Source of the DNA: Norana najaformis | Lineage: Eukaryota > Annelida > Clitellata > Crassiclitellata > Hormogastridae | Reading direction: 5' to 3' | Assembly (NCBI GenBank): GCA_964023275.1 | Contig: OZ029922.1 | Location: 3,223,034 to 3,287,033, forward strand | DNA: 64,000 nt | Shown here: piece by piece, positions 1 through 64,000 of the stretch | Layout of the letters: each line of letters starts with the position of its first letter | How positions within the stretch are numbered: position 1 is the stretch's first letter | Program-made: the position numbers and the translations under genes | The notes under the pieces: model-generated | Databases searched by the model: none | The model's input: the letters and a program-made list of their open reading frames with translations, nothing else | Told to the model about the DNA's origin: nothing

Positions 1-308
1 AGTATTGTTTGAAACTTATGTCATTTGCAAGAAAGGAGTCATTATCTTTGCAGAATTGGTTTCGTAGCAGCTGATGACAGAGGCAGCTGAGCATAATGAG
101 CAACAGTCTTTTGGAATTGAGGTGTACTTGGTGGAGATCAGTCCTAGTAACTAAAACAATAGACTGAAGTGATGGAGGAAAGAACTGAAAGACAGGATGA
201 AATTAGTAGTTGAAGAGAAAGATTCAGACAGATAGTTGAAGCATAGTATGAAGTAGTTTCAGAAACAACCAAAATAGCTAAGACTGTTTTTCTGGCGATC
301 TCTTACAG
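1..308 (+). other. intron sequence before the first zinc-finger exon
   Basis: No open frame with family resemblance is seen here. The stretch ends in a good 3' splice site (TCTTACAG at 301-308) that leads into the first zinc-finger exon. It is read as the distal part of an intron whose upstream exons lie outside the window. Confidence 0.5.
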
Positions 309-626
309 AGTGTGTCTTACAATGAGCGAAGAGGAGGAGGAGGCAACAGAGGCCAGTCAGCATTCCTATGGCATCGAGCACATCAGCGTGGGTTATTCTG
401 TCGCCTTTGTGGCAAGGTCCTCAGAGACGAGCCAGCTCTTCGCGGACACTTGTCAGCAAAACATGCGTTTCCGCGAGAATACAAATGCACGCTGTGCCAG
501 AAGGAGTTCTGCTACAAGAGTGTCTATCAGAGACACCTAAGGCTTAACCACCACCAGACAAATGTTTTGACTTGTGCAGACAACCAATTCCCGCTGAGCG
601 ATAGCTGCTTTGAACAATCACAGTGA
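309..626 (+). CDS. alternative 3' terminal exon 1, two C2H2 zinc fingers
   Basis: The exon encodes 105 residues after the acceptor TCTTACAG and ends with TGA. Entry in phase 0 gives SVSYNE..., a basic and Gly-rich leader, then two C2H2 fingers: FCRLCGKVLRDEPALRGHLSAKH and, after the short linker AFPREYK, CTLCQKEFCYKSVYQRHLRLNH. Both use C-x2-C-x12-H-x4-H spacing. A short Ser/Gln-rich tail follows. The linker is not the classical TGEKP type, but the same F/MPK/RxFxC linker recurs in the next six exons. The product should be a DNA-binding nuclear factor whose N-terminal domain comes from common exons left of the window. In-phase acceptor plus private stop argue for mutually exclusive terminal-exon use, as in Drosophila lola. 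Tandem intronless genes are less likely because no exon has a convincing own start. Confidence 0.8.
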   Translation, partial: SVSYNERRGGGGNRGQSAFLWHRAHQRGLFCRLCGKVLRDEPALRGHLSAKHAFPREYKCTLCQKEFCYKSVYQRHLRLNHHQTNVLTCADNQFPLSDSCFEQSQ

Positions 627-1240
627 AAGGAACTCACAAATGATACAGAAATCTTGCATAAATTGATCAAGAAATCACATGCAGAGTGATGAAGAATTCT
701 GCACAAAATGGTGTTAAATTATGCAGAAGTCTTACATTAAGTGATACCAAATCAGACAAAACTTGATAAAGAATTGACGTGCAAATGTGATAATGAAATT
801 CATTAGTGACGTGATAAATTGCTGTGTGAAATGATAGAGAATCTGTTTGCAAAGTTACAGGGCTGGTTATACAATATGATATACTTTGCCAATTAAATAG
901 TTTTGTTGGAATACTTGTGTAGTATGTTTGTATACCATACCTGACAAGGTACCGGTAGATACATGGAGGGTTTAAGGGTGCATGATAGTCTATTGGTTAG
1001 CATGCAGGATTGGCAACCCAAGGTTGGGGTTCAAATCCGGCCAGGGTGGAAATTTGTTTAAAGATTTCAGCTCCGCTTTCACCCTCTAACGAACTCAGGT
1101 ATAATGTGTACATTAACTAACACAGATTGTAAAACTGATCAGCAATTTAGCCAATGGCAATAGAGCTAAATGAACTAATGTATGTTGACATGAAGAACTG
1201 TTTTCATTTGTTAGATGGGTTTTACATGTGTGAGAGAGCC
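627..1240. other. spacer between terminal exons 1 and 2, with a tRNA-like SINE
   Basis: This is presumed 3' UTR of the exon 1 isoform followed by intron. The only recognisable element is a tRNA-derived SINE (listed separately). Nothing coding is seen. Confidence 0.4.
975..1130 (+). repeat. tRNA-derived SINE, family A
   Basis: A tRNA-like head has a box-A-like segment (TAGTCTATTGGTTAGCATGC) and a perfect box B (GGTTCAAATCC, 1028-1038). It is followed by a unique tail (TTTCAGCTCCGCTTTCACCCTC...). The same head and tail recur near 18443 and, with a truncated head, near 41075. That identifies a dispersed SINE family and not a working tRNA gene. Confidence 0.6.
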
Positions 1241-1499
1241 AGCCAGTGGTATCTTTCCAGCCATTTGAGTGGTGTCTTCGAAAGGTTCTTAGAAGATGCT
1301 CTAGAAATATTTACGTTTATTCAGATGTGAAATGGGATTCGGATGGGATTCGGCTGTTTTTCTCACAGTGCATTCTGGAACATACTGTCGTGCACCCTGA
1401 GATGTCATCTTCTCCTCTCTCTCTGCCTCTGCTTTGCCAGTGGTTGAAGGCCATTCTTTCTCGGGTGGTTGCCAGGTTTGGAGCGCCTCTGATGAGCTT

Positions 1500-1868
1500 T
1501 CTGGAGGAGGTGTTTACAAATGTGCACTCACAAGTACACAAATCTCTTACAGGGTTTTGGGTATCAAGTGAACTTGGATACATTAATACATACATTATTT
1601 AGATGTAAAAACTCAGATGCAGCTGTTTCTTTCCCACAATTTGTTACAGGGTTTTGGGAATCAAGTGAACTTAAGGTTCGTCAGTTCTTACAGTTATTGG
1701 GGTGTAACAGCTGGGATCTGACTGTTGCATTCTCACACTGTCTTGCAGAGTTTTGCATATTAGATATGCAAAGTTTTGCATATCTAGTGAACTAGGTACA
1801 TAAACACGTACATTTTTTCGGATGTAACATCTGGGATCTGACTGTGTCTTTCTCGCAATGTCTTACAG
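1500..1868 (+). repeat. tandem array of 3' splice-site copies ahead of zinc-finger exon 2
   Basis: Three degenerate copies of the intron end plus exon start of terminal exon 2 precede the real one. Acceptor ends fall before 1553 (TTACAG|GGTTTTGGGTATC), 1650 (TTACAG|GGTTTTGGGAATC) and 1749 (TTGCAG|AGTTTTGC), and the true one before 1869 (TTACAG|AGTTTTGGGTATC). Spacings are about 97, 99 and 120 bp. Words such as GTGAAC after the junction and CTGGGATCTGACTGT before it are shared between copies. Confidence 0.75.
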
Positions 1869-2189
1869 AGTTTTGGGTATCGAGTGAACGTTGGAGGATT
1901 TAGAGACGAAGGAGGCAGAGAAGGTGGAAGTGGTGAGATGATGCAGTCCATGGAAGCAACCAGCTTACAGCGTCACTTGCCTAGCGTCTGCACGATCTGT
2001 GGCAAGCGCACGAGGGACGAAGGTCGCCTTCGAGGCCACATGTCGGCCAAGCATAAGTTCCCGAAGCCGTTTCGCTGCAAAATTTGCCTCAAGGAGTTCT
2101 GCTATAACAGCGTCTATCGAAGGCACGTCAAACAGAACCACACGAGCTGTCATCCAGACATGTTGGCTCATCCGCGTTTCAGGAACTGA
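1869..2189 (+). CDS. alternative 3' terminal exon 2, two C2H2 zinc fingers
   Basis: Phase-0 entry after TCTTACAG gives SFGYRVNVGG..., a Gly/Glu-rich leader, then two fingers: CTICGKRTRDEGRLRGHMSAKH and CKICLKEFCYNSVYRRHVKQNH, joined by KFPKPFR. It ends after 106 residues with TGA. It is the closest relative of exon 1: both lack the extra N-terminal finger found in exons 3-7, and both share CGKxxRDExxLRGHxSAKH and KEFCYxSVYxRH. This suggests a recent duplication of the pair. It is preceded by tandem decoy acceptors. Confidence 0.8.
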   Translation, partial: SFGYRVNVGGFRDEGGREGGSGEMMQSMEATSLQRHLPSVCTICGKRTRDEGRLRGHMSAKHKFPKPFRCKICLKEFCYNSVYRRHVKQNHTSCHPDMLAHPRFRN

Positions 2190-4166
2190 TGCAATGCGTT
2201 GCGTGTTCCTTCTTTTTGAGCTGCCTTTGAAGAAGAACTAGAGATGACAGTATTTGGAGATCTTAATAACTCTAATATATGCAACTTAGATTAACTCCCT
2301 CTTTGTCTCAGATATCGGAATTGGCCACAGATTTGATCTATTCTGGAATGCCCAGTTGATTCCAGACTGTTCTAGAATTTCTGAATTTATACATAGGAAT
2401 TGATGTGCCATTTGTTGATGTCTTGCACTTTATTGTAACAATTCTACAAAAATTACAAGATTGTATTCAGGCTGATGTGAAACAAGCTTTTCTAATGCTA
2501 GTAATAATTAATAATTTGATAACAGTAATTAAATACTGTTCAGACAATGCTATTTTGGGATGGTATTCTGAGATTGCCAATGACCGTTTTCTGAGAACAG
2601 TTTATGTATTCTGTGGTCTGCGAGTTAGAATGGGATAATTGTAGCTTATGCACATTACTGGCAATGTCCAAGAACACAAGAAAAACATAGGCTCTGAGAT
2701 TTATGTCATATCTGATACATGGCATGTATTTGTGTTGTTTGTGAATTAAATCAAAGCGATCTCATATTTTTGTTATTTATTGCAGTAGCTGAGCTCCTTT
2801 TGACATAACAAATCTTGTTTTTAAACAGAAAATTGATGATATCTGGTTATTGATGAAGGCAGTTCAATTTTGTAGCACTAGATTCCATTCATCACTGGGT
2901 TTGTTTGCTGTGTGGCTGGTTGTTTTGCAAAGATCAAACATTGTTATTAATGTTAACATAACTTGCTGTTTAATACCAGCCTCAGAAGACATTTGAGCAA
3001 CAATATCCTATCCTCTTCTGTGGAAATACTTATTTTCATACACGTAGTGCCCTTTTTCGACCTTGGCCGTGCTATGGCACTCTATAAATCGTCTTGTTAT
3101 TATTATTTCAATGTTGAGCTGATGTGAAATCTTTAATTGTGCCAAAATTGTCAGCAGTTAACCGCTGGGATTCCAGTTAACTTCACAGGTCCCCTGGACA
3201 CCCATCTGGTTATATTGTATAGCCAAATATCTTTATTTATCTCAACCGAGACCACAAAGGTTAGTAATGATTTCAATTTTGGAGTATTTTGGCAATTTCT
3301 ATTGACCAGATGCCCTTAATCCAACACCACTAAGGTTAGTTCTGCTTGTTGCAAGCAAAAACTGCATTTCTTTCTTGTAGTACATCTCAGTGCATTTGAC
3401 TGCAGTTTGCGTAATCATTACTTATGGAGATTATGAAGCAAGATGTCCATCTGTTAAAAAACCATTATTTTGCAATATGTGTTTCTTCACTTCTGACCAA
3501 TAATTGTGTGCACGTATATATCAAGACACTTGATATGGCAGCTTTGAAGCACTTTGCAAAGGTGCTGCCCACGTGGCTTTCAAAGTGATCTATTCAGGTG
3601 TGTTTTGGACAGTTTGAAAATGTATGCCCTCACAGAGTCATGTGCCATAGTATGTGAATGCAAGGGGATTCTGTTCCAGTGATGCTTGGATCTGGTTTAC
3701 AATGTTGATCTAGTTGATGTTTTTCGTAGACACACTTCTGCTCTGTTCTCTGTCATCTAGAACAAGTATTCCAAGGTTTGTTGCAGCTGTCCTGATTTGC
3801 CTTTGTTTCATTGACCCTCTGAGCCACTGATGAAACTGTTACACACTTTGAATAATTACTTTGATTACTGAGTTGCTTTGTTGAGTTGAATGATTTGGGG
3901 TAGTTTACTTTCTGGAATATTTCTTTACCCAGCTTAAGCAGATTTGCTTGTTAATGAGTATGGGGAGAAAAATATGGGAAATTACTTGAATATAAGATAT
4001 AAGCTGAGCATAGTCACAGCAGTTCTGGCAGTTTATTATGGAGCATGAGTTTTTTATTAAAGACTTGAGATGTTCCTTAATAAAGAACTCACAAAAGTGA
4101 AAACTGGGTAAATTATCGCAACATTTTAGTCCTATATAACAGAGGTGTTGGGGTACTTTATTACAG
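2190..4166. other. spacer between terminal exons 2 and 3
   Basis: T-rich sequence without coding signal. A SINE-like 3' end ending in TTATTATTATT lies near 3045-3110 (GCTATGGCACTCTATAAATCG). The rest is presumed 3' UTR and intron. The stretch ends in TTTATTACAG at the next acceptor. Confidence 0.35.
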
Positions 4167-4472
4167 AGTTTGCATACTTACCGACAATTGAGGAGGCGCT
4201 CTTCGCTAGACATGATGCGGTGCTCGTTCTGCGCTAAGGCGTTCCAGTCGCCTAACAGCCTGCGCCTACACGAGCGCTGTATCCACCAAAACCAGTTTCC
4301 GTACATTTGTGTCATCTGTGGAAAAGGTGTCACATCCAGGATACGTCTGCGGGGACACATGGCAGCACGACACGGCATGGCCAAAGACTACCGATGCGAG
4401 ATCTGTAACACTGAGTATGCGCACAGGAACAAATTCCAAGAGCACATGATGCGACACCAGACCTTGTCGTAA
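4167..4472 (+). CDS. alternative 3' terminal exon 3, three C2H2 zinc fingers
   Basis: The acceptor TTTATTACAG is followed in phase 0 by SLHTYRQLRRRSS and three fingers: CSFCAKAFQSPNSLRLHERCIH, CVICGKGVTSRIRLRGHMAARH and CEICNTEYAHRNKFQEHMMRH. TAA follows four residues later. Finger 3 uses H-x3-H where the paralogous exons use H-x4-H. The finger 2 to 3 linker GMAKDYR matches the family pattern. The leader is strongly basic. This is the first exon in the row with an additional N-terminal finger. Role as for exon 1: a specificity-determining C terminus of an alternatively spliced transcription factor. Confidence 0.8.
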   Translation, partial: SLHTYRQLRRRSSLDMMRCSFCAKAFQSPNSLRLHERCIHQNQFPYICVICGKGVTSRIRLRGHMAARHGMAKDYRCEICNTEYAHRNKFQEHMMRHQTLS

Positions 4473-5764
4473 ATTGAACAGTTTGGTGCAGCAAAGCTTG
4501 AATTTTGTCGACGAGAAAACATACAGAATACCAGATTCTTAATAATTCATTCTGTTCTGCTTGGATGGAACCATATTTGGAAATAGCAAATGGTTTAAAT
4601 GGTTTCTGTGGACATGGTAGTTAGCATAAGCTAAGGTCCGTTGGCTTTGTTGTTATACTTGGTTTGTGTATTCATTCCAGTTTTGTAGCTCATTATTTGG
4701 GTTGTATGTGAAAATCGAAAGTGCTAATGCATCAGCAGTAGCCAGTGCAGTGGTTTCTAGAGGCCTGAACTACAAGGTGAGAGTGGGATGGTAGGTGAAA
4801 ATGTGCTGAAAACTAGAAATTCTCCTTTGGATGGATGAGACAAATAACTCACCATGGAAATCTGATTTTAAGTTTGGTCAAGTTACAGTTCTGTTGATCA
4901 CTTCTGCTTTTGATACCAGCGCCAAAGTAATCATTAGATTTGTTAAGAATATACAAACAATTTCATGCTAGAAGTTTATGTCTACTTAAGGTTTCTTGTT
5001 ATTTGTTTTACTGTTTTGTATTTTTATAATCAGTTTCTGGAGTAAATCTAAAAGAATGAGGGGTGATAATAAAAGTCTCTGATTTGCTGATTAGCTGTGT
5101 TCTAAAGAAATTTTGCAGTTTGTCCCATTGAAGAAGAGAGTTAACGGTATTTGGTACAAGAGGGAGTGAGAAAGAGTGAGAAAGAGAAGAGCAAGTATTG
5201 ATGGGAGTGAGAGATAAATGGAGTGAAGAAGTAAGAGTGTTTGTTGTAAGAGTGAGATCCATAAAAAGAGACATAGATATAGTCTTATCTAAAGTCAATT
5301 GTCCACAACATTCAGCGACTTTTGCTTTTAGAGACATTCCATGGTAATATGATAACTCCTATAGCACCTCTGTGGCGATAAACTATATAGTAGCAGTTAC
5401 TAAAGCACTGAGAAGAGATGAAGCCCAGTGGAGGCGTTATCTTGTTCTGTTGCAGAAAGATCAAATAATCTGAACATTTTGTTAGCAGAAAGACATTTTT
5501 TCTCTGCAGTTGAGATCTGATAAGCAGATGGTTTTCACTGATGGTATATGAAACAATTACATGAGGTATATGAAACAGTTACATGAGGTATATGAAACAA
5601 TTACTTGACTAGTTGTGTGCTGGGTTATTGATTTTTGCTACAGCACTTGTACTACTGAATCAAGAAGCAATGTGTGTTTTATATGCTTTGGTTTTGGTGG
5701 GTGGCACAGCCGCACGTACTCGAAGATGCATCAGTGAAGAGGTTCTTTCTCGTCTGTATTACAG
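4473..5764. other. spacer between terminal exons 3 and 4, with a small tandem repeat
   Basis: Non-coding. About three copies of a 22-bp unit (GGTATATGAAACAATTACAT, then GA) lie at about 5541-5606. The stretch ends in TCGTCTGTATTACAG at the acceptor of exon 4. Confidence 0.45.
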
Positions 5765-6076
5765 GCTGCGGTGGAGGGCGAACAGTTTTTTGGAAGTGGT
5801 CCATGTCCTGAAAAGCACTACGCGTGTCCTGATTGTGGACTGTCGTTCACTTACAGCACTAACCTTAAACGCCACCGGAAGACGATTCACCTGCACCAGT
5901 ATCCATACAGGTGCAACGTCTGTGGGAAGGGAGTGGCAGGACGCCAGGACCTCCACGGTCACATGACCGTTCAGCACGGCCTCAACAAGAAGTTCCAATG
6001 TCAAGTCTGTAACAAGGAGTATGGATACAAGCAACACTACCTCCAGCATGTTAGGTCGGCACATGTGCAAGACTGA
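5765..6076 (+). CDS. alternative 3' terminal exon 4, three C2H2 zinc fingers
   Basis: Phase-0 entry gives AAVEGEQFFGSG..., then fingers CPDCGLSFTYSTNLKRHRKTIH, CNVCGKGVAGRQDLHGHMTVQH and CQVCNKEYGYKQHYLQHVRSAH. It ends in VQD and TGA after 103 residues. Finger 1 is the most canonical in the cluster, with aromatic and Leu core residues in place. The linker GLNKKFQ between fingers 2 and 3 again replaces TGEKP. An AATAAA 245 bp after the stop could end this isoform's mRNA, which would support its use as a terminal exon. Confidence 0.8.
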   Translation, partial: AAVEGEQFFGSGPCPEKHYACPDCGLSFTYSTNLKRHRKTIHLHQYPYRCNVCGKGVAGRQDLHGHMTVQHGLNKKFQCQVCNKEYGYKQHYLQHVRSAHVQD

Positions 6077-6320
6077 AGTATTCCACCTTGCCTCATCAAC
6101 CGATGGACTTTGGTAAATGCCCTCACAAATGACTCACCTAGATGCTGAATAACTGCAGATTTCAGCTCATATGAGGAATCGAAAGAGAGCACAGCGGGAT
6201 GGGAAGACACGACCGGCTGGCGACTGTCTACAATTTAATTGTTTGGAGTTGTGCAGAATAGTTTTGAAGATGACGATGGAATGACTGGAAAAATTCTTTA
6301 GAAGACGATTCTGTGCTGAG

Positions 6321-6326
6321 AATAAA
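6321..6326 (+). terminator. candidate polyadenylation signal for terminal exon 4
   Basis: AATAAA lies 245 bp after the exon 4 stop and well before the next acceptor at 6737. This is consistent with each zinc-finger exon ending its own transcript. The hexamer alone is weak evidence. Confidence 0.3.
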
Positions 6327-6737
6327 GCAAAATGCAAGTGTATTTCAGTTGGTTTAGATTTGTGGGAAATTTAACTAGATCTGCAATGGATCTTCTGGTT
6401 TGCAAATTCAGCTGACATTTCTGAATGTATTTGGACGTCTATAGTCATAGATAAATAGTTGTAAAGGAGTTGTAACAGTCACTGAATCTAATTTTTTAAA
6501 ATAAAAACTATTCCTCTTAAGAAGTGAATATTTTGGTAAAAGTTACTGTATTCCAGTGTGGCCAGTTTGATGAGTTGTGTCTTATGTCTGATGTTTTCAA
6601 CACATTCCACTTGTGTTGGTACTTGTGATCTAGCTTTTCAAATTACCCAGAAAACCTTTGCTTTAGGGAAACATAATAAAGCAGCAGATGTCACTAAGCT
6701 GAACGTTTTTCAATCTGATCGGTTAATTGTATTACAG

Positions 6738-7067
6738 AGCTCGACAGGAGTCATTCCAACAAATGACGCATTTTCAGTGGCTTTGTCTTCCACCGGTTTA
6801 CCTCAGTGCACAGAGTGTGGAAGACTGTTTACGCGACTCGACAACCTGCGAATGCACATAAAGAAAATCCACCGGAACGAGTATCCGGTCTCATGCCCGG
6901 TCTGTGGAAAGGGCTTCGGAGGACGGGACGACCTCAAAGGTCACCTGTCGTCAAGGCACAACATGCCCAAGGACTACAAGTGTCACGTCTGTCAGAAAGA
7001 GTTTGCGTATAAAAACACGTTTAAGAAACACATGATGACTGACCACCAAATCCAAATTGCACCGTAG
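6738..7067 (+). CDS. alternative 3' terminal exon 5, three C2H2 zinc fingers
   Basis: The acceptor is AATTGTATTACAG. Phase 0 gives SSTGVIPTNDAFSVALSSTG, then CTECGRLFTRLDNLRMHIKKIH, CPVCGKGFGGRDDLKGHLSSRH and CHVCQKEFAYKNTFKKHMMTDH, ending IQIAP and TAG. The frame stays open upstream of the acceptor to about 6558, but those codons read through intron sequence and lack family resemblance, so the exon is set at the acceptor. The linker is NMPKDYK. The three fingers are more similar to exons 6 and 7 than to 1 and 2 (KEFAYK in finger 3). Confidence 0.8.
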   Translation, partial: SSTGVIPTNDAFSVALSSTGLPQCTECGRLFTRLDNLRMHIKKIHRNEYPVSCPVCGKGFGGRDDLKGHLSSRHNMPKDYKCHVCQKEFAYKNTFKKHMMTDHQIQIAP

Positions 7068-9179
7068 AGTTTTGATACTGGAACATGCTAAAGAAAACAT
7101 GTTGAGTGACCAGCATTTTGTGAGCTGACCTACAAGGTCAGGATGGATAGTAGTGACCATTTCAATGACCAAGTGATGTGGTGGGCTGCCCTTTGTAAAT
7201 CTCTGTAATAACCTGGACTTTTTATTTGTTCAGTAAATTTCTTTAAAAACTTCTGTTGTGGATGAGCCTAATGGAAAACATATGAATCTGAAATTGACTG
7301 TGAAAGGGGATCCTGTTAATTAGATTTTTTATTTCTTTCATTGACATTTTAGAGATTTTTTCTTGTTCCTTTTTCCTGTTGCACAGAAACATTTTCAGCT
7401 ACTATCTTTGATGATTGTTACTGTATTTTTTTTTGATTTCTTTGGAGAGAGCAAACATCAAGGCATCAATTGATTTAACCAACAAGCGACTGTGTTGCAA
7501 AAATGGTTATTCAGATTTTCCAATAGTGTATTCGACTGCAATGGTCCTTGTCAGAACTGTCTAAATATTTCCTTTTCGATGTGTTTTGTTATCAGAAGTT
7601 TCTGTGATTTCAGAACTTGATGATACTGTGGATGATACAGTTCTGTGCTGTGCTGTTTCTTATCAAATTAATAGAGAACTTAAAATTAACAAATATTTTT
7701 AATCTGCACCATTCCTCTTTTCCAGCTTATTAAGTGAGCACAAGCGAATAACTATATGGTCTAAAGTTGTATTGATAAAGCTGAAGGTCTCAGCGATGCT
7801 TTGAATGCTTAAGGAATTGTGCTTTGTGTTATTATATATAGGGGTCGTCCATTAAGAACATACAGAAACAGGGAGGAAGTTGTCACCCAACTGCAGACAG
7901 AGGTTTCTACTCAATGCGGGCGTCTGCATCTAAATGTGGTACATATAACTGCCCTTGTACAGCCTGTGCTTTAAACATCTACTTCAGTAGGGCAGCAATC
8001 TTTACTGCATTGGATCTAATTGAGTTCATACGCTGGATGTGGCAGCATCCAAATACCTCACCACATAGAACAGTTAGCCCTGTAAGAGGACTAATGTAGG
8101 CCTTAATACACTGTTGGAGTGCAGACGTTCTCAAAGGGGATGTGGAGGGTTCTGCCAAATGGGGACAAAGGGAAGGAGGGGTCCAAAATAGAGCTTTGTT
8201 TGTGGGCGACCTCTTTTTTCTATTGAAACATTTACTGCTGTTCTCTACCTCTTAATGTCTTGCATACCAAATGTTAAGAAAGACTATTTGGCTTGATTTT
8301 CAAACTAATTTTCTGTTGTATTGTCTTGGCAAATGTTATCATTTGGATTTTAAAGTCAAAAGAAATGTCTTTGTTCTCGTTCGACTTCATGTCTGTCGGT
8401 TTATCTACAGTTAAAAATGGAGTCATAATTATGCCAGAACTCTTCGTTGACAGGCGTGATTGTAGTTTTCAAAGTCTAGAGTATGCCAGTTGGTTGTTTT
8501 GACTAGCTAGATATGCAGTTCTATGATTTTAAATGACCAAGGACTAGTTATTAGGGAAATTTGATCATTTTGGTCACTTAATGTTAGCCAGGAATTCTCT
8601 GCCTCTCGGTAATTGCATTTTGAGAATTGTCATTCAGAAAACTCATATCTTCTGGCTCCCCGTGGCATCTGTTCCCTTCCTTTCGATTTCAAAGGGCATC
8701 TGTGACTTACAAAGTAAAAAAGGCACCTGGCAATCCAAAAATACTGTCTGGAAAGTATTGAGTTCTGAATAATGATAACAGATCTTTTAATGAAGCACCA
8801 CAGGATGTGTACAGATTGTAAATATAATCGCGAATTTATATAGCACCACACCATGAACATCTCCTCATAGGTGCTGTCAATTCGACAGCATAAAATCACA
8901 ATCGAGCATAATGGTGTTCAATAGCTTACAGAACAAAGGCAAATAAAGACCAGCGAGTTCAGGTTGTAGGTTGCTAGAGAAGCTATTCCTAAAAGATGGA
9001 TTGATGTTTTCTCAGCTCAAACAAGTCAATTGTTGACAATGTCAGCGACAGTCAGTGACCTGTTTAAGAGTTAATCCACATTAATGCCACTGTGATTATG
9101 CAGTAAGCAGTGTTTTAGTAGCTAAGCACTGAATAAAAGAGGGGAAGGCCACTGAAGGTTTTCTCTTGTTCTGTTTCAG
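7068..9179. other. spacer between terminal exons 5 and 6
   Basis: Non-coding and T-rich. A SINE-like segment at about 8820-8965 has the word TTTATATAGCACCAC found in many copies across the window. Short open frames here show no domain. The stretch ends with TTCTCTTGTTCTGTTTCAG, a strong polypyrimidine tract and acceptor. Confidence 0.4.
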
Positions 9180-9539
9180 CCACCTCATGGAAAGAACCTG
9201 TCGAAGCAAATGCTGCAGTCGAGGAAGTCCGTTTGTAGGCAGGCTTCCTCTAACTCCACTTGCTGTTCTGAATGTGGCATGGAATTCAAAACGGTGCTTA
9301 ACATGACTCGCCACAAGAGGCTGGTTCACTGGAGACAGTATAAGAACCTTTGTCCATTCTGCGGAAAAGGAACAAAAACGAAGGCGGATCTGATTGGTCA
9401 CATGGCCACGAAACACAATATACCCAAGGAATTCCAGTGTCCGATATGCGCAAAGGAGTTTGCCTATAAGAACGCCTTGAAAGCACACATGAGAGACCAA
9501 CATGGTAGTGTGGTCATGCCAAAAGGACAGTATACATAG
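9180..9539 (+). CDS. alternative 3' terminal exon 6, three C2H2 zinc fingers
   Basis: Phase 0 gives PPHGKNLSKQMLQSRKSVCR..., a basic leader, then CSECGMEFKTVLNMTRHKRLVH, CPFCGKGTKTKADLIGHMATKH and CPICAKEFAYKNALKAHMRDQH. It ends GSVVMPKGQYT and TAG (119 residues). Finger 2 (CGKGTKTKxDLxGHMAxKH) is nearly the same as in exon 7, so 6 and 7 look like the newest duplicates. The linker is NIPKEFQ. Confidence 0.8.
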   Translation, partial: PPHGKNLSKQMLQSRKSVCRQASSNSTCCSECGMEFKTVLNMTRHKRLVHWRQYKNLCPFCGKGTKTKADLIGHMATKHNIPKEFQCPICAKEFAYKNALKAHMRDQHGSVVMPKGQYT

Positions 9540-10555
9540 TCTTGGAAACAGGAATTACTGTTACACCAGGGAGATCGAGGGAAACAGGAGTTACCTTACA
9601 GATTACAGATGTGCTACTAGTCAGGAACCTTATAATTTAAATGTTCAATATTTATATTTTCTGGACAGAGTTAACATTTTGACCTGGTTGTTACATTCTG
9701 TTACTCTGTGATTGAGGAAAATGATGCAATATCTCGGCCTTTGGATAAATGGTTTTTCAGCTAGAAATTGCATAAAATAAGCAGAGTTACTCATAGTCAT
9801 ATGAATGAGGCATGGACTGTTGGTAACCTTGGAATTTAATAGCAACTCAATTTGTTATATGTTGTCACGAATATGTACAAGCTTTACTTTGAAGTATGGT
9901 TGTTAAGTTTTGTACCCAAAGGATTGTATCCTCAGGGTATGGTAGAAAAAGAACATGGAAAGCAACTGTTATTGATATGGTTTAAATTCAAACAAAGTTT
10001 TGAAAATATTTTACAAGCTCTGTGTGCAGCAAACATCTCGTTGCAGTTGTAATGACAGGCAGCATAAACTCGTTTTTGGACTAGTGATTTGTGGGTTGAA
10101 GACGAAAGCTGAAGTGTACTTGTGCACCCTTCAAAACCAGTTTCAGTCATTAGGAACTTCAGCTTTCTATTTGCATGTTACTTGAGTTTACTACAACTTC
10201 TGTGTCTGCATGCCTACCTTTCGACTTGGTTGTTTTGTCTTTCTGCCTATCATAATATCTGTTGAATAAATATACTGTATCTGGTTGTCAGATGCAAAAA
10301 TTTGCTGGGAAAACTACATCATAAACTTTGAAAAAGGGGTAAGCCACTGTGGGCAGAATCAAACAATCAATGCTTGAGTAACAAGGTAACTATAACATGA
10401 TGTGACTCAAAAATAATGAGTGTGATCTTGAAACAATCAATGTTTCAGTTCATTATGGCTAAAATGTGATGTGACTTATGAGCTTGACCTTGCAACAGTC
10501 AAAAACCAAAAGTTCCCAGAAACAATTGTTAGTATAAACATTCTTCTGTTTGTAG
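9540..10555. other. spacer between terminal exons 6 and 7
   Basis: Non-coding. AATAAA at 10265-10270 is a possible poly(A) signal for isoform 6. At about 10385-10500 there is an imperfect direct duplication of roughly 70 bp (GATGTGACT...GAGTGTGATCTTG against GATGTGACT...GAGCTTGACCTTG). Confidence 0.4.
10265..10270 (+). terminator. candidate polyadenylation signal for terminal exon 6
   Basis: AATAAA lies about 725 bp after the exon 6 stop and 286 bp before the exon 7 acceptor. Supported only by the hexamer and its location. Confidence 0.25.
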
Positions 10556-10915
10556 AATCCGTCATTCCAGACAGACGGAGTCATGTGGCAAACAATGACA
10601 CGTCCCTCTGGTGGCGTAATGTGCACGAAATGTGGAACAACACTGAAATCCCATCGAAACTTGAACCTTCACGACCGCCACGTCCACCAGGGACTGTATC
10701 AACACATCTGCCACATCTGTGGAAAGGGAACAAAGACAAAGGGTGACCTGCGTGGACACATGGCCTCAAAGCACGATGTCCCAAAAGACTTCCAGTGCCC
10801 CATATGCAAACACGAGTTTGCGTACAAGCACCGTCTGAAGCGGCACATACTTTCGGCTCATGGGAAGAGAAGCCAGATTGCCAGGCTTGAGTTTTCTGAA
10901 CCTGGTGCAACATAA
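10556..10915 (+). CDS. alternative 3' terminal exon 7, three C2H2 zinc fingers (last in the row)
   Basis: The acceptor is CTTCTGTTTGTAG. Phase 0 gives NPSFQTDGVMWQTMTRPSGG, then CTKCGTTLKSHRNLNLHDRHVH, CHICGKGTKTKGDLRGHMASKH and CPICKHEFAYKHRLKRHILSAH. A tail ending EPGAT and TAA follows (119 residues). The linker is DVPKDFQ. No further zinc-finger exon is found to the right, so this is probably the 3' end of the locus. LINE tails begin within 70 bp of the stop. Confidence 0.8.
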   Translation, partial: NPSFQTDGVMWQTMTRPSGGVMCTKCGTTLKSHRNLNLHDRHVHQGLYQHICHICGKGTKTKGDLRGHMASKHDVPKDFQCPICKHEFAYKHRLKRHILSAHGKRSQIARLEFSEPGAT

Positions 10916-10969
10916 ATGGTTGATTGCATTAAATGTTCAGTCACTTTAACGATGAACTTAATCAGACGT

Positions 10970-11360
10970 GGACTGACCTGGATATTGACCTGATTGTGGC
11001 TTGGCTTTGGTGTGCCGTCGGTTGATGCCTTGTGCATTAGAAACGGGCACATTAGAAGTTACTAATTATGGTCATTGTTATTGTTATTTTTATTATTAGA
11101 TATGTGGTTGGCAGATGGTGGGAGATAGACCTATCGAAAGGAGTGAAACTTATGGGGGAAAATTATTATCAGTGAGAGGTAATGGGAGAAAGTTCCACCT
11201 TTCCTGTGTACAGATACAGCATCCCTGATCTGTGGTATGCTTTGCTGTCTCATTGGACTGACTCTCTGTTTATAGATTGACCTGACTGTCGCTTGGTTTG
11301 GTGTGCCATCGATTGATGCCTTGTGCTTTTTACACTGGCGCTATAGAAGTTTGTAACTGA
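10970..11360 (+). mobile_element. two copies of an L2-like LINE 3' tail
   Basis: Two head-to-tail 3' ends (about 10975-11060 and 11275-11360) share GGCTTGGTTTTGGTGYGCC, ATCGRTTGATGCCTTGTGC and GCATTAGAAGTTACTAA, ending in ATT/AAT repeats. Longer copies at 29880-30165 and 56540-56820 show the end of a LINE reverse-transcriptase ORF directly upstream, which identifies the source. Confidence 0.55.
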
Positions 11361-11389
11361 TAATAATAATGATCATAATGAATGCCGAG

Positions 11390-11725
11390 ATTCTGAGTAT
11401 TTCTGTAGCGAGTCTCATAATTCTCATTCTGTCATGCACACTACACTTCTTGCAATCTCTGTGCAGGTCTTTCACTCAAAACGTATATCATTCCTGTTCC
11501 ACAAATCCTATCCCGATTCCTCCTCTTCCTTTTGCCTCACCACGCCAGTTCTATCTGAATGCATGCCTAACCCTTGGTTCTTACATGGAACCGAACCAGA
11601 CCTTACCTGGCTATTGATTTTGTTTTAACTCAGCATCTGTTAGTAAGTTGGTTCCCACAACTTAGCTTTCTATAGACACTGTAGAAATCTCGAGTTTATG
11701 GTTATAAATATAATTCTAATAAATC
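11390..11725 (+). mobile_element. non-LTR retrotransposon 3' end, family B
   Basis: This segment contains TCTTTCACTCAAAAC, TTTTGTTTTAACT and TAGAAATCTCGAGTTTATG. The same block recurs at about 16325-16520, 31505-31880, 37380-37790 (-), 42770-43060 (-), 43220-43800 (split) and 63345-63620 (-). In some copies a frame reading like FHSKLRTLPFRISYPDS survives, which resembles the C-terminal end of LINE ORF2 proteins (F-x-S/T-x-L-K/R-T). Confidence 0.5.
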
Positions 11726-11834
11726 TCGCATTCAAGAGTAGGCCTACTTGGCTGGTCTCATAATAATCGACCAGGTCCTCCAGCTGTCTTACTCAGACAA
11801 TACTAAGGACGAGGAGAGCTCTTGTTGAGCATGG

Positions 11835-12060
11835 CTAGCAATGGAAAGTCTGGGCTCTGGAACTCTCTTCCAGGAAACTTTCACTCTGCAGAATCTGTGT
11901 TGGACTTAAGATCTCAACTGAAAACCTTCCTTTTCCTGGGCTCATTTCCTCAATAGACTGTTTCAGGTCTTTTCGGATTTCTCTCGGCTGCATACTTTGC
12001 AGCAACCATCGACTAATGATGCCTTTAGCTTTACTGAAGTGGCGCATTAAAAGTTATTGG
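11835..12060 (+). mobile_element. degenerate L2-like LINE 3' end
   Basis: A decayed frame reads LWNSLP-like residues and a DLRSQLKTFLF-like stretch, followed by the ATCGACTAATGATGCCTTTA...GCGCATTAAAAGTTA tail. This is the same family as the 10970 copies but older. Confidence 0.5.
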
Positions 12061-12865
12061 GTTGTTGTTCGTGTCATGTTATTTACCGCAGCAACAGCGT
12101 TTCTTTAAACGTTCAACCGATCAATCGTCTAATTAGTAAATAAATCGTCAGTTAGTGCCACCGTTGGACCGTTTAGAGACGCATTTTAGCGAATTATTAT
12201 ATAGATTTTATTCATCTCAAAGCACAAAATAGTTTTGGGGTATCCAATCTCTCTTCATCATTAACTCTATGCAGTAACATTTAAGCATCGAAGCAAAGCT
12301 TAAGTGTAATCTAATTCAACCTTAATTTGTTTGCTATTTTAAGCTCAATAACATGCTCTTCACTGAAGTACTGAAAATCGCCGTAAAATTACGGTGACCA
12401 ATGGTTTACAGTGTATCCGCCATGGAAATAAATTCTTTTTCAAAAACTTACTTATTCTCCTTAGTCTTTCTTCGTCACCGAGTCTCAAAGAAATGAGCAC
12501 GAAAATGGAGTTAATGTAATGTTACCAAACAATTTCTGGTATTAGACGAATGTAAATCGACGAAATTTCTCAACGAGAATCAACAGCTGCACCACTCTAT
12601 CAACATAATAAATTATCGTGAAACCATGTTTTGGTTTTTACACAGTTTAATAGCTCATGTCTTGGTAAGTCTTAAGATTTCTAGTTGGGAAGCCACGCCC
12701 ACAAGGAGAAAGTTGAAAGCCTAGCAAGGCAATGCGTAAGAACTGTTCAGTCTTTTAGATCAGCTGCGATAAATTTCTGTTAAAATAAGAGTTTAATCTG
12801 AAATAATCGACTATATTTGTTTAAAACAAGCCCGACTCCTATAAATCTTCCGCCTTTTCCATTTT

Positions 12866-13028
12866 AAGATGGCCGCCGCAAAGACCCAGTGCTTCATCAA
12901 AAAATTATGTGACAATCTCGGCATTATTGCAACGCTCACTGTCACGTGATCAGATATTTGTTTATAGCTGTGTGCGCATGCTCAAGGTGTAAACTTCCGG
13001 TAATCAGTTTGTTATGGATCGTCGGAAG
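12866..13028 (+). promoter_or_regulatory. housekeeping-type promoter motif cluster, probably of the Rab11-FIP-like gene
   Basis: Within 165 bp there are a YY1-type AAGATGGCCGCC (12866-12877), an E-box TCACGTGA (12942-12949), an NRF1-type TGCGCATGC (12973-12981), an ETS site ACTTCCGG (12993-13000) and another CGGAAG (13023-13028). Local CpG frequency is higher than in the surroundings. These are classic metazoan core-promoter motifs. The next gene on this strand is the Rab11-FIP-like gene with its ATG at 18272, so a non-coding first exon here is inferred. No transcript evidence is available. Confidence 0.5.
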
Positions 13029-13042
13029 AATAAATTTAACAG

Positions 13043-13369
13043 TATTTATTGAATTTAGTATCGGTTGTGTTTGTGTTAGTGTGTAAACAGCGAACTTTTC
13101 AGTGCGCGGTTCAAGGTTTTGACTTAGTAAGTAATTTTGCTGTTAAAATTCACTCAGATCGCAAGTTTTTGGGCGTCGTTTCTGACTTGTCCTCTAGATC
13201 TCTGTACAGAGCATTGAACCTATTCTTGACGATAGATACTTCATTGATTTTGCCTGAATGTGCAAGTAAATTGGTTATCGGTATGTTTCATGATTTTGAT
13301 GCTGAAGAGGTCCATAGTTTGCCACTTACCTGTGTAACAGGAAAGTGTAGGCACTCAGACGTTATCTGA
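13043..13369 (+). CDS. unrecognised open frame without ATG (possible exon or element remnant)
   Basis: The frame stays open for 108 codons from a stop at 13037 to TGA at 13367-13369. It has no ATG until residue 78. AG dinucleotides at 13041-42 and TTTTCAG before 13111 could act as acceptors. The translation (for example RTFQCAVQGFDLVSNFAVKI, later CHSD-like Cys/His residues) matches no family I know. It lies just after the promoter-like cluster and inside the inverted-repeat interval. It could be a leader exon, part of a transposable element, or chance. Confidence 0.2.
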   Translation, partial: YLLNLVSVVFVLVCKQRTFQCAVQGFDLVSNFAVKIHSDRKFLGVVSDLSSRSLYRALNLFLTIDTSLILPECASKLVIGMFHDFDAEEVHSLPLTCVTGKCRHSDVI

Positions 13370-13379
13370 TTGTATTTTG

Positions 13380-13765
13380 GGCTAGGATATCCACGTTTGA
13401 TCTAATAAATAATTTGAGTTGTTTGCTTTAATTGGTGAATAAACCGGTTTCCTACTGAATGACAGCATAGACCAATGATGCAGCTATATACACAATGCAA
13501 GTTAAGAAAAGATAAGATTGCCCTTCTCTGCATTGGAATGTAGAGAAGGGCAATGTAACATTACATTAACTCCATTTTCGTGCTCATTTCTTTGAGACTG
13601 GCTGTAAAGATTATAGTGCCCTTTATTACTTTTAGGAAGGAATATCCTATGAAAACTTGAAGGGCTACAGCCTTTTTCTGAACTTGCATTGTGCATAAAA
13701 CTTTATTCGCCAAATCAAAGCAAACACCTCAAATTATTTAATAAATCAAACACTGATATCCCGGC
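13380..13765. repeat. imperfect fold-back (long inverted repeat)
   Basis: Left-arm blocks 13380-13445 (GGATATCC...TTTGATCTAATAAATAATTTGAG...GAATAAA) and 13493-13512 (CACAATGCAAGTT) recur as reverse complement at about 13699-13765 and 13675-13693. A stretch of about 46 bases is inserted in the left arm. The loop carries the right copy of the 45-bp repeat. Confidence 0.65.
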
Positions 13766-15235
13766 CAGAGGTGTATTTCAAGGGAAGTGTTTGATGGGAA
13801 GTAAAATAATTATTAAATTTTGTTGATGATAATCTTTGAATTGTTTGATATGCAAAACAAGCTGTTTGAAACATACGAATCTTAGACTGAAAAGGGAAAA
13901 GGTGAAAGCAGCACACTTGTGTGCAAACCTCTACAGAAACTAAATCTTTTAAAAGAAAGTAATAATGATGATATTATTATTCATGCAGATATGATTAGAT
14001 GAAAATTTGTAAAGTTGAGTGTGAATGAAAATGCAGGACTTAAAGAACGTATGAGCAGAACATGTTTACAGTAATATGGCCCTTGTATATCGGTCTGTCT
14101 GTCTCTGCTTGTGTTTCTGTGCTTGTTTTTTTGCCATTTTCCGTGTGTATCTGTATATGTCTGTGTCTGTGTGTTTATGGTCAGTCCTGTCAATCTGTCT
14201 CTGTTCTAAATTGGAGGTGCAGTCAAAATCCGTAAGATTTCTTCTGTTGATTTTGTTAATGGCCGGGAACTAAGTGGTGCTATGCAAGGACTGGCTTTGA
14301 AATGAAGCCATGACTTAAGTTATGATTATGCATGGTTTCAACTCAGCTGGACTGCATTCTATCACCAGAGGGAATCGGTCGCCAGAAGGGCAACAGCTTT
14401 CATGCGGAAGCTGTGATGGCATTCCATGCATAACAGAAACTGCCGTTAATGATGATGCATTATGATGTAGGCAAATAGCTCACATACCTCAACTACCGAT
14501 ACTACCAACGAACAACAGCATAAATTAATGCTCATGTGTTTTTGCTGGTAGCTTGTTTCTATCTCTGCTGCATGTAATTTTAAAAATGCCTAAGCACTTT
14601 CTGAAATGTCACGTTGAAATCACGGCATTCAGTGCTTTTAAATTCATGTCTTTTGTATGGCTTTTCATTTACTTGTTTACCAGTTGAAACCTGGTTTCTG
14701 GTTTCCATGACCTATTGGATTTTGATCGGGCTTACCCATTGTATTACGATATTTTGCTATGATTTCACTTGAAGTGACCATCGATTGATGACTTGTGCAT
14801 TATGATAGCGGTGCTAGAGAAGTCATTAGATCAGATTTGTGCTGGACAGGTAGTGATAATGTTGTAAAGTGGTCTAATAAGTTTTGTGGTGCTCTGCATC
14901 AGGTGTGGGCACCATAGAAGTATTCACTAATGCTGTCAAATTCAAGTCAGGTTAAGTCCAGATGGTGCCAGTCCACTGAGACAGAGGATGTCCATATGGG
15001 GTGATTTCCCCAATGTCCATCCACTGAGACATAGGATGTGCATGTGGGGTGATTTCCCTGATGTCCATCCATTGAGTGTCGGATGTGGGATATCCACCTG
15101 GGTTTTCCAGCTGAAAGAGGTCTTGATTGATGGTTTGAATGACATGCATGAAACTGAGCAATGGTTGATGGATGGGAGGAAACAATACTTTACAACCAGG
15201 GAACTTGTTAATCAACAGCATCTTAATTAGTAACT
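13766..15235. other. intergenic or intron sequence with simple repeats
   Basis: A TCTGTGTCTGT-rich stretch lies at about 14090-14190 and an L2-like tail (ATCGATTGATGACTTGTGCATTATG) at about 14775-14830. A 48-bp tandem repeat (about 2.3 copies, CCACTGAGACA...GGGGTGATTTCCC...ATGTCCAT) spans 14974-15085. No coding signal is recognised. Confidence 0.4.
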
Positions 15236-15505
15236 TGGCACTGTGGATGTGATGCTAGCAGGCATGGTGAAGTTAAGCGATATTGGGACTGCAAATACCA
15301 GGGCAGGTGACCATCTACAGAATAACAGGCCATCTGAGTCAACTCAGCCCACCAGCCCTCCAGGGTCAGAAAATGAGTACAAGCTGAGAGGTTAGAAAAG
15401 ATGTCATGTTGTTGGATTGCCATGGTTATGTTTGTGCTTGAAGCTAAAGCTACTCCAAAAATCTGAAGACTATCTCCTGGGGAGTTCTGTAGAGGTGTTT
15501 GAACA
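15236..15505 (+). repeat. SINE with a 5S rRNA-like head
   Basis: The head (about 15246-15315) resembles the internal-promoter half of 5S rRNA: AAGTTAAGC at 15270, then GGGACTG, then ATACCAGGGCAGGTGACC in the place of the 5S TACTTGGATGGGTGACC block. The body (TGTTGGATTGCCATGGTTATGTTTGTGCTT) is shared with the 3' part of the tRNA-headed SINE at 18835. This suggests two heads on one body. Too diverged to be a 5S gene. Confidence 0.45.
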
Positions 15506-18271
15506 ACTGCATTACCTTTACCTTCTTTTACTGCTAAGGCTTAGTCGGCTTTGTTCTTAGAATACTGTAAGTCCGCTAATGACCTCTTTTGCTAGACTAC
15601 AGGTATTAGCTTAGAGTCTACACGAGAGCGTATTCTGCGAATGATAAATTTTAAGTAGAGTGTTTACTACCAGACTGCCTTTCAACTTATGTGCAATAAA
15701 AATGTGGGTAAATACTCTTTATTATCGCAGGACAAACGCCCACAAAAAATACAGCGACAGTGCATGCAAAACAGTGAAACAGTAGCACAATGTCTGCCAC
15801 TTTATTAGAGATAAGAAGGAAATCGTTAGTAGTTAGGGTGATTGAATGAGCAGGATCGATACAAACAAAGCTAAACTTATTGCTTGAAGTGGTTTTGGTG
15901 TGGCACTAGACACTTTTGCATACTAAGTCACAGCTCTTGACATTAAAAGCTATGTGTCTGGCTGCATTCCACAATGTTGAATTTGCCACTGTGCTACAAA
16001 CCTGGTCAGTTTTCTGTGTTAACCTGTGTGCTATTATCAGTGGCTGTTCATATTTGCTGAGTGAGATCAACACCATTTTACTGGCATTTGGTTTAGTGTC
16101 TGGAGGTTCTTAGCACACCGGCTTGGCAGCCACCATTGACTGATGCTTTGAGCATTATTATAGTGGCACTATAGAAGTTCTTGGATCATTAGTATTAGTT
16201 GTAGGAAATTTTTATTGGCTTTGTGTCTAGATTTTCTGAGTGGTATGAATTTCTTGATTTCATGAAGTACTGTAAGTCTTCTAACTAGCAGCTCAGCAGC
16301 TCAAAGGCTAAATTTTCACTGTGCTTGGACAACTGTCTTTCACCAACACTTCACCTCTTGCAGTTTCTGTGCAGATCTTTCACTCAAAACTGAAAACACT
16401 GCTTTTCGACAAATCATATCTTCCCCTTATCTCGCTTTCCTGTTCAGTTCCAAACACCATCCGCCATAGCTGTCTGACTGTCTGCCTGCCTGACTCTTGA
16501 CCTGTTAAGTTTCTTGGTGACAAGAACATTCATTAATAAGTAATAAATTAAACCAGCTCAATCCCTACTGCCGAATGTTAATTAGTGTTTGCTTATTTAT
16601 AACCCTTTGGTTGATTAATGGGAAGAACCCAGAAACAAGATTTATGGGTTGTTGTTGCTTTTTAAGGTTTATAGTTTATTAGACTTTGAGTAGACCACTG
16701 GGATATAGGTCTGGGTTTGATGAATGTGTCTTTGGACCAAAGCCTGTTTGGCTTTCTTTGATACACTTGGCTTACTGACAATCTGCTTGTTTGTTCATAA
16801 GGCTCATGTGTGGTCCTAAGGGCCCTCAGACCATGATTATTATTATTTCTGCATTTATGAAACATCGCTATCTGATGACTAAGCATCAGTCAATGGTACT
16901 GAGCAATGATTACTCACTTGTGTCACTGACATTCTTTTCTTTTGGAACTTTTTGCATTTCCATTCAATTTCTATGCATACTTTCTAAGGGGTTTTCCCAA
17001 TGAGAAATGGGCTAACAAACCAAGGCTTTCATGAATACATCACCAGGTCTTTTTGTCACCAAACTGGCGACCGACCTGCTACATGATTTTATCTGTATAG
17101 GAATGTACGGCATGCCTTAGCTCTGATATCTGGCAGTGTATTGACCTAAATATTGCTAAGCATTAGTACTTTATTATGTTGTTTTGGGTGGTAGTCATGT
17201 GTTGTTGCTTACATCTGTACAGAGGGCCTATTTATGACAGCAGTCATGTGTTATATAGGAAGGGGCGGATCCAAGTGAAGGGGGGGGGGCGATGCTATGG
17301 TGGAATCCGGGCTTAAAATGATTAAGTAAAATGTCTGTCCACCTATTTCATGTATTCGCCTAGTTTACCCATTTGGTGAAGGTGTGCATTCGTTACAGAC
17401 CATCTGAGAATGTCTTACACGTTGCTGTCTAACAGATCTGAATATGTGTAACTTTGCAAGTTTGTGAATAACATTGGGACAAAACGAAAAAATGTGGAAT
17501 GACAATAATTTGAAGTAGATGGTTCCCCAGCAGAGAAAAGGGGAAAATGTCGCATAATAGAATCGTGAGAAAGCGCTTTTTTCACTAAGAACATGAATAT
17601 TCATTGAAGTTTGGTTTTTCCGTAGGGTAGGCTGAGACAAGTGGTCCTTTTTAGGCCTTGGTCGCATATATTGAAGTCAAGGATATCCCCGTCTAAGCGT
17701 ATTCAATTTTAGTAACTTTCAGAGGTAGTGACACCTTTATTCATTGCGGCCTGTAACCTTCCTCTTTTGGTGAAGCTCATGCCATTGTTGCTCCATTGAA
17801 GCGATTGCCTCAGGGAGGCAAGATGCATAATGAATGAGAACAATATGCAAATGTTCAAGATGAAATTTATGTTAACGTCAGGTGATATTTGTCCTTGGAT
17901 GAAATATTTTTCATTCCAGAATCAATAGAAAAGCAAATGGCAAAGCAGAATATTTCTATGTCTTCTGACAGCTAAAACAACAAGTTGAGAATTGCTCAGA
18001 TCAAAAACCTCTTATTAAATGCTAAAAATGTTTTAAGAAAGTGACAAAATGATCCAGACATTGTAAATCATGCTCTGTATACAGTTACTTAATGGCTGGA
18101 TGTCATGTGCATCAGATTCCTTGGTTGTTTATGTTAGTCTGTGACTGTTCATAACAATAATTTGCAGCACAAGACTTCAGATACATTTTAAACACACGTT
18201 TTGGGATTTTTGTTTTCTGCAGATTGACTGGATCTCGTACGTTCTGTTCTGTTGCACGTTTAGCCTGAGTC
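15506..18271. other. non-coding sequence upstream of the Rab11-FIP-like start codon
   Basis: An L2-like tail lies at about 16115-16190 and a family B LINE end at about 16325-16520 (ATCTTTCACTCAAAACTGAAAAC). A G9 run is at 17281. The remainder shows no open frame with a recognisable domain. It is probably the first intron of the Rab11-FIP-like gene if the promoter near 12.9 kb is correct. Confidence 0.35.
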
Positions 18272-18311
18272 ATGTCAACTGTTTTGGTTCCTCAGAAAGT
18301 CACGGTCGTAG
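18272..18311 (+). CDS. Rab11-FIP-like exon 1 (start codon, first C2 strand)
   Basis: ATG at 18272 opens MSTVLVPQKVTVV and ends one base into codon 14 before GTACGA. The PxKVTVxV strand is the expected beginning of a FIP-type C2 domain. Phase 1 matches exon 2. The donor is only moderately good, but the joined protein makes sense. Confidence 0.65.
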
Positions 18312-21300
18312 GTACGACAGTCTTTAAATAATAGATTGATGTAAATGTCAGTCATTGGATTCAACTGATCGAGCACAGAAATTTGACAAAACAGAAAACG
18401 ATCAGCTGTTGTTTGAAGATCTTTTCCAGCTCCCTTATCCACCTGGAGGGTGCACAGTAGTCTAGTGGTGGCATGCTGGACTGTGGACTGAGAGGTCAGA
18501 GGTTCAAATCCTCACCAGTACAGAAAGATGTTTTGAAAATTCTTGCTCCATTTTCACTCCCTGGCAAACTAGGCTATAAGATGAGTACACTGTATGTGGA
18601 AGGATCAGGTGGCAAGGGAGGGGACTGGCCATCTTATGGGGTTAAGGGTTCATACTTGAAGCTCACTGTATGTGGGAGAATCAGGTGCAAGAGAGAGGAC
18701 TGGCCACCCGCCCTCATCTTATGAGGTTAAGGGTTCATACTTGAAGTTCACTGTATGTGGGAGGATCTGTGGCAAGGGAGAGGACTGGCCACCCGCCCTT
18801 ATCTTATGGGGTTAAGGGTTCATGCTTGAAGGTGTCCTGTTGCTGGATTGCCTTAGCTGTGTTTTTGCTTCAGCCAAAAGCTCCTTCAATCTCAGAACTA
18901 CAGTCCTGAGGAGTTTCTGTAGGAGCTTCTCAGTCAGTGTTGCTTCCTTGTCTGGTTTTTAGGAGACAGAAGGTTTCCCATAAGATTTCCTATATTACTG
19001 TTTTGTGTCTAAAATCACGTTTACGTAAATATTTGCTGAATTTATTGCGTTAAGTTTGTTCTAATTTTGTTACATAATTTTTTTGAATATTTTTCAGTGT
19101 ACAGTGCAAAGGGGTTGAAGCCAAAAAGCAAAGGTATACGATGTTTTACTTGACATCAAAGTTCATTTAGTTTTTTTGACCCAAGAATGGTATTGTCATT
19201 TTATCAAGCATGATTTTCTTGTGGCTAAGTTGGGCATCTAAAAGTCCAAAGCCAGTCTTGTGTTGGAGTGCATTATAGCAACTGACTCCTCTGCAAATGT
19301 GTTACATGTTGGCCAGTTCGTTGAGAACTTGTCTTTCAATGCAGAGAGTACACTTCAAATCTCCATTGAGGAGGTTACCACGTGTATGTAGAGACCTTGA
19401 GCAGGTTCTTAATTAAGTATGACTTTGATTGATGATTGTCATTAGATGTTGATGATGTACAAAGTATGAAAAATGAATGAATTAATATGAGTTTGGTAAA
19501 TGGTATTTACCTTTACACAAGTTTGGTAAACAATATCTACCTTTACACAATTTTGGTAAACAACATCTATCTTTACACCAGTTTGGTAAACAATATCGAC
19601 CTTGACACAATCTTGGTCAGTAGTATCTACCTTCACACAGTAAATAGTATCTACCTTTACATAAGTTTGGTAAATAGTGTCTACCTAGCTATGCATCTGG
19701 AACCAAATTGTAACTGGAGCAGTTTTTAGTATAATTTCATGCAGATCTGTGCGTTTTGTACTTTGAAATGTCTGTGTATGTATGTGTGTCTGGTTATTTA
19801 TGTAGTGGCTTTTAAGAACCTCAGAAATCTGGTTAAACATGGCTATCTTGCAGTTCTAAAACACTGTATTAACGTGTGTTTTTGCATTTCAGGGAAGCAT
19901 AAATTCTCTGTTATATTTGGAATTGGTGGAAACAAATTTCGAACGGATGTGGTTGAGGATCTCTTTGACAATCCTGTCTTCAACACAGAATCAGAAATGT
20001 AAGACTTCAGTCTGTGCTCTGTTTCCTCTTAAAGTTTAGCACTTTTTTCGAGGGATTTTTACACATTCCTTCTTCTCAAACAAATTATGCTTTCTACCCT
20101 CAAGGGAAACTATCTTTGTATCCATGATACAAAGACCCTATGTGACGGCAAACACATACCAGTACTACTGGCCTGGTTAGCTACATTGGTTAACGCATAC
20201 ATCAAGGCGCCTCTGAGCATGAAGATGCCGGTTTGCATCCCAGTCATGGCTTATTTCAGAGATTTGAATCTTGGGCTAGTACGGTCTGTACACAGGGACC
20301 TTAAATGGCATGGCACCCGTTCAAATGGGCAGTGGTGTTGAAGGATCTAACCTGATAAAGTCATTGAAAAATGAGCAGGGTCGAGGCCACACGGTTGCTA
20401 TAGAAAAACATGTACATTTATATATATTTTACTAATATGAACAGGTAAAGTTGATTGCAGTGAAAGATCATATTTATTACGTACTGTTGTCAACATCAGC
20501 CCTCAGCTCTGCTTCTAAGGCTGATGGGCCACAGCAACCGAACAACCAAACAACCTCTTATATTGGTTGCATGACAACAGATTCTTAACCTTACTTGATT
20601 TGGCTGGAATCAAACCTTGGACACTTGGAAGTAACGCTTTATTGCTTGGATGCACAAAAGGCCCAACTTGCAAACTCGCTATCATCTTTTAAATCACTTG
20701 TTAAGACTCACTACTTTACTCTGGCATTTGCATGATTCCGTCTTGTCCCCTAGCGAACATACATCCACACCTCAGATTCAGCTGTACTGACATTGTGCGT
20801 TATATGTACTTTAATGAATAAATAAACAAAATGAATAAATAAATTTAGCTTTACTAGTTTTAACTGTATTTGAGATGTGTATGTTTCTGTTTTTATCTAA
20901 TTTAGTTTTACTTGTAAGAATTTTGACTCAGCTTCTCCATTGGATTCTGATTTTGACTACGGTTTCACTTTTAGCAGTCATCAGTTGGTGCCTTGTGCAT
21001 TATGATAATGGCACTATAGAAGTCTTTATATTAGATTAGAATTGAGTTTCGGACATGTCTGTTTCTGCATTTCTAGCGAAGTTGGTGATCCCAGTCTTCC
21101 TCTGATCTTGACGGTGACTGAGAAACAAGAGAAAGACGTTCTGGGTCAGGTGACCATCGCCCTAAGTGACATTTCGCACAGCCGTACAAATCATCCAATC
21201 AAGGTGCCGCTTCGACCCCACAAGAAATGTCCAAACCCTGAGGGTGAGTTGGTGATGGAGGCATGGATATCAGCCTCAACCCTTGGACCTCCTCCTCCGA

Positions 21301-24300
21301 TGATCAGCGTCACTGGTACGGAAGGCGAGACGAAGAATGCCGTGACTGCTGGATTCAAAAAGCTCAAGGACAAAATGTCACATTCACCTTTGCTCAGCAG
21401 GTAATCAGTCTTTTATATGAAGCAGAAAACCGGTCTGCTTTGCTAGTCTGGTAACCAGTCTTTTATGCTGATAATCAGTCTACTGTATTAAGCAATTAAC
21501 CAGTCTTTTCTGCTGAACAGATAACCAGCCTACTTTTCAAAGCAGGTAACCAGTCTTTTATTTACCTGTTTAGCTTAAAAGACTGGTTAGCTGGTTACCT
21601 GCTTAACCAGTCTACTTTGCTAAGCAGGTAACCAGTCTTTTATTTACCTGTTTAGCTTAAAAGACTGGTTAGCTGGTTACCTGCTTAACCAGTCTACTTT
21701 GCTAAGCAGGTAACCAGTCTTTCATGCTTGAGCAGGTGACCAGTCTTTTATGCTTGAGCAGGTGACCAGTCTTTTATGCTCAGCATGTGACCAATCTCAT
21801 ATGCTAAATAGGTAAAAGGTCTTTTTGCTATCACCAGTCCTTTATGCTAACCTGGTCACCAGTTTTTTATGCTAAGCCAGTGACCAGTGGTGACCAGTAT
21901 ACTGTGCTGTGCAGTCATCAGTCTTTTATGCTAAGCAGGTAGCCAGTGTATCAGCCTTACCTTTCTGTTACCTTTCTGTCCTTATGTCTGTTTATGTCAC
22001 CTATGATTCCTCGCTTAGTCGATGGACATATAGCATGTTAACAAATGCATTACTTACTTACTTATGTCCTGGATTCACTAGAAGACTACTTAGATGTTTC
22101 ATTAGAATGATGCAGAGTTATTTATCAGAACACTACTGAGATGTTTCTTTAGAACGCTATTGACATTTTAATAGAAAACTCCTTTTGTTCTGTCAAAATG
22201 ACTTGCTTAAGTACTGTTCCATTTAAAGGAAAACTGTTGATAGCAAGGAGCAGAAAAGGAGTCAGTCGACATCATTTTTCAACCAGACTCCAAAAGGATC
22301 TGTGTCATGTCAGGATCTGACCTCATTATCTTCTAACCGCACCAGCCTCCAGGAGAACAAGCACCTGAAACTGGCACCCACCGATTCACTGAGCAGCCTC
22401 GAGAGCATCTCAGAGAATTCATCAGCTTCTGCAGCAGCAGTTGGATCTAAGAAGCCAGAGGTCAATGGTATCTCGCCCAACGAGGGACCCGTTGAAGGGG
22501 GCACGAAAATCACAATACGTGGAACCAACCTCGGCCTAAACAAACAAGATGTGATTGGGCTGTTCATCTGTGGAGCAAACGTTCTTGGGTCGCTCGAGTA
22601 TGGATCGTCGTCACGACTTACCTGCATCACGAAACCATGGAAACCGTGCATCGGAAACGTTACCGTGGAAACACAGAGCGGAGGTAAAGGCTCTTCGCTC
22701 GTCCAGTTCACGTTCATCAGCCGCGATCAGGCATCTGATTCGGCGTCCGAGATCTCGTCGTTATCACGATCGAGTTCCCGTGGTGATGCCGATCTTCGCC
22801 GCACTGAAAGCAACAAGAGCCGGTCATCAGAGAAGGCAAAGGGTTCAGTCATTTCTACTGAAGAGTCGTCAGCTCTTGCTAAGAACCTGAAAGCGAAGAG
22901 CATGTTCGATCTATCCCTTGTGCCGATGACGGCAAAAAATCCGAAGCCCGAGGTGACAGGAATTTCCCCAATGGAAGCACCGGCCGATGGAGTGACAAAG
23001 CTGACCATTCGGGGGTTGAATTTGGGGCAGTCAAGGGCGGACATTGTGCGACTGATAGTCTGTGGGGTTGACTGCCTGGCCAGTGTTGAGTACGAGTCGT
23101 CCTCCAAGATATCCTGCAGTGTTGGACCTGGTAAACCAGAAACGGGAAACATCGTGGTGGAGACGAAGTCTGGTGGGAAAGGCGTATCCCTGGTTACATT
23201 CAGATTTGTGGAAAGCAAGGAGGAAGAAACTTCCAGCTGGGCCGCTGTTCCGTATTCTGCAAGTGACGAACCAGATGCAGGTATCTATGTAATAAAAGCC
23301 GTAGACACTTGTGTGTTTTGTCTGTGGTCCATTTAGCACAGTTAGACATATAACCATGGCATTATCTCACAGATAATATGAGTATGAAAAAGGTTTGTGC
23401 CTGTTGAGCAGACTCTGTGTAACAACCCCAGACAAAAAGTTGTTTGCACGCACTTGTTGCACACCAGAGATGAAGATTTACTGACCTTATGCAAGCATTA
23501 AGTGTAAATAAATGAAAATAAATGTTTGCTATAAAATTTTTACAGAGAGTATGTCTGGATCAAAGGCGCTAACCCTATGCGCATAATAAGTACAGTAAAT
23601 AAATAAAATAAAATAAATGTTACTGATAATATTGTTACAGAGAGTATGTCTGGATTGAAAATCACTGACCTTAAGCACATAATAAATACAGTAAATAAAA
23701 AAAGAAAATAAATGTCAGTGATAATATTGTTACAGAGAGTGTGTCTGGATCGAAGGGCATTGACCACCTGACGGTAAACGACCAGCGAGGGTCGAGCCCT
23801 TTAGGGAGTCGGTTTGACAGAACGCCTCAGGCAAACGGCCACACTCCTGCAAAGCTTCCACCTCCTGTTGTAGAAATCCAGCCAATGAGAATGGATAAGA
23901 AGTCAACGTCCAGTCCGTTTCGAGCGTTCGGGAAAGGCAAGAAGTCGGACAAGGACAAGGGTTCATCTGACTCTCAGGAAAATAGGAACTATGACGTGAG
24001 ATATTTTTCTTACTTTTATTTTTGAGAATTTTTTATTTGTATGAGGTTTTCCATGCCTTAGATTTGCATTTCTGTGCAACTTTCATTGCAAAGTTTTGAA
24101 TAATATTAATAATGAGGTTTTTAGTAATCAAGAAGTAAGATGAATGTAAGTACATATGCATACTGCAACTCAGGCAAGGCACCTTTTTACTTCCACTGGT
24201 CCATCGTTCTGGAGCAGTCTTCCACTGGAAGTCCCAACTGTTCCAGCTAATGCTCAAGAAAATTTTCAGCTAAGCCTAAGAGCAAAAAGTTTGAGAACCA

Positions 24301-26117
24301 CTGGGCTTAAATGACGTCTAAGACAGTTACTGTGGCTACCTAAGATAACGTTGTAATCAGTTTCACTGTGCCTGATGTTTCAGACATTACGTATGCTTCA
24401 TTATGAATGTACCTCTTACACTTCTAAATTTAAAATTAATGGCTGCCAGTTAATGATGGATTTCAGAAGATGATGGAACTAATAATTGTTACGTTACTAA
24501 GGTGTTGGACATCTGTTTTAATGTTGCGTGTTTTCATTGCAGTCATCTGGTCATTGTGGTTCAAATGAACAGCTGAGCAATGAAACGATCAACAGAAGAA
24601 TTTCAGGTGAGCAAGCGTTGTTTTGGATCCATCAGTTAGACAACACATTGAAAAGTTCTTTAAAGGTGCTACATGAATGTCGGTCCACATTCACACCCAA
24701 TCATCCTTCCATCCGCCCACTGAACATTTACCTGACCTTACCTTACCTTAACAGTAAAGTATCCCATATCCCACAAATGAGACGTAGGGGAGGTGCTCAT
24801 CTCCTTTACTTGGCCCTTGTTCTAGCATTTAACGAATCCCAAGGTCCTGGATACGGGCCCAGTGCTTCGCAGAACTTGCCGTTTACTTCCCCGCTTATGC
24901 CGGTACCAAATTTTACTGCTTGGTGATAGAGGCAAGGTGTGCACAAACAACTTGCTCAGGGTTGTTGCACTGAGTCGAACCCGCAACTGCACGATCGTTG
25001 ACCAAACGTGTTTCAGATAGACCACCGTGACGCATGTTTATCTTACCTTACCTTATCGCACCTTACCTTATCTTCCTTTATTGTTGAAGGTGCAAGTGCA
25101 TTTCATTGTATGTTTTATCATGACATGATTTTAATGACTTTGCAGAACTTGAACAAGAGCTGAGTTATTCTGATGAACAAGTAAAGAAGTTGCAGTCGGA
25201 AAACAAGCGTAAGTCTTCCTGCGAAGCATGTTCCATCCGACTCCTTTTTCAAGTAGCCAGATCACTTTCAGAACCTAAACAATGAAAAGCATTTTGTCTT
25301 ATTTGTAATTTTATGTAATTTATTTTTTATTTTATTTATCATTTTATTTTTTTTTCTGAAGTTGTCTTGCATTACCCGAGCATTTGCCGGTTGTCCACGC
25401 AATATTCACCTAGAGGTGAACTCGAGCCTTGAAACCTGACCTTATTCTGACATGACCTCATTCTGACGACCTCTTTGTAATACCGCCTCATTATAGCATA
25501 CCGTCATCATAATAACATTGTAAGGTCGTGCCTTCTTGGCGGTTGGGTGATCTACCAGGAATAGCCTTCCTTAGGGTCTGAGTGTCTTTCTGGCCAGGGA
25601 TGTTACATGTACCTACGTATCATCAACACTTGAAAACTGTTTTCGTTTGCCAGGGTTGGGCTGGGAATGCCTCTGAGTGAAGGGGCAATATGTAAGTGCT
25701 CAAAATGAATAACACGACCTTGTTATAATTCGACTTCTTTGTAACCCGACTTCATTATAACATGGCCTCATAGAACAACCTAATTATAACACAACCTCAT
25801 TATAACTTGTCCTCATCATAACATGACCTTATTATACCATGACCTCATTGTAGTGTGACCTCATCATAACGTGATGACCTCATTATAACACAGTAGTTTA
25901 TGTGACTCCTGAACTGGTATTACACTAGAAATTTAGTTGTTTAGTCTACCTACCATGCATACCTACATCGTGAGAATTACTGTTTGATGTTGTAACTAAT
26001 TGAGAATGTTTACTTTCAGTTTTGAAGGTTGAAAACGAGAGAATGCGTCGATACATGGAAAATCTGGTGAATCGAGCCATTCTCACTTGTCCGCAGATTC
26101 TCTGCGTTGACGATTAA
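18272..26117 (+). CDS. Rab11-FIP class I-like protein with two Sec5-type IPT/TIG domains (nine exons, 680 aa)
   Basis: Joined exons are 18272-18311, 19098-19133, 19893-19998, 21077-21400, 22229-23280, 23736-23995, 24543-24606, 25146-25208 and 26020-26117. All are GT-AG and phases match throughout. Residues 1 to about 115 form a C2 domain like those of Rab11-FIP1/2/5 (VTVVVYSAKGL, FSVIFGIGGNKFRTDVVED). KLKDK (about 153) and MFDLS (394-398) are also class I FIP words. Two IPT/TIG domains lie at 245-331 and 409-496; both resemble the N-terminal Ral-binding TIG of exocyst Sec5/EXOC2 (GISPNEG, TIRGxNLG, CG, TxSGGKG). A basic Ser-rich linker and coiled coil lead to a C-terminal FIP-RBD helix (YMENLVNRAILTCPQIL, 660-676). 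Class I FIPs tether Rab11 vesicles to membranes; TIG domains are not part of the FIPs I know. Start: the only ATG that joins in phase to the C2 domain. Confidence 0.8.
18443..18940 (+). repeat. tRNA-derived SINE family A with internally repeated tail
   Basis: Box B GGTTCAAATCC is at 18501-18511. The body segment (GACTGGCCACCCGCCC...GGTTAAGGGTTCATACTTGAAG) is present three times in tandem at about 18600-18830. It is followed by the TGTTGCTGGATTGCCTTAGC tail shared with the 15236 element. It lies in intron 1 of the Rab11-FIP-like gene. Confidence 0.6.
19098..19133 (+). CDS. Rab11-FIP-like exon 2 (36-nt microexon)
   Basis: Bounded by ATTTTTCAG and GTATAC, it encodes YSAKGLKPKSK plus split codons at both ends. 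It completes the first C2 strand and loop (V-YSAKGL matches the VLRARGL position of vertebrate FIPs). Without it exons 1 and 3 would join out of phase with a broken C2 fold. Confidence 0.7.
19490..19690 (+). repeat. 30-bp tandem repeat, about 7 copies
   Basis: The unit is close to AGTTTGGTAAACAATATCTA followed by CCTTTACACA. Because 30 is a multiple of three, both strands read open through the array. The resulting peptides (SLVNNIYLYT..., KVDIVYQ...) are repeat artefacts. It lies in intron 2 of the Rab11-FIP-like gene. Confidence 0.75.
19893..19998 (+). CDS. Rab11-FIP-like exon 3 (C2 domain)
   Basis: The acceptor is TTTGCATTTCAG and the donor GTAAGA. It encodes GKHKFSVIFGIGGNKFRT and DVVEDLFDNPVFNTESE, the C2 strands around the calcium-loop region. 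The Asp ligands of calcium-binding C2 domains are not obvious, as in other FIPs. Confidence 0.8.
20150..20405 (+). repeat. tRNA-derived SINE, family F
   Basis: The head GGTTAGCTACATTGGTTAAC with a box-B-like GGTTTGCATCC is followed by TTTGAATCTTGGGCTAGTA...GGGACCTTAAATGGC...GAGCAGGGTCGAGGCCACA. A reverse copy lies at 45310-45560, and a tail fragment at about 46550-46635. Confidence 0.5.
20406..21076. other. intron 3 remainder with an L2-like tail
   Basis: An L2-like tail lies at about 20970-21035 (TCATCAGTTGGTGCCTTGTG...GCACTATAGAAGTC), almost touching the acceptor of exon 4. A SINE-like block at about 20500-20640 (GATGGGCCACAGCAACC) is not assigned. Confidence 0.4.
21077..21400 (+). CDS. 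Rab11-FIP-like exon 4 (C2 domain end and basic linker)
   Basis: The acceptor is GCATTTCTAG and the donor CTCAGCAG|GTAATC. It encodes the C2 C-terminal half (LILTVTEKQEKDVLGQVTIA, later HPIKVPLRPHKK and EGELVMEAWISAS) and a linker with AGFKKLKDKMSHSP, like the KLKDK segment after the C2 in class I FIPs. Its donor begins a long tandem array. Confidence 0.85.
21392..21955 (+). repeat. tandem array seeded at the exon 4 donor splice site
   Basis: About 15 degenerate copies of a unit like GCTAAGCAGGTAACCAGTCT then TTTAT follow the true junction (GCTCAGCAG|GTAATCAGTCTTTTAT). Many copies keep a usable donor: CAGGTAACC at about 21543, 21625 and 21707, CAGGTGACC at about 21733 and 21759. Copies also occur inverted, giving a hairpin of about 60 bp repeated twice at 21540-21705. 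Confidence 0.8.
22229..23280 (+). CDS. Rab11-FIP-like exon 5 (both IPT/TIG domains)
   Basis: This 1,052-nt exon contains both TIG domains and the Ser-rich linker between them (SSLSRSSSRGDADLRR), plus MFDLS just before TIG 2. TIG 1 has PEVNGISPNEG and ITIRGTNLG; TIG 2 has PEVTGISPMEA and LTIRGLNLG. Both end in a T/QSGGKG strand. The acceptor is set at TTTAAAG|G (22228/22229); GATAG at 22243 is an in-phase alternative that removes five residues. The donor is GCAG|GTATCT. Having both domains in one exon fits duplication after capture. Confidence 0.8.
23420..23735 (+). repeat. 95-bp tandem array of 3' splice-site copies ahead of exon 6
   Basis: The acceptor plus first exon bases (TTACAG|AGAGTGTGTCTGGATC) of exon 6 are preceded by two close copies ending before 23546 and 23641, exactly 95 bp apart (and 95 bp from the real one at 23736). 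A decayed fourth copy lies at about 23430-23525. Use of either decoy runs into a stop after about a dozen codons (for example SMSGSKALTLCA then TAA). Confidence 0.8.
23736..23995 (+). CDS. Rab11-FIP-like exon 6 (basic Pro/Ser linker)
   Basis: It encodes ESVSGSKGIDHLTVNDQRGS... and SSPFRAFGKGKKSDKDKG, a basic segment like the post-C2 region of class I FIPs. The entry phase matches the split GAG from exon 5. The donor is GAC|GTGAGA. The third and last of the tandem acceptors opens it. Confidence 0.8.
24543..24606 (+). CDS. Rab11-FIP-like exon 7
   Basis: The acceptor is TTTTCATTGCAG and the donor TTTCAG|GTGAGC. It encodes SSGHCGSNEQLSNETINRRI plus a split Glu. Polar linker before the coiled coil. 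Confidence 0.75.
24640..25070. repeat. SINE-like insertions in intron 7
   Basis: The first part (to about 24770) has the AAAGTTCTTTAAAGGTGCTACATGAATG word typical of the small SINEs here and ends in TTACCTTACCTTAAC. The second part (24780-25025, GAGGTGCTCATCTCC...GTCGAACCCGCAACTGCACGATC) carries a box-B-like GTCGAACCC. An open frame across the region is not a gene. Confidence 0.4.
25146..25208 (+). CDS. Rab11-FIP-like exon 8 (coiled coil)
   Basis: The acceptor is TGACTTTGCAG and the donor AGC|GTAAGT. It encodes ELEQELSYSDEQVKKLQSEN, a heptad-like helix entering the Rab11-binding domain. FIP-RBDs form parallel dimeric coiled coils. Confidence 0.8.
25430..25890 (+). repeat. degenerate 16-17 bp repeat (CATTATAACATGACCT) split by a SINE
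   Basis: Copies of CTCATTATAACATGACC recur at 25430-25525 and 25705-25885. They are separated by a SINE (25530-25700, GGTTGGGTGATCTACCAGG...GGGTTGGGCTGGGAATG) whose reverse copy lies at about 39680-39830. A single unit reappears at about 54045-54085. Confidence 0.6.
26020..26117 (+). CDS. Rab11-FIP-like exon 9 (FIP-RBD and stop)
   Basis: The acceptor is TTTACTTTCAG. It encodes LLKVENERMRRYMENLVNRA then ILTCPQILCVDD and TAA. It aligns by eye with the class I FIP-RBD end Y-I-D-N-L-L-V-R-x-M-E-x-x-P-x-I-L, which contacts Rab11 switch regions. The protein ends four residues after the core, as in short FIPs. Confidence 0.85.
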
Positions 26118-29100
26118 ATTTAGCCAGCGAATAATCAACGTAACTGCAGCACACAGACTTCTAGAGGGTCACAACGTTCACGAGGAGATTTTCAGAGGGA
26201 TGACGTATCTTCCATTTTCAAAGTGTTGCAGCAGATATGATGCTGTGTATTATTTATTTGGTACAAGAACGTGTGGGAATTATTCATTGACAGTCATTCA
26301 GACTTGAATCAGAGGCATTTCTGGGAATGATATGATGTTTCATTTCTGGGCAGACTTTGAGGGTAGAAACTGGGTACAGGGTATTCGAATGCTGGGAGGA
26401 TTCAAAGGGTGTTTGGCTTTGAGGGTCATCAGAAGGCTTCTTGGGAGAAATTGCAGTTATGGGCCGAGTCTTATAGCTTGGAGAATTGGTGGAGGTGTTT
26501 GATTTTTAGCTTTGAGGGTCAGTGTGGGTTTATTGGCAGAAAACAGTTATAGGCCAAATTTTCTTGATTTGGTTTTCGAGTACCCCAGAGTTTGGGTAAC
26601 TGTGGCAGTTGTTTCAGGAAGGTGGCAATGTGATCCACCTCTCGTGATTTTGGGGTGTTTGGGTCAGTACAGGGTTTGTCGGGAGGTAGCAAAGTAATGG
26701 ACTGAGTCTTATCGTTTCATTGTTCTTTTTACCCCTAACTTTTGATAATTGTGGCATTATGGATGGACCTGCTTTTTAATTTTCCCTTAGTTATGATTTG
26801 GGGTAAAGACCAATGTTGACACCAGAACATTCAAAGGTGATTAAGTGCACTTCCATTTCTTTTGTGGTTCCTGTTGTAATGTAACAGTGGAACATTCCAG
26901 AGAGCCAAGTACGGGTCCGATTTTAAAGGTTTATTTTCAAGTGCTGTTTGTGAGTCTACTTGGTACCAAGTTTTGTACCCTGGTTGTACCTGGTCAGAAG
27001 CTGGGAGTAGAATCATGACAATGTCATTTAGGTTTTTGTGTCAAACCCTGTGAATCTAGCACTATATAAATTCTAGGGTTTTTTGGTACCCTGTATAGAT
27101 GGCACTATATAAATTGTGTATCTCACTGGTCCAGCCAACTTATAATTTGCGTCACAAAAATGATTCGTAATAAGCCATTTCTAGATAGGCTGATTCACGT
27201 TAAGCCACTTTGTGAAAACTGCAGCATGATAGACTGCCGTCTGTAAATAACTCTTGTTGTGGAAGTTTTTGTCCGTTTCAATGCAGTACCCTTTATATTA
27301 TAGTTTTTTGACTTTTTGTGTATAAAAATGATTTTTCTATTTTTGTAATTTATTTTTCCCAACTGATATTAAGATGATGATGGTGATAGTGACAGTGATG
27401 ATGATGATGATGGCGATGATTATAATTGCAATGAAATGATGAGGACGATGATAGCTTAGTCATTACAGTGTTGCCTTTACAGTAGTAATTTACCCGTTTA
27501 TATAGCGCAATTACAATGAGATCTTTAAGCAGTGCAATGCACCAGAACCTCTTTATGGCATTTATCATCATTTGAATATGCGTTCAGATTTAACAGGAAC
27601 AATGATCCCACGTTTATTACAGTACTTCGAAACTTCACCTCATTACAATGCAGTACGTATACATGTATGTATGTATGCATATGTGTGTATCTGTGTATGT
27701 ATATATGAATGTGTGTATTGTGTGTTTATATGTATGTATGTACATATATATGTATGCGTATGTATGTATGTATAGGTGATCAGTATGGGTGTTCACCTTG
27801 TAAAGTGAGCCTCCTCTGAGACGATTACTGTGTATGATCCTTGAAGTCCTTCACGCAAACTTTTTCAGCGCCGTCGATTGATGCTTAGTCATTAGATAGT
27901 GGTGGTTAATAGATGCAGAAATAATAACAATATGTATGTATTGATTCATTTATTCAGCGCCTTTTAAGAACCTCTAAAAGGCGGTCTTATGGCACGGTCT
28001 AGCGTACATGGTTGAAAATCTGCTTCGTATAAAGATTTCTGTCAGATTTAATTAATTTGATGTAATTAATTTGTTAAAGTTATTAATTAAAATTTGTCCT
28101 TATGTGCTGTGCTAAATAGTGAAGCCACCGAAATCTGATTCAATCTCAGACGTGTTGTAAATGTGATTTTGTATGTTGACTGTTTAAATGATGTTATGAG
28201 CTCATGAGAGCTTCACCGTTTAACCGTTTTAAAGCCTTCGACCAATTGTGAAATGGAGTACAATAATCAATGTAATGTAACCAGGCTTCTCAAAATGGAT
28301 TACAGTTTGGATTTTGGTTTTACTTGAAGTGACCATCGATTGTTGCCTTTTGCATTATGATTAATGTGCTACAGTAGTTAGATTAGATGACGTGGATGGT
28401 GGTTCTTGAAACTATCTTTCCCAGGGGTTTTAAGGACAAGGTCTCGTTTTCAAGCCCAACTTATTTTTTATTCCCAGGGGATCTGTTCTGCTGGGGATAA
28501 ATGCATAATTTCAGTTCCTGAAGTAGATTTTTTATAACAAGTTAAGTGGTCAGAAATTGACAAAAACTACCTGAGAAAAATCAGGATATGGTTTGGAGCA
28601 TGTTGGACATCTATTTTTGAAGGAAGATGTTACATTACAAGATGCAGTGAAAAATCAGTTTCAACAGATCTAAAGCAATTGCCAAACAGAGATTTTTATT
28701 ATCAACTGAAACTGCATTTCTCTGGATTACATTGTGAGATTGTACAGTTGTTTTTCTCTCTATTGCTCTATGTGTGATCATTATTGGTATTTTCTTTCTG
28801 TGGAGGTGAAATTCATGCTTGTCAATAATTTAAATTGATTTTCAGGATTTTTGTAGAAATGTACAGATATTTGACATGTTTTGTAGAAGCCATTTGGCCA
28901 GCTTTAAAAGCCGTGATTTATACATAGTGTTGCTTGCTTTGGTTATCAGTATTGCTGGTCTAAGTAATGTTATGTTTTGATAAGTCTGCCTAATTGCTAT
29001 CCTTTATCCAGAAATTCTTTAAGCGAACATTTTGTGCCGTAATTTTTATTTTGATGTGAAAAAATTATAAAGTCTGTTTTCTGCGTTGAAAGCCATTATG

Positions 29101-29870
29101 CACTAGAGTCGGTGAAATAATTGCATAATAAATTTTTGGTGTTATTTTAAAGGGACTGTTCATAAACTGTAAAAATTATTAATGGTAAGGGAGGAGACTC
29201 TTTAGTTCATTTTGTATGTAATGAATTTTTGCTCAAGTTGTTTGAGTTCGTCTAATGGTTCTTCTTTGCTGGACAACGAATGTATATGTATATATGTGCA
29301 TATTTATATATAAAACTTCTGTACTCTGATCTGGAAACTTCTATAGCGTAAAGGAGGAAGCATCAGTCTAAGACAACCACGTTACAAAACTACAATCCAG
29401 TGGACAGAAGCTTTAGAGATCTCTTAGACCAGAGGACGGGCTGCAGAGGATACTGACTTCAGAAAAGATGAGACCAGTCCTGACTTAAATGACGTCGCAG
29501 AATTTGCACATTGCCCAGAAACAGGTAGCAAATTCCAGAGTCTTGGGCCAGCGACCAAGAAAGACTGGTTATGTCAAAACTTCAGTCCTTCGAGCAGGCT
29601 ACTCTGAGAAAAATCAGTTTATTTGCCTTTGAGGGTTTCTTAAAAGGCCGCTATGCAAATTTCCTTATACCGGTTCCTGTATTTATTCTTTATTCGTTTG
29701 TTGTTTGCACAAAATCAGTAAATGCTAATCAGAGCAATTTCAGCAGAGTGTACTTTCATGCATCAAGTACACATACAGAGTGACAATCAGTGTTTAATAG
29801 CAACAAAGTAAAAGTAACACATTACTGTACTTTAGTAACTTAAGTTGTAGTACTTGTACGGAAGTCTTAG
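26118..29870. other. 3' UTR and intergenic sequence after the Rab11-FIP-like gene
   Basis: 26350-26720 holds about three imperfect, diverged copies of a 130-150 bp unit (TTTGAGGGTCA...AGTTATRGGCC...). A (GAT)n stretch lies at 27370-27430 and a (GTAT)n stretch at 27655-27780. L2-like tails are near 27865-27925 and 28325-28385, and a SINE end (TTCAGCGCCTTTTAAGAACCTC) near 27950. 28400-29330 shows nothing recognisable. 29340-29600 looks like an unassigned repeat. No coding signal. Confidence 0.4.
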
Positions 29871-29879
29871 ACTGTCATA

Positions 29880-30165
29880 CCTAAGACAAGAACTATTCTT
29901 GGTGAACGAGCTTTTCAGTTGCTGGAACTAATTTTACAACTCTCTCCCTGTATCTGTTGTTTGATCTGCTCAGTTGCTTCTGTCATATCGTTATCAACTT
30001 AAAACTTACCTGTTTCAAATTGTCCACATGCTTATCCACCATAGGCTGCCTCTCTGATCTTCTGGATATCGACCTGATTGCGGCTTGGTTTTGGTGCGCC
30101 ATCAGTTGATGCCTTGTGGATTAGACACCGGCGCATTAGAAGTTACTGTTTAACAATAATAATAA
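29880..30165 (+). mobile_element. L2-like LINE 3' end
   Basis: A decayed frame reads like ERAFQLLELILQLSPCIC... followed by TYQLKTYLFQ-like residues. That is the typical end of LINE ORF2 (ERAFSVAGPQLWNSLP, then a QLKTYLF motif). The UTR tail ATCAGTTGATGCCTTGTGGA...GCGCATTAGAAGTTACT and (AATAAT)n follow. Confidence 0.6.
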
Positions 30166-30514
30166 TTATTATTGTCTTTGAATTCTGTAATTCTACATTG
30201 TTATTATTATGACTGCTAATTTATTATTTCGTTCTGGTGTTAGTTTAGCGCAGTTTTGTTTTACTTTTGGATCTTTTGTACTTTTGCAGTCGATAGTTAT
30301 GTTTCGTCTTAACAGAATGATCTTTCAGTTTCAGCGACTGTTGCTGTCAACAAATATCTGAAACGATCATTGTTGACCATGACTTTTTCGGACTCTGTTG
30401 CTAATGGAGACTTTGTTATTAGAGGATTTCAGGTAAATGTGGGGACCAGCTGGACAGTGAATTGACTGTTAAGACTGAAATTAACTTTACTGCAATTGTT
30501 TTGCAAAACAATAC

Positions 30515-30620
30515 GTAGGCCTAATATATATATATATATATATGCCTTATATATAAGGCCTATATAGGCTTAGTATTTCTGTATAGGCCTAATATTTATA
30601 TATAGGCCTGTATATTCTGT
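30515..30620. repeat. AT-rich palindromic cluster (TATATAGGCCT)
   Basis: Repeated TAGGCCTAATATATATA and its complement form several overlapping palindromes. A further TA palindrome (ACCTTATATATA...TATAAGGT) lies at 31220-31248. Confidence 0.6.
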
Positions 30621-31504
30621 TATGTTCTTGATGCTGATATGTGGTTGAAATATGATTATTCAAACGACAAGAAGATTGTTCTTTTTTTATGCTTTCATTC
30701 ATGAAGCAGTAATGTTTTGATAGTGTTCATATTTTAAGCAGAGGTTTATATAGCCCAAGTGTTTCGTTCTAATGCATTGAATGCAAATTTGGTGCATGTT
30801 GTTTGGTTGAAAGCAAACGGTCAGAAATAACAGTCAGACAGTGAGACAGATGCTCTCCAAGTTATGCAAACTTACCCTATGTATTTTGAGTTTTCCATCT
30901 GTAATACAGATTTCCCCAGTGCAGTGTTAGTGAATAAAGGCAGGTTTTAAACGTTGGCTATCGGTACATGTAGTATTTTTGGCCACATGAGATGGAAAAG
31001 TGCCGGATGAACTTATAATGGAGGGGTGCATTGTGAGAACAACTGTTTATAGGACAAAGTTCATGACCCAGAAGTCAGTTATGCCTCTGAAACAACTTCT
31101 CCCTTCCCTCTGTCGTCTACCCTTCTTTCTCTCCCTTCCTCGCCTGCACATAGGCCCAGTTTATGAAGCTTACCGAAATATAGCCTGGAATACATAAACA
31201 TCGTTTTAGTGTGTTATAGACCTTATATATATATATATATATATAAGGTCGAGCTCGCTCGTAAAGCCTGGACATTTGAGTGCGAACTTATCTTGCGACA
31301 CACCTGTTCATCTCAATGTCCTTGTGACGTCAGGAAAAGGCGCTATATATAAATGTTCATATGCATACCTAATAATAACGGGCCTGAAAAGCAGCGACCG
31401 CCTCCCTCGCTCTCCTTCCCTCTGCTGTGTCTTAGACCAAGGCTCAGTCGGCGCCCATCCTTCTTCCTATCAACGCAGATATCAACAACACACTCGCCGC
31501 TTCC

Positions 31505-31880
31505 ACGCACTCAGACCGCAATGACACGAACATTGGCCTACATCGACCTCACACGCTCTTACAGACCTACATGCATCTGTTCTCCATTGAAACCACAACA
31601 CACCGATACATCGGACACTTCTCCAATTTCTGCACTCGTCTTTCATTGTAAACTGAAGACATTACTTTTCCAGAAATCTTACTCTTCATTTTCCTCTTAT
31701 CTCACTCCAATTTCAAACACCATCCACCGACTGCCTGCCTGCCTGACTCCTGGACCTTGACCTGGAACCGAACCCTTTTGCCTGTTGATTTTGTTTTGAC
31801 TGAGCGCCTGTGAATAAGCTGATTCCCGCGACTAAGCTTTCGTTGGGCGCTGTAGAAATCTTGAGATTATGATCGATTGC
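31505..31880 (+). mobile_element. non-LTR retrotransposon 3' end, family B
   Basis: The best preserved copy in the window. A frame reading FHCKLKTLLFQKSYSSFSSY is followed by TTTTGTTTTGACTGAGCGCC and GGGCGCTGTAGAAATCTTGA. This resembles LINE ORF2 C-terminal ends. Confidence 0.55.
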
Positions 31881-31979
31881 GATCCACCTCATATAGATCA
31901 CAGGCACACGCACTTACATCTCTCCATAGTGTATGTATAATAATAGGACAATTTACATGGCGCCGTAACACAACCGAGG

Positions 31980-32125
31980 TCGAGAAAAGGACGCTGTATG
32001 TTCGTGTTGTATGAAGAAAAGCGGTGGAAGGAGTACAAGGCCCTACATGGAACCCTGGAAGAACCTGGGAATTCTGTGTGTGCGTGTACTCCTTCCACCG
32101 CTTTTGCTTAAACGACACGAACCTA
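31980..32125. repeat. fold-back of about 145 bp
   Basis: GTTCGTGTTGTATGAAGAAA...AGCGGTGGAAGGAGTAC (about 31999-32036) recurs inverted as GTACTCCTTCCACCGCTTTT...GACACGAAC (about 32088-32122). The loop is about 50 bp. Confidence 0.7.
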
Positions 32126-32324
32126 CATACAATTCTTACATACAGACCACAAGGACACGCATATATATATATATATACCCCACGCATGTATGTATATGTG
32201 TATGTATATACGGGTCGTCGACACTAGCTATTTTTAGACATCACCCCCCCCTCCCGGTAGGTCAGGTCATTAATGGCCCTAGACAGCAATTAAGGGGGTT
32301 GTTAAGGGCGGCCGTTAATTACAC

Positions 32325-32540
32325 CCAGGTGGGGTCATCGAGTACAAACCGGGGTTATTGAGTGCTGCCAGATTTGACTTTTCTGGCAAGCAATGGTTTT
32401 CAGTTATTAACAAGGGTCATTGAGTGCAAACCGGGTTCACTGAGTGCAAACCGGGGTTATTGAGTGCATGCCAAAATTGACGTTTTTGGCAAACGACTGG
32501 TACGGGGTTATTGAGTGCACCCCGAGGTCGCGTGCACTCA
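32325..32540 (+). repeat. dispersed GGGTTATTGAGTGCA motif, six copies
   Basis: GGGTCATCGAGTACAAACC, GGGTTATTGAGTGCTGCC, GGGTCATTGAGTGCAAACC, GGTTCACTGAGTGCAAACC, GGGTTATTGAGTGCATGCC and GGGTTATTGAGTGCACCCC occur within 210 bp at irregular spacing. Some pairs are separated by a CCAxATTTGACxTTTxTGGCAA hairpin-like block. Confidence 0.65.
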
Positions 32541-33540
32541 AGGCCGAGTTCACCGCTAGGTTAAGTATGTAAGTAAGTAAGTAGCATTTATTAATGTCAT
32601 ATGTATGTAAGTAAGTATCATTTATTAATTTAAGAGATGTCTTTGAGTGTGTCCGGTTTTTTCAATTGAGTGAAGACTTTTAAAAATGACTAATTCATGG
32701 CAAAATTATAAGTTTTTGTTGTTTCAAAAAGTTTGTTCATTGTGAAGGGGTAAGAATGACACGTTTGAGGCCGGACAAAACTCTTGGGATTTTACCGGCT
32801 TAGCAGGCGCCACCAGATTCTCGAGGCTAATGGCCTACGGATAAGATCCTGTGCTTTCCTAAAATAAGCAATGCCAGGGAAAATGGGTATCCCTGAGGAG
32901 TGGGGGCAAAGTTCCCCAACAAATCGAACCCGGTTGTTCTTAATGATTTTTACAGCGCCGCTACCATAATGCACAGAAGCATTAATCGAAGCACGCTTCA
33001 CATGAAACCATGACCAAAAGTTGTAACCCACTGGAGAAGTTCAGTCAAAATCAAATAGCTCACGGAAAACATAAGTCACGCCTTCATGGAAAATGATTTT
33101 GCCCCAGCTTTGCAGTGGAGAGGTCTGCTACCAGATACGCTGGAGGTGGAACACCCAACATGGGCTGGTATTCATGGCTTCCAATCTCATGGTTCAACCG
33201 TGAATTACTAATTTCACGAAGAACGTAAAGCGACTTTAAAGCACAATCCAGACAGTAAAACAGAAACAATGTAAGCTTGCCAGTTGAAAGCATATAATTC
33301 AACAGCTTCACAGACCTCATTTTCTCAGTCTTACACTCATGTACATTTTATGACTGTTTACATATAAACCGCTACACTGAAGAAACTAATTCACTATACA
33401 TACAAAACATTAAAAGTTAAAATCTGAGAAAACCTAAGCATTCCTTAAAAAACGTCGTCAATTTGCAAATCGTTATAAACAAACAAATCAAAAATTTGAA
33501 AACAATTCACCTAACACGAGGTAAAATTCAACAGGAAAAA
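32541..33540. other. no recognisable feature
   Basis: Sequence between convergent genes. Small GTAAGTAA repeats at about 32565-32620 and unremarkable AT-rich DNA. No coding signal found. Confidence 0.35.
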
Positions 33541-33544
33541 TTAA

Positions 33545-33900
33545 CATCACAGTTGGAACAAGAATCAGTGTTATGCTAAACCCCTGGAAAGCAACGTCTG
33601 TTAAAAGTCAAAACTAGTATTATTATTATTACTATTATTATTAATGCATTTATTACGTACGCAAGGCCAGTAAATTTAAAGCTGACAATTGGAACAAGAA
33701 CCAGTGTTACGCTAAACTCTCGAAAAGCAACGTCTGTTAAAAATGGATACTAGTATTATTATTATTACTATTATTATTATTATTGCATTTATTACGCAAG
33801 CAAGGTTAGTAAATCTAAAGCTGACAATTGGAACAAGAATCAGTGATACGCTAAACCCTTGAAAAGCAACATCTGTTAAAAGTGGATACTACAGTAGTAT
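33545..33900 (-). repeat. about 140-bp unit repeated three times in tandem
   Basis: GACAATTGGAACAAGAAYCAGTG...AAGCAACGTCTGTTAAAA...(TAT)n...GCATTTATTACG...AAGGYYAGTAAAT is present three times. The TATTATT/GCATTTATTA part is the tail of the tRNA SINE that follows at 33895, so part of a SINE tail has been tandemly amplified. Confidence 0.6.
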
Positions 33901-34075
33901 TATTATTGTATTTATCACGTGAACAAGGTCAGCAAATCTGAATCTGAGGCGCAAAGCAATTGTGAGTGAAGGACTTGCTCAAGGTCCCTACATAGTAACC
34001 GGAGGAGAAGACTCAAACATGTACTCTCCACGTTACAAGCCGACGCTATAACCAATCAGCCACCTTGCCCCTACT
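33895..34075 (-). repeat. tRNA-derived SINE, family E
   Basis: Read on the minus strand it starts GGCAAGGTGGCTGATTGGTT (box-A-like), then GTTTGAGTC (box-B-like), GGGACCTTGAGCAAGTCCTT and a CAGATTCAGATTTGCTGACC tail ending in (AAT)n. Other copies are at 35195-35375, 40915-41060 and 45575-45680 (minus) and 58140-58245 (plus). Confidence 0.6.
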
Positions 34076-34562
34076 AAAAATAACCACAGACCTAAATTTT
34101 GGTACGAATATGCCTGAACTTAAATTGTCACTTGCATGCCTTCCTCTGGATGGGACGCTGTATAAATGCTCTTAATGAATGTGAATATTTATATAGCACC
34201 TTTGCTGTACACTTCAAAAGCACTTCTTCTCTAAACATCCACACTATTGTCTGACTATGATTATATGCCACAGTGAGTGTGCTTTTTACAGGACAATCAA
34301 TGTCTAAGTGCATTCCACATACATTAGCATCAATCAATTCCAGACATTACTCGTAACAGAGCAAAAGATAACTTTTAAACAAGTACAAAATCTCTTTCAC
34401 AAGATTTACATCTGTATCCATTCACTAGATACTCAAATCAGTTATTCTAACAGCTGATCTCTGCTATCAGCTGAAAAACTAACAACTAACACAACACTAA
34501 AATGGGTGAAAGTGAAAAATGGGGACGAACATTTCTACCCTGATCTGAATGTCCTAGAGCTT

Positions 34563-34749
34563 CTAAAGTTCGTTTAGAAGCGCACATAGATCGGCTAAAC
34601 ATGGAAGGTAATAGTCAGGTATCTGCTTTTGATCACTTGGCGAATTACTCTTTTGCTTCTGTTTGACTTCTTCGAGGGTGGAAAATCCCGTGAGCACAAG
34701 CAGCGATTGCAGACCGCTCATGCCCGCAAACAGAATGTCCGTGTCTAGC
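34563..34749 (-). CDS. PGP: PGP-like exon 8 (motif IV end, C terminus)
   Basis: Opens after GATTTTTTCAG on the minus strand. It encodes RLDTDILFAGMSGLQSLLVL then TGFSTLEEVKQKQ... and IPDYYLPCLADL, ending NEL and TAA. This matches the PGP/PDXP end (LTGVSTLxEV, PDFYVxSIADL). Confidence 0.9.
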
Positions 34750-37700
34750 CTGAAAAAATCACATTGCAAACAAATAATCAAATAATCTGAAAATACAAAA
34801 CTAAAGTATCCAGAAATACGAAACAATAAGAAACTAGAATTAGATTCAAAAACTACGTGGCATCAAGACAGAAAATAGTCAGCGTCTCAACCAAATTCCC
34901 TTAAAAGTATTGCACAAACAAATCTTAGAAACCTCCAGCAAGTTTTTCATAGGACTATTTTAACTTGTAGTGTCGGGAAAATTAAGACGCTTTTTAAAAA
35001 GCCCTCAAACACACAACGTCTAATATTTTTATTTTTTACCCAAGGTATATATGATCCCTCAGGATTTAAAAAATTCTCAGAAGAATGAAAAATTCTGGGA
35101 TGGCTAGAAATCATCAAGGTCTGGGGAAGCAAACGTACCGTGGAAGGCAAAAGCATTAAAGAATTGAATTGTGACAGCAACGTGCCGGAAAAGATAACTG
35201 GTATTATTATTATTATTGCATTTATTACACATGCAAGGTCAGTAAATCTGAATCTGAGGCACGAAGCAATTGTGAGTGAAGGACTTACTCAAGGTCCCTA
35301 CACAGTAACTGTCTAAAGGGAGGTTTTAACCCGTACTCTCCGTGTTACAAGCCAAATGCTACCATGCCCCACACCCTGCTGCTTTGCGAAGGAGGACTTT
35401 TTCTGTTGCTGGACAGGGTTCTGGCATACACTTCCACTAGCGGCTGCATACTTAAGATTCGCTGAATATTTTGTGTTATGAAATCATAGCTTTACCTGTC
35501 ACCGATCATCAGAGTTTTCCGTGGGTCCAGATTATACTGGTCCATCACAACGTCAAACATTGTCTTATGCGGTTTACCGCAGACTATGTCAGGCTCTCGC
35601 TGGCTGGCCACTTTAACCATTGCCAAACATGCTCCGGCACCTACACATAAAAGACATTAACTGTTCAAGAGGAAATAAGTTCTTGCTTATATAAACTTTC
35701 TAAAAAATTGTCACTGTTAACATGTACTGGAATTTCTTTATCTCGGAAATTGGGATGGAAACCCGTTGGTTAGGCTCAGATGTGTGAGCGAGTCCGCTAC
35801 TGGACATATTTCTAGTTATCAAAATGCTGCTCACTAAATGACAGGATTTTGTTCTTAGTGATATTTAACACCATCTAGGTGCTAATCAATTTTCACAAGT
35901 CAGCCATTGCCTCAATGCTCGTTTACCACAAGGATGCAGTCCTCCACCCAACTCGTGATGCAACACCTGTTGCAGCCCTGGCCTTTACCGCCCCTATTAG
36001 CCAAATACAATTAAAATGAAGTGTCTGTGGCAGATTCTTAGAGTGCCGTGGACTGCTAAAAAGAATTATCGTTGACAAGTTATTACAGGAGACGAGGGAC
36101 AGAAGCAGAGGGCACAAAATTTTCCACAGTGCAGCTAATCCTCGGCTCGAGGACATCTGAAGACAAGACAAGGCTAGCACATGCGCCTTTGTGAGGTTCT
36201 TAAAAAGTGCTTTTTTAAATATCTTAATACATACATATCCACTTATTCTGTCCAATGGATCGTGCTTTTGGAATATGCGTTTGCTTAGATGTGACTATCA
36301 GCTGATGCCTGATAACAGCACTACGAACGTTTCCAGATTAGAATAACAAATTTTTTTCACAGACACACCGTCCTATGTTATACCATGGTTCTTGCAGAAA
36401 GGTAGAGGCAGCACAATTGTTTAAAAGTGTCTATATATATACTCCTCAGAATCTGTGTCCTGAGCCTAAGACACTAATATGAGCACAACATTTTCAAAAC
36501 AGGGCACCATTTGAACTTCCACATTTGCACTGGTAACCATCTACTGACCAAAAACGAATGGACGGCTGAGTTGGCGCCAGGTGGTGTGGTTTTTAACATA
36601 GACTGTTACCTGTTTAAGTAAACAACCTCAGGTCAACATTAAGCTAAACACATTAATTTTCCGTGTTTAGGTACAAACATAAGCCAAGAATGGGTCTAAA
36701 GTTTGAGCAAAAAGAATTTCATCAGATGAAATGCACTGGTAAGAACCTGGTATAATACGGTTGTTTGGAGTTGGCAGACCGGAATCTGGATTGGTAGAAA
36801 CAAAGAGACAGTCTTTCTGAGACAAATACGTAGCCGCCTTTGCCGCTTTCAGGTAAGAGAAATGCTCGTCAACTCCAACCACAACACACTTCACCTGGAA
36901 ACAGAAGTAAAATACCTTAATATAAATTTACGATTGTTTCAATCAACTGTAAACCTCTGTAACACCATTACACCTTACATTATATTACACCATGCCTCTA
37001 AGAGGCTCTAAGTAGTGCTACATAAATGTTCTGTTACAGTTACCATCACCTAAACCTTCTTACAACAAACATCGAATGTGTTGGTTGGGTTATATGCGTT
37101 TGCAAGGGCCAACCCAAGGTGACTTTTCTATTTATCTCAGCATTATTTGCTTTAAGATGAACTTTGTGTCCCTGATAAACTTTGCCAGCACATAAGCAGC
37201 GCTTTTATGAGGCACTTAAAAGTCAAACATGAAGCGTCTAGAAACGAACAAACATCATTAAAATGCAAATTCCATTATGATGGAAACAAGGATACCACAT
37301 TCAATTCAGTTTAATAAAACTTTGTCATTAAAAAACCTCATTATAAGAAGGTACTTTAAATGGCTCTCTAAGCAGTCGTAATCTCGAGATTTCTACAGCA
37401 CCCAATGAAAGACAAGTTACGGGAACCAGCTATTCACAAGCACTCAGTCAAAAGAAAATCAATAGGCAGAAAAGTTCGTTTACAGGTCAAGATCCAAGAG
37501 TCGGGCAGGTAGTCAACCGACGGCTACAGTGGGTGGATTTTGGAATTGGATCTGCAGGATAGATAAGGGAAATTTAAGAGGAATCTGGATAGGATATGCG
37601 GAAGGGAAGTGTTCTCAGTTTTGAGTGGAAAGACCTGTGCAGAGATTGCAAGGGGTGAAGTGATGGTGAACTCGTACGATGGATCAGAAAATTGTCATAA

Positions 37701-40700
37701 TTCTGGTGGGAGTTTATTCCAGAGGGTTTATTCCAGAATGAGCGGGTCTCCCTGAGAAATTTCGCAGACTGACTGACATTTACATGCAAACATTCATATC
37801 ACCACAACCACGTAAAGTCTACAAGCGTCAGGACTTGGAATGGCAATTCTTTTAATCGTATTAGAGATTTATAAAGCGTCACTTCACAAGAAGCTAATAG
37901 CAGGCACTCTCTATTCTAGCCTACACGATGTCAAAAATCCTTAACAGCAGAAAGTTAATCAGTGCTTGGAAGGCTCAGGAGAGGTGCAGCTTATTACCTG
38001 AGCCAGCGAAGGAAGAAGCCATAGTTCTATGTTCTTAGCAAAGTCCCATAGGAATATACAGTTGACACAAAATGAACACCGGATAATAACATACCTCTGA
38101 GTCAGGAACAAAGTCCTGTGCTGCCTTGAAGTTGGATTCAGCGTAGTCAGGCTACAAAACATTGCACACAATAAGTCAAAAAGAAAAGTATAAAGTATGC
38201 ACAAGGTTATATATACATGTGTGTATATATGCATGTATGTATGCACATATGCATGTATGCTGTTACATGTCACGTTCGAGCAGAGTAGGAGAGTCAGGAG
38301 GAGTGTCAACTTAACGCGGGAACAAGACGACCTCTAGCGGCGTAGAGAGAGATTTAGGCAGAACGTTTGCTGTCTTAGGTCGTTTTGGTTTTGGTTCATG
38401 GGAACCGTGGTCTTGTGTTGGGTCTGTGAGACGTTTTGTTGTGGCATGTTCTCGTTAGTTGAAGTCTTATTTTGTTTTTGTGATGTCGTTTGACACCTCA
38501 TGGAGGTTTGAATTGTGTTTGACTGTAAATAGCATCTGTAAATAGTGTATACTGAAACAAATACTTTTATCGAAATTCTGATGCTAATGTTCTTTTAAAA
38601 GTTCCCTAGGCTTTTAAATGTAACAATGCATATATGTATGTATGTATGCATACGAGTATGTAAGCATGTATGCATGTCTGTTTGTAGGTACATATGTATC
38701 TAGTATGTATCTAATACACTGTCTGTTAAAGTACCTCACAAAAGTGCTGCCTATCCTGCTATAAGTGGTGTCAAAGTTCATTAAGAACAAAAACTTCACC
38801 TGTAATTAAGCAAACAATCCTCAGATAACGAAAAAGCCACAGATCTTAACAGGTGCAAATAATAGTAAGGGTCCATGAAACTAGACTTTCAACGTCAAGG
38901 ACAACTCACTCCCGCTCCGAAGGCTTTAATCCCGACTGCAGCAAGTTCCTGCTCGAGACCAGCTGCTCCGATACAGTACACTTTGCCCTTGTACTTGAAC
39001 CTGTCCCGCAGGCAATGGGCGGTCACATAGGCTGTACCAATGATGTCATCCTGCAAAACAGATCAAAAGAAAACGCCCCACTTGCTATATTTCAGTCATG
39101 TGTAAGCACATTTATATACTCCCCACAGCAGTATGATCAGTTAAACAAATTTCTGAACAAAACACTATGAGAAAATGTATGGGTCAGTATAAACATTCAA
39201 AAAAGTCTTTAAAAAATTGGTAATTTGCAACTTCTATAGTGCTGGTGTTTAATGCTCAAGGCATCAACTGATAGCGTGTCAAAATCAAGAAGCATTCAGG
39301 TCAATATCCAGAAAACAACTTGCTCACAGGATGCTTCTGATAATTTTATGTGTGTTTGAAGTTCTGAGATTTAGTAAAAGTGTAAACTTTATACCAGCAT
39401 AGCTTCAGTTTATTGCAAAATGCATGTTGTAATTCTAAAACCAAAAATTCTTATACCTAGTCAAAGTCCAGTTAATCAGACCAAATTCATTCACTCATTC
39501 AGAGCATTTTCAAAGCACTCTTTAAAATATTTATTTATTTAAAGCACTTATAAAATGCGCAATTTCAGAACACCCGAATCTGAGGCGGGGATGTACGTAC
39601 GCTGGGGCCAAAATGGACTCATGCAAAAGCTAGCGTAAAGTAGTGAATCTTAATAAGTAATTTAAAAGAAGATATCTACCTAAAGATGCTTCCCCATTCC
39701 ATACCCAGCCCAACCCCAGCTATATACAACAAGTTTCAAGTGTTCATGAATGGTGTATATAGCGTCCCCGGAGAGAAGGACAAGCAGATCCAAAGGGAGG
39801 CCATTTTAGGTAGATTACCCAACCACTAAAAAGGCACAAAGTTGCATTTTCAAAGTACACGCAAAATGAACAACAAGTCCATTCAGGTCAAGATTTGATT
39901 ACAGTTTAACATCTGCGTTACTGTTATTCGAATGTATACGACATTTGAATTTCCATGACAATTGACATATTCTAATGTGTCATTAACACAACACAAACAT
40001 TTGACAGGTTGCTAAAATGTGCTATATAAATAACTCATTCATACAAGACATCAATAGGCAGTCATTTCAAAGTAATTTCTATAGCTAAATTCAGCCTGGA
40101 TCTGAAACGGCAAACCTGCCTTCTTAATTCTGTCTTGCCAGAGTAGCTCTGAACAAATTGGTTCCCATAATTCAGCTTTTGAAATGCTGAAGAATTTCTG
40201 GATATGATTCTTACTACAAAATTCACTTTAAGTTGTTAAGAGCTTTTTTAGCTGATTTGTTATTTCCTTTGCATTGTCATTTTTATTGCCATATGCGTTA
40301 ATTGGATTTTAAGTTTATTATTTTATTGAAATTGTACATATTCACTGAGAGCAATGTAGCAGCATATTTCTTTTCTTGACTTTCTTTCTTACATTAGGAG
40401 ATGTAATTTAGATTCCTAGTTCATTTAAAAGTAATTTCTGTAGTATCATGAAAACCCAAACAATGCCAAATCAGCTCACCTCTTTAGCAGGAAGGCCCAT
40501 CTGCGTGCATTTCTGCACAAATTCCTTTCTCGTCTTAGTGCTGTTATTCGTAACGTAGAAAAAGCGTTTGCCCTGTCAAAACAAGTGAAATAAGTTATTA
40601 TGCGAACACTGAATTTCAAGGGTGTAATGTAATGTATAATTCATTTGGTAACATGTTTGCCTTTCACCTCCAAGTCCAGCATTTGAACTTTAGTGCCTCA

Positions 40701-42448
40701 TAAAATTGCTTACTTTTCAATGAAATCAGTGAAGGCAGGCTGCCCTATGTAATGGAATCCTGTTTTGTTGCGTATCCCATTTAGAATATTTTGGATATAT
40801 GCCTCTGACGAGAGACGCCTCCAATAACAAAAAAAGTAACGAATTTCAAATTAATAATAATAAAATAATAATGAAAAAGAGATGAATTTCAAAATCATTT
40901 CCCACCTGTTGTTATTATTTCTGCATTTATTTAACCTACTTATTTATCATTTATTTGACTAACGTATGCATATCACGGTCCCTACACAGTAACCATCTCA
41001 AGGGAGGCTCGAACCTGTATTCTGCACATTAGAAACCAAGCGCTCTATCCAATCGGCCGCTGTATCCCATAACGACCAGAGTTCAGGGGTTCAAATCCCC
41101 ACCAGAGTAGTCAGATATTTAGAGATTTCTGTTCCGCTAGCGCCCCTAGCAAACTTAGCTACAAATGAGTACACTGGCTGTACACTATCAGTGGGAAGAT
41201 CGGGCTGCTTAGGAGAGGACTGACCACCCACCCTCGTATGCCAAGGCCAAGAAAGTGAAGTCACTAACACTTCATAATATATGTCTAATATGAACACAGA
41301 GTACTCTTAACTGTGCTGGAAGTAATAAAATTAATACAGTAAACAGACTTACTATGCTTTTCAACTTATGAACAGTTTCCGGTACTCCAGGAATGACGTT
41401 ATTCAAGTGATACAATACTCCTAAAACAAACAAGCAAAACTTTACTTCCTAAACTCTAAAGATAAGTCTAGGGAGTCAATAACGGAAAAACTTCAAGAGC
41501 TCGAAATACAGCTTTAGCTAGATTAAACTATCCGGACACCATGTCTTCTATCACATGCAATGGAGTCCCATCTGGTGAGCGTAACCATGAGCTGTAGACT
41601 TCATTCAGCTGTTCATTCCCCATCATCAATGCAACACGAACCAGGTACTCCGAACACAGCATCAACTGCCAACTCTGGATGGGACTTCGTTGATTCTTGC
41701 TTATAAATGAACTTTTGGTTTCTAATGAACTTTGTGAGTTTTGAGAGCGTTATATTAAATGTCTAGATACATAAGTACAATAAAAATACATTACAGCAGT
41801 TGGTTTCGTAAGTAAATAGTTTCTGTTTAACGACGCTGTGTCATAACGAAGATGATTAGCGTCTCATTCCTCTTTTTCCAGGCACCCGTGCACCGCAGTG
41901 GCCAAATTAGTCAGTTTCTGGCAATCTTATAGTATCTCGGTCCAATGTTTTCATTAGCATGTAAGCGTGGCTTCAGCCCTGGCTGCAGCCCCAGCAGAGC
42001 CGTTGCTGCAGCCCTAGCTCGCGGGACAAGGTGAAGTGTTAGGGTTAGTTGCAGCAGCCAGGCTAGGGCTATAAGATTGCCCGGTTTCTTAGGACGCAAA
42101 AGGCAGAATTTCTTTTGACTTATCGCAGATCGCCCTCACCAAGGACTGCGGGTTTAGTAGGAACCATCAGTTGATGACCAACACATTAACACAATGGTGC
42201 TATATAAGTTCTTAGATAAGATCAGATATGCAAGCGATACAGGCATATTTGCCAGGTTCAAGTCAATCGCTGAAACCGGCGCAACCATTTTCAATAATCT
42301 TTAACTGACAAGACTGATCATTAGTTAAAATCGTGTTAAGGCACTGACCATCGCAGTCGCATAATACAGTATCGATGGAATCGATTAGCGATCTGACATT
42401 TGATGCCGTTAACAACCGGCAACCTCCACTTAACTTCTCAGCGGCCAT
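34563..42448 (-). CDS. PGP: phosphoglycolate/glycerol-3-phosphate phosphatase family enzyme (PGP/PDXP), eight exons, 312 aa
   Basis: Exons in transcript order are 42448-42349, 41420-41353, 40572-40480, 39050-38910, 38151-38095, 36894-36747, 35640-35496 and 34749-34563. Phases agree and the length is typical of the family (about 300-320). All HAD motifs are present: nucleophile motif DCDGVLY (Asp31, Asp33), motif II TNNST (64-68), motif III Lys in CGKPHKTMFD (Lys225) and motif IV GDRLDTD (249-255). A C2-type cap (VVVGVDEHFSYLKAAKA, about 156-172) lies between II and III. The family is cytosolic, Mg-dependent and hydrolyses phosphoglycolate, glycerol-3-phosphate or pyridoxal phosphate. The sequence does not let me choose with certainty; the order GSxxLxxEL-like/GxGACL favours PGP slightly. 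The gene is convergent with the Rab11-FIP-like gene. Confidence 0.85.
34990..35375. repeat. two SINE-like insertions in PGP-like intron 7
   Basis: 35000-35165 (TTTTTACCCAAGGTATATATGATCCCTCAGG) is related to the block at about 58600-58690. 35195-35375 is a family E tRNA SINE on the minus strand (AAGGTCAGTAAATCTGAATC). Confidence 0.5.
35496..35640 (-). CDS. PGP: PGP-like exon 7 (motifs III and IV)
   Basis: Acceptor TATGTGTAG, donor GACAG|GTAAAG. It encodes AGACLAMVKVASQREPDIVC, then GKPHKTMFDVVMDQYNLDPR and KTLMIGD. It holds the catalytic Lys and the metal-binding Asp. Confidence 0.9.
35641..36746. other. PGP-like intron 6
   Basis: Holds an L2-like tail fragment near 36285-36345 and a SINE-like block (GAGGTTCTTAAAAAGTGC) near 36150-36260. 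No other gene is seen. Confidence 0.4.
36747..36894 (-). CDS. PGP: PGP-like exon 6 (cap domain)
   Basis: Acceptor TTTCCAG. It encodes VKCVVVGVDEHFSYLKAAKA then ATYLSQKDCLFVSTNPDSG... and NNRIIP, ending with one base before GTTCTT. The donor is poor at +3 to +6, but this is the only exit that keeps the family sequence (RxIPGAGACL). Confidence 0.85.
37380..37790 (-). mobile_element. family B non-LTR retrotransposon end in PGP-like intron 5
   Basis: The reverse complement reads SLHRSFHSKLRTLPFRISYP in one frame, followed by TTTTGACTGAGTGC...CTGTAGAAATCTCGAG. Inserted in the same strand as the host gene. Confidence 0.55.
38095..38151 (-). CDS. PGP: PGP-like exon 5
   Basis: 57 nt, phase 0 on both sides. 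It encodes PDYAESNFKAAQDFVPDSE, the variable segment before the cap. Acceptor GTTTTGTAG, donor GTATGT. Confidence 0.8.
38261..38625 (+). mobile_element. probable solo LTR (365 bp)
   Basis: It starts TGTTACATGTCACG and ends TTAAATGTAACA, so termini are TG...CA with a short inverted TGTTACA/TGTAACA repeat, as in Ty3/gypsy-type LTRs. ATGC flanks both ends (38257-38260 and 38626-38629), a possible 4-bp target duplication, though the flanks are GTAT-rich and the match may be chance. Composition is T+G-rich inside an A+C-rich region. It sits in PGP-like intron 4, antisense to the gene. No internal retroviral-type genes are present. Confidence 0.55.
38640..38850 (-). repeat. small SINE with (GTAT)n end
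   Basis: A GTATGTATGCAT stretch is followed by GTACCTCACAAAAGTGCTGCC and AAAGTTCATTAAGAACAAAA. A close copy, including the trailing CTCACATAACTATAAG-like end, is at 53280-53440. Confidence 0.5.
38910..39050 (-). CDS. PGP: PGP-like exon 4
   Basis: Acceptor TTTTGCAG, donor GTGAGT. It encodes DDIIGTAYVTAHCLRDRFKY then KGKVYCIGAAGLEQELAAVG and IKAFGAG. FGTAY...CLRxR and the GxxGLxxEL segments are family hallmarks. Confidence 0.9.
39220..40200. repeat. repeat-rich PGP-like intron 3
   Basis: L2-like tail (-) at about 39225-39290 (CTTCTATAGTGCTGG...GGCATCAACTGATAG). The reverse copy of the 25530 SINE is at 39680-39835. A family B fragment (+) is at about 40125-40205 (AAATTGGTTCCCATAATTCAGC). Confidence 0.5.
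40480..40572 (-). CDS. PGP: PGP-like exon 3 (motif II)
   Basis: 93 nt, phase 0 both sides. It encodes GKRFFYVTNNSTKTRKEFVQ then KCTQMGLPAKE. The Thr-Asn-Asn-Ser motif binds the phosphate. Confidence 0.9.
40915..41295. repeat. two SINEs joined head to head in PGP-like intron 2
   Basis: A family E SINE on the minus strand (40915-41060) abuts a head-truncated family A SINE on the plus strand (box B GGTTCAAATCC at 41088-41098, tail to about 41290 with CCACCCACCCTCGTATGCC). Confidence 0.55.
41353..41420 (-). CDS. PGP: PGP-like exon 2 (end of motif I)
   Basis: Acceptor GTTTTAG, donor GTAAGT. It encodes GVLYHLNNVIPGVPETVHKL then KSI. It completes DCDGVL, the catalytic loop split by the intron. Confidence 0.9.
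42349..42448 (-). CDS. PGP: PGP-like exon 1 (start and catalytic Asp)
   Basis: ATG at 42448-42446 opens MAAEKLSGGCRLLTASNVRS then LIDSIDTVLCDCDG and stops before GTCAGT. The start is set by the length of the family's N terminus and the ATGGCCGC context. Confidence 0.85.
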
Positions 42449-42503
42449 GATTTGCGTCTATTTGAAAGGAAAGTTAACGCAACATCTGACCCGACACTTC
42501 CGG
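42440..42503 (-). promoter_or_regulatory. probable PGP-like core promoter elements
   Basis: An ETS-type site (ACTTCCGG on the plus strand, 42496-42503) lies about 50 bp upstream of the ATG. The ATG itself sits in ATGGCCGC, a YY1-like word often found at housekeeping starts. No TATA box is evident. Confidence 0.4.
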
Positions 42504-42769
42504 ATGTTAGATATTTCATAGAATAATTTAAATATTCATATTCATATACATCTAAATATTCATGACCATAGAGATCTAAAATTACATAATTAAAATTGCA
42601 TAAGCAAGTAAGAAAGTTAAGAAAAGAAAACATGCTGCTACATTTCTCTCAGTAAATGTTAAAATTACAATAATATAACATAACTTAAAATCCGTTTACC
42701 ACATATGGCCATAAAATGACAACGCTAAGGAAGTTAATCAGATGAAAGACCTCTTAGACAACTTACAAT

Positions 42770-43060
42770 CGAATTTTATGGTAAGAATCATCTGGAAATT
42801 CTTCAGCGTCTCAAAAGCAAAATTATGGGAACCTACTTATTCACAGCTACTCGAGCAAGACAGCATGAAGAAGGCAGGTTGAGTCCGTTTAGAATCCAAG
42901 CCGAAATTATCGAAATCCAAAGGTCGGCAGGGGTGTAGAAACTGTTCATTACTTAAGCAGAAAGATAGATGCGAGGGAATCACACAGATCGAGAGGAAGA
43001 GATGAGGCAGACAAAAGTAATATTTCGAACGTTTAGAAGCGGGTTATAATTCGTAAATCA
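42770..43060 (-). mobile_element. family B non-LTR retrotransposon end
   Basis: The reverse complement carries the GGTTCCCATAATTTTGC...GCTGAAGAATTTCC version of the family B tail. It lies upstream of the PGP-like gene. Confidence 0.45.
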
Positions 43061-43219
43061 TCATTTAAAATTAAGTAATAATGGATATAACACCTGTCAA
43101 ATTGCAGCTAGGCAAAGTATCAAGAAACGTTATATACAGTCCAAAACCGATACATGAACTGATGCATTAAGCGCTGAACTGAGTCACTTTCGTACTATTA
43201 TTACACAGCGTCGTTAAAC

Positions 43220-43800
43220 TCAATTACTCCTCTTCCGCAGATCCTATCCTGATTCCTCTTATCTGTCCAGCAGATTCAATTCCAAGCACCGGCATACTTG
43301 TAGCAAAGATCTTAGAGTCTAAGACTCTAAGATCTTTGCTTGTAGTATCGGGGACCGCTCTGTTTTGGGCTATTTTGGGCATGGCTTCTGGCCACTAAGC
43401 TTAGTTGACGGCAAGAAGAATCTTTTCAAGCTAAACATTGTGTGCCAAGATCAGTCAAGCATTATTCAATATTTACAAATCTGAACTAACCCTAACTTTA
43501 ACCCTTATTTAACACTTAGCAGCAAGCATCAGAATCCATGTTTATTTACTTCAAACAATGACCTATAAATAGCGTCACAGCGGCGGGCGACGCCGAAAAG
43601 CAACAGCTAAAACAGAGCGGTCCCCGCTACAAGTATGCCCAAGCAACACCCACCGTAGCTGTCTGCCTCTTGGATTTTGACCTAGAACCGTATCCTTGCC
43701 TATCGGTTTTCTTTTGACTGAACGCCTGAGAATAAGCTAGTTCCCGCGACTTAGCTTTCGTTGGGCGCTATAGAAATCTCGAGTTTACGATTATGATTAC
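43220..43800 (+). mobile_element. family B element interrupted by a MITE
   Basis: The left part (43220-43287, TCTTCCGCAGATCCTATCCTGATTCC) and right part (43645-43800, TTTTCTTTTGACTGAACGCC...TAGAAATCTCGAGTTTACG) are the two halves of one family B copy. The break is exactly at the inserted inverted-repeat element. Confidence 0.6.
43288..43642. mobile_element. MITE-like DNA element with inverted termini, carrying an extra palindrome
   Basis: The ends read GGCATACTTGTAGC (left, from about 43289) and its complement (right, to about 43640). They continue inward with CGGGGACCGCTCTGTTTT (43350-43367) and its complement (43605-43622). In the left arm a 39-bp palindrome (19-bp arms, one-base centre, about 43301-43339) separates the two blocks. 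The host sequence shows CCAAGCA on both sides, a 7-8 bp target-site duplication typical of hAT-like elements. No transposase is encoded. Confidence 0.65.
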
Positions 43801-45056
43801 TATCACCACAAAGCAGTGGGACATTCAAAGGATTATGATTTTGGAATATTTCTGCTTAGAAGCGACCACTGACTGATGCCAAATTATAAATAAATGGGTG
43901 GCACTTGGAAATAGATAATGGAGCATGTCCTGGTCCAGTTCCCGTCACAGAACAATGGCCAACTGCAGATACTTTTGTGAAAAGTCTGCATGAAAATTTG
44001 GCACATTTTAGTACAGCATGGGTCTTAAACACCAGTCAGACAGCCAACAGTTTGTACAACGCTGGATCAAATTAGAGCGCAGAACGTGGCAGTATAAAAC
44101 ACTCCACCCCTTAGCACAGTTAGCCTTCCAAGATCAACAGGGTAGCCTAAAATAGAGGATGGGGAGGATACTGCCGAATCAGATAAAATGCACTGAGGCT
44201 CAAAACAGCAGATGCTAGTGTGGATCAGCAAAGTCGTCAACATGGATGTTGAAATCGCCCTCCACCAAATCTGTCCCAACAACCTGGCTCTTGCGGACTT
44301 GACTAGATAGAGCACCAGTGAATACACTGATCTCTGTGACACAGCGCTTGTGTGGCACTGAGAAATTTGTTCCATTTACGTTACATTATTTTGCATGTCA
44401 AATACATACAATGGAGAGTGATGGGTCCAAAGCGGGTCATTTTTGCAGACATCCTGTACGACCGACCCCTAAGGTAAGGTAAGGTAATCGCTCACTTATT
44501 AAACACCTTTGAGGTCAGCAACAGCTAAGGTGTGGTCCAGGGGGTTAAAGGAACTTTTGGCTGAGGAACACACACAACAGATATCCACCAACTGGACAAC
44601 TTTTCCTCATGGGTTACACAGCTGAAAATTTGTCAGTTTCAAATAAAATTGCCAGAATCTGAACCTTGGACACAGCAACAAGAGGCAAACACATAAGCAA
44701 TCACTGAATAATAATCACAGCATTTTCCAGCCCATGAGGATCTGATATTCCCGCGGTACCACATGACAACTTGGGCTTTCTAGTGCACTGGAACGTCCTT
44801 ATGGAACAATCTTACACCGAAACCTTGAACTCTAATACCACAAGTAGCTGAAGAAACTTTCTCAGCTTCTCCAGAGTCGCAAATTTTCAGAAGCATTATA
44901 GCATAGCCTTGTTTTGGCGTCTCATGAGATTCTTAAAACAAATGTTTACAAAGACACCTACACATACAGTCTGCTATCACCCCCTGCAAGACAGTTCTAC
45001 CAAAGAGACCCAACCGAAAATGACAGCATCTACAAAAACCACACCCAATTAATCTT
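43801..45056. other. intergenic sequence with SINE remnants
   Basis: L2-like tail near 43860-43910. A SINE at about 44465-44710 starts with AAGGTAAGGTAAGGTAATCG. The open frame 44067-44375 on the minus strand has no recognisable domain. No gene is called. Confidence 0.35.
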
Positions 45057-45309
45057 TTTATTATTCACAAATGAAGCATAATTTGTAACCAAAGTAAAAC
45101 AACCTCAAATAACTCATAAAATATACATCCGATACACAGCAATACTTGAATTTAAAATGGTTTTACCACAGACGACGCTATCTATAAACAATAGCCAACA
45201 CTTACGGAATTTACTGACTGAGAATGTAAAAAAAGAAATGAAATTGTGCCACAAACACTTCATTACATTACCTAGAAGTCAGACTGTAATAGTTACAGAT
45301 AGATAAATA

Positions 45310-45560
45310 AGTAAGAAGATGTAAATGTACACGATTTTCTATAGCGATCGTACGGCCTCAACCCTGCTCATTTTTCAATGAATTAATCAGGTGAGATGCT
45401 TCACCACCCCTGCATGTTTGAATAGGCGCCACGCCATTTAAGGTCCCCATGCTCGGACCATGCTAGCCTGAGATTCAAATCTTGAAGTAGCCATAACTGC
45501 AGTTGAAAATAACACTTGCACTAAAAAGTGCGATATGGCACACAGCAACAACGAATAAAA
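45310..45560 (-). repeat. tRNA-derived SINE, family F (reverse copy)
   Basis: CTATAGCGATCGTACGGCCTC...CCTGCTCATTTTTCAATGA...GCCATTTAAGGTCCC matches the complement of the element at 20150-20405. Confidence 0.5.
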
Positions 45561-48499
45561 GTAACGGCCTAAATTATTACTTCTGCATTTATTAGGCGCC
45601 ACTATCTAATGATTTAGCGTTAACTGACGGCGCCGAGCAATTGCGAACGAAAGACTTGCTCAAGGTCCCTACACAACCCTGCATCAGTTTTTGCAACTGT
45701 TCACCATCACAACAGTAGCAAATGTATCTGTCTATTGTCATCATCATCTACTTCATGAGGTTACCAATGCATCTGCATACACTAACACTAGGTGTCACCA
45801 GCATAAACAGGTTCCAAACCAAAGACATTATACCATTTTTATCGCTTCCAGTCGCAATTTAATGCAAACAATTGTCATAGAAATGTTAAACAAAGAATGT
45901 AATAACAAGATGAAAACAGGCATTGGCTCATCAGTTTAATCTTGGTGTGGTGAGACCAAGCAGTGAGGAAGAGGACAGGTTTCAAAAGCACATATGCCAA
46001 GGCTGAGAAAATGAAGGTGCTAAACTTCATAACTCTTAGGTTTGGCTGAAGGAACTACCTTCTTCGTTTACTTTAGGTATAATGCAAAGCTAGACGCTTC
46101 ATGGCAACTGATCACCACTCTGAAACACCTTATCACGTAAGCGTAACACCATTCAACATCATAGCACCCCATAACATAAGCGTAACACCACTCAAAGCAG
46201 ATGAGCACAGAGGTGCTTTTAATATTGGTGTATTCAGTGTAAACACCGATGACCTCAACAACACAAAGTACAATGGACCCCAGTCACAATTTTCAATATT
46301 CTAGTCGCCAAAGTCTGGGTGGGCCCCTAGGAGAGCTTACACCAAGATATTAAAAACCGTAACAGCGCCCTTGGATGAGGAGCTGAAATTACACATACAC
46401 GTACCCTGGCATACTAAGAGCCCCAACGGGAACCGGCCGAACGAATGGAGCAATCCTGCATTTTCACATCATTCCGACTACCCGCAACTACATTACTTTA
46501 TACGGACTACTGTTCTTGTGCATCCAAAGATCACACTGAGTGAAAGACCACGTGTAGCGAAGGATCTCATCCGATAAATTCATTGATAAACAAAAGGATT
46601 GAGGCCAAACAGAAACTGTGTACATTTATATTCATAAGTGCAGACAACAGGCCGTCTGACTGCAAAAGGCAAATGCAAAACTTCGGGCCAAAAGCACAGC
46701 AGCCCACTTTTTCATTTAGATACAGCCAGGTAGTGCAGTAATTAGGGCCCTCTCTTTGTATCAACTTGTTTCACACTAATCCAGTCTGCCAATGATACAG
46801 CGTTCGTCCACAACAGCATAGAAAAAAGAAATGCATTACTTACGGCAGTTCAGAAGGAAAAATCAGAAAGAAAAATTACAACCTAATGAATAAAAACACT
46901 GCACAAAAACACTTCTGTTGAAACGTAAAAGAAACAGATAAAAACGCTATGCTGACTAGCACAGAAACCAATAAAGCGGCATTGCAAAATGTAAAAGTCC
47001 ATAAAAACATGAATCAGGTCAGTTCATCAATAAAATATAAAATGAAATATTAATGAAATAAAAATGCTCTTCAGATCAATTCAAAAAACCGAGACATGAA
47101 TTACCTGAAGTTTAGCCTCAAACCATCTCCCATTCAAACAAGAATCAGAAACTCACCGGCCTTAACATTACGAAGAGATGCCTTACTTAAACGTGGCTGG
47201 GCCACAAACAAGGCCCGACATCTCATCCATAAACACAAAACACATGCAACACTCAATAGAAAGTAACATTTCTACGCAATGTTTTCATCACGAAACGAGA
47301 AATGAATTTCTAAAGCGGCTACAAAAGGCGACACATGTATTCCAGAGGTTTTCATAAAATCTGCCAACAATATGAACAAATATAATACAGCATTGATAAC
47401 AAACTGAAATGCATACCCAGCAACACATACGGTTTTCTAACGACAAACGTTAAAATACACAGATCTTCGCAACGTCTGGTTATTTGCATCAAAAAACTGG
47501 TTTCAGTTCTCCCGATGGTTTTTAGACTATAACCGAAATGGCTAACGATTTCACATGAAAAAATTACCAAGATCTAAGACTACAACAAATATACCATTCG
47601 TGCCAATCCTATCACATCTAACGTCAAAACGTGTCCACTTATGTAAATATAACGTTAAATATGGCTAGAGACACTGAAAGAATAAAGAATGAGTACATGA
47701 TCAACAAATATTCAGCATCTTCCAACAGTGTAACAACTTGATGATGAAAATTACACCCATTCAATCAATCAATACACCCTAGAAACATGCATGAAAAGCT
47801 GCAGTCACAAGCTATGCCAGAACATGCAGTCACCACACCAAAGGGCAGCAACAAATGTTTGTGCCTGATAAATAATCTACAGACGATGGCTGACAGTTAC
47901 AGCACAGAAGAAATAACGACAGGAACAATTTAAGAATAATAAATATAATAATTTATAAAACAGCAATGCCACTACTGAGAAGAAAATTTTAAATGTTATA
48001 AATTTCACTTTTCAAAGCATGTAAATATATACATGTGTTACCCCTGTTCTGAACATTGTTGGTATTAAGATTTTCACCATGGAATGCCAAGAGCTCTCAA
48101 GGACACAGTTTTCTAGTCATGCCACAAAGTTTGTCAGTAATGCAGGCTTTCATTGACTTCTAAGCCTCTGTAATTTGTGCTGATTTTATTTAAAATTAAA
48201 TACAGCAAACAGTTACTTTGAAGTCAGATAGAATCCCCCAAAAAACTCATAAATGGCTAAGGTGTGAGAGAAACAACCACCACAATTGTGATTGTAATTT
48301 GAGATTTATAAAGCGCCTCTTAAAGGATGATCTCAACCGAGGTGCTTCCAACCCGAAACACAACTACAAGAAGCTTAGGACTATGAATTTCATCCACAAA
48401 ACTTAAACATAAAACCTTTCAAGGCATAAAAGAATCCAAAACTGCTATAATCTTAGGTAGAAAGGCGCAGTTCTGCCTCAAACAAAAACAAGCCAAGAG

Positions 48500-48860
48500 T
48501 CATGATTTCAACATGTAAATCATGACTTCAACATGTAAATCATGACTTCAACATGTAAATCATGACTTCAACATGTAAATCATGACTTCAATGTTTAAAT
48601 CAAGACCACCACTGATGAGTGTATTCTTGAAGTGGCACTTTATAAATGTCAGATTACAATTACAATTCAATGTTTAAATCATGACTTCGATGCACAAATC
48701 ATGACTTCAACATATAAATCATGACTTCGACAACATATAAATCACGACTTCAACAGATAAATTATGACTTCAATGCATAAATCATGACTTCAACATATAA
48801 ATCATGAGTTCAACATGTAAATCATGACTTCAACATTTAGATCATGACTTCAACAGCAAA
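48500..48860. repeat. 20-bp minisatellite (CATGTAAATCATGACTTCAA)
   Basis: About 14 copies occur in two blocks (48510-48605 and 48665-48855). They are separated by a SINE tail (GAAGTGGCACTTTATAAATG). Unit length varies slightly. Confidence 0.8.
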
Positions 48861-50209
48861 CTGCTTTATCTCTGTGATTTTGCAGCTATTCAGGAAACAG
48901 AAAACTTGATATAGAACACAGCAACAAACTGTTTTGGTAACCTGGTAATACCATGTCAGAGATATCAAGAGGGCTACCTCTAAGGGGTAATTCTACTTCC
49001 AATCGCTCATATCATTTACACAGCACCCCTTAAAGATATCTACAGCACTCAGAAGTGCTCTTAGCCCTTGACCAGTGAGATGACACTAAATACTTGCTGT
49101 CAGCCTCAATGTTAAAAATTATGTAACATAACGTAATGACGACAATTTACTACCTTTAGTAGTAAACTGTCATAATCGATGAAGTTAAATATTAAATAAA
49201 TTAAAAATTAAATAGCAAAATGCCATAATAATAATAATCATAATTATCATAATCACATAAATCAAGTGACTTTTAGGACATTCTACAAACGTTGATGACT
49301 AGCCTGCAATCACCAGCCTGTATATATCCTGTTTATGCTTAACATCAGTCAGTAAACAGCTTCAATAAACAATAAAAGAAATCGTGACCAGTGCCTATTA
49401 AGAACTGCTCACAACGGGCTTCTTAAAAAAATGCAACAGTGAAACTTCTTAAGTCGTGACAACACTTACTTCAAGTTCGATTTGTGCAGCACACAACAAC
49501 AAAGTTTAATCGTTTCATTTCGAAACACGCTCCAACCAGCGAAAGAAACCGTTTAACCCATAACTGACCCCATTCAAAAATAAACAAAAACGCAAAAAGC
49601 AGTATGCAAAATGCAACAATTCCACCTGGAAAGCCGTCTAGATGCTGAGCAACCGGACCAAAGGCACCGTTCTTCTCCTGTACCTGGACATCTGTACAGC
49701 GCCTTTGGAGAACCACTCTTCCGTGAGAATCACAAACAGACGGCAGAAAATGAACTGGAGCTGGTCAAATGTTCTTACACTGACAGGACTGATCACAGAT
49801 ATGAAATTGGGGCAGTGAAGTAACAGCGCGCTCTGAGGCATGCTGATAGAAACAAGTAGCAAATGGCTGGTCCACCAAGTTAACTAGGAAATTGTCCGCT
49901 GCGCTCAAAAGCCATCACTGCTTCACCTGCAGTGGGCCTGAGGTTCAAAGGCACACTGCTATCATAAAGGTGAAGTGTTAGATGACCACCCCCTGGGAAC
50001 ATAACCCCATAAATAATGGAGGTAGAAGCCCGGGACTGCATCAGCAGATTACAGTGAGGAATTAACAATATTCGGTTAGACAAAGGTTCTGCCTGGTCTG
50101 TGCAAACAAGCCGTGACCTGGATACTCACAACTGAAGCAAAGAAAGGCCGAACTGTGACGACTGGGAGGGATTTCGTATGTGACTCAAGCAGCGCACCAC
50201 CAGAGTGGC

Positions 50210-50378
50210 AATCAGAACAGATTATTCACCAAGATCCAATCAGAACAGATTATTCACCAAGATCCAATCAGAACAGATTATTCACCAAGATCCAATCAGA
50301 ACAGATTATTCACCAAGATCAAATCAGAACAGATTATTCACCAAGATCCAATCAGAACAGATTATTCACCAAGATCCA
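50210..50378. repeat. 28-bp minisatellite, six copies
   Basis: The unit AATCAGAACAGATTATTCAC then CAAGATCC is repeated six times with one substitution (AAGATCAAAT). Three overlapping open frames across it are repeat artefacts. Direct repeats without spacers, so not a CRISPR array. Confidence 0.9.
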
Positions 50379-51570
50379 AAACAGTCCCAGATGCAAAGTG
50401 CATGTGGCAATCATGTCTACAAGCATGCAGACACTTAATATAGCACCATTTCAGCACCTTGCAAGAGCAAGGAGCACCAGGACACTCTGAGTCTAGATAC
50501 CCGGCCCCAAAGGGATGACAGTGGCACAGAAGACACAGCCTGATCTCCATTTCGTAAAATTCACGCTATGTGTAACACAGAGTCCATCCCAGGATAAAGA
50601 CAGTCAGTAATATGTCCAAGAAACAGCAAAAAGCTCCATCTAGTCCTGAAAAAGATCACAAAGCAAACAAAGTCAGCACAAATCAAATACAAATCCCTCG
50701 TACTATTGCATCGACTGACGCATGCATATGCTATTGCGTGCAATGTCACGTGTGCTTCACAAGTTTACCATGATCAACCCGATTTTAAATTTAATCCTAT
50801 GTGTACCCTACTCTCTTCATTTTATCCACCACAATCAGCATATCAGAATCTTACACAATTTTCATATTTAGAATAATAAAATGCCACAGGATCTTTACGT
50901 TTAGAATATTACAATTTCACATAATCTTCACACTCAGAATATAAAAATCTCACAATTTGAGCCAAAGCAAATCTCACCAAACATAAATACACAGAGCAGT
51001 CGCACGCATGCTGCGACTTTAAGAAAACGTCAGACAAGCATGCGCACAACAGCAACAAATAACGGTTTAAGGAATGCATGAGCTAACAAATCAACTGCTT
51101 CGGATCATGACTTTTCTCCCCGAAATTACGACTTCAACTTCGATGAAAAGTCACCGACGCGGTTTTAGTATTCACAGTGCATGCGTTCGAAACCGCTGAC
51201 TGCAAAAACCAACATCTGATGACTTGGTGAAGAAATACACAATACACAAACTGTCAGACTTTCACTAAAAATGGATATCTTGCTATTTACATAAATTACT
51301 GGAAATACATAATTTAAATCGAACGAGTTACACAAATGATATCATTTATGATAAACAAATCAACTGCATGCATTCTAAGTGCTAGGCTGCAGCCAAGAAT
51401 GATTCACATTTACTTTTTCATGACTAGGTGTTAATCTGGCAACCACAATCAACAATGCCGACGAGCCTTGCCGTTTCAGAATCTGCCACGTAAATAGCTA
51501 AGTGTAAACACAGATCACAGAGAACAAGAACCAAGCCACAAGGTTTTCATAGTTGGTCACAGATTGCAAC

Positions 51571-51610
51571 AGGTCAAAGGTTGTGACCTTTGTCACAGGT
51601 CACCAGGTCA
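51571..51610. promoter_or_regulatory. cluster of four nuclear-receptor half-sites
   Basis: AGGTCA at 51571-51576, TGACCT at 51584-51589, AGGTCA at 51597-51602 and AGGTCA at 51605-51610. The last two form a direct repeat with a 2-bp spacer (DR2). The first with the following AGGTTG resembles a DR1. It lies in non-coding DNA 1.4 kb downstream of the basigin-like stop. Confidence 0.35.
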
Positions 51611-53054
51611 AAGGCTGTATTCAAGTGCAAATGGAATGACTTTCTCTAACACAAATCTTTACTCGATTCTAACAGCAATTTCGGAAAATCTGACAAGAGT
51701 AGCTACAACTGACAGCAGTTCTAAGACATTCTACGACTCCATATAGAAAATATTTCCTCTCCAACATGTAAAATACCATCTCCTTTCACTCCAAGAGCAA
51801 ATGGTCTGTTCTCGACTAAATACACCAAGACATCCAAACAGACGTTCGCTAGATTCGATATATTTAAAAACGAATGCAACCAAACTGCTGCTCTTAATGA
51901 AACGACAATCTCACAAGCCGAAGAAATCCCAAATGAACATTCCACTGTTAACAGTCGTACGCGACACAGAGATTGGTGACGTGCGGTGGTCAGTTATCTA
52001 CTTTCTATATCTCACGTTGTCTCGTCCCTGGTGACGTGGTTGAGCATTTGAGTTGGATCTGGAAAAAGAAAAGACACAAATCTACCATAAGCAATTTCTC
52101 CAATCAACCAATCAATAAGGTCTGGTAAGTAAGATAAAATAAGGTAAGATAAGATAAAACAAGGTAGATAAGGTATGGTAACATACATCAAACAAATCAG
52201 GAGCAAAACAATTTCATCGCGTCACAATGACCTAATCTAATTTCCTTGAATCATGATGGCATGACCCAATTTCCTTAAGACAAGATGGCAAGATCCACAT
52301 TCCATGAGTCAATATCATCAACTTCTCAAATGACGGTAGCCCAATTCAATTTCCTATAGTTATGAAGGCTTTATCTAATGTTCTCAGGTCAGACTCAACA
52401 TTCTATCACTTGGATGGGGAACCAAGCAACTTAAGACAATAACTCAATCAACATCAATCAATCTGAGTCAACAAAACAATCAATCAATCAATCAGTTCAC
52501 AAGGCTTCAAACAAACTGTCTGATCCACCCTGAATCATACATAATCTACGTCCGTCCAAAGAGGCGTGACAGCCTCAGCATCAATCTATCAGTCAAACAA
52601 CTGGCCAATCACACTGAAAGCACGTTCAATCAAAGAATGCACATCCTTCAGTAAGTTACACCAGCAGTGATGCTATGATCCTCTGAGAGATTTAACCAGC
52701 AATACAGGTGTTATATCAAGTGTTACATATGTGGTGCCTGGCAGTATCAATAGCATCCACAGAGAATGAATTAGAACTCATTATTCATTGGCCTGATTGG
52801 AGAAATATCACGTCCTGCAACCACCCCTACCATGAATTAGCTCTTTCAGTTATAAATGAACCTATTCTCAACCCCAGTAATCACAACTATGAAGCCACAA
52901 AGACAGTTAAATTAATTGTACATGTCAATCATAATAGGTCTATATGCTATACTAACCAGACCTAAGCCAACATCTGATTACTGAATTAATGACTCGCTAA
53001 TGAATATTCCATGAATAATTATGAATATGAAATTATAAATGAATTAGTGAATAA

Positions 53055-53194
53055 TTACTGGTGATCCGCTGCTTCTTTGCGTTCTTGTTCCGCCCGCTGG
53101 CGCGCTCGGTTGCGTTCGTAAAAGTAAATGATACAGGTTAGGATAATCATCTCTAAGGCTATGCCAATTAGCGGCCACAATATAGCCAGCTTTC
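53055..53194 (-). CDS. BSG: basigin-like last exon (transmembrane helix and cytoplasmic tail)
   Basis: Acceptor TTATTTACAG on the minus strand. It encodes GKLAILWPLIGIALEMIILT then CIIYFYERNRARQRAEQERK and EAADHQ, TAA. Glu inside the membrane helix and the positive stop-transfer RNRARQR are visible. Confidence 0.9.
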
Positions 53195-56100
53195 CTGTAA
53201 ATAATTAAAAAATTCCATTACTAAGTTATGCTGTAGTAAACACTTGAACACATGAATAATAAAGTGCTCAATGGCTCGCAAAAAAGCTTGAATATGCATG
53301 TAAGTATGCATGCATCTAGATGCTTTATATAGCACCTTTAAGTGCCTCACAAAAGTTCTACCTATGCCAGCCCAAGTTGGGTAAAAGTTCACAAAGAACA
53401 AAAGTTCATCAGTAAGCAAATAATGCTCACATAACTATAAGACGCCACCTAAGGGTTTTTGCAGTGTCACAAAAACGGGTCTCCAAGTCATGTGTATTTG
53501 TGAACAGCGCGTACGTGACTTGAATAAGAAGGTTCTGGAAGGAACACAGGCGTCGTCTAAGGTGCGAAGCTATAAATCAAGTTTAAGGGTGGACAGAGAA
53601 CGAAGTGAGTGAAAGGCGGAGACCGCAAGACCGAAGCGCCAGACCGGAGAATCACGAAGGTGTAGATGAATGAGACAGTTGTTCGATATTCAAGCATTCA
53701 AGCTAATGTTATTTAAGAGAAAACGTTCGTACAGCGTACAGTCGAGATGTTTCAAAAAAAGATCTGAACATTTGAGACTTCGGTATGTGGCACACACCCA
53801 CCCCCCAATCAATGTCATCGTATCTGACATATGAAAGATACATGAAAGGACATGAAAGTCACAACACAGCACACAACTGAAACCTTATTATTACATTACA
53901 AAGTGTTACATAAATGATAAACGAGATGATGACAGCATAAATGCAAAAACCCAACACTGAAACCTCCCTACAATCTGCATCATTACAACAGGAATTCTGA
54001 TCTAAAATTTCCAGATACAGATGACTAAAATTCAGTACTGCTCCAGAACACGACCTCATTATAAACGGTTTTGTCGTAATGAGGTCCATGATCTGACTCC
54101 CAAAGGAACACTGTCATGAGGTTCCAGTGTATTTGTAACAGCTGTTCCAGGGTACTTACCTTTTAGGGGCTCTTCCCTAATAACAGGTTCAAGATACTTA
54201 CCTTTTCCTTAATAACAGTACTGACCTGTTCCGGGCTCTTCCTTAATAACAAGTTTAAGGTACTTGTTCAAGGCAGGCTCATCATTACTCAGAGGTTCAA
54301 GGCACTTACCTTTCCAGCTCCTACCTTTCACTTACCTTTCAAGGCACTTACCTTTCAGGTTCTCACCTTTCATTTACCTTTCAAGGCAATTACATTTCCA
54401 GCTCGTACCTTTCACTTACCTTTCAGGCTCTCACTTTTCACTTACCTTTCAAGGCACCTTTCACTTACCTTTCAAGGCACTTACATTTCCAGCTCATACC
54501 TTTCACTTACCTTTCAAGGCACTTACATTTCCAGCTCTTACCTTTCACTTACCTTTCAAGGCACTTACATTTCCAGCCCTTACCTTTCACGGCGCTTACA
54601 TTTCCAGCTCGTACCTTTCACTTACCTTTCAAGGCAAATACTTCTCAGGCTCTCACCTTTCACTTACCTTTCAAGGCACTTACCTTTCCAGCTCTTACCT
54701 TTCAAGGCCCTTACCTTTCAGGCTCTTACTAAACGTTCAAAGCATTTACTGCATAGGCTCTTCCTTAATCAGAGGTTCACTGCACTTAACTTTCAGGCTC
54801 TTCCTTAAGCCAAGGTTCAGGGTCACATCTACCGGTACTCATAAGTTCAAGGTACTTACCTTTTACTCTCACCAGTATGCTAGTACTCGTCTGCTGTCTC
54901 GTCTTGTTTATGTAGCTCCAGGCTGTACAGACATAAACCTCCCGGTCACCAGCTGCAATGTTTTCTATCTTCAATGTTGTGCCATTTGGAGAAACTGATA
55001 TTCGGTTATCGGACCAGTTCAAAGGCCTTCCCTCGAAGTCCCAGGTCACGTTCGGCACTGGCCAACCCCAGACTTTGCAGCTGAGTTCGAGGGTGAGACC
55101 AGCGACTAGGTTCTTCGAACGAGCCATTGGCTTCACTTGCGGGAAAGCTGAAGAAACATTAACAACGTGTTGCAATGGTAATTTTAATTGCAAATTTATA
55201 TAGCACCACCTCATCAGAAACTCATCAGAGGTGCTTCAAAAACAGAACCTCAAAGAAAGAAAGAAAGTGTTAAGCGAGGCTCCAAAATGACATGAACGTG
55301 GATTCTATAAAATTTTTACTAATTATACTAAAGCATTCTAGAATTTTCTTCAAAATTCTAGCACTGAGCTTAAAAACTTTATAGACTGTATCTGCTGCAA
55401 GTGCTGCTCTACAGCAGACATGGACAACCACAGAAGACCCGAATAAGACACGTGATGTCTCATGACATGTGACGCCTCAGAAGGATTCTCAAGATCTCCT
55501 ATACCGATTATGTCATCAACGCAGAGATCAGAGCTATTACAGCTACTGTACCAGTCTCTGCCATCTTCCAGACTGTTTCTTCAGACACGTTGCAAGGGTC
55601 CCACCTGAAGAGGACCATGCAGGAGCTCTACGGGCAGCAATGAATAAAGTCCCCAGGGACTGGAAGAGGCCAAGCGACTGATCCAGAGATACATGGACCA
55701 GAACAGTTGAAAAGGATCTCGAACGACATGGTTTTGGGCTGCATACTGCAAGGAGAAAGGCTCAAGACAGAAGGGCGTGGGTGACACATCGTGCTTACGG
55801 CTACCCTCAGTTGCGTCTGCCCCTGGACAGAGAGAGAGATATTAAACTAGAGCAAATGTTACAATAACATTATCAACCTAGAAGTCCCAGGATTAATCGA
55901 AAGTTTTAAGGGTTTTGTGCTATAATACACTTCAATCTATGCAAAAATTCAAATCAATAACAAGAGACTACACTTTTTCAAACTACTTCAGCATTAGCCT
56001 CAACTAAGTTCATAAGCAAGTAGAAATGCTAAACAGAATAGAATACATTTCTTTGAAATTATTTCAGTTCAAAGTTTTTTTTACACTTTATCCGATGGAA

Positions 56101-59100
56101 AGTGGAAAAACAGAAGTAACTCACAGTAGAGGTTTACATTGTGGATGAAGTTATAGCCATTGTTGAGTGAGATATTACACTGGTATGCTCCGACATCTGC
56201 TTCGCCTGAAACACACAATTTCAGTACCACTCTTAAGTTGTATCAAGCTACAGGCTACAATGCCCTGACAGAAAATATATGTTCAGTATTATTATTATTA
56301 CTACTGCTACTACTACTATTTATCATTATTATTAATATTAATAATTAACATTAATAGCAGATCACAGAGACATAAGAAATGAGCGATGTCGGTGGAAAAA
56401 CCAGGCAGTACGGGACAATACACATGCCACTCGCCCTCATATGCCTTAGATACCACAATACTTAAAATCAGTCCTTATTCCCCAGACTTACCATTATTCT
56501 GCAAGGCCATCTGGTTGTCTTTCTCTGGTCATACCTTGGACTGGAACTGTTCTCAGTGAACGGGCTTTTTTTGGTTGCTGGACCTCAATTTTGGAACTCC
56601 CTCCCTGTGTCTGTTCGTTCTGCTCAGTCACTTCTGTTATTTCATACTCAACTTAAAACTTACCACTTTAAAACTGCTTACCTATCAAAGGCCGCCTCTC
56701 TGTCTTGTGGACTGACCTTCTGGATATTGACCTGATTGCTGCTTGGCTTTGGTGCACCATCGGTTGATGCCTCGTGCATTAGACACCGTCGCATTAGAAG
56801 TTACTAAATATTATTATACATTAGAAGTTACTAAATATTATTATATGCCAAGGCTAAGAAAAGAAGTAGCTAAAACTTTATACGATGGCAGCCTTTCAAT
56901 GTTGGCTTAAGAAAAATGGCAAATATTATTTTTTGGCTGCTTTGATCACTATCTGTCCACTGGTCTTGCCAGCTGAGCCTGCCATAAAACTGTCAGCATT
57001 TTAGACTTTACGACTATTTGTCCTGGCAGCCCAGTATCTATTATAGCTGGTCCAGTCCCCTTCAGAGCTAGAGAGACTCAGGCCAATTAAAGAAACTGAG
57101 GCCCACATGTTTCAATCTAGAAAATCTATGCTTCAAATAAGAACATTCCTTCCTTAGTTGAAAGTGGAAGAAAAACAGAAGCAAAAATAAGGCCCTTTAT
57201 CATATGAGGTCCGGGTCAAATGGCCCCGCTAGCACCCTCTGATAGGGCCTGAGCTGGTCATGCACTGCTCGTTTCAGACCCTTAAAACAGAGTGTGCCAC
57301 AACTCAAACGCAACAGAAAGCCTCAAACTGATTCTGCAGTCGAATGTTATTAAGCGTTTATTTAGCACCAAGGGGGAAATTCTTGTCAGGCTTTAAGCCA
57401 CAGTTGTCTGATAACTGTATCACATCCATAGTGTTATTAATAATAAAAAAATTATCAGTAATTTCATTAATAATCGTAAAAATTATCTCGTCAGAATGTC
57501 CTCAATAATTCAAATTAGAATTCCTATCAATAATACGATTCCTCGCTCAGCCGATGGACATATGGCGTGTTAACAAATGTCTTACTTACTTAATACCTTT
57601 GATGCCGTTAATAATTATTATATAAGTAATCCCATCAGTAGTTGCATTGATATTTATAAATAATTCAATGTCTGGATCACAATTAATAAATACTGAAACA
57701 TTAATGGATAACGAGGCGGTGCAGATGGCAGTGGGTCTTCACGAGGGACTTGCTTCTGCCGCCCTCACCAACGAAGATGTGGATACGTGGCTGGCCCAGC
57801 TGGTCATCACATGCTTGTTTGCAAACTGTCCAATGGGTGCTCAATTCACCATCATTCCATAAATTTTATGACAATATATATATGGCAGTCGCTCCAGAGT
57901 GCAAATGTTTCTAGTGCAAAGGACCCCATGGGTCTCCTGCTGACGGATGACAAAAGCCCTCATGGCTTATCCCCTTGGGCTTTTGGTAAATACATGGCCT
58001 GGGATGCCACTGTGGTCCACATTTGTATGTATGTATGTATCTATCTATGTGTATGTATCCAGCTATTTATACAGTCCCTTTTAAGAACCTCAGAAACATG
58101 CTATGTATAATGGATCTATGTATGCATATATGTACGTTTGGGGTACAGTATTTGACTGGTTAGAGCGCTCAGCTTGTAACATGGAAGCAGTACAGGCCTG
58201 AGCCTCCCATAAGATGGTTATATGCTTAGTAAATGCAGAAATAACAGAAATGTGTGAGTAACAAGATGTTTAAAATATAACACATTTTAGTACCTCACAA
58301 AGGTAATGCACGCATGACTATCAAACCAATCCAAACTTGTTCCTCTTCTTATCTGTAGCAGACTGCAATTTCAGCAGTGTTCAGCACTGAGGAGGCTGCA
58401 GTGCATAAGTCTGCTTAAAGCTCACGTGTGTCCCTATTGCCCCGAAACTCTTAGCCCCATAAATTTGGAGGGTAGAGAATTTGTGTCAGAGTTGGGTTGT
58501 CATATTGCAAATGTGTTGAGTGATCGAGGCAAGGTTCAGTTTCTAGTGCACTAATGCCATCGCCTTCAGAGGCACCTTTCCAGACAGCCTCCAAAACTGG
58601 GGCAAGACCTGACCTTCCAAAGATCTGCTTCCCAAATACTCCTAGCCTAATTGTTCATTCCTGAGGGATCATTCCCACATTGGGTAAAAAATTATCATAT
58701 CAACAACAAAAAGATGAAAGCAAGTCCTACAAATCAAGCAGATCTGCACTCATTCTTGAGACCAACATGGCCAGACACAAGCCTGATAACAATGCACAGT
58801 ACCGCAATTAGTCACTTCTGTTCCGCTACCAGATTTAAAGGCCATATTCACGTCTACACTGAGGCCAGAGCAATTGTGTTTTTTACCAGACAATTTATCT
58901 CTACAAGCATTCAGCCAAATAAGTGTCAGCTTTAAGAAGGCACTGCTTTCAGCAAAGAAAGCCAGCAATGGACAATGGCAAAGGACGAGTTCTTGGATGC
59001 TGGCCAGTGGAAGAGACTGGCAAAGTGCCTATAATCTACTGGCATCGAAGGAAAACAGCGTCACAACAGATTTGTTTTAAAATGCATTGATTAAAAAAGG

Positions 59101-62100
59101 TTAATTAATGGTGCAAAACAGCCAAAATGAACAGCAAACGCGTTCATAATTTAACCAGAGTTTCAAAAATAAAGCAAAACAGTTAAGTTACATGTGTTTT
59201 ACGTACATGTTCATAATAACAAATTTTACTAACAAAGCAAGATTTGGCAAAGTGAGTTTTATATAACATGCTCACAATAACCAAATGTTAATTAAAGCAA
59301 AACTTAGCAATTGATGTAAAATTTCATGTATTCACAAAAGCAAAAAAGCATAATGTCAATTAACAAAGTGACACCCAGCCATGGAGTTTTGTAGCGGGTC
59401 CACACTCAAATGTTAATTAACAAAACTCGGAAACATACGAATGTCGTGGATTGCTCACAATAGCAAAATGTAGTAGTTAACAAAGCAAAACTCAGCAAGG
59501 TGAGTTTTCTAATGCATTAACAATTGGAAAATTTTTGTCAACTCACCAACGTTGCTAATGGTTAACGTGAACTCAGTCGTATTGTCATAAGAGTAACTGG
59601 TTGCGGTGTACTTGTTAGTGGTGTTCACTTCGATCACTTCGTCATTTCTCGTCCAGTTTGCCTCGAAGCGCAACACCTCCTCAGCGGAAATAACGCAGCC
59701 TATCGTGGTACTGTTCCCCAGGTGTGTTATTAATCCTGGCTTTTCATCCACTATTAAAATTAAACAGACGTCCGAAATTGTCAAACCAAGAGCAAAAACA
59801 CAATACATGCAAGAAACAATTATCTATTCTAATCAATCTAAAGACTTCTATAGTGCCGTTATCATAATGCCCAAGGCATCAGGCGGATGGTCATTTCAAT
59901 TCAAAATCACAATCCAAAACCAAAATCCGTTGGAAAAGCCAGGACAAATTCTGATAGGTCAGAGAAATCAGAAGCCAGGCTACGGCGGGTAAGCAAGTTG
60001 AAAGAGTGGCGTCTTTAGTTTAGGTCTGAATGACATCCAAGACAAGACAGAACGAACTGAACCGGGCAGCGAATTCCCCAAAACTTTGGATGCCTTTAAT
60101 AAGACACGTAATAAAGACACCTGAGCAACAAATACACTTGTTAGATAATAGTTTTGGGGTATAACAGACATCATAATTATAAACTTATTATCAAGCGTAT
60201 CATCAAGCTGGATCATAATTTCGTGCAGTCCATCTCCTACTAATAATTATTAACACAAACTAACAAACACTGTCTGTCTGAGTGCGAATGGGCTTAGCTC
60301 TTTAAATCAGTCAGACACCATAAAACTGCAGTGCTTTTGAAAGGTTCTTGAAATGCTCTGAAACATTTATACTACATTAATCCCAAGCTGGTCATGTGAA
60401 ATCAACACAGATGACATTTTTGAACTGCGCTTTGCATAATCTCGGAAGCCACCATGTTCAATATGACAGCCTCATTAAATCGATATATATAACACATATA
60501 TATGCCACATTATTAGAGAACAGTGAAAGTTACACACACCTTGAAAACAGTGCACAGAGATAATGAGGCATGGTATATATATACAGAAATATGTATATCA
60601 TGTATCTCTGAAAGGTCCTTAGAAGACACCATAAAAATGTCTAGATACATGTATACACACTGGTAGATACAAAGATACATATACACATACATGTACATAC
60701 ATTCTGGTACATACAGAGATACATACATACTGGTACACATACATACATATATGCACACTGATACACATACATACTAGTACATACATACATACTGGTACAC
60801 AGCACATGTATATAATGGTACAGGCATGGATCCATACATACATACATACATACTGGTACATACACAGACATACATATATATATACACACTAGTACATATG
60901 TACATGCTGGTATATACATAAATACATACAAACACATTTGCATGCCTTGGATGTGTGAACCAACTCATTTGTGACACAGCCAATATTGCATTTGTCACAT
61001 CTAACCTTTGTGACCCAGGTTCACACCACATAAAATCTCATTAGATCGCATAATAATATAATGTGAATTAATAACGTCGGAATACTTATATAGCGCCATT
61101 TCAAGGAAATGCCTCAGCAGTACTCTCAAACTGACCCAACAACACCATCACCCCATCTTCAACAGCCACATCAAAAATGACCCACCTTCAAACAAGATGG
61201 TGTTTGAATTGATTCGATGAGAATAAGAAAGGGTCATCAGTTCTTACATTCTCAAACTACATGTGCAACTTTCAATGCTAATCTGACCTAATCTTTTTAA
61301 GACTTCTATGGTGCCGTTATCATAAAGCATAAGGCATCAATCAATGGTGAAACCACAGTCAGAAATTAATCCTAGATAAGTTCAGTCAAAAATCTGACAG
61401 GTCAGGGACACCAAAGCCAGGCTATGATGGGTAATCTAATCTAATCATAAAACATAAGGCATCAACTGATGGTTGCTTCAAGCGAACCAACTGTAGTCAA
61501 AAACTGAAAATCAGATCTATAGTCAGGGAAGCCAGAAGCAAGTTAAAACAGACAAGTCTTAAATTTAGACCTGAATGACAAAAGAGAACTGAAAGAACAC
61601 CGTGCCATCAGAAGAATAATCCTCCTTCAAGCCAAAGACATGCAGCTTCGAGGATCAATTCAAGTCACTATGAGACGATTTTACCAATAAAGGAGAGTTA
61701 AGTGCATCGCAGGATTAGCCTTTCTCTTCACAACTCTGGTTGGTACAAACAACACTGCTTCATTGCCAGTAGCAGCAGGGGCTAATGAAAAGTTAGGTCA
61801 AGGGCGAGGCACCTGAGGCATTGTCAAAGGTGCACAGCCTGATCTGGGGAGCATTGTAAGCCCCCCCAGTGGCATCCAGGATTGAACCCCAGCCGATGAT
61901 GGTTTTGGAGCATATCATGTCTAATTTTAAATTGAAAATCGACTCCTTTTGCAGCAAATATGAATGCACAGTTCGGATATTTTACAGCACACAGCACAAA
62001 ATACCGGGGTCCCATACCATGGCAGAATCCCTGTGCTCAAAAGTGGGGGTTAAGCGACCCAGGACCCAGCGCCTCATGCCACATACATGTGATGTACAGG

Positions 62101-63944
62101 CATAAATAACTTGTCCAAGATCATTACACTATGTCCTTCTCTCCCGGTATAACCTCCAGATCTTGCAGTCACAAAGCAAGCATGATCTTAATTCAGATGC
62201 CATGTCATTCTTAACAATGTGATAATAAAGTTTATCCATCTTTTCACCCATTCATAATTCATAGCTATTTTGAGCAATGATAAATTGCCTGCAGAGCAAC
62301 TCAACTACACCCAACATTATGTTATTGTCATCTCTTTATGTCTGCCACTTTAATTATGGGCTGCATTTAACCCGCACATTTTGAGTTCCAACAGCTTCAA
62401 CAACAGAAAGCAAGGTGGACATCTCCATTAAAAGAAGCCAGATATGCAGAAACTGAACTTAAAGGGGCAGGAAAAGTCATTATACACTTCAATATAGCCT
62501 TTCAGGGTTTAAAAAAATTGGGTTAGGTTCACAAGAAAAGTTTCTAATAATAATATTTATTTATTATTTTTCAGGAATAACATTTCTGTGCCTATATGTT
62601 TTCATGCTTGAGGGATCCTTCCAAGCTTAAGTAAAAAAGCAATAATAATAGTTATTGTTGTTGTTATAGTTATTATTGTTATTATTATTATTATATTACT
62701 TATTGGAGACAAGGTAAAACATCTGGAACGGTTGCTAGTCGTCAAGTTATGTATCATCATTATTATTAAGATGATGATGATTATTATTACTACTGTTATT
62801 ATTTATGACGTACATGCATATTGTGCCAAGTAACACATAAATGCACACAAACCACAATGATACTGTAACATGTATCAGCAGCATCCCATGCCTTCACGAA
62901 GAAGTGCTGTGTTAAACTGCTACACATTATGCATGCATGTATATATGTAGGTATGAATGTATGTACATATACAGGCACGTATGCACATATGTACGTATGT
63001 ATGTAGACACATATGCATATAGGTACATTTGTATGTATGTATACATGTAGAAAAGCGTACATACAGCACATTTTAGGAACCTCTCATAAACTCTTCTGAT
63101 AACAAAAGGACTTAATGGTTTGTAGATGTAAAGGCCAATATTACAGAAGTTTAAAAGCACTGAAATGGTATAAAACACAACACACATCACAGCCTCCAGA
63201 TAATTCTCCTCAGTCTGATAGAAAGTGGACAGCATATCATTTGCTACCTGTGGGACATTCCTGAAAGGCACTATATATAAACACCTAAAGACATTTACCA
63301 GATGATCTGCCAAAATTTCATTGCCAATGAAATCGGTTATTGTAATCACAAGCTCGAGATTTTTTCAGAACCAATGAAAGCCAAGTCGTGGAAACCAGCT
63401 TATTCACAGGTGCTCAGTCAAAACAAAACCGATAGGCAAGAAGGGTTTAGTTCCAGGTCAAGATCCAAGATTAAGGCAGGCAGACAGTCAGATGGCTATG
63501 GTGGATGGTGTTTGGAACTGAAAATGGAAAGTGACATCAGAAGAAGAGGAAGAATCAGGACATAATTTTTTTAAGAGTAGTGTTTTCAGTTTTGAGTCAA
63601 AGACCTGTGCAGAAATTGTGCAGGAAAGGTTAACTCACCTTGCACAACCAAGACCTCGACAGTGAATGGCGCTTCCGTAGCACTTTGCATGGCACATCTG
63701 TACGACCCCTTGTCGCTTAGCGTCACATTCTCTTTGATCAGCTGGACCACCTGTTTGCCAATAACTCGGGAAAGGAAAATTACTCCAGTTGCTTTGTTGC
63801 TGTCTATCAATTTATACTCTTGAGTCACAGGATCCTTCTTTGACCATTGCACTTTGAAACCATCACTCTGTTCGCAGGTTAGATCTAACTTGTCACCAGA
63901 TTTTACGTAGACTGGCTGAATTTCGTTAGTCACTTTTGTTAGCC
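53055..63944 (-). CDS. BSG: basigin/neuroplastin-family membrane glycoprotein, three Ig domains (partial, 5' end outside)
   Basis: Exons in transcript order are 63944-63639 (Ig1), 59750-59547 and 56205-56125 (Ig2 split), 55147-54860 (Ig3) and 53194-53055 (transmembrane and tail); 338 residues. All introns are phase 1. Each Ig has the Cys...Trp...Y-x-C pattern and many N-glycosylation sequons (NVT, NST, NWT, NTT, NIS, NWS, NGT, NKT). The transmembrane segment LAILWPLIGIALEMIILTCI then IYFYERNR has the family's LWP start and buried Glu. Basigin and neuroplastin chaperone monocarboxylate transporters and plasma-membrane calcium pumps to the surface. Three Igs equal the long isoforms (basigin with Ig0, Np65). 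The tail ends RQRAEQERKEAADHQ. The signal-peptide exon is to the right of the window. Basigin and neuroplastin cannot be separated here. Confidence 0.85.
53280..53440 (-). repeat. small SINE copy
   Basis: TTATATAGCACCTTTAAGTG, then CTCACAAAAGTTCTACC, AAAGTTCACAAAGAACAAAA and CATAACTATAAG. Near-identical layout to the 38640 copy. Confidence 0.5.
53441..54139. other. intron with no clear feature
   Basis: A C7 run near 53800 and one unit of the CACGACCTCATTATAA repeat near 54050. Otherwise unremarkable. Confidence 0.35.
54140..54870 (-). repeat. tandem array seeded at the Ig3 donor splice site
   Basis: On the gene's strand the true junction AAAAG|GTAAGTACCTTGAAC is followed by about 700 bp of repeats built from GAAAGGTAAGTGCCTTGAA, GGTAAGAGCTGGAAA and AAAAGGTAAGTATCTTGAAC. 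At least 15 copies of the perfect donor hexamer GTAAGT occur. The + strand shows them as ACTTACCTTTC. A 244-codon open frame on the + strand (54264-54998) is an artefact of this array. Confidence 0.85.
54860..55147 (-). CDS. BSG: basigin-like exon, Ig domain 3
   Basis: Acceptor TGTTTCTTCAG, donor AAAAG|GTAAGT. Starts SFPQVKPMARSKNLVAGLTL then ELSCKVWGWPVPNVTWDFEG and continues to DREVYVCTAWSYINKT. I-set type with Cys, Trp and YxC all present. Membrane-proximal Ig, the most conserved part of the family. Confidence 0.9.
55480..55860 (+). mobile_element. LINE reverse-transcriptase ORF2 C-terminal fragment (decayed)
   Basis: Frames read FRHVARVPPEEDHAGALRAA then MNKVPRDWKRPSD, and after a frame break DTWTRTVEKDLERHGFGLHT. 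These match the conserved end of many LINE ORF2 proteins (GHVxRMP...RPRxTWxRxVExDL). Several stops and shifts. It lies in the intron between Ig2b and Ig3. Confidence 0.65.
56125..56205 (-). CDS. BSG: basigin-like exon, second half of Ig domain 2
   Basis: 81 nt. Encodes GEADVGAYQCNISLNNGYNF then IHNVNLY. It supplies the D-x-G-x-Y-x-C motif of Ig2, whose first Cys is on the preceding exon. Acceptor TTTCAG, donor CTACT|GTGAGT. Confidence 0.85.
56530..56820 (+). mobile_element. L2-like LINE 3' end
   Basis: One frame reads like NSLPVSVRSAQSLLLFHTQL-type LINE residues (ACTCCCTCCCTGTGTCTGTT and following). The ATCGGTTGATGCCTCGTGCA and GCATTAGAAGTTACTAAATA tail follows. Same family as 29880-30165. 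Confidence 0.6.
57650..58025 (+). mobile_element. second LINE ORF fragment (decayed, frame-shifted)
   Basis: Residues DNEAVQMAVGLHEGL (frame of 57647) are followed in another frame by VxHICM-preceding PWAFGKYMAWDATVV. They resemble the blocks DEAVRxAVGLRLG and PWxxGRxLVWDxTVVDT at the C-terminal end of some LINE ORF2 proteins. It is directly followed by a (GTAT)n-linked SINE at 58025-58115. Confidence 0.5.
58140..58245 (+). repeat. tRNA-derived SINE, family E (plus strand)
   Basis: GGGGTACAGTATTTGACTGG (box-A-like), GCGCTCAGCTTGTAACATGG, then GGCCTGAGCCTCC. Same head as the minus-strand copies at 33895 and 35195. Confidence 0.5.
58246..59546. other. intron sequence with an unassigned repeat
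   Basis: 58600-58690 (ATTCCTGAGGGATCATTCCC...GGGTAAAAAATTATCA) is related to the block at 35000-35165. 59080-59500 has recurring AACAAAGCAAAACTTAGCAA-like words. No coding signal. Confidence 0.4.
59547..59750 (-). CDS. BSG: basigin-like exon, first half of Ig domain 2
   Basis: Acceptor TTTAATTTTAATAG, donor AACGTTG|GTGAGT. Encodes VDEKPGLITHLGNSTTIGCV then ISAEEVLRFEANWTRNDEVI and TTEFTLTISNV. First Ig Cys and Trp are here; the second Cys is on the next exon. Confidence 0.9.
59845..60120 (-). mobile_element. L2-like LINE 3' end (minus strand)
   Basis: CTTCTATAGTGCCGTTATCATAATGCCCAAGGCATCA is the complement of the L2-like tail. The upstream part reads ELGNSLPGSVRSVLS and FRPKLKTPLFQLAYP-like residues on the minus strand. 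Two further minus-strand tails lie at about 61295-61440 and 61445-61610. Confidence 0.6.
60545..60945. repeat. degenerate (ACAT)n microsatellite
   Basis: CATACTGGTACATACAT and related words over 400 bp, joined to a small SINE end (GAAAGGTCCTTAGAAGACACC). Long open frames on the minus strand here (Tyr/Cys/Val/Met-rich) are simple-repeat artefacts. Confidence 0.8.
61620..63340. other. intron sequence with SINE-like blocks and microsatellites
   Basis: 61800-62130 resembles an unassigned tRNA-like SINE (GGATTGAACCCCAGCC box-B-like). (TTA)n-type stretches are at 62640-62810, and a (GTAT)n-linked SINE at about 62930-63290. No coding signal. Confidence 0.4.
63345..63625 (-). mobile_element. family B non-LTR retrotransposon end next to the Ig1 exon
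   Basis: CTCGAGATTTTTTCAGAACC...GGTGCTCAGTCAAAACAAAA...GTTTTGAGTCAAAGACCTGT GCAG is the complement of the family B block. It ends within about 15 bp of the Ig1 donor site. Confidence 0.55.
63639..63944 (-). CDS. BSG: basigin-like exon, Ig domain 1 (first exon in the window)
   Basis: Acceptor ATTTTATGTTACAG, donor TGCAAG|GTGAGT. Encodes LTKVTNEIQPVYVKSGDKLD then LTCEQSDGFKVQWSKKDPVT and continues to SDKGSYRCAMQSATEAPFTV. Cys, Trp and D-x-G-x-Y-x-C present. Enters with a split Gly codon in phase 1, so at least one upstream exon (signal peptide) is required. Confidence 0.9.
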
Positions 63945-64000
63945 CTGTAACATAAAATTAAAATTCTAAGCTGGAAGAAGACAACACAAGAAAAACATAC

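Follow-up and report, generated by a model that had tools for sequence, protein, structure and literature searches.

A conserved invertebrate gene family joining C2 and TIG domains to a predicted Rab11-binding tail

Class I Rab11-FIPs are not known to have a TIG domain. They are defined by an N-terminal C2 domain and a C-terminal RBD (PMC3279423), and FIP4 carrying the YMD617-619AAA substitution is deficient in Rab11a binding (PMC3279423). For the Ral-binding TIG domain of the exocyst subunit Sec5 (EXOC2), the substitution T11A reportedly causes a strong loss of affinity for RALA (PMC12407918), and R27E restores binding to RalA 38R (PMC3382198). Here we describe a gene, located in a 64,000-nucleotide stretch of DNA from the annelid Norana najaformis (the window), in which a C2 domain and two TIG domains are followed by a putative FIP-type tail.

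The gene, its family and its C-terminal tail

The gene was rebuilt from nine exons with a total coding length of 2,043 nt, corresponding to a protein of 680 amino acids. Its features are as follows.

18272..26117, + strand: C2-TIG-TIG-FIP-RBD gene, nine coding exons (spliced model, all GT-AG, phases consistent)
18272-18311, 19098-19133 and 19893-19998, + strand: exons 1-3 (rebuilt model)
18296..21275, + strand: C2 domain, residues about 9-127, exons 1-4 (Pfam C2 1.5e-9, residues 9-97)
21077-21400, + strand: exon 4 (rebuilt model)
21354..21377, + strand: FKKLKDKM motif, residues 154-161, following the C2 (position in model)
22229..23280, + strand: exon 5, 1,052 nt, both TIG domains unsplit (rebuilt model)
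22455..22715, + strand: TIG1, residues 245-331, with Asn/Arg at the Sec5 Thr11/Arg27 positions (Pfam, alignment)
22947..23207, + strand: TIG2, residues 409-495, with Thr/Arg at the same positions (solved-structure search, alignment)
23736-23995, 24543-24606, 25146-25208 and 26020-26117, + strand: exons 6-9 (rebuilt model)
24567..26054, + strand: predicted coiled coil in exons 7-9, residues ~615-660, continuing into the putative Rab11-binding core (inferred from the AlphaFold2 helix 586-640 of P0001)
26028..26105, + strand: putative FIP-type Rab11-binding core, residues 652-677 (core profile; RBD-FIP in relatives)
26052-26102, + strand: YMENLVNRAILTCPQIL within the Rab11-binding core (model position)

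All eight introns are GT-AG. Exon phases agree and both TIG domains lie inside one exon, as an earlier reading made from the sequence alone had stated. Its central observation, that C2, two TIGs and a FIP-RBD occur in one gene, is confirmed by the rebuilt model, with the RBD recognized through relatives. The evidence supports a real, single animal gene. No tRNA or Rfam matches were found within the window.

Cnidarians, nemerteans, molluscs, a crinoid and a hemichordate all have proteins of the same architecture, for which the sequence-only reading had proposed to search other invertebrates. A lineage-specific one-off fusion is rejected because the architecture is conserved across several animal phyla. 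Members include LOC116616003 (Nematostella) and LOC110454211 (Mizuhopecten), which have the same layout with one TIG. In the Montipora coral member P0141, precomputed Pfam annotation places C2, TIG and RBD-FIP together. The AlphaFold2 model of P0001 has a confident C2, TIG1, TIG2 and C-terminal helix (586-640), joined by linkers with pLDDT <50. These proteins form an old and widespread invertebrate family, distinct from class I FIPs without TIGs and from Sec5, both of which the same genome carries in addition. It is apparently undescribed: database entries are labeled ‘uncharacterized’ or mis-called EXOC2 (the one-TIG ‘exocyst complex component 2’ proteins of Octopus vulgaris, Plakobranchus and Paramuricea are members), and no description of the architecture was found among the open-licence papers listed. 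No named vertebrate or insect member is among the matches listed. For the counts, alignments A1 and A2 comprise 15 of 17 sequences (without P0007 and P0014) and 14 of 17 (also without P0013), A3 and A4 comprise 12 of 19 and 15 of 19 (the latter without P0007, P0013, P0014 and P0121), and A7 omits P0176-P0189, the 14 of 76 matches that are short or have one domain only.

Recognition of the tail depends on these relatives. Pfam RBD-FIP has no match in the full-length product even at E<=10, and on the last 53 residues it reaches 12.3 bits (E 0.15, cut-off 23.3); a single-sequence PDB search with the tail gives nothing below 0.035. Taken alone, this outcome would count against the RBD half under the refuting condition that the sequence-only reading had set. 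However, the single-sequence RBD-FIP test is misleading: among 71 relatives, 40 match RBD-FIP at E<=0.1, the best at 1.8e-5, and when solved structures are searched with a 28-column core profile, ten of the 11 matches at E<=10 are Rab11-FIPs. Of the Pfam domains named by the sequence-only reading, C2 and TIG are found in the window product itself and RBD-FIP in its relatives. General coiled-coil models also match family tails, with ZapB matching 26 of 71 (best 2.5e-5, about equal to the best RBD-FIP match), DivIC 25 and DUF2205 (SCOC-like) 15. A 62-column tail profile, which ranks the designed coiled coil 8p4y (1e-9) above SCOC (5e-5) and FIP2 (1.2e-4), is uninformative because all sorts of coiled coils match, and the 28-column core was used instead.

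A strict pattern places the core motif within 17 residues of the C-terminal end in 55 of 72 tails, and inspection by eye recognizes it in 11 of the remaining 17. The motif is absent from six (P0007, P0014, P0144, P0164, P0168 and P0170), which are perhaps partial gene models. At the position of the FIP4 YMD triplet the window protein has YME (residues 660-662). Judged by sequence, a Rab11-FIP-type C-terminal core is present, and the conserved Y-[IMV]-[DEQ]...P..L core suggests that it binds Rab11.

We consider it probable that the window gene, one of two paralogues found in the genome, belongs to an invertebrate family of Rab11-effector scaffolds with a C2 anchor. The family layout runs from the C2 through a disordered linker to one to three TIGs, and through another disordered linker to a coiled coil ending in the putative Rab11-binding helix. 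This helix would pair with that of a second copy and bind Rab11-GTP on recycling vesicles, the C2 would dock on acidic membrane lipid without calcium, and the TIGs, held on flexible linkers, would recruit a protein partner.

TIG domains and Ral

Pfam TIG matches the window protein in two stretches (1.8e-26), which rank first and second among the 32 TIG matches listed across the genome (608 Mb). Their nearest solved structures are the Sec5 Ral-binding domain at ~1e-20 (TIG2) versus plexins at 1e-10, which bears out the proposed closeness to the Sec5 TIG. The protein is not a mis-called Sec5, a candidate rejected because the Sec5 exocyst domain (PF15469) has no Pfam match in it and the canonical Sec5 of the same genome sits at C3:21.23-21.25 Mb. 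The TIG of that Sec5 is split over two exons, whereas the window TIGs have no internal intron.

If the TIGs bound Ral-GTP as Sec5 does while the tail bound Rab11, the protein would be a dual-GTPase scaffold clamping recycling vesicles where Ral is active. This reading is doubtful, although TIG2 combines its match to the Sec5 Ral-binding domain with equivalents of both Thr11 and Arg27, positions that the T11A (PMC12407918) and R27E (PMC3382198) results cited above tie to Ral binding in Sec5. The Thr/Arg pair is also kept in the cnidarian members P0015, P0016, P0131, P0141 and P0174 and in nemertean P0008, and may therefore be ancestral. However, only 15 of 79 family TIGs keep it. At position 27, 42 of them carry an acidic residue, 23 an Arg and 14 some other residue, and Arg27 is absent from all named molluscs, from the nemertean Lineus and from the crinoid. 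Nor is the pair in TIG2 diagnostic, because the plexin-A4 TIG has the same Thr and Arg in a solved-structure alignment.

Family TIGs are, moreover, two residues longer than those of Sec5 between Thr11 and Arg27. The Sec5-type shortening is absent from all 79, both window TIGs included, but occurs together with Thr11/Arg27 in 104 of 104 EXOC2/Sec5 rows among the matches listed. (The comparison set of 111 rows comprises 104 non-family proteins among those matches and the Sec5 of this genome; the 7 rows that deviate all belong to P0039, a protein other than EXOC2.) In a tree, the Sec5 TIGs form a branch apart with support of 1.0. The suggestion of the sequence-only reading that the protein reads Ral is weakened by these counts. 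They do not support Ral binding as a trait of the whole family; it is possible in some lineages, and Ral may be regarded as one candidate partner for TIG2.

The C2 domain, class I FIPs and gene integrity

The first loop of the window C2 is lysine-rich (KPKSKGKHK) and lacks the aspartates typical of C2 domains that bind calcium. A single-sequence PDB search with this domain returned nothing below E 0.1, and a search of the protein database with the C2 region gave 13 matches at E<=1, all from the same C2-TIG-RBD family and none a named FIP. With a family C2 profile, a working FIP2 sequence scores 49.6 bits, and the top-scoring C2 among other solved structures, that of extended synaptotagmin-2 in two stretches, reaches 43.6; the C2 pieces of the genome's own class I FIP score 26.6 bits with a near-identical profile. 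On such comparisons the window C2 is not decisively FIP-like, and ‘class I FIP C2’ is an interpretation, not an observation.

The genome's canonical, TIG-less class I FIP lies at C10:11.2106-11.2266 Mb, with its own RBD and with C2 exons whose identity to the working FIP2 sequence is 56, 49 and 36%. Compared with that sequence, the C2 pieces of this FIP reach 101 bits and the window C2 reaches 38.9, and no similarity between the two C2s appears at E<=100. Within 30 kb at this locus the window protein finds no match at E<=1, and all 32 TIG matches listed for the genome lie elsewhere. On the basis of this separate copy, the reading of the window protein as the class I FIP of this genome is rejected; the C2 domain named by the sequence-only reading stands.

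It is also very unlikely that the window protein is the ordinary class I Rab11-FIP of its lineage with TIGs gained. The FKKLKDKM motif, which we take to resemble the KLKDK stretch that follows the C2 of class I FIPs such as FIP2, is in keeping with such an origin, as is the slightly higher family-profile score of the working FIP2 sequence relative to the best solved C2. So is an N-terminal C2 with a C-terminal RBD, the class I layout (PMC3279423). Against these stand the canonical copy at C10, the far lower FIP2 score of the window C2, and a C2-region search that returned only the protein's own family.

Three relatives, P0001-P0003, are uninterrupted proteins of 651, 661 and 666 residues with the whole architecture, encoded on contigs of 3,248, 2,541 and 3,824 nt, all <4 kb. 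They are 72, 70 and 58% identical to the window protein over aligned residues and colinear with it, and six of eight junctions are gapless against P0001. The second paralogue, on contig C15 of the same genome, has the layout of the window gene, and its short 5′ exons resemble those of the window gene by a weak match. That C2-TIG and tail come from different, misjoined genes, or that the tail is a chance coiled coil, is extremely improbable: junctions at residues 520 and 606 within poorly conserved linker, the sub-threshold RBD-FIP score and the general coiled-coil matches would permit it, but the uninterrupted relatives align across the protein, the C15 paralogue repeats the layout and named proteins of several phyla have the full architecture, as the sequence-only reading's own doubt about a misjoin had anticipated.

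Significance and comparison with known systems

The family adds an apparently undescribed domain architecture, common to corals, molluscs, nemerteans, a crinoid and a hemichordate, to the Rab11 effectors. Those of its entries that are named ‘exocyst complex component 2’ would mislead counts of exocyst subunits. The two Ral-contact residues vary between species, with T/R in the Nematostella TIG and T/E in that of Crassostrea, so that Ral reading by a non-Sec5 TIG could readily be tested. A broader proposal, which we think unlikely, is that these proteins are a third Rab11-FIP class, dating back to the cnidarian-bilaterian ancestor or earlier, whose ancestral form would have read Rab11 (tail), Ral (T/R TIG) and lipid (C2) at once as a covalent Rab11-exocyst link; molluscs would later have lost the Ral-reading surface, with Arg27 replaced mostly by an acidic residue.

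Among known systems, Sec5/EXOC2 provides the closest solved relatives of the window TIGs, and TIG2 keeps both key Ral-contact residues. Unlike Sec5, the window protein has no exocyst domain, and its TIGs are longer by two residues, intron-free and on a separate tree branch. Class I Rab11-FIPs (FIP1/RCP, FIP2 and FIP5/Rip11) share the N-terminal C2, the KLKDK-like stretch and the C-terminal Rab11-binding core but are not known to carry TIGs, and the window C2 has diverged much further from the working FIP2 sequence than the C2 of the C10 copy has. Class II Rab11-FIPs (FIP3/FIP4) carry EF hands (PMC3279423), whereas the window protein carries a C2 and TIGs, with no Pfam EF-hand match at E<=1; two cores that we interpret as class II occur at other loci of the genome (L001 and L003). 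What class II proteins and the window protein share is the Rab11-binding core with its YM[DE] triplet.

Gene model and its surroundings

The nine-exon gene proposed in the sequence-only reading (18272-26117, +) holds up: each of its eight introns is GT-AG, the phases are consistent, and 2,043 nt encode 680 residues and a stop codon. Exons 4-6 have a GC content of 51-52%, compared with 37-45% for the remaining exons and 39.5% for the window as a whole. The three nearest database relatives are uninterrupted, namely P0001 (651 residues on a 3,248-nt contig), P0002 (661 residues, 2,541 nt) and P0003 (666 residues, 3,824 nt), and we infer that these contigs are transcript assemblies. Identity to the window product over aligned residues is 72%, 70% and 58%, respectively. 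Six of the eight exon junctions align with P0001 without gaps across 21 residues (13-20 identities). The remaining two, at residues 520 and 606, lie where the linker varies; there the alignment has 6 and 8 identities and leaves some residues unpaired.

A minisatellite with a unit of ~25 nt, 17 copies of which fall in one repeat family, occupies the start of intron 4 (21400-21937). Its units resemble the surroundings of the exon-4 donor (..AGCAG/GTAA..), and it is possible that they form an array of decoy 5′ splice sites. Three tandem copies with 95-nt spacing at 23507-23765 each carry a TTACAG/AGAGT acceptor, and only the last is used as the exon-6 acceptor of the model.

Pfam identified two other groups of open frames in the window:

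282-623, +, C2H2 zinc finger
1842-2186, +, C2H2 zinc finger
4140-4469, +, C2H2 zinc finger
5738-6073, +, C2H2 zinc finger
9156-9536, +, C2H2 zinc finger
10556-10912, +, C2H2 zinc finger
54789-55235, -, immunoglobulin domain (I-set, 3.3e-13)
63589-63957, -, immunoglobulin domain (V-set, 5.5e-8)

The zinc-finger frames stand in a row, some begin with a similar '..LQS', and they may be a set of alternative 3′ exons of one gene, an arrangement like that of lola. The minus-strand frames probably belong to one or more cell-surface genes; two further open frames near them have no Pfam match.

A family with a Rab11-FIP-type core

Pfam searches of the window protein recover a C2 domain (1.5e-9) and two TIG domains (1.8e-26), as the sequence-only reading had predicted, whereas the predicted RBD-FIP is found in relatives and not in the window protein itself. 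The full-length protein has no Pfam RBD-FIP match, and its last 53 residues score 12.3 bits, below the cut-off of 23.3. RBD-FIP appears at E≤10 in 9 of the first 15 family sequences (best 3.4e-5). Among 71 members at E≤0.1, all carry TIG, 68 carry C2 and 40 carry RBD-FIP (best 1.8e-5). General coiled-coil models also match these tails (ZapB in 26 of 71, best 2.5e-5; DivIC in 25; DUF2205 in 15), and a 62-column tail profile finds FIPs from 1.2e-4 as well as general coiled coils, one scoring above the FIPs. FIPs and general coiled coils are told apart by a profile built from 15 sequences and confined to the 28 core columns at the C-terminus, beyond the coiled coil. Of the 11 solved sequences that it matches at E≤10, ten are chains of Rab11-FIP1, -2 or -3 (best 0.0023); the other (1.4) is unrelated. 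A strict core pattern lies within 17 residues of the C-terminus in 55 of 72 sequences; 11 of the 17 misses have the core by eye with one substitution, and six lack it.

In the first protein search, 16 family members rank above EXOC2 proteins (120 of 193 matches listed). The C2 region gives 13 matches at E≤1 among 1,035 candidates, every one a family member, and a profile search gives 76 matches, 62 of them aligned as family after 14 short or one-domain sequences were excluded. Named sources include cnidarians (Nematostella, Orbicella, Montipora, Oculina, Paramuricea), nemerteans (Tubulanus, Lineus), the crinoid Anneissia, the hemichordate Glandiceps and molluscs (bivalves, gastropods, the chiton Liolophura, cephalopods). 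Most are labeled 'uncharacterized' or 'hypothetical', and some carry the name EXOC2-like or exocyst complex component 2. Among the matches listed, no named member comes from a vertebrate or an insect, an absence that is provisional because many sequences are nameless and each of the two full searches scored no more than the 8,000 candidates with the greatest word overlap. One TIG is present in 66 of 72 sequences, two in the window protein, P0001-P0003 and P0007, and three in P0004.

Relation to FIPs and Sec5

The Norana najaformis assembly (G000; 608 Mb, 17 contigs; window at C10:3223034-3287033) holds three RBD-FIP matches above cut-off, all outside the window gene, whose own core scores below. 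The first is part of a canonical class I FIP, with its C2 exons at C10:11.2106-11.2119 Mb and its RBD at 11.2265 Mb, to which the window protein shows no similarity at E≤1 within the 30 kb read; from their sequences, the other two look like class II FIPs. Canonical Sec5 lies at C3:21.23-21.25 Mb. A one-TIG paralogue of the window gene (L020, G000:C15:14571993-14581587), of the type of relatives P0005/P0006, has a similar exon layout with the RBD exon last and weak matches to short 5′ exons (E 0.02-0.5). Given these separate loci, canonical FIPs, Sec5 and the C2-TIG-RBD family therefore coexist in this genome. Elsewhere, adjacent open frames with a C-terminal TIG domain (L021 and L024, G000:C3:467-488 kb) resemble adenosine deaminase growth factors of the secreted kind.

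The domain assigned earlier as a class I FIP C2 is a C2, but its class I membership is doubtful: against a FIP2 sequence it scores 38.9 bits, versus 101 for the genome's own class I C2 pieces, which it does not match at E≤100. A 12-sequence family C2 profile gives 49.6 bits for FIP2 versus 43.6 for the best other solved C2, a likeness that is suggestive, not decisive. These comparisons would place the family beside class I FIPs rather than within them.

The designation of the TIGs as Sec5-type fits their closest solved structures, the Sec5 Ral-binding domain (1hk6, 9.9e-21; 1uad, 1.4e-20), with plexins next (1.2e-10), but less well their spacing and the tree. The Ral-contact positions Thr11 and Arg27 are 19 residues apart in 79 of 79 family TIGs versus 17 in 104 of 104 EXOC2/Sec5 rows, the genome's own included (seven further rows, all from the unrelated TIG protein P0039, are left out). 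In an unrooted FastTree phylogeny of family and selected other TIGs, built with no outgroup, a split with support 1.0 separates the Sec5 TIGs (nine, the genome's own among them) from the rest. The genome's Sec5 TIG is interrupted by an intron, whereas the window TIGs are not.

Thr11 of Sec5 is predicted to hydrogen bond with RALA, and T11A strongly lowers affinity, according to PMC12407918; PMC3382198 reports that Sec5 R27E restores binding to RalA 38R. All 104 Sec5 rows have T/R at positions 11/27, compared with 15 of the 79 family TIGs; six others have S/R and two have N/R, while position 27 is acidic in 42 and holds some other residue in 14. Arg27 is kept in named cnidarians, Tubulanus and the hemichordate (S/R), and in none of the named molluscs. 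The T/R pair alone is no proof, since Plexin-A4 has the identical residues in the structure-search alignment. Spacing, tree and residue variation together argue that a conserved family-wide Ral-reading role is unlikely; such a role is possible in T/R lineages, including window TIG2.

Predicted structure and function

An AlphaFold2 model of P0001 (18 aligned sequences; mean pLDDT 67.9, pTM 0.30) is confident for C2 (~5-130), TIG1 (244-330), TIG2 (402-488) and a helix (586-640), and linkers between domains fall below pLDDT 50. This pattern depicts the domains as beads on a flexible string, and the model carries no prediction of their relative placement.

Calcium-binding C2 domains usually carry aspartates; the first loop of the window C2 lacks these and has many lysines, which points to lipid contact that would not depend on calcium. 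The protein is probably a Rab11 effector that serves as a scaffold, anchored by its C2 and with TIGs as partner-binding modules. According to PMC3279423, class I FIPs have an N-terminal C2 and class II FIPs have EF hands, all bind Rab11 through the C-terminal domain, and FIP4 YMD617-619AAA is deficient in Rab11a binding. The corresponding position of the window protein reads YME. The window protein would be a different route to a multi-contact scaffold.
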